Assembly: GCA_023423475.1 (NCBI GenBank)
Contig: JAFAFN010000036.1
Span: 1 to 20,715, forward strand
Source of the DNA: Actinomycetes bacterium
Lineage (GTDB): Bacteria > Actinomycetota > Acidimicrobiia > Acidimicrobiales > Microtrichaceae
Direction: 5' to 3'
DNA length: 20,715 nucleotides
The position numbers and the translations under genes were made by a program. Below, piece by piece: positions 1 to 20,715 of this stretch. Numbering within the stretch: position 1 is the first letter of the stretch; every line of letters starts with the position of its first letter. A model generated the notes under the pieces. It was given only the letters and a program-made list of their open reading frames with translations. It did not search any database and was not told where the DNA came from.

Positions 1-1
1 G

Positions 2-169
2 TCCACGGCCCGTGGCACCCCGCTGAGCGCCGACGAACGGATCGAGCTGGCGGGCTACCTCCGGGGACGGGGGCGCCTCGACGATCCCGCCGACACCGAT
101 CCCGCAGAGGTCATCGACGCCGCGGTCGAGCTGCTCGCGATGGTCAGGAACCGTGCGGTCGGGCCCTGA
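2..169 (+). CDS. C-terminal tail of an unidentified protein (5' end outside window)
   Basis: An open frame runs from the left edge to a TGA and gives 55 residues ending in AAVELLAMVRNRAVGP. The segment is acidic and alanine/leucine rich, with two likely helices (ADERIELAGYLRGRG and AEVIDAAVELLAMVRNR), so it looks like the soluble helical end of a larger protein. Codon usage has the G/C third-position bias of the real genes around it, which is why this frame was chosen over the two others. It converges on the MFS gene with only 3 bp between the stop codons. No family can be named from this fragment. Confidence 0.6.
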   Translation, partial: STARGTPLSADERIELAGYLRGRGRLDDPADTDPAEVIDAAVELLAMVRNRAVGP

Positions 170-172
170 GTG

Positions 173-1630
173 TCACACCCCGTCGCCATGATGATGTCCG
201 GTCGGGTTCGGCAGCTGACGCCCCATCCTGTCGGACCCGGCCAACTCTCCATCCGCTGCATCGTCGGCCGTGTCACCCGCCCGTTCGGCGGCGAGCGCGT
301 CGGCCTCGGCCGTGGCCAGGCGCCGGTACGAGCGCGACGTCCACGCCACGACGGTGACGACCACGCCGGCCAGGCCCGCCAGCGTGAACAACAGGGCGAT
401 GCCTCGCATCGGACCGGCGCCGAACCACCCGCCGATCGCATCGGCGCCCCAGCCGTCGGTCATGAACGGCATCATGACGGTCTGGGCGAGGGGGCCCATC
501 AGCAGGCCGGTCATCGGTGAGGCGCCGTTCTCGACGAGCTGGGCGAAGCCGAAGACCCGCCCCTGGTGACGGAACGGGATCGCACGCTGTAGCACCGTCT
601 GCTCGGCCGCTTCGATCATCGGGGTGAGCCCGAGCCACACCGCCATGCCCACGACCATGAACAGGATCGACGACCGCAACGGGAACACGGCGCACACGAT
701 CCAGTTGATGAGGTTGCCGAGCAGGATGAGCCGCAGGGGTGACCGGCCCAGGCCGACGCGGGCGACCACGAGGCCGCCGAGGATCATGACGAGGCTGAGC
801 GCCATCCACATGATCCCCCAGGCCTCGACGCTGACGAGCTCGAGTCCGTAGGCGTCCATGAGGGCCATGAACACGCCGCCGAGCAGGTTGTTGAACGCGG
901 CGAGCATGATGAGCAACCAGAGGCCGGGCACCTCGTGGATCGCATCGATCGCGCCGCGTATGTCGACGTGGGAGCCGGCGTGGGTCGACGGGTCGGGGTC
1001 GGGCTCCTCGAATCGGATCGTCGACAGGTGCACCAACGCGCCGGCGGTCAGCGCGACCGAGATCGTCAGCGCCCAGCCCATGCCGAGCATGCCGATCACC
1101 AGGCCGCTGAACACCGAGGTGACGGCGAGCGCCACACCCGAGATGGTGCCCACCAGTCCGTTCGCCCGATCGCGGCGGTCCGCCGGCACGAGGAGCGTGA
1201 CGCAGGTCGACAGCGCGACACCCCGCACGTTGCCGGTGACCGATCCGACGAGCGTGGCGGTCACGATGATCCAGAACCAGGGTTGGGCCAGGTCCAGGAT
1301 CGAGTCGCCGTCGGCGAGGACGTAGGCGGCCGCCGCGATGGCGAACGCCACCACGGTGGTGGACGTCGCGAGCATCATCGACGCGTGCTTGCGGTGGCGG
1401 TCGACGTAGGTGCCGAACGCCGGACCGATGACCGCGCCGACGATGCCGAACGCCGCGCCGATCACGCCGGTGGCGATCACCGATCGGGTCTCCAGGTACA
1501 CCCAGAACGTCAGCGCGAACCACAGGAAGGTGCTGGTCACCCCGTTGACGAGCGTGTTCACCAGCAGCTGGTGGAACGCGTGCTCGTCGTGGGTCGTCGG
1601 CGCCTGGTCGGACGGCTCGGTGGTGGACAT
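173..1630 (-). CDS. MFS transporter (drug/metabolite exporter type, MFS_3-like)
   Basis: A 485-residue major facilitator with about 12 hydrophobic segments, expected in the cytoplasmic membrane. The loop after helix 2 carries the MFS motif A (GTYVDRHRKH, near residue 73). Two stretches are typical of the MFS_3 / DHA3-like proton-driven exporters: DRANGLVGTISGVA in the middle and QRAIPFRHQGRVFGFAQLVENGASP in the second half. The substrate cannot be told. The C-terminal ~45 residues are a polar, Ala/Asp-rich cytoplasmic tail. The frame is open far upstream, but the ATG at 1630 is chosen because the membrane domain starts about 20 residues later, a GGAG lies about 10 nt upstream, and the longer version is hydrophilic, low-quality sequence antisense to the giant gene. 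It is divergent from that gene across a 177-bp spacer. Confidence 0.88.
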   Translation of the reverse strand: MSTTEPSDQAPTTHDEHAFHQLLVNTLVNGVTSTFLWFALTFWVYLETRSVIATGVIGAAFGIVGAVIGPAFGTYVDRHRKHASMMLATSTTVVAFAIAAAAYVLADGDSILDLAQPWFWIIVTATLVGSVTGNVRGVALSTCVTLLVPADRRDRANGLVGTISGVALAVTSVFSGLVIGMLGMGWALTISVALTAGALVHLSTIRFEEPDPDPSTHAGSHVDIRGAIDAIHEVPGLWLLIMLAAFNNLLGGVFMALMDAYGLELVSVEAWGIMWMALSLVMILGGLVVARVGLGRSPLRLILLGNLINWIVCAVFPLRSSILFMVVGMAVWLGLTPMIEAAEQTVLQRAIPFRHQGRVFGFAQLVENGASPMTGLLMGPLAQTVMMPFMTDGWGADAIGGWFGAGPMRGIALLFTLAGLAGVVVTVVAWTSRSYRRLATAEADALAAERAGDTADDAADGELAGSDRMGRQLPNPTGHHHGDGV

Positions 1631-1735
1631 GGGGGTGCGCTCCGGAGCGGGATGGGGACCAGTCGCAACGTACGGGTTCAGGTCCACTTGAGGACAAGGA
1701 GTTCTTCGCTGTCCGACGCACCTTGCTGGAAGAAG

Positions 1736-1769
1736 TATCCAATGGATATCGCATAAGTATCCACTGGTT
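1736..1769. promoter_or_regulatory. Tandem palindromic operator candidate between MFS and giant surface protein genes
   Basis: TATCCAATGGATA (1736-1748) is a perfect 13-bp palindrome around a central base. The half-matching TATCCACTGGTT follows at 1758-1769, exactly 22 bp later, about two turns of the helix, so two dimers could bind on the same face. The segment is AT-rich inside an otherwise very GC-rich spacer, as expected for a promoter. It is 39 bp before the giant gene's start and 106 bp before the MFS start, so it could control either. The regulator is unknown. Confidence 0.45.
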
Positions 1770-1807
1770 CTCTCACAATCGATGCCTTCGCCGCCGACAG
1801 GCCTTCC

Positions 1808-4800
1808 ATGTTGCACAGCGCATGGGACACCTCCCGTCGACACACCACCCGGATCACCCCGGTGAGGGGAGCGCTGCTCGCGCTCGTCGTCCTCGCCGCC
1901 ACGGTGGTCCCCTTCGCCGAGCCTGCGGTCGCGGCCACGCTCACGCGGACCTTCGGCTACACCGCCGGGACCCAGACCTTCGAGGTGCCGCCCGGCGTGC
2001 ACTCGCTGACCGTCACGCTCTCCGGTGCCCAGGGCGGGCGCGGCGGCCCCGACACCCATGGCCAGCCCACCCCCGGTGGCTACCGAGGAGTCGTCACCGG
2101 TTCCGTCGATGTCACGCCCGGTCAGGTCCTGACGATCGCCGTCGGATCCGGTGGAGCGAACGGCAACAAGGGCACCAACCTGATCGGCGGTGTCGGCGGC
2201 CTCAACCCGCTCAGCGGATACGACGGCGCCCAGGGCGGTCGCTCCGGCACCGTCGGCGGCTCGGGGGCGGGCGGTGGCGGCGGTGCCGCGACCGTCGTGC
2301 GTCTCCACGGCGTCGACGGCGCTGCGGACGTCGACCTGGTCGCTGCTGGCGCGGGCGGAGGTGGCGGCAACGGCCAGTTCCTCCCCGTCATCGGTCGTCA
2401 GGCCGAGAGCCAGCACTCACCCCGGCCCGATGCGACGTCGACCGACGGTCGTCGCGGCAAGGACGCGGCAGCGGTGTGCAGCCCCGGCTACAACTGCGAC
2501 GGCGGCGGTTCCGGCGCCGGCGGCGCCGGCGTGCAGGGTGGCGACCACGGCGACGTGCAGTACGGCGGCGCGACGGCGACCGAGTACTTCGGCTTCGGCG
2601 GCTACCCCGGCTCGAACGGCATCGCCGGTATGGCCACCCTCTCGGAGACCTACGAGTTCTTCGCCGACAACGGCGGCGCCGGCAGCGTGGTCATCTCCTA
2701 CGACTCCGGCACGCCCGGCGCGCCGACCCGCCTCTCGGGCACGCCCCGGCCCGGTGGGGTCGATCTCGTCTGGTCCGAGCCGTCCTCGAGCGGTTCCTCG
2801 GCGATCGACGACTACCTCGTGTGGTACTCGACCTCGCCGAGCGGCCCCTTCACGGCGGTCGCCGACGGCACCTCGACCGCGACCTCGGCCACGGTGAACG
2901 GACTCACCAACGGCACGACCTACTACTTCCGCGTCGCTGCGGTGAACAGCTACGGCACCGGCTCCAACTCGGCGCCGATGAGCGTCGGCGTGATGCCCAG
3001 CGACGTGCCGTCCGCGCCCCGGCTCGACCGGCTCGTCGCGTCGGACTCGTCGTTGCTCGCCGAGATCACACCCGGCGCGACCCACAGCCCCGTGATCGGC
3101 TACGAGTACCGCCTCGACGGCGGGACCTGGGTCGGCGCCCAGGCGGTGTCGAACCGCATCGAGATCGGCGGCCTCACGAACGGAACGACCTATGAGGTCG
3201 AGGTGCGAGCCCGCAACGCCGTCGGCGCGAGCTCCGAGTCGGGTCAGCTCTCCGGCACCCCCCGAGCGGTGCCGAGCACCCCGTCCGGCCTCGTGGTCAC
3301 CCCCGGCGACGCGAGTGTGCAGCTCCGCTGGGACGCGCCTGCGGCCACCAACGGCTCGCCGATCCAGGACTACGTGATCGAGCGCGCGACGTCCTCGAGC
3401 GGTCCGTACTCGGTCGTGCCCGATGGCGTATCGGTCGCCACCACCGCGACCGTCACCGGACTGACGAACGGCACCACCTACCACTTCCGTGTCGCCGCGG
3501 TGAACGCGGCGGGCGCCGGTGCTGCCACGACGCCCGGCGCAGCCGTGCCGTTCACCCTGCCGAGCGCTCCGTCGATCTCCTCCGTCGACCCCGTCGACGG
3601 TGGCCTGCGCGTCACGCTGACGCAGCCATCGAACGGCGGCAGCGCGGTGCTCCGCTACGAGTACCGCCTCGGCTCGACCGGCCAGTGGATCTCGACCGGC
3701 ACCACCGCCACGACCTTCGCCGTCAGCGGCCTGACCAACGGTGTCGCCCAGGCGATCCAGGTCCGCGCGGTGAACGCCGCGGGCGCCGGTGACGCTTCGA
3801 CCGAGCGCACCGCCACCCCCAGGTCGACACCCGGCGCGCCGGCGATCTCGACCGTCGCGCTCGACACGGGCGCCATCGACGTCGAGTTCAGCCTCGGCGC
3901 CGACGGCGGCAGCCCGATCACGAACTACGAGTACTCCCTCGACGGCGGCTCCACGTGGACGAGCCGTGTGCCCGCCTCGTCGGTCTCGCCGCTGAACATC
4001 TCCGGGCTCATCGGTGGTCGCACCTACGAAGTGGCACTGCGAGCCGTCAACGCCGCGGGCCCCGGCGCCGCGTCGAACGTCTCGACCGTGGTCGCCAAGG
4101 GCACGCCGGACGCGCCCCGTTCGGTCACGGTGACGGCCGGCGACCGATCGCTGAGCGCGAGCTTCGACGCACCTGCCAACGGCGGCAGCCCGATCACGAA
4201 CTACGAGTACTCCCTCGACGGCGGCGACACCTGGCAGGCGAGGGTCCCCGCATCGACCAGCTCGCCGATCAGCATCACCGGACTCACCAACGGCACGAGC
4301 CAGCAGGTGCGGATCCGCGCCGTGAACGGCGTCGGATCCGGCGAGCCGTCGGCGACGGTGAGCGCCACCCCGCGCACCACCCCCGGTGCGCCGACGATCG
4401 ACGCCGACACCGTGGTCGGTGTCGACGGACAGCTCGACGTCGTCTTCAGCGCACCGAGCAGCAACGGCGGCAGCGCGATCACGACCTACGAGTACTCGAC
4501 CGACGCCGGTCGGACCTGGCGTCGACGTGACGTCGGCACCACCGGCTCGCCGCTGGTCATCTCCACGCTCTCGAGCGACGGGACCACCGCGCTCTCCGGT
4601 GGCGAGGTGTACCCCGTCGAGCTGCGAGCGGTGAACGCCGCTGGCGCCGGCGCGGCCTCTGCCGTGGCCGACGGCATCACCACCACCGTGCCCGACGCAC
4701 CGTCGATCCTCGATGCCACCGCACTCGACGGTGCGGCATCGATCGAGATGGACCTGCCGGCCAACGGCGGCTCCGCGATCGTCCGCTACGAGTACCGCCT

Positions 4801-7800
4801 CGACGGTGGCCCGTGGACCGACACCGGCTCGCTCTCGGACCGGTTCCTCATCTCCGGTCTCCAGAACTCGTCGACCTACCGCATCGAGGTCAGAGCGGTG
4901 AACGGTCGAGGCGCCAGCGCGTCGAGCTCGCCGGTCGAGGTCGCGATCCGCACCGCACCCGCGGCCGCAGAGGTCGGCTCGGTGACGCCGGGCGATCGCT
5001 CGCTCACCGTCGAGTTCACACCCGGTGACGACGGCGGCAGCCCGATCACCTCGTACGAGTACTCCACGGACGGGGGCGCCACCTGGCGGACCCGTACGAC
5101 GGGGACGACCGCGTCGCCCATGGTGATCACCTCGACCTCGGCGGGTGAGCCGCTCGACAACGGCGAGCTCGTCATCGTCCAGATCCGGGCCCGCAACGCC
5201 TCGGGTGCCGGTGACGCCAGCCGTTCCTCCCTCGTCGCTCCGTTGGGCGCACCCGATGCGCCGGGCGAGGTCGTCGCACTCGCCGGCGACGGTCGACTGA
5301 CGGTGTCATACGTGTCGGGCTCCGACGGCGGCTCCGCGATCACCGCCACCGAGTACCGCCTCGACGGCGGCCCGTGGACCTCCACCGGCTCGCTCTCGAG
5401 CCCGTTCTCGATCACCGGGCTCACCAACGGCGTCGAGTACGTCGTCGAGGTCCGGCTCGTCAGCGAGGTCGGCCCGAGCGATCCGTCGGCTCCGATTGCC
5501 GCGACCCCGAGCACGGTCCCCACGGCACCCACCTCGGTCGAGGTCACCGGCGCCGACGGCGTGGCACGCGCGACGTGGTCGGCACCGTCCTCCAACGGCG
5601 GCGCCGTGGTCGCCTCGTACACCGCGACGCTCTTCGACCAGCCGGTCGGCGGCATCGCGATCGCGTCGTGCACGGTGTCGACGACGTCGTGCGAGCTCGA
5701 CGAGCTCGACAACGGTCGGACGCTCTACCTCTCGGTGGTGGCATCCAACGTCGCCGGCTCTGGTGCCCCGAGCGCTCCACGCGTCTCGGTGACGCCCGTC
5801 GCTGCGCCGACGGTCGCGATCTCGTCGGTCTCGGTCGGTGCGAACCTCGCCCAGGTCGATCTCGACGTCGACGACGGCGGCGCTCCGATCTCGACCTTCG
5901 AGTACTCCCTCGACGGCGGCGCCTGGACGTCCGCCGCGACCTCGAGCGAGCCCGTGACCATCACCGGGTTGACCACCGGCCGGACCTACGCGGTGCGCTT
6001 CCGGGCGGTCAACGCGGTCGGAACCGGTGACGCCTCGGCGTCCGTCGACGTGACGCCGCGCACCACTCCCGGTGCGCCGCAGTCGCCCGTCGCGCAGTCG
6101 GGTGACCGCAGCGTCGCCCTCAGCTGGACCGCTCCCGCCGACGACGGCGGCGATGCCGTGGTCGACCACGTCGTGCAGTACGCCACGTCGGTCGGTGGAC
6201 CGTTCGTGCCCTTCGACGACGGGATCTCGGCCGCGGGTAGTGCGACCGTGACCGGGCTGACCAACGGCACCGAGTACTTCTTCCGTGTCGTCGCAGTGAA
6301 CGGCGCAGGCTCCGGTCTGCCGTCCCCCGTGGTGGCGGCGACGCCGCTCGCCGCGCCGAGCGCTCCGGCGATCACCACCCTCAATCCTGGCAACCGCTAC
6401 CTCCAGCTCACCTTCACCCAGAGCACCTCGAACGGCGGCTCGGCGATCACCCGCTACGAGTACTCCCTCGACGGTGGCACCTGGCGGCCGCTGCCCACGA
6501 TGGCGACCACGCAGAACATCACCGGTCTGGACAACGGCCACCGCTATTCGGTGATGCTGCGCGGGGTCAACGCCGTCGGCGGCGGAGCACCGTCGACCGC
6601 GGTGTTGGCCACCCCGTACGGACTGCCCGGTGCGGTGCAGGGCTTCCTGCCCTCGCCCGGCACCGGCAACGTGACCCTGACGTGGGACGAAGCGGACGCC
6701 AACGGCTCGCCGATCACCGCGTACAACGTCGTCCGCTGGTCGGCCCGCACCGAGGGATCGATCCTCGCGTCGTACCAGACGACCGGCACCAGCTACACGG
6801 TGCCCTCGTTGAGCAACGGCACGCACTACTTCACGATCGAAGCCACCAACGCGGCCGGCACCGGTCCGCGCAGCACACCTCGCACCACGACGATGGTCGG
6901 TTCCCCGGCGCCCGCTGCGCCGACGCTGGACGTCGTCCGGGTCCGCCCCGACGGGTCAGGCCGGTCGCTCGACCTCGTCTGGACGCCGGGTGCGCCGGGT
7001 GGCTCCGCCATCACCGGGTCGGTCGTCCGACGGATCCCTGCGACGGGATCGCCGGTGACCCTCGCGATGATCGACGGCACGTCGACCTCGACCACGCTCG
7101 CCCTGCCGACGCTCGTCGCCGGTGACCGCATCGCGGTCGCCAGTATCAGCGCCGTCGGCGTGGGTGCCTTCACGACGGTGTCGCCGGCAGTCGTCTCGGC
7201 CGCCCAGGTCGGCGACGTCACCACCGACTCCGCCACCGTCACGGCGACGGTCGCTGCGGGTGTCGACCCGGCTCAGGTCGTCGTCGAGTTCGCCGAGGAC
7301 GGTGCGTTCGGCACCTCCTCGTCGTTCCAGGTCGCCGCCGAGCCGTCGATCGTCGCAGCCGCGGATGGCTCCACGTCGATCACCGCGTCGAGCTCGGCGC
7401 TCTCACCGAACACCGAGTACCAGGCGCGTGTCGTCGCCTCGGCGGGGTCGGCACAGACCCAGGGGAGCCCGGTCGAGTTCACCACCGACGTCGGAATCTC
7501 GACCTCGGGACTGGAGCACGTCTACGACGGCGCCGCCCCCGAGCTGTCGACGACCACGTCGCCGAGCGGCATCGATGTCGTCCGCACGTTCGAAGGTGTC
7601 GACGGCACCGTCTACCCGATCAGCGACCAGGTCCCCGTCCGTGCCGGCACCTACCAGGTGGTCACCTCGGTGGCGCCCGGTCAGGGCAACGGCGTCGAGA
7701 CGACGCAGCTCGTCATCTCGCGTCGGGCGCTCACGCTCGACGTGTCCGCCGAGGGCAAGGTCTACGACGGGACCACCGACGTCGAGCTCGATCTCGAGCT

Positions 7801-8926
7801 CTCCGGAGCGGTCGACGGCGACGACGTCGCCATCGATGGCGATCGGGTGCGCGCCGCCTTCGCCCAGGCCGACGTCGGTCAGGACATCGTCGTGGACATC
7901 GAGACGGACGGCGACGTCCTCACCGGTGCCGACGCAGCGAACTACACCGTCGAGGCGCCCGAGTCGACCACGGCGTCGATCGTGGCCTTCACCCAGTCGC
8001 TGTCCTTCGACGGTGATGTGCCCGAGGACCTCGAGATCGGCGAGACCTGGCGACCCGAGGTGAGCTCCGATGCGGGCCTCGTCGTGTCGGTGATGATCGC
8101 GGTCGGCGACGGCGCCACGTGCGAGCTCGTCGACGGCGAGCTGCGGGCCCTCGCCGAAGGGATCTGTGCGGTGATGGCCACGCAGGCCGGCAACTCCAAC
8201 GTCACCGCGGCACTCCCGGTCGTCCGGCTCGTGACCATCCGGGCCGTGACGGTCCCCCCGACGACCGTGCCACCGACCACGGTCCCCCCGACCACGACGG
8301 AGCCTCCGACGACGACCGCTCCGACGACGACCGCTCCGACGACGACGGTCCCGACCCCGACGACGGCGCCGTCCACGACGCTGCCGCCGCGGACCCCCAC
8401 GCCGCCGCGGAACCCGACCACCTCGGTCCCGACCACGACGGCGCCCGCGCCCACTCCGACGATGCCGCTGCCCGGTCTTCCCGGTGGTTCGGCGGACCCG
8501 TCGGAAGGAGAGGGTGGGCTGTCCGGCCGTGCCGGGGGCTCGGGACGTCTCGACGACGAGGCCGAGGCCGCTCGTCGGGCTGCTCGTGCCCGAGCGTCGG
8601 ACCGGACCGTGGGCACCGCTGGTGACCGCGGGTCCAGCCGGACCGACGGACTCGCTCCGGGATCGCTCGGCTCGGCCGACGGCTCCGACCCGACGTCGGC
8701 GACGTCGTCCGGTGGCGCCGGCGGTGCGGGTGCCGGCGATCGTGACGCCGACGCTGCAGGTGAGGACGAGGTGGTCGGTCTCGGCGAGGAGATCGCCGGA
8801 CCGCTCGACGGTGATCCGGCGGGATCATCCACCGTGCGCGTCGCCTGGTGGTGGGTGCCCACGGCTGTCGCCCTCGCCGCCTGCCTCTGGTTCGTCCTCC
8901 GCTCCGTGCGACGGACCCAGGAGTGA
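1808..8926 (+). CDS. Giant secreted surface protein: glycine-rich (ALK/LTK GRD-like) domain, ~17 FN3 domains, MBG/YDG domains, Thr/Pro stalk, C-terminal membrane anchor
   Basis: A 2372-residue protein, probably exported by Sec and held at the cell surface. Residues 1-42 are a signal peptide (Arg-rich start, hydrophobic core ALLALVVLAATVV, cleavage near PAVA-A). Residues ~43-300 are a glycine-rich domain with runs such as GGGGGAATVVRL and LVAAGAGGGGG and one Cys pair (VCSPGYNC), resembling the PF12810 domain of ALK/LTK receptors and many bacterial surface proteins. Residues ~301-1896 hold about 17 FN3 domains of 85-100 residues, each with the GLTNGTxYxxxVRAVNAxG signature and a (T/V)PxAP linker; the last is divergent. 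Two MBG/YDG-type domains follow (GLEHVYDGAAPEL, EGKVYDGTTDVELDLELSG; ~1895-2060), then an Ig-like segment (~2061-2148), a Thr/Pro stalk (~2149-2224), a low-complexity charged region, and a membrane helix (VPTAVALAACLWFVL) with an RRTQE tail. No LPXTG precedes the helix. Likely roles are adhesion or matrix building, which is inference. ATG 1808 has no clear ribosome site; GTG 1862, just before the hydrophobic core, is the alternative start. Confidence 0.9.
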   Translation: MLHSAWDTSRRHTTRITPVRGALLALVVLAATVVPFAEPAVAATLTRTFGYTAGTQTFEVPPGVHSLTVTLSGAQGGRGGPDTHGQPTPGGYRGVVTGSVDVTPGQVLTIAVGSGGANGNKGTNLIGGVGGLNPLSGYDGAQGGRSGTVGGSGAGGGGGAATVVRLHGVDGAADVDLVAAGAGGGGGNGQFLPVIGRQAESQHSPRPDATSTDGRRGKDAAAVCSPGYNCDGGGSGAGGAGVQGGDHGDVQYGGATATEYFGFGGYPGSNGIAGMATLSETYEFFADNGGAGSVVISYDSGTPGAPTRLSGTPRPGGVDLVWSEPSSSGSSAIDDYLVWYSTSPSGPFTAVADGTSTATSATVNGLTNGTTYYFRVAAVNSYGTGSNSAPMSVGVMPSDVPSAPRLDRLVASDSSLLAEITPGATHSPVIGYEYRLDGGTWVGAQAVSNRIEIGGLTNGTTYEVEVRARNAVGASSESGQLSGTPRAVPSTPSGLVVTPGDASVQLRWDAPAATNGSPIQDYVIERATSSSGPYSVVPDGVSVATTATVTGLTNGTTYHFRVAAVNAAGAGAATTPGAAVPFTLPSAPSISSVDPVDGGLRVTLTQPSNGGSAVLRYEYRLGSTGQWISTGTTATTFAVSGLTNGVAQAIQVRAVNAAGAGDASTERTATPRSTPGAPAISTVALDTGAIDVEFSLGADGGSPITNYEYSLDGGSTWTSRVPASSVSPLNISGLIGGRTYEVALRAVNAAGPGAASNVSTVVAKGTPDAPRSVTVTAGDRSLSASFDAPANGGSPITNYEYSLDGGDTWQARVPASTSSPISITGLTNGTSQQVRIRAVNGVGSGEPSATVSATPRTTPGAPTIDADTVVGVDGQLDVVFSAPSSNGGSAITTYEYSTDAGRTWRRRDVGTTGSPLVISTLSSDGTTALSGGEVYPVELRAVNAAGAGAASAVADGITTTVPDAPSILDATALDGAASIEMDLPANGGSAIVRYEYRLDGGPWTDTGSLSDRFLISGLQNSSTYRIEVRAVNGRGASASSSPVEVAIRTAPAAAEVGSVTPGDRSLTVEFTPGDDGGSPITSYEYSTDGGATWRTRTTGTTASPMVITSTSAGEPLDNGELVIVQIRARNASGAGDASRSSLVAPLGAPDAPGEVVALAGDGRLTVSYVSGSDGGSAITATEYRLDGGPWTSTGSLSSPFSITGLTNGVEYVVEVRLVSEVGPSDPSAPIAATPSTVPTAPTSVEVTGADGVARATWSAPSSNGGAVVASYTATLFDQPVGGIAIASCTVSTTSCELDELDNGRTLYLSVVASNVAGSGAPSAPRVSVTPVAAPTVAISSVSVGANLAQVDLDVDDGGAPISTFEYSLDGGAWTSAATSSEPVTITGLTTGRTYAVRFRAVNAVGTGDASASVDVTPRTTPGAPQSPVAQSGDRSVALSWTAPADDGGDAVVDHVVQYATSVGGPFVPFDDGISAAGSATVTGLTNGTEYFFRVVAVNGAGSGLPSPVVAATPLAAPSAPAITTLNPGNRYLQLTFTQSTSNGGSAITRYEYSLDGGTWRPLPTMATTQNITGLDNGHRYSVMLRGVNAVGGGAPSTAVLATPYGLPGAVQGFLPSPGTGNVTLTWDEADANGSPITAYNVVRWSARTEGSILASYQTTGTSYTVPSLSNGTHYFTIEATNAAGTGPRSTPRTTTMVGSPAPAAPTLDVVRVRPDGSGRSLDLVWTPGAPGGSAITGSVVRRIPATGSPVTLAMIDGTSTSTTLALPTLVAGDRIAVASISAVGVGAFTTVSPAVVSAAQVGDVTTDSATVTATVAAGVDPAQVVVEFAEDGAFGTSSSFQVAAEPSIVAAADGSTSITASSSALSPNTEYQARVVASAGSAQTQGSPVEFTTDVGISTSGLEHVYDGAAPELSTTTSPSGIDVVRTFEGVDGTVYPISDQVPVRAGTYQVVTSVAPGQGNGVETTQLVISRRALTLDVSAEGKVYDGTTDVELDLELSGAVDGDDVAIDGDRVRAAFAQADVGQDIVVDIETDGDVLTGADAANYTVEAPESTTASIVAFTQSLSFDGDVPEDLEIGETWRPEVSSDAGLVVSVMIAVGDGATCELVDGELRALAEGICAVMATQAGNSNVTAALPVVRLVTIRAVTVPPTTVPPTTVPPTTTEPPTTTAPTTTAPTTTVPTPTTAPSTTLPPRTPTPPRNPTTSVPTTTAPAPTPTMPLPGLPGGSADPSEGEGGLSGRAGGSGRLDDEAEAARRAARARASDRTVGTAGDRGSSRTDGLAPGSLGSADGSDPTSATSSGGAGGAGAGDRDADAAGEDEVVGLGEEIAGPLDGDPAGSSTVRVAWWWVPTAVALAACLWFVLRSVRRTQE
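3903..3949 (+). repeat. 47-bp exact repeat, copy 1 (FN3 domain 5)
   Basis: This stretch encodes the GGSPITNYEYSLDGG core and is identical, base for base, to 4179-4225 in the next domain. The copies are 276 bp (92 codons) apart. Neighbouring domains spell the same motif with different codons, so the identity points to a recent duplication or gene conversion. Confidence 0.85.
4179..4225 (+). repeat. 47-bp exact repeat, copy 2 (FN3 domain 6)
   Basis: Identical to 3903-3949, one 276-bp domain step downstream. The match ends at 4226, where the two domains go on as SLDGGSTW and SLDGGDTW. Confidence 0.85.
8304..8346 (+). repeat. 15-bp tandem repeat (about 2.9 copies) encoding PTTTA in the Thr/Pro stalk
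   Basis: The unit CTCCGACGACGACCG repeats in frame and gives PTTTA PTTTA PTTTV. It sits in a 230-bp low-complexity segment (about 8250-8480) of Thr/Pro codons, probably an extended, O-glycosylated spacer that lifts the FN3 array off the membrane. Tandem units of this sort can change in number without shifting the frame. Confidence 0.75.
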
Positions 8927-8928
8927 GC

Positions 8929-9507
8929 TCAGGCTTCGGGCGGCGCAGCTGCGCCGTCCGAAGCCGCGAGCAGCTCGACCAGGTGCGCCTCGAGCTCACC
9001 GAGCTCGACGACGTCCTCCTGGGTGATGCCGAGCGGGCCGGGGAAGAGCGTGGACGCGATGGATCCGGCGACGGTCCGCAGGGCCATGCCCCTGGCGCGT
9101 CGGGGCTCGAGGCCGTAGGTCGTCACGTAGATCTCGGCGATGCGGTCGAGGATCGGCGTGTCGACCCGACCGTCGAACACCGAGGGGTCCGCCGCGATGA
9201 GCCAGTTCATCAGCTGCGTGGTCATGCGAGCGTGCTCGACGACCTGACCTCTGCCGAGCGGCGGGGTGAGCTCGCGTGCGATCTCGGCGTTGAGCTCCTC
9301 GTGCACCGCGAGGAACAGCTGGATCTTGCCGCCGAACCACGCCTGCACCATCCGATGGTGGTGTCCCGAGGCCTCGGCGATCTGGCGGACGGTGATCTCG
9401 TCGGGACTCTGGTCCTCGAGCAACGAGATCGTGGCTTCGATGATGTTTCTTCGGCCTTGGTCCCGCGGAGTCCTGGTCCGAGCCGGCGGCTGCGGACGAG
9501 CACTCAT
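8929..9507 (-). CDS. TetR-family transcriptional regulator
   Basis: A 192-residue protein of normal TetR length. After a basic N-terminal tail (TRTPRDQGRR), the helix-turn-helix covers about residues 38-61 (ITVRQIAEASGHHHRMVQAWFGGK), with the usual aromatic-FGGK end; the triple His in the recognition helix region is uncommon. The remaining ~130 residues are the helical ligand/dimer domain, whose ligand cannot be read. ATG 9507 is chosen because a TACCAT -10 box ends 8 nt upstream, which leaves room for little or no leader; the frame stays open further up but without protein-like sequence. It diverges from the F420-type oxidoreductase across 102 bp, so that gene is its most likely target. Its 3' end contains the palindrome shared with the giant gene's end. 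Confidence 0.88.
   Translation of the reverse strand: MSARPQPPARTRTPRDQGRRNIIEATISLLEDQSPDEITVRQIAEASGHHHRMVQAWFGGKIQLFLAVHEELNAEIARELTPPLGRGQVVEHARMTTQLMNWLIAADPSVFDGRVDTPILDRIAEIYVTTYGLEPRRARGMALRTVAGSIASTLFPGPLGITQEDVVELGELEAHLVELLAASDGAAAPPEA
8932..8965. terminator. 34-bp palindrome at the giant gene / tetR convergence, likely bidirectional terminator
   Basis: The sequence is self-complementary over 34 bp with one mismatched pair (8940/8957); its core CGGCGCAGCTGCGCCG (8941-8956) is perfect. It starts 6 bp after the giant gene's stop and lies wholly inside the last codons of the convergent tetR gene, where it encodes the end of the protein. No T-tract follows on either strand. It can fold as a very stable hairpin in both transcripts. 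Confidence 0.6.
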
Positions 9508-9515
9508 TGATGCGC

Positions 9516-9521
9516 ATGGTA
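9516..9521 (-). promoter_or_regulatory. -10 box (TACCAT) of tetR, leaderless type
   Basis: TACCAT on the minus strand fits TANNNT and ends 8 nt before the ATG, so transcription would start at or within a base or two of the start codon. No ribosome site is visible. Confidence 0.5.
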
Positions 9522-9609
9522 TCGGCTCGTCGTTCGTGGATGGGGCACCCGACCTGGTGTCGTGGTGTCGTCGTAGGGTCGGTGGCACGACGATCGAGAG
9601 GTGGCCGCC

Positions 9610-10032
9610 ATGAGCGACGACATGAAGAGCTTCAACGACGGGGTCATCGCCGAGTTCCGCGACAACGGCGGCAAGGTCGGCGGGACCTTCGAGGGGGCAC
9701 CGGTGGTGCTGGTGCACCACACCGGCGCGAAGTCCGGCGTCGAGCGGGTCACGCCGCTCATGTACCGACCCGACGGCGACCGCGTCGTCATCTTCGCCTC
9801 GAAGGCGGGTGCTCCCGATCATCCGGCGTGGTTCCACAACCTCGTGGCGAACCCGGAGACCACCATCGAGATCGGCGACGAGTCCGGCGTCGCGGTGCGG
9901 GCCGTCGTGCTCGAGGGTGACGACCGTGAGCGCATCTGGTCCGCCCAGATGGCCGACGTGCCCCAGTTCGCCGAGTACGAGAAGTCCGCGGCCGGACGGG
10001 TCATCCCCGTGGTCGCACTCGAGCGGATCTGA
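9610..10032 (+). CDS. Nitroreductase / deazaflavin (F420)-dependent oxidoreductase, Ddn family
   Basis: A 140-residue single-domain protein of the PF04075 split beta-barrel family, which includes the mycobacterial F420H2-dependent quinone reductase Ddn. Hallmarks are the LVHHTGAKSGVERVTPLMY block (about residues 35-53) and the FASKAGAPDHPAWFHNLVANPETTIEIG block (about 63-90), the part that binds the deazaflavin phosphate and closes the active site. Family members reduce quinones, nitro compounds or other hydrophobic acceptors; the substrate here is unknown. ATG 9610 is preceded by GAGAGGTGG at 5-6 nt. The GTG at 9601 overlaps that ribosome site and is less likely. A TAGGGT box at 9574-9579 could be the -10. 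The divergent TetR is a plausible regulator. Confidence 0.85.
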   Translation: MSDDMKSFNDGVIAEFRDNGGKVGGTFEGAPVVLVHHTGAKSGVERVTPLMYRPDGDRVVIFASKAGAPDHPAWFHNLVANPETTIEIGDESGVAVRAVVLEGDDRERIWSAQMADVPQFAEYEKSAAGRVIPVVALERI

Positions 10033-10033
10033 C

Positions 10034-10060
10034 CCTTCGGTTCGCTACTGCGGCCGAAGG
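10034..10060. terminator. Hairpin between convergent oxidoreductase and ilvE genes
   Basis: CCTTCGG (10034-10040) pairs with CCGAAGG (10054-10060) around a 13-nt loop holding the ilvE stop codon. There is no T-tract, so it is a weak candidate for a shared terminator. Confidence 0.35.
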
Positions 10061-11208
10061 TCGACCCCGGCGCGCTCGAGTGCCTCGCTCACCCGGGCGA
10101 GCCAACCGAAGCGATCCTCGGCGATACCGTGCTGCACGTCGAGCAACTGGCGGCGCAGCGCGATGGTGACCGGGCCGGGCTCGCCGTCACCGATGACCAG
10201 TCGCTCGCCCTCGTCGACGAGCGCGCCGATCGGTGCGATGACCGCGGCGGTGCCACAGGCGAACATCTCGAGCAGTGAGCCGTCCGCGAGCCCCTCGCGG
10301 ATCTGGTCGATCGACGTCGGCTCGACGACCATCTCGTCGATGTCGACGCCCGGCACCGCGGAACCGTCGCCCTCGGCGTCGCTGGCCGCGAGCTGCAGGA
10401 GCGAGTCCCGGGTGACACCTTCGAGGATGGTGCCGGTCAGCGGGGGAGTGCTCACCACGGTGCGTCCGTCGCGTCGCCAGACGAACACGACGTTCATCGC
10501 GTTGAGCTCCTCGACCCAACGGTGCTCGACCGAGTCGAGCCAGAGGACCTGGTCGTGTCCGGCTGCACCCGCGCGTCCGTGTGCGGCGAACCCCGCGGCG
10601 TAGTTGCCGGCGAACTTCGCGGCGCCGGTGCCACCGGGCGTCGCTCGGACGTCTCCGCGTTCGACGCCCACGGTGATCGCTGCGAGACGGTCGCCGAAGT
10701 AGTTGGCGACCGGCGACGCGATGATCACGAAGAGGTACTCGTTCGCCGGGCGGACCGACAGGTGGGGCTCCGAGCCGAAGATGAACGGCCGCACGTACAA
10801 CGCCGCGCCGTCCTCGGCCGGCACCCAGGCCCGGTCCGCGCCGACGAGCAGCGCACAGCCGAGCTCGAAGGCGCCATCGGGCAACTCCGGGATCGCGATC
10901 CGGCGAGCGCTGGCGGCCATGCGCTTCGCGTTGGTGTCGGGACGGAACAACGCAGCGGTGCCGTCCGCGAGGGCGTAGGCCTTCAGCGCTTCGAAGATGG
11001 ACTGCCCATAGTGGAGTGCGAGGGTGCCGGGACTGAGGGAGAGCGGTGCGAACGGCTGCAGCTCGAGCGGGCCCCAAGCACCGTCGGCGTAACGCATCAC
11101 GACCATGTGGTCGGTGAAGGTCTCGCCGAACACAGGAGCGGCGAGCAGTGCCTCGCGTTCGGCGTCGGGGAGCGGCGTGGGGTTCTGGGAGATGCGGACC
11201 TCGGTCAC
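10045..11208 (-). CDS. ilvE: Branched-chain amino acid aminotransferase
   Basis: A fold-type IV PLP aminotransferase (387 residues from GTG 11208) that interconverts leucine, isoleucine and valine with their 2-oxo acids, using glutamate/2-oxoglutarate (EC 2.6.1.42). The PLP lysine lies in ATPGGTGAAKFAGNYAAG (Lys ~198 from this start). Other BCAT landmarks are LHYGQSIFEALKAY near residue 70, YVRPFIFGSEPHLSV near 140, the EELNAMNVVFVW block and the C-terminal FACGTAAVIAPIG block that binds the cofactor phosphate. Length and motifs match actinobacterial IlvE. GTG 11208 is chosen because its first bases overlap the TGA of the upstream DUF1697 fragment (GTGA), a usual coupling geometry; TTG 11226 would add six residues. 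Confidence 0.92.
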   Translation of the reverse strand: MTEVRISQNPTPLPDAEREALLAAPVFGETFTDHMVVMRYADGAWGPLELQPFAPLSLSPGTLALHYGQSIFEALKAYALADGTAALFRPDTNAKRMAASARRIAIPELPDGAFELGCALLVGADRAWVPAEDGAALYVRPFIFGSEPHLSVRPANEYLFVIIASPVANYFGDRLAAITVGVERGDVRATPGGTGAAKFAGNYAAGFAAHGRAGAAGHDQVLWLDSVEHRWVEELNAMNVVFVWRRDGRTVVSTPPLTGTILEGVTRDSLLQLAASDAEGDGSAVPGVDIDEMVVEPTSIDQIREGLADGSLLEMFACGTAAVIAPIGALVDEGERLVIGDGEPGPVTIALRRQLLDVQHGIAEDRFGWLARVSEALERAGVDLRPQ

Positions 11209-11480
11209 GGCACCAGCTTCGTCCAAGTGGCCGCCATCTCGGCGCTGGTACGGATCTGCACCGCAGCGGACAGGCCGACCGCCTCGTGGAGCGCCGTCGA
11301 GATCGCAGCACCGAGGTCGTCGACGAATCCGTCCGGTGGTTCGAACACCACGTTGCCGCGCTGGAGGTACGTCCCCACGTCGGTACAGCCGAGTGATTCG
11401 ACGACCGCTCTCAGGTCGGCCATCGGCAGCCGTCGGTTCGGACCGAGGTTGACGCCACGGAGCAGACCGACGACTCGCAT
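11205..11480 (-). pseudogene. Half-length DUF1697 protein (truncated)
   Basis: Ninety-one residues match the N-terminal half of DUF1697 proteins: VVGLLRGVNLGPNRRLPMADLRAVVESLGCTDVGTYLQRGNVVFEPPDG, then the start of the second segment (VQIRTSAEMAA). Full members are about 170-180 residues; here the frame stops after TWTKLVP, directly against the ilvE start (4-nt overlap), and no remainder of the domain is seen in any frame because ilvE takes over. The C-terminal half therefore appears deleted. It may still be translated, and its stop may feed ribosomes into ilvE, so it could survive as a leader cistron. The family's function is not established. Confidence 0.7.
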
Positions 11481-11486
11481 CCGTCC

Positions 11487-11492
11487 ACCGTA
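11487..11492 (-). promoter_or_regulatory. -10 box (TACGGT) for the DUF1697 fragment-ilvE unit, leaderless type
   Basis: TACGGT on the minus strand ends 6 nt before ATG 11480, so the transcript would start at the start codon. This would be the promoter of ilvE as well, through the GTGA overlap. Confidence 0.45.
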
Positions 11493-11547
11493 CGACGCCG
11501 CCCGGTCACGGACCCTCTCGATCGAACTGCAATGACATGTCGAGCTT

Positions 11548-11584
11548 TGGTGCGAGGGTGACCGAATCAGTCACTCTCGCACCA
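11548..11584. repeat. 15-bp-stem orphan hairpin
   Basis: TGGTGCGAGGGTGAC (11548-11562) pairs with GTCACTCTCGCACCA (11570-11584) around the 7-nt loop CGAATCA; the stem is complete except for one G-T pair. No intact gene ends here on either strand, so it is either the terminator of a gene since lost or a REP/MITE-like dispersed palindrome. The region 11481-11682 holds no gene I can support. Confidence 0.6.
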
Positions 11585-11682
11585 CACCTCGACCCGTACC
11601 TCGAGGTTCAGCTGCTGCACTGCCGCCGAGATGCCGGTCCAGGGCCACCTGACGTGCGCCCTCCCTGCGTACGGGGCCGTCG

Positions 11683-11830
11683 TACGCTCGGCGGCCGTGG
11701 AGCTGCGTGTGGGATGCCCGATGTGGGCGCACAAGGGCTGGTCGGGGACGTACCTGCCCGAGAAGCTCGGACGCAGCGAGCAGATCGCGGCCTACGCCAG
11801 CTGGTGCACGAGCGTCGAGGGCAACACCAC
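11683..11830 (+). repeat. Direct repeat copy A: 5' end of DUF72 gene plus its promoter
   Basis: 148 bp matching 12317-12464 with 9 mismatches (about 94% identity) and no gaps, at an offset of 634 bp. The match begins at the TACGCT -10 box, 14 bp before the GTG start, and stops abruptly after codon 44. Sequence outside the two copies is unrelated. Confidence 0.9.
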
Positions 11831-11918
11831 TCATACAGCGTGTTACACCAGCATCCTGAACAGTTCGAGGTACGCCGAATTCGCCAGGTGGAGCAGCGAC
11901 GTTCGTCGGTACCGTTGA
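11697..11918 (+). pseudogene. Truncated DUF72 (YecE-like) gene fragment
   Basis: From GTG 11697 this reads VELRVGCPMWAHKGWSG and on to SVEGNTT with only two amino-acid differences from the intact gene at 12331 (Lys to Thr and Gly to Ser). After residue 45 it leaves the family and runs on through 28 unrelated residues (HTACYTSILNSSRYAEFARW...) to a TGA at 11916. The barrel of a DUF72 protein needs some 240 residues more, so this copy cannot be functional as such. The tail after 11831 is less GC-rich than its surroundings, which suggests foreign origin. The promoter box is kept, so a short peptide might be made. Confidence 0.8.
11910..11915 (+). promoter_or_regulatory. -10 box (TACCGT) of the 127-aa gene, leaderless type
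   Basis: TACCGT ends 7 nt before ATG 11923 and overlaps the stop codon region of the DUF72 fragment. There is no ribosome site before the ATG. Confidence 0.45.
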
Positions 11919-11922
11919 CGTC

Positions 11923-12306
11923 ATGTCGGAGACTCCCGAGGAGCTGGGCCGCCGACTCGTCGCAGAGATGGGTCGCCCCCGAACGGAAGAGGAGTTCGAT
12001 GACTCGGCGACCGCGGCCTTGCGCTGGGGCGCCGAGGACCTCGACGACGATGCCGTCTGGCGGGCACTGTTGGCAGCGCTCGACGCGGCGCAGGAAGATG
12101 GCGACCTCTTCCTGATCGCGGACGGCATGCTCTTCGAGTCGGTGTTCACTCGGGACGGATTCCACTTGCAGTTCGAGCAGCTGCTGACCGCAGGCAACGC
12201 GAAGGCCATCCGACTCGTCGAGGTGATGTCGACCGAGAAGTGGAACTGGGAAGGTCCCGAGATGGTCGCTTGGTGGCAGGGGATGCTGGCGCTACGACCG
12301 AGTTGA
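11923..12306 (+). CDS. Small acidic protein of unknown function, carried between DUF72 repeats (tentatively DUF6869-like)
   Basis: A 127-residue, acidic, probably all-helical cytoplasmic protein: MSETPEELGRRLVAEMGRP, then DDAVWRALLAALDAAQEDGDLFLIADGMLFESVFTRDGFHLQFEQLLTAGN and a Trp-rich end (KWNWEGPEMVAWWQGMLALRPS). The middle recalls the DUF6869-type pattern in which a short helical protein carries an IAxGxLExhL stretch, but I hold this only as a possibility. There is no signal peptide or membrane segment. It lies between the two 148-bp DUF72 repeats and has its own apparent leaderless promoter, so it travels as a one-gene cassette. Small acidic helical proteins in such positions are often immunity or orphan defence-type proteins; nothing in the sequence proves that. 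Confidence 0.7.
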   Translation: MSETPEELGRRLVAEMGRPRTEEEFDDSATAALRWGAEDLDDDAVWRALLAALDAAQEDGDLFLIADGMLFESVFTRDGFHLQFEQLLTAGNAKAIRLVEVMSTEKWNWEGPEMVAWWQGMLALRPS

Positions 12307-12316
12307 GCGCCGCACC

Positions 12317-12322
12317 TACGCT
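12317..12322 (+). promoter_or_regulatory. -10 box (TACGCT) of the DUF72 gene, leaderless type
   Basis: TACGCT ends 8 nt before GTG 12331. The same box with the same spacing is kept in the truncated copy at 11683-11688. No ribosome site lies between box and start. Confidence 0.5.
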
Positions 12323-12464
12323 CGGCGGCCGTGGAGCTGCGTGTGGGGTGTCCGATGTGGGCGCACAAGGGGTGGTCGGGGAAGTACCTGCCCGAGAAGC
12401 TCGGTCGCGGCGAGCAGATCGCGGCATACGCCAGCTGGTGCACGAGCGTCGAGGGGAACACGAC
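12317..12464 (+). repeat. Direct repeat copy B: promoter and first 44 codons of the intact DUF72 gene
   Basis: Partner of 11683-11830. Of nine differences, seven are silent third-position changes and two alter the protein; the 14 bp upstream of the start are identical. Confidence 0.9.
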
Positions 12465-13182
12465 CTTCTACGGACTCCCCAGCGTCGAGACCGTCGCGAC
12501 GTGGGCCGCCGACGCGCCGAGCGACTTCCGGTTCGTGTTCAAGGTGCCCAGGACGGTCACCCACGACCGGCGACTCCGTGACGTTCGGGTCCAGGTGCGC
12601 GAGTTCCTCGACCGGATCGAGCCCCTCGGCGAACGGGCCTCGACGCTCTGGGTGCAGCTTCCGGCCTCGTTCGGGCCGTCGGACCTCGAGGTGCTCGATC
12701 GATTCCTGGCTCGCATGCCGGCGGCGCACCGCTACGGCGTCGAGGTCCGTCATCCGTCCTTCTTCGAGGACGGCGCCGACCGGCCACGTCTCGAGGACCT
12801 GTTGGTCCGACACGGCGCCGAGTGGATCTCGTTCGACACGACCACGCTGTTCTCGGCGCCACCGACCAGCGACGCCGAGCGAGAAGGTTGGAACCAGAAG
12901 CCGCGCCTGCCTCGGAGGACGGCAGCCCTGAGCGACGAGCCCGTGGTGCGCTACGTCGGTCGCGACGACGTCGAGGTCACCGAGTCGGGATGGCAGCCAT
13001 GGGTCGACGTCGTCGCTGGCTGGCTCCGCGAAGGACGGCGTCCCACGTTCTTCCTCCACACGCCCGACAACGACGACGCCCTGTGGCTGGCCCGACGGTT
13101 CCACGATCAGGTCCGTGCGCTCGTGCCCGACGTCGCGCCGCTGCCGACGCCGGTCGACGCAACCCCTCCGACGCTCTTCTGA
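12331..13182 (+). CDS. DUF72 family protein (YecE-like)
   Basis: A 283-residue TIM-barrel-like DUF72 protein of normal length. Family landmarks are the opening LRVGCPMWAHKGWSGKYLP, YASWCTSVEGNTTFYGLPS (about residues 34-52), FRFVFKVPRTVTHDRRL, LWVQLPASFGP, the YGVEVRHPSFF strand (about 135-145), WISFDTTTLF and the PVVRYVGRDD strand (about 205-214). The biochemical role of DUF72 is not established; some members have been linked to metal or nucleic-acid chemistry only by fold. The start is GTG with no ribosome site, but the TACGCT box 8 nt upstream fits a leaderless start, and the same start is conserved in the duplicated fragment. The C-terminal ~20 residues (Pro/Thr-rich) look disordered. It converges on arsC with 12 bp between the stops. 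Confidence 0.9.
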   Translation: MELRVGCPMWAHKGWSGKYLPEKLGRGEQIAAYASWCTSVEGNTTFYGLPSVETVATWAADAPSDFRFVFKVPRTVTHDRRLRDVRVQVREFLDRIEPLGERASTLWVQLPASFGPSDLEVLDRFLARMPAAHRYGVEVRHPSFFEDGADRPRLEDLLVRHGAEWISFDTTTLFSAPPTSDAEREGWNQKPRLPRRTAALSDEPVVRYVGRDDVEVTESGWQPWVDVVAGWLREGRRPTFFLHTPDNDDALWLARRFHDQVRALVPDVAPLPTPVDATPPTLF

Positions 13183-13194
13183 CGGTGGCCGACC

Positions 13195-13626
13195 TCATTG
13201 CAGGGCTGTCCCCGCGTTGGGCTCGACGTCGAGATCGGTGAGCAGCTGCTCCACGCGCCGTCGGATCTCGTCGCGGATCGGGCGCACGCCGTCGAGCGGG
13301 CGCCCAGCAGGGTCGGGGAGGGGCCAGTCCTCGTAGCGAGTGCCCGGCACATACGGGCAGCTATCGCCACAGCCCATCGTGACCACGACGTCCGCGGCGT
13401 CCAACTGCGCGTCGCTCCATCTCGTCGGGGTCTCGTCAGCGATGTCGATGCCGACCTCGCGCATGGCATCGACCACGCTGGTATGCAGCACGTCGGCGGG
13501 TTCGCTGCCGCCGCTGAACGCGGTGGCACGGTCGCCCGCGAGGTGGCGGAACCAACCGAGTGCCATCTGGGATCTCCCTGCGTTGTGGATGCAGAGGAAC
13601 AGCACGGAGGGGTGATCGGAGCTCAT
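13195..13626 (-). CDS. arsC: Arsenate reductase, low-molecular-weight phosphatase type (probably mycothiol-dependent)
   Basis: A 143-residue cytoplasmic enzyme reducing As(V) to As(III). The phosphatase-type loop CIHNAGRS starts at Cys12 with Arg18, the general acid Asp is in WPLPDPAG (Asp105), and a second Cys pair lies at MGCGDSCPY (Cys86, Cys90). The loop spelling CxHNAGRSQMA is that of the actinobacterial arsenate reductases/arsenate-mycothiol transferases rather than the thioredoxin-linked Staphylococcus type; the CGDSC pair leaves a thioredoxin-style disulfide relay possible, so the electron donor is open. ATG 13626 overlaps the TGA of the channel gene (ATGA), so the last two genes of the operon are translationally coupled. 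A longer upstream frame is only sequence inside the channel gene. Confidence 0.92.
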   Translation of the reverse strand: MSSDHPSVLFLCIHNAGRSQMALGWFRHLAGDRATAFSGGSEPADVLHTSVVDAMREVGIDIADETPTRWSDAQLDAADVVVTMGCGDSCPYVPGTRYEDWPLPDPAGRPLDGVRPIRDEIRRRVEQLLTDLDVEPNAGTALQ

Positions 13627-14333
13627 CTGTCCTTCTCGGGATGGAGGTAGCGGTCGAGCGCGACGGCGAGCGAGCACCCGAGGATCTGGGCGGCGATGAA
13701 GGTCGGTGCGGAGGACGGAGCGATCCCCGAGAACGAGTTCGTGACGGTGCGGGCGATGGTGACCGCGGGGTTCGCGAAGCTGGTCGAGCTGGTGAACCAG
13801 TAGGCGGCGGCGATGTAGGCGCCGACCGCGACGGCGGTCATCTCTGCTCTCGGTGAGCGCGTCACACCGAGGATGACGGTGATCAGCCCGAAGGTGGCCA
13901 CGACTTCTGACAGCCTGGCGCCGGCGCTGATTCGCTCGTGGGTGGACCAGGTGGCCGCCGGAAGGTCGAACATGAGGTTCGCGACGACCGCTCCCGCAAG
14001 GCCACCACCGAGCTGGACCACGGATTCGAGCGCGCCGTGACCGGGTCGCAGGTCGCCGTCGAGGACGGCGACCGCCGACACGATCGGGTTGAACCGTGCG
14101 CCGGAGACGTGGCCGAAGGTGAGGATGAGCGCGGTCAGTCCGGCCCCGGTCGCCGCAGCGTTCTCGAGGAGCTGGAGTCCGGTGTCGGTCGACAGCCGTT
14201 GGGCCGCGATGCCAGAGCCGACGACGATCGCGACGAGGAAGGCGGTGCCGACGAACTCCGCGGTCAGGCGACGGCCGAGACTCGCCCCGGGGACCCCGAG
14301 CTCGAGCTCGGTGCCGAGCGTGGTGTCGGACAC
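13623..14333 (-). CDS. aqpS: MIP-family aquaglyceroporin, arsenic type (AqpS-like)
   Basis: A 236-residue, six-helix channel of the aquaporin superfamily in the cytoplasmic membrane. The first half-helix motif is changed to SGARFNPIVS (NPI instead of NPA), the second is SFANPAVTIAR (NPA kept). The residue right after the second NPA is Val, where water channels have the pore-constricting Arg; arsenic-locus channels such as Sinorhizobium AqpS share this kind of open, neutral filter. Such channels let As(OH)3 and methylarsenicals leave down their gradient. It starts with GTG 14333, one base after the arsI stop, and overlaps arsC. No ArsB or Acr3 pump is found in the window, so this is probably the export step. 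The frame upstream of 14333 is shadow sequence of arsI. Confidence 0.85.
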   Translation of the reverse strand: MSDTTLGTELELGVPGASLGRRLTAEFVGTAFLVAIVVGSGIAAQRLSTDTGLQLLENAAATGAGLTALILTFGHVSGARFNPIVSAVAVLDGDLRPGHGALESVVQLGGGLAGAVVANLMFDLPAATWSTHERISAGARLSEVVATFGLITVILGVTRSPRAEMTAVAVGAYIAAAYWFTSSTSFANPAVTIARTVTNSFSGIAPSSAPTFIAAQILGCSLAVALDRYLHPEKDR

Positions 14334-14334
14334 C

Positions 14335-14787
14335 TCAGCAGCAGGCGGTGGGCTCGGGTGCGGTGCTGCAACAGCTGGCGTCGCCGCCGGGCTCGACGCC
14401 CCGGAGCTGGCCGGCTGGCATCTCGGCATCCGCGAGCACCGTGTAGATCTCCCACGCCTCGCCGTCGGGTCCGTCGGTCCAGACCTTGTCCTGGATGGCG
14501 AAGCAGCACGACACCTCATCCTCGACAGCGGTGCCGAGGCCGGTGGTGGACAGTCGATCGACGGCAGTCCTCACGTCGTCGGTCGATGCGACCTCGACGC
14601 CGAGGTGGTTGAGCGATCCGGGGTCGCCGGCTCCCTCGATCAGCACCAGCTTCAACGGCGGATCGGCGATCGCGAAGTTCGCGTAGCCGTCGCGGACCTT
14701 GGCGGGGCCCGTGCTGAACAGTTTCGTGTAGAAGTCGATCGCCTCATCGAGGTTCGAGACGTTGAGTGCGAGCTGTACTCGTGACAT
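14335..14787 (-). CDS. arsI: ArsI/CadI-family VOC protein, probable C-As lyase
   Basis: A 150-residue vicinal-oxygen-chelate dioxygenase. ArsI is an Fe(II) enzyme that splits the C-As bond of trivalent methyl- or aryl-arsenicals, giving As(III). Conserved positions are visible: the likely metal ligands Gln5, His61 (NHLGVEV) and Glu113 (AWEIYTVL), and the adjacent cysteines Cys94-Cys95 (VSCCFAIQDKVW) that bind the substrate arsenic. The tail ends in a Cys-rich segment (SCCSTAPEPTACC), as in many ArsI proteins. ATG 14787 has GGAGG 11 nt upstream; the longer reading frame would cross the operators. First gene of the minus-strand operon arsI-aqpS-arsC, divergent from arsR. CadI, a cadmium-induced relative, is the alternative name. 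Confidence 0.9.
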   Translation of the reverse strand: MSRVQLALNVSNLDEAIDFYTKLFSTGPAKVRDGYANFAIADPPLKLVLIEGAGDPGSLNHLGVEVASTDDVRTAVDRLSTTGLGTAVEDEVSCCFAIQDKVWTDGPDGEAWEIYTVLADAEMPAGQLRGVEPGGDASCCSTAPEPTACC

Positions 14788-14811
14788 CGGGTGTGCATCC
14801 TCCGTAGGCTG

Positions 14812-14863
14812 ATCGACGATCGTCGATGTATTGATGTTCGTCAATGTATCGACGAACGTCAAT
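14812..14863. promoter_or_regulatory. Triple ArsR operator array between arsI and arsR
   Basis: Three 16-bp inverted repeats follow each other at an exact 18-bp step: ATCGACGATCGTCGAT (14812-14827, perfect palindrome), ATTGATGTTCGTCAAT (14830-14845) and ATCGACGAACGTCAAT (14848-14863). The consensus ATyGAcG-n-n-CGTCrAT matches the ATTGA...TCAAT sites bound by ArsR/SmtB regulators. The array fills the space between the two divergent starts, so ArsR probably controls itself and the arsI operon together. Confidence 0.75.
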
Positions 14864-14876
14864 ACGTGGAGGCGGA

Positions 14877-15218
14877 ATGGCTCAGGGACGGAAGAAGATC
14901 GCGACGCTCGGAGCGGCCGAGTGCTGTCCTTCCGTGCTCGACGCCCCGCTCGCCGAGGTCGATGCCGAGCAGCTCGCCCGTCGGTTCGCCGCGCTCGCCG
15001 ACCCGATCCGGCTCCGGCTGCTCAGCCTCATCGCCGCAGCGGACGAGGTGTGTGCGTGCGACCTGCTCGAACCCGTCGACCGGTCCCAGCCGACGGTGAG
15101 CCACCACACGAAGCTGTTGGCCGAAGCGGGCCTGATCGCGGGGGAGAAGCGCGGTCGCTGGATCTGGTGGAGGGTCGACGCCGATGCGATCGCCGAGCTC
15201 CGTGGAGTGCTGGGCTGA
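14877..15218 (+). CDS. arsR: ArsR-family arsenite-responsive repressor
   Basis: A 113-residue winged-helix repressor. Residues ~34-110 form the ArsR domain, with RFAALADPIRLRLLSLI, then the As(III)/metal site Cys59-Ala-Cys61 (DEVCACDLLEPV) at the start of the recognition region and SQPTVSHHTKLLAEAGLI as the DNA-reading helices. A second pair, Cys16-Cys17 (AAECCPSVL), lies at the N-terminus, the arrangement known from Corynebacterium glutamicum ArsR, where an N-terminal Cys pair with a Cys of the CxC region binds arsenite. Arsenite binding should release the repressor from the triple operator upstream. ATG 14877 has GGAGG 4 nt upstream; the in-frame ATG 33 bp earlier lies inside the third operator and is rejected. 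Divergent from arsI. Confidence 0.93.
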   Translation: MAQGRKKIATLGAAECCPSVLDAPLAEVDAEQLARRFAALADPIRLRLLSLIAAADEVCACDLLEPVDRSQPTVSHHTKLLAEAGLIAGEKRGRWIWWRVDADAIAELRGVLG

Positions 15219-15257
15219 GCCCGGGTGCCAGCCGAACGAAGATCGGGACCCGTTCGG

Positions 15258-15287
15258 GTGACAAATGCCACCCGGCGCTCCTAGAGT
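15258..15287 (+). promoter_or_regulatory. Sigma-70-type promoter of the lipoprotein gene
   Basis: GTGACA (15258-15263), an 18-bp spacer and TAGAGT (15282-15287) place the start site near 15294, about 45 nt before the ATG. Confidence 0.5.
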
Positions 15288-15295
15288 GCTTCGCC

Positions 15296-15315
15296 GTGAC
15301 CCGGCTGTGGGTCAC
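15296..15315 (+). promoter_or_regulatory. 5'-leader hairpin before the lipoprotein gene
   Basis: GTGACCC and GGGTCAC pair perfectly around the loop GGCTGT. From the proposed start site the hairpin would form the very 5' end of the mRNA, ahead of the purine-rich ribosome site, so it may stabilise the message; an operator role for the same palindrome is possible. Confidence 0.45.
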
Positions 15316-15338
15316 CCAAGGGGAGCCTGGGGGCGAAC

Positions 15339-16169
15339 ATGAGCCGTACCTTGAAGTGCCTTTTCGTGGCGGGCGCGCTGATCGCGATCACGGGCGCGTG
15401 TGCGCCCAATCCGAGCGGCGACAAGCTGAAGCCACAAATCCTGAGCGTCACCGTGACGCCGTCCGAGGTCACACCGGGTGAGTCGATGACCGTCTCAGCC
15501 TTCGTGACCGACACCACCGCGGTCACCGGGGTGGCGTTCACGCTGCGACGTGACGGCAAGACCGCGCTCTTCTGCGGCGGCGCTGCGACGCTCGTCGACG
15601 GCACCGCACAGGCGGGGACCTGGGAGCGGACCTGCGTCGTTCCCGTGACCGTCAACTCCGGTCAGTACCAGATCAACAGCCTCGCGGTGGACCGTGCGCT
15701 GAACTTCGACCAGATCGGCGACATCGAGGAGAGCGAGCGCAGCGGTCACTTCACGATGCTCGGTGACATCTTCGACGACGAGGCGCCCGTGGTGTCCTCG
15801 GTGACGGTCACGCCGGCCGAAGCACCCATCGGTGAGCAGGTCGTCATCTCGGCACACGTGACCGACGCGACCGGCGTGTCGGCGGTCGGCTTCACGCCGC
15901 GCCGCGATGGCAACGTCTTCCAGTGGTGCGCCGGCGGGGCGACGCTCGTGTCGGGCACGAACACCGACGGCGTGTGGGAGCGCACCTGCATCATCCCCGC
16001 CGACGTCGAGCTCGGCGAGTACGCCATCACCACGGCGTTCTCCGACCTGCTCGGCAACATCGGTGGGCTCGGCGAGGTCACCGAGCCGGGCCCGACGTCG
16101 GGCCACTTCACCGTCGTCGAGGCGCTGCCGCCGGTCGATCCGCCGGTGGACCCGCCCGTCGAGCCCTGA
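15339..16169 (+). CDS. Lipoprotein with two tandem Ig-like repeats
   Basis: A 276-residue exported lipoprotein: residues 1-21 are a signal peptide ending in the lipobox ITGAC (lipidated Cys21). Two repeats of about 115 residues follow (about 31-146 and 149-258). Each opens with VTVTPxE.xP.GE.V.(V/I)SA.VTD, has an RRDG turn, then a Cys pair exactly 20 residues apart (Cys79/Cys99 and Cys197/Cys217, both in the frame (F/W)C.GGATLV...WERTC(V/I)(V/I)P), and ends in SGHFT. The conserved spacing suggests one disulfide per domain. The last 15 residues are Pro-rich (PPVDPPVDPPVEP). I do not recognise a named family; the fold is most likely an Ig-like beta-sandwich on the cell surface. It has its own promoter and ends at a strong hairpin. 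Confidence 0.82.
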   Translation: MSRTLKCLFVAGALIAITGACAPNPSGDKLKPQILSVTVTPSEVTPGESMTVSAFVTDTTAVTGVAFTLRRDGKTALFCGGAATLVDGTAQAGTWERTCVVPVTVNSGQYQINSLAVDRALNFDQIGDIEESERSGHFTMLGDIFDDEAPVVSSVTVTPAEAPIGEQVVISAHVTDATGVSAVGFTPRRDGNVFQWCAGGATLVSGTNTDGVWERTCIIPADVELGEYAITTAFSDLLGNIGGLGEVTEPGPTSGHFTVVEALPPVDPPVDPPVEP

Positions 16170-16214
16170 GGCCGACCGGGCCCTGAAGAGGGCATCGAGG
16201 ACAGAGCTGTGCGG

Positions 16215-16245
16215 ACGAGCCGCCACCACGCCGGTGGCGGCTCGT
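16215..16245. terminator. 13-bp hairpin terminator shared by lipoprotein and acyl-CoA synthetase genes
   Basis: ACGAGCCGCCACC (16215-16227) and GGTGGCGGCTCGT (16233-16245) pair without mismatch around the loop ACGCC. The stem touches the last base before the stop codon of the convergent synthetase gene. The T-tract is weak on both strands, as is common in actinobacteria. Confidence 0.75.
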
Positions 16246-17781
16246 TCAGTTCACCTGCCGGTCGCGACCCTCCCAGTACGGCTCGCGCAGCTTGAACTTC
16301 TGGAGCTTGCCGGTGGCGGTCCGCGCAAGCTCGTCGCGGAACTCGATCGACGTCGGGCACTTGTAGCGGGCGATGTTCGAACGGCAGTGCTCGAGCAGGT
16401 CGCTCTCGGTCACCCCGGCGGCGGGGTCGACCACGACCAGCGCTTTGATCGTCTCGCCCCACTTCTCATCCGGCACTCCGATCACCGCGACCTCGAGCAC
16501 CGCGGGGTGGGAGAACAAGGTGTCCTCGACCTCGATCGACGAGACGTTCTCACCACCGGAGATGATGACGTCCTTCTTGCGGTCCTGGATCGTGACGTAG
16601 TTGTCCTCGTCGATGAAGCCGCCGTCGCCGGTGTGGAACCAACCGTCGTCGAGCGCAGCGGCGGTCTCTTCCGGCTGGTTCCAGTAGCTCTTGAGCACGA
16701 CGTTGCCGCGGGCGAGCAGCTCGCCCTCGTCGTCCACCCGCATGCGGATGCCGATCGCCGGCGCGCCTTGGCGCGAGAGCTTGACGGCGCGCTCGGCCGG
16801 GCTCAGTCCGTCCCACTCGGTGCGCGAGCGGTTCATCGTCAACAGGGGAGCGGTCTCGGTGAGCCCGTAGATCTGGATGAACTCCCAGCCCAGCTCGGTC
16901 TCGACGCGCTCGATGGTGCGCGTGGGCGGCGGGGCACCCGCGACGACGACTCGCAGGCGGCCGTGTCCGGGGATCTGCCTCTCCCAGTCCTTGGCCGCGT
17001 CGAGCACCGTCGCGACCACCGCGGGAGCGGCGCACATCAGCGTGACGCCGTGGGCCTCGATGCGCCGCAGGATCTCCGGACCGTCGATCTTGCGCAGCAC
17101 GACCTGTGGCACACCGACGGCCGCCGTGGTGAACGGGAAGCCCCACCCGTTGCAGTGGAACATCGGCAGCGTGTGCAGGTAGACGTCGCGGTCGGTCACC
17201 GCGGCCTGCCAGCCGAAGGTCGCAGCGTTGACCCACAGGTTGCGATGGGTCATCTCGACGCCCTTGGGGCGAGCCGTCGTGCCGCTGGTGTAGTTGATCG
17301 TCGCCGTCGCATCCTCATCGGGCTCCCATGGCGTCGGCTGGATGTCGAAGCGGTGGATCAGCTCGTCGGTGTCGTCGCCGATCACGTATTTCTGTGGCGC
17401 GGTGACCTCGGCCAGCGAGTCCTCGAGCTCGGGGTCGACGAGCAGGATCTCGGCGCCCGAGTGGTCGACGATGTACTGCACCTCGTGGGGGTGCGGGCGG
17501 AAGTTGATCGGCACCGCAACCCGTCCCCAGCCAGTGGTCCCGTAGAGCAGCGTGAGCACCCGGGCGGCGTTCTGGGACACGATCGCCACGCGTCCACCGA
17601 CGGGCACGCCCAGCGCCTCGACCCCCGCGGCGAACGCAGTGGCGGTCTCGAGGACCTCCCGGTAGGTCAGGTCGCCGAGCGGCGGCGCGACCTGGTCGGG
17701 TTCGTCGATGACCCCGATCCGGTCGCCGTACACGAGCGCGGCCCGCTCGATGTGGTCTCGCGTGGTCAGTGGGACCTTCAT
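16246..17781 (-). CDS. Acyl-CoA synthetase (AMP-forming, FadD/DmdB-like)
   Basis: A 511-residue adenylate-forming enzyme that activates a carboxylic acid through an acyl-AMP to the CoA thioester (ATP to AMP and PPi). The ATP loop is NYTSGTTARPKGVEMTHRN (about residues 163-181), followed by LPMFHCNGWGFPF, the adenine motif YGLTETAP, the ribose-binding GDGGFIDEDNYVTIQDRKKDVIISGGENVSS hinge and the C-terminal catalytic lysine in ATGKLQKFKLRE. The FHCNGWGFP spelling is that of acyl-activating enzymes related to DmdB and plant AAE proteins; chain length and substrate cannot be fixed. ATG 17781 has AGGAGG about 8 nt upstream and overlaps the methyltransferase stop (ATGA), so the two are coupled. 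Confidence 0.9.
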   Translation of the reverse strand: MKVPLTTRDHIERAALVYGDRIGVIDEPDQVAPPLGDLTYREVLETATAFAAGVEALGVPVGGRVAIVSQNAARVLTLLYGTTGWGRVAVPINFRPHPHEVQYIVDHSGAEILLVDPELEDSLAEVTAPQKYVIGDDTDELIHRFDIQPTPWEPDEDATATINYTSGTTARPKGVEMTHRNLWVNAATFGWQAAVTDRDVYLHTLPMFHCNGWGFPFTTAAVGVPQVVLRKIDGPEILRRIEAHGVTLMCAAPAVVATVLDAAKDWERQIPGHGRLRVVVAGAPPPTRTIERVETELGWEFIQIYGLTETAPLLTMNRSRTEWDGLSPAERAVKLSRQGAPAIGIRMRVDDEGELLARGNVVLKSYWNQPEETAAALDDGWFHTGDGGFIDEDNYVTIQDRKKDVIISGGENVSSIEVEDTLFSHPAVLEVAVIGVPDEKWGETIKALVVVDPAAGVTESDLLEHCRSNIARYKCPTSIEFRDELARTATGKLQKFKLREPYWEGRDRQVN

Positions 17782-18449
17782 GGAGTCTCCTCCTGGGGAT
17801 CGAGCCTGATGGCGTGTCCGACGGTGAACCAGCTCCACGGACGCGGACCCTTCGCGTAGCGCTGTTCGAGGTGCTCGACCCGGAAGCCCGCCTCGGCGAC
17901 GAGGTCGCCCGGCTCCCTCGTCAGGTGGCAGCCGCCGCCGAAGCGACGCTGGGCGGGTTCGAGTCGGTCCTGCCAACGGCGCACCACCGCGTCGGGTGAT
18001 GCGCCGTGTTCGAGGAAGTGGAGCCGGCCACCCGGTCGCAGCACGCGGTGGACCTCGGCGAGCGCACGGCGGACGTCGGGGATGGTGCACAGCGTGAACG
18101 TCGTCAGCGCGCCGTCGCAGCTGGCATCGGGCAGCGGGAGCGACTGGCCGTCCAGCCCGACGTGCTCCACCATCAGCGCGCCGCCACCGCGTCGACGGGC
18201 CGCAGCGTCGATGTGGCGTTCCGATCGACGCCGGGCGAGCGCCGAAGGTTCGACGGCGAAGACGCGGTGCACCTCGTCGGGGTACAGCTCGACGTTGGCT
18301 CCGGATCCGAAGCCGAGCTCGACGACGGTGCCGGACAGTCCGTCGACGGCTCGCCGGCGCCACTTGTCCATGCCGGGGCTGGCGCACATGAGGTCGACGC
18401 AGCGGGGCAGCACTCGCTCGTCGTAGAACGACGCAGGTCCGGTGGCCAT
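17778..18449 (-). CDS. Class I SAM-dependent methyltransferase
   Basis: A 223-residue methyltransferase with the Rossmann fold typical of the Methyltransf_11 group. The SAM loop is VVELGFGSGANVELYP (about residues 42-57), the acidic end of strand 2 is FAVEPS, the strand-4 region is CDGALTTFTLCTIPDVRRALAEVHRVLRPGGRLHFLEHG, the usual spelling for ubiquinone/phospholipid-type and thiol-type small-molecule methyltransferases. The acceptor is unknown. It is the first gene of a two-gene unit with the acyl-CoA synthetase (4-nt overlap), so a lipid or fatty acid-linked acceptor is a reasonable guess. ATG 18449 follows a TATGGT box by 6 nt and has no room for a normal leader. Confidence 0.87.
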   Translation of the reverse strand: MATGPASFYDERVLPRCVDLMCASPGMDKWRRRAVDGLSGTVVELGFGSGANVELYPDEVHRVFAVEPSALARRRSERHIDAAARRRGGGALMVEHVGLDGQSLPLPDASCDGALTTFTLCTIPDVRRALAEVHRVLRPGGRLHFLEHGASPDAVVRRWQDRLEPAQRRFGGGCHLTREPGDLVAEAGFRVEHLEQRYAKGPRPWSWFTVGHAIRLDPQEETP

Positions 18450-18455
18450 CTCTCG

Positions 18456-18461
18456 ACCATA
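18456..18461 (-). promoter_or_regulatory. -10 box (TATGGT) of methyltransferase-synthetase operon, leaderless type
   Basis: TATGGT on the minus strand ends 6 nt before ATG 18449. The 15-bp tandem repeat starts 15 bp upstream of it, about where -35 and upstream contacts would lie. Confidence 0.5.
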
Positions 18462-18475
18462 GGACCGTGTGCCGA

Positions 18476-18516
18476 GTCGTGCTGTGCCATGTCGTGCTGT
18501 GCCATGTCGTGCTGTG
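18476..18516. repeat. 15-bp tandem repeat (2.7 copies) in a divergent promoter region
   Basis: The unit GTCGTGCTGTGCCAT occurs at 18476-18490 and 18491-18505, and its first 11 bases again at 18506-18516. Both full copies are identical. It lies between the methyltransferase and hydrolase-domain genes, outside both coding regions. Confidence 0.85.
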
Positions 18517-18571
18517 GCAGCATCGCCGGCGGACGGGCCGGCGTGGTGTCGCCGTCCGGAGGGAGCGCCCG

Positions 18572-20041
18572 ATGGACAGCCCACCCGAGGACGGTCGACC
18601 CGACCCGGATCCAGAGCAGTCCAGCCGGGCACAGGGACCGTTCGCCAGGGCGCACGGTCCGATCCACTCGGGTGAAGGTCGCGTCGTGCTCGGCGCTGGC
18701 GGCCTCGACCTGTCGTCGGTCGGCTACGTCGAGGAGGAGTTCTTCGTCGAGGGGACGGCGCGGGTGTTCACGTCGGACTCGCCGATCCCCGCCGACGGGC
18801 GTCGCGACGCTCGCCGTGACGGCGGTCCCGTCGAAGGAGCACTGCCCTTTCGCACACGGATCGTCGTGCGCCGCCCTCGCGAGTGCCGGGGCACGACCGC
18901 TCCGGTCCTCGTCGAGTGGCTCAACGTGTCCGGTGGACTCGATGCGGATCCCGACTGGACCTTCCTGCAGCGCGAGATCGTCCGGTCGGGAGTCGTGTGG
19001 GTGGGTGTCTCGGCGCAGCGTGACGGCATCGTCCCGAGCGGTCACCCGATCGGCGAGATGCTCTCGCTGCACCGGGCCGATCCGGCTCGCTACGGATCGC
19101 TCGAGCATCCCGGTGACGACGCCAGCTACGACATCTTCACCCAGGTCGGTGATCTGGTGCGTCGGCGAGCCGACGAGCTGCTCGGCGGCACCGTGCCCGA
19201 GATCGTGGTCGCCGTGGGCGAGTCCCAGTCCGCGGAACGGCTCACCACCTATGTCAACGCCTTCGGTCGCGGCTCGGTCTTCGACGCCTATCTGCTGCAC
19301 AGCCGCCACGCGATCGGCGCGCCGCTGCGCGAGGGCACCGTCGAGCTCGACCCGACCCTGCTGCGCGACGACCTGTCGGCGCCGGTGATGGTGCTCGTCG
19401 CCGAGAACGACGTCGCGGGGGAGCGGATCGGGTTCCACCGGGCCCGTCAGCGCGACACGGCGCGCCGCGTCACGTGGGAGATCGCCGGCACCGCGCACGT
19501 CGATGCCTACGGGCTCGGCATCGGTGACCACGACGACGGCTCAGGCGCGTCGGACGACGACCTGTTCGCCGCGATGACGTCGCCGCCGTCGTCGGTCTAC
19601 TTCGGCGTGATCGAGTGCGACGCGCCGATCAACACCGGGCCCCACACCTACGTCGCCAGGGCCGCGCTGGTGCACCTGCTGCGATGGGCCCGTGGGGGCG
19701 AGCCGCCGCCGTCGATGCCGACGCTCGAGCTCACCGAGGACGGTCTGGACGTGGTCCGCGACGACGCGGGCCACGCGCTCGGCGGTGTGCGGACCCCGCA
19801 CGTGGACGTGCCGATCGCGACGCTGTCGGGCATGGGCCAGGGTGCTGGCGGTTTCTGCGAGCTCTTCGGCACGACGACGCCGTTCGACGAGGCCGAGCTG
19901 CGCCGTCGCTATCCCGACCGTGAGCGGTTCGTCGCGGCGTGGGAGGCATCGGTGGATGCGGCGGTCCGCGCCGGTGTCCTGCTCGACCCCGACGCCGAGC
20001 AGCTGCGTCGCGTGGTGAGGGAGGCGACCGTCAGCTGGTGA
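18572..20041 (+). CDS. Alpha/beta hydrolase domain-containing protein (PF20091-like)
   Basis: A 489-residue protein of the large alpha/beta-hydrolase-domain family common in actinobacteria and proteobacteria. Family landmarks are VLVEWLNVSGG (about residues 111-121), GVSAQRDGI, RYGSLEHPGDDASYDIFTQVG, the nucleophile elbow VAVGESQSAERLTTYVNAF with Ser218 as probable nucleophile, the acid region VLVAENDV and the catalytic His309 in GTAHVDAYG. The C-terminal ~110 residues, with GGVRTPHVDVPIATLSG, are also typical. Substrates for the family are mostly unknown; an esterase or lactonase-like activity is likely. No signal peptide. ATG 18572 is chosen over an in-frame start 105 bp upstream because of the GGAGGGAG ribosome site and because the upstream codons are just the 15-bp repeat. 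Divergent from the methyltransferase. Confidence 0.87.
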   Translation: MDSPPEDGRPDPDPEQSSRAQGPFARAHGPIHSGEGRVVLGAGGLDLSSVGYVEEEFFVEGTARVFTSDSPIPADGRRDARRDGGPVEGALPFRTRIVVRRPRECRGTTAPVLVEWLNVSGGLDADPDWTFLQREIVRSGVVWVGVSAQRDGIVPSGHPIGEMLSLHRADPARYGSLEHPGDDASYDIFTQVGDLVRRRADELLGGTVPEIVVAVGESQSAERLTTYVNAFGRGSVFDAYLLHSRHAIGAPLREGTVELDPTLLRDDLSAPVMVLVAENDVAGERIGFHRARQRDTARRVTWEIAGTAHVDAYGLGIGDHDDGSGASDDDLFAAMTSPPSSVYFGVIECDAPINTGPHTYVARAALVHLLRWARGGEPPPSMPTLELTEDGLDVVRDDAGHALGGVRTPHVDVPIATLSGMGQGAGGFCELFGTTTPFDEAELRRRYPDRERFVAAWEASVDAAVRAGVLLDPDAEQLRRVVREATVSW

Positions 20042-20055
20042 GCCGGGCGTGCGGC

Positions 20056-20715
20056 TCAGTCGAGGTGCACGGTGCCCGACTGGGTGACGAGCTGGTCGAG
20101 CTCGAGCGGTCCGAACACGTCGCAGAGGGTCATCGCCGCCAGTCGTGCCGCATCGGCGAGCGCTGCGTCGGGAACGGTGGCCTGGTCCGCCTCGGGGCCG
20201 ATCCACGACACCGGGTGCCTCGCCGAGTCGAGCCCCGTGTCGTCGTCCGCGACGTTCCATTCGAGCCAGTAGTTGCCGCCGTGCTCGTCGTCCTCGTCGG
20301 GTGCGTTCCAGCCCAGGTCGCGGAGCCCTCGGCGTTCGTGCGTGCTCAGCGGCGGGTGACCACCGAGGTAGCGGTCGCCGACGGCCTCCGCTCGGAGCCA
20401 GTCCCCGTCCTCGGTGACGAACTGCACGTAGCGGCCCGAGTCGGGGATGTCGATCACCAGGTAGGTCGAACGCTCGCGCACCATGCGACGCAACCACCCG
20501 CCGACCTGCAGCTCGATGTCGGCGGCGGAGGTCGTGGCGATCGACAGGTGTTCGTCGTGCAGGCGCGTCGGGCGCTCGTCGGGAGCGGCGCCGACCTCGA
20601 CGCTCGGATCGATCGTGGCCACGAGGTCACGGAAGTGGTGCCCGAGCTGTGCGCGGTACTCCGAGAGCTCGAGGCGTCGACCGTCGGGGAAGCGCACGAA
20701 CGGGACGGCCACCAT
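20056..20715 (-). CDS. TY-Chap / YbjN-like peptide-binding chaperone-type protein (may be complete or cut at the window edge)
   Basis: A 219-residue acidic protein reading to the last base of the window, where an ATG is the first codon (MVAVPFVRFPDGRR); whether translation begins there or further out cannot be seen. The middle, YLVIDIPDSGRYVQFVTEDGDWLRAEAVGDRYLGGHPPLSTHERRGLRDLGWNAPDED, has the pattern of the T3SS-chaperone/YbjN-like TY-Chap domains: a strand carrying YVQF, an acidic AEAV(G/S)(D/N)RYL segment and an LxxLGW turn before a short acidic stretch and NYWLEW. In actinobacteria such domains occur singly or paired in proteins of unclear role. Its 3' end faces the hydrolase gene with 14 bp between stops; a 5-bp hairpin spans the gap. 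Confidence 0.65.
   Translation of the reverse strand: MVAVPFVRFPDGRRLELSEYRAQLGHHFRDLVATIDPSVEVGAAPDERPTRLHDEHLSIATTSAADIELQVGGWLRRMVRERSTYLVIDIPDSGRYVQFVTEDGDWLRAEAVGDRYLGGHPPLSTHERRGLRDLGWNAPDEDDEHGGNYWLEWNVADDDTGLDSARHPVSWIGPEADQATVPDAALADAARLAAMTLCDVFGPLELDQLVTQSGTVHLD

Follow-up and report, generated by a model that had tools for sequence, protein, structure and literature searches.

Partial duplication of a gene by incoming DNA has been described in E. coli. In a lacZ conjugation experiment, 56 of 60 recombinant clones gave a PCR sign that the homologous locus was partially duplicated, which was ascribed to single crossovers, and 4 of the 60 carried apparently illegitimate joints (PMC3240628). 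Islands at the 5' end of dusA, and SXT at prfC according to the same paper, leave a replacement 5' end when they insert (PMC8409611). The T6SS immunity-gene arrays of Vibrio cholerae have been explained by one-sided recombination similar to that proposed below (PMC5361080).

The locus studied here, at a DUF72 gene, resembles each of these systems in part. As in the E. coli lacZ products, foreign DNA would have caused a partial gene duplication, which is 148 bp long here and was 109–950 bp long in the 14 clones sequenced there (PMC3240628). That experiment was a designed conjugation, whereas here the event is deduced from a single sequence, for which no donor was found. As described for the dusA elements and for SXT at prfC, the target appears to be cut near its start, and promoter and N-terminus would come from the inserted side. 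The dusA elements, however, are described with an integrase, additional genes and an imperfect repeat of 21 bp (PMC8409611), whereas this locus has one orphan gene, a 148-bp repeat and no recombinase that we found. Like the V. cholerae arrays, it combines a broken gene end and an orphan small gene with a working gene. In those arrays the steps were seen by strain comparison and the genes have an effector/immunity role (PMC5361080), whereas the 127-aa gene described here is an orphan. As for the DUF72 family itself (PF01904), the intact gene belongs to it in full, and no adjoining truncated copy was seen in 36 other loci.

A truncated second start beside an intact DUF72 gene

The window, that is, the whole stretch of 20,715 nucleotides analysed, contains an ungapped direct repeat of 148 bp at 11683–11830 (copy A) and 12317–12464 (copy B), both on the plus strand and offset by 634 bp. 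The copies are identical at 139 of 148 bases and pair with E 1e-59 when the window is compared with itself by BLASTN. The second-ranked self-match (E 1.5e-23) lies within a repetitive 2372-aa ORF at 1808–8926, as do nearly all the lesser ones, the sole exception being a 34-base palindrome at 8932–8965. Repeat comparison and codon analysis showed that each copy has the first base of a TACGCT (TANNNT) box as its left edge and extends to DUF72 codon 44, and that the first T of the box is 14 bp upstream of GTG 11697 in A and GTG 12331 in B. TANNNT boxes about 12 bp upstream of the start have been taken as a mark of bacterial leaderless genes, including those of Actinobacteria (PMC3160421). It is plausible that the repeat includes a minimal promoter, an assignment based on the TANNNT box by itself, and the promoter of copy B is likely leaderless.

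An intact DUF72 gene of 283 aa (12331–13182, plus strand; ORF listing and Pfam) opens with copy B and matches the Pfam DUF72 profile over 12331–13179 with E 2e-54 and 185.2 bits, against a gathering score of 25.3. The ORF of copy A reaches 14.8 bits, below that score. In copy A, the start codon and 44 codons of what appears to be a truncated DUF72 allele are present, and then the DUF72 similarity ends; the DNA downstream of the break at 11830/11831 has no likeness to the DUF72 continuation. The reading frame extends from GTG 11697 to a TGA at 11916–11918, four bases ahead of the ATG of the 127-aa gene, a point that the first-pass annotation had not mentioned. On the other side, the 80 nt 5' of A are unlike the 80 nt 5' of B, scoring 8.5 when shuffles averaged 8.1 and reached 12.5.

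The interval between the copies

The 92 bp after copy A (11831–11922), delimited by base composition and the ORF listing, have 56.5% G+C against 70.2% for the window; they carry the frame of copy A to its stop and hold a TACCGT box at 11910–11915. Compared with the minus strand of the window, this stretch gave a best local score of 18.5 with scattered gaps, a value that none of 20 plain shuffles attained (highest 16.5); scores against four other targets were inside the shuffle range. The TACCGT box is 7 nt upstream of the ATG of the 127-aa gene and is the sole such site in the window, where 1.5 are expected by chance.

The 127-aa gene (11923–12306, plus strand) is an orphan with a predicted all-helical fold, as characterised by ORF listing, protein searches and a structure model. 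Its family is almost unseen, with two relatives, at 57% and 44%, among about 5.8 billion proteins in word-limited searches; both searches require shared words, and the second scored just the 7,998 candidates sharing most words. The protein has no family in Pfam, NCBIfam, PADLOC or PHROGs, and one of its relatives, P0123, which is encoded on a 6.2-kb contig, has one PHROG match with E 0.32. No relative was found among the plasmids, phages or IMG/VR contigs searched. We also searched a class sample of 395 genomes, taken from the class to which the locus L003, titled uncultured Acidimicrobiaceae, belongs, and a family sample of 33 genomes. A three-sequence profile matched 5 of the 395 class genomes at per-genome E values of 0.003–0.009, about the number expected by chance at that limit, and a single-sequence search matched one of the 33 family genomes (E 8e-4, 61 residues at 27%). 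The structure model, built with three sequences, is all-helical and confident (mean pLDDT 90.7), and it had no match in PDB or BFVD at E ≤ 0.001. One guess is that the protein is a small partner or regulator.

These results agree with most of what the first-pass annotation had said about the layout. The two 148-bp copies of the DUF72 5' end framing a single gene are present, and the roughly 90 bp of lower-GC sequence after copy A are real. Its description of copy A as "promoter and 44 codons" with an abrupt end is fair, though the promoter amounts to the TANNNT box. It had also credited the 127-aa gene with its own promoter; the gene stands, but the promoter is tentative, because 1.5 TACCGT-type sites are expected by chance.

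Signs of mobility and the neighbourhood

The Pfam scan of 17 proteins of the window turned up neither a recombinase nor a transposase; other ORFs overlapping the interval were judged by eye to be shadow frames and were left out of the family scan. ARAGORN found no tRNA in the window. An integrative element would carry a site-specific recombinase, and the only gene between the repeats matches no family. The DUF72 family does travel, because the window DUF72 protein matches PHROG 9933 (E 2e-63) and relatives occur in 164 plasmid records, every one below 60% identity. In IMG/VR there was no match to the window DUF72 or to the exact 31-base start of copy B. When positions 10500–14000 were compared with plasmids, 152 records had partial matches; among the eight of these listed, the ilvE, DUF72 or arsC-aquaporin sections of the window were covered at 65–72%.

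To the right of the DUF72 gene, at 13195–15218, there is an arsenic-type group of LMW-phosphatase (arsC-like), aquaporin-type, glyoxalase and ArsR-type genes. The arsC-aquaporin pair is also found on Streptomyces and Kitasatospora plasmids. To the left, a DUF1697 ORF (11205–11480, minus strand) covers just positions 3–87 of the 137 of its profile, and its stop overlaps, by eye, a possible GTG start of ilvE (GTGA), so that it is apparently a truncated gene that came to be coupled with ilvE. A strong hairpin at 11539–11593, between the DUF1697 ORF and copy A, has a 15-bp stem inside a longer imperfect one and folds 5.5 standard deviations better than 200 shuffles. Searched with one strict pattern as a family repeat, it occurred in none of the 33 family genomes, and Rfam gave nothing above the gathering score. 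Farther away, the 2372-aa ORF contains ten fibronectin type III stretches and YDG and MBG domains, with internally repetitive DNA; a proline/threonine-rich stretch and a hydrophobic C-terminus were noted by eye, and the product is probably a surface protein. The 34-base palindrome (94% self-complementary), between this ORF and a TetR-like gene, is probably a terminator. At the window end, an ORF at 20056–20715 (minus strand) has a match (E 2e-13) to the peptide-binding chaperone domain TY-Chap3.

Divergence of the two copies

The nine differences between A and B fall at seven third, one second and one first codon positions; seven are synonymous and two replace a residue. Residues at the replaced sites were counted in 120 DUF72 family proteins with simple ungapped anchoring. 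One site is highly variable (S in 6 of 120, G in 23 of 120), whereas at the other 110 proteins have R, four have T and two have K, one K being that of the window itself.

We simulated divergence with a simple model conditioned on nine differences, using 1500 runs per model and, as constraint, a nonsynonymous acceptance of 0.1 or 0.2. At most two residue changes and no stop were seen in 0.7% of runs if A had been dead since the split, and in 48% (acceptance 0.1) or 16% (0.2) if both copies were constrained. At least seven third-position differences were seen in 1.3% of runs if A had been non-coding since the split, in 0.1% if both were neutral, and in 52% or 22% if both were constrained. A coding-like pattern thus came up in about 1% of the simulations in which A was dead from the outset, as opposed to 16–52% of those with both copies coding, so that the two copies resemble alleles that diverged in a functional gene and not a fresh duplication; the argument uses nine differences and a simple model. 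As judged from its codons, A most likely belonged to a functional DUF72 gene during most of the period after it split from B, with truncation coming later. A recent tandem duplication with immediate truncation is disfavoured by the 1.3% of runs that gave at least seven of nine third-position differences under that model. The divergence pattern speaks for a meeting of two alleles, whether these were brought together by a donor or by an element or come from an old paralogous pair.

Other DUF72 loci

The nearest DUF72 proteins are database entries with up to 82% identity; another of them, at 79%, is encoded on a contig of up to 49.6 kb. In the class sample, DUF72 matches were found in 68 of 395 genomes at 75 places (best 54%), and in the family sample in a single genome, weakly. 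No close relative carrying the window's DUF72 gene was found among the loci and genomes searched, which include the 395 class and 33 family genomes. Other genes of the window were compared with the class sample as well: the AMP-binding (acyl-CoA-ligase-like) protein at 16249–17802 was matched best at 78% (G386) and then at 75% (G194), and ilvE at 68% (G262), with 7 of 395 genomes at E ≤ 1e-60. G386, G194 and G262 belong to the same family of 33 genomes, so the host of the window is probably a member of that family or close to it.

For 36 DUF72 loci, we searched the surrounding DNA with codons 1–70 and with the start region of each gene. They comprise 30 of the 75 class-sample places and six others; 14 are longer stretches of class genomes, and seven came from a separate homologue search, one of them being also the place in G001. 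At the DNA level, no second DUF72 5' end was found in the 36 loci at a match length above 25 bases; matches of 19–20 bases near the DUF72 starts of L011 and L032 were dropped as too short. At the protein level, a second start was indicated in L002 only (34 residues at 38%), and this match was taken as noise because its frame holds a stop. L002 is a contig titled Candidatus Melainabacteria; its DUF72 gene is 61% identical to that of the window, as close as actinobacterial ones, and the contig is perhaps wrongly binned. No nearby DUF72 pair was seen among the 36 loci, and none of the stretches contained ilvE, arsC, DUF1697 or the 127-aa gene.

Occupied sites thus number 0 of 36 distant DUF72 loci, the broken-frame match being dismissed, and the idea of the first-pass annotation that DUF72 is an insertion hotspot finds no support in them. 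Upstream DNA was just 0.6–1.5 kb in 15 of the 36, and the relatives are distant, at about 60% identity at best; for the latter reason, this evidence against a hotspot is weak and silent on strains of the same species. In a literature search for DUF72 with island or hotspot terms, none of the 15 papers listed out of 1,249 named DUF72, which is not proof of absence from print.

Origin of the layout

The layout is real and mildly unusual. With moderate confidence, we explain it best as a scar of one-sided recombination with related DNA in which a DUF72 5' end accompanied the 127-aa gene. Copy A would be what truncation left of the 5' end of one DUF72 allele, and B would belong to a second, diverged allele. 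In favour of this reading are the coding-like divergence, the dissimilar 80 nt upstream of the copies, the negative searches for a recombinase or transposase in the 17 proteins and for a tRNA, the want of a plasmid, phage or IMG/VR relative of the 127-aa gene in the sets searched, and the E. coli and Vibrio precedents. The donor would be a related genome with the 127-aa gene immediately 5' of the DUF72 start, whose DNA may have entered the chromosome by one-sided recombination, either as a circular molecule through a single crossover inside the shared 5' end, or by homologous exchange at DUF72 on one side and an illegitimate joint on the other. As a result, the native start (A) would be cut off, the 127-aa gene gained, and one complete DUF72 gene with its own probable leaderless promoter (B) kept. 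The layout, the divergence pattern and the failure to find a similar layout in 36 other loci are observations; we infer the donor, the direction, the mechanism and the non-involvement of a dedicated recombinase. Ordinary recombination suffices for the layout. A partial gene duplication adjoins unrelated DNA here, as expected of such a scar, and the divergence is coding-like, as it would be between alleles of separate lineages; no donor allele was found. Neither a donor nor an empty site was seen, and illegitimate joining is reported to be about 10^6-fold rarer than homologous recombination (PMC3240628), both of which count against the scar. So does the start of the repeat exactly at the -10-like box, a tidy boundary which a target-restoring element also explains.

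It is possible, though rather doubtful, that an old tandem pair of DUF72 genes flanked the 127-aa gene and diverged while both worked, and that a deletion later removed most of the first. This history would fit the coding-like divergence and make foreign DNA or a recombinase unnecessary, and the truncated DUF1697 gene nearby is a second case that shows deletions in this neighbourhood. However, copied upstream DNA should leave similarity 5' of both copies, which the 80 nt compared do not have, and the 36 loci contain no nearby DUF72 pair. We consider it unlikely that the locus is a target-restoring element or its remnant, which would insert at about codon 44 of DUF72 and supply a promoter and 5' end, its recombinase acting in trans or having been lost. 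A direct repeat of the target 5' end does stand at both edges, and the repeat covers just the unit from box to codon 44; DUF72 relatives in phage and plasmid sets (PHROG 9933; the 164 plasmid records) are also in keeping with it, although they are silent on insertion into the gene. On the other hand, the 127-aa gene that the repeats enclose lacks a match to any recombinase family, a second 5' end held up in none of the 36 loci, and the repeat, with its length and 6% divergence, differs from the 21-bp imperfect one of the dusA islands. The earlier proposal of an insertion with a replacement 5' end is retained for its geometry, but that geometry would also result, with no dedicated element involved, from one crossover or from one-sided illegitimate recombination with related DNA. 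The boldest form of the proposal, a tiny recombinase-free mobile unit of 634 bp and one orphan gene that carries a leaderless promoter and 44 DUF72 codons and spares the host gene on insertion, seems very improbable.

An assembly artefact, in which DUF72 loci of two strains were merged in one contig, is improbable as well. Alleles of two strains would resemble A and B, and the window seems to be the entire 20,715-base contig. Yet the nine differences are spread over the 148 bp, so that the copies have no very long exact stretch in common, and the DNA after the break does not resemble the DUF72 continuation; there is therefore nothing obvious to mislead an assembler at that point. The weights given to the scar, the duplication, the element and the artefact are our judgement.

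If the locus is an element, it is a very small one and would mark DUF72 as an insertion site. If it is the recombination scar that we favour, one more new gene would have been added beside a working gene by way of a short 5' segment common to both DNAs, a reminder that no element is needed for a layout of the target-restoring kind.
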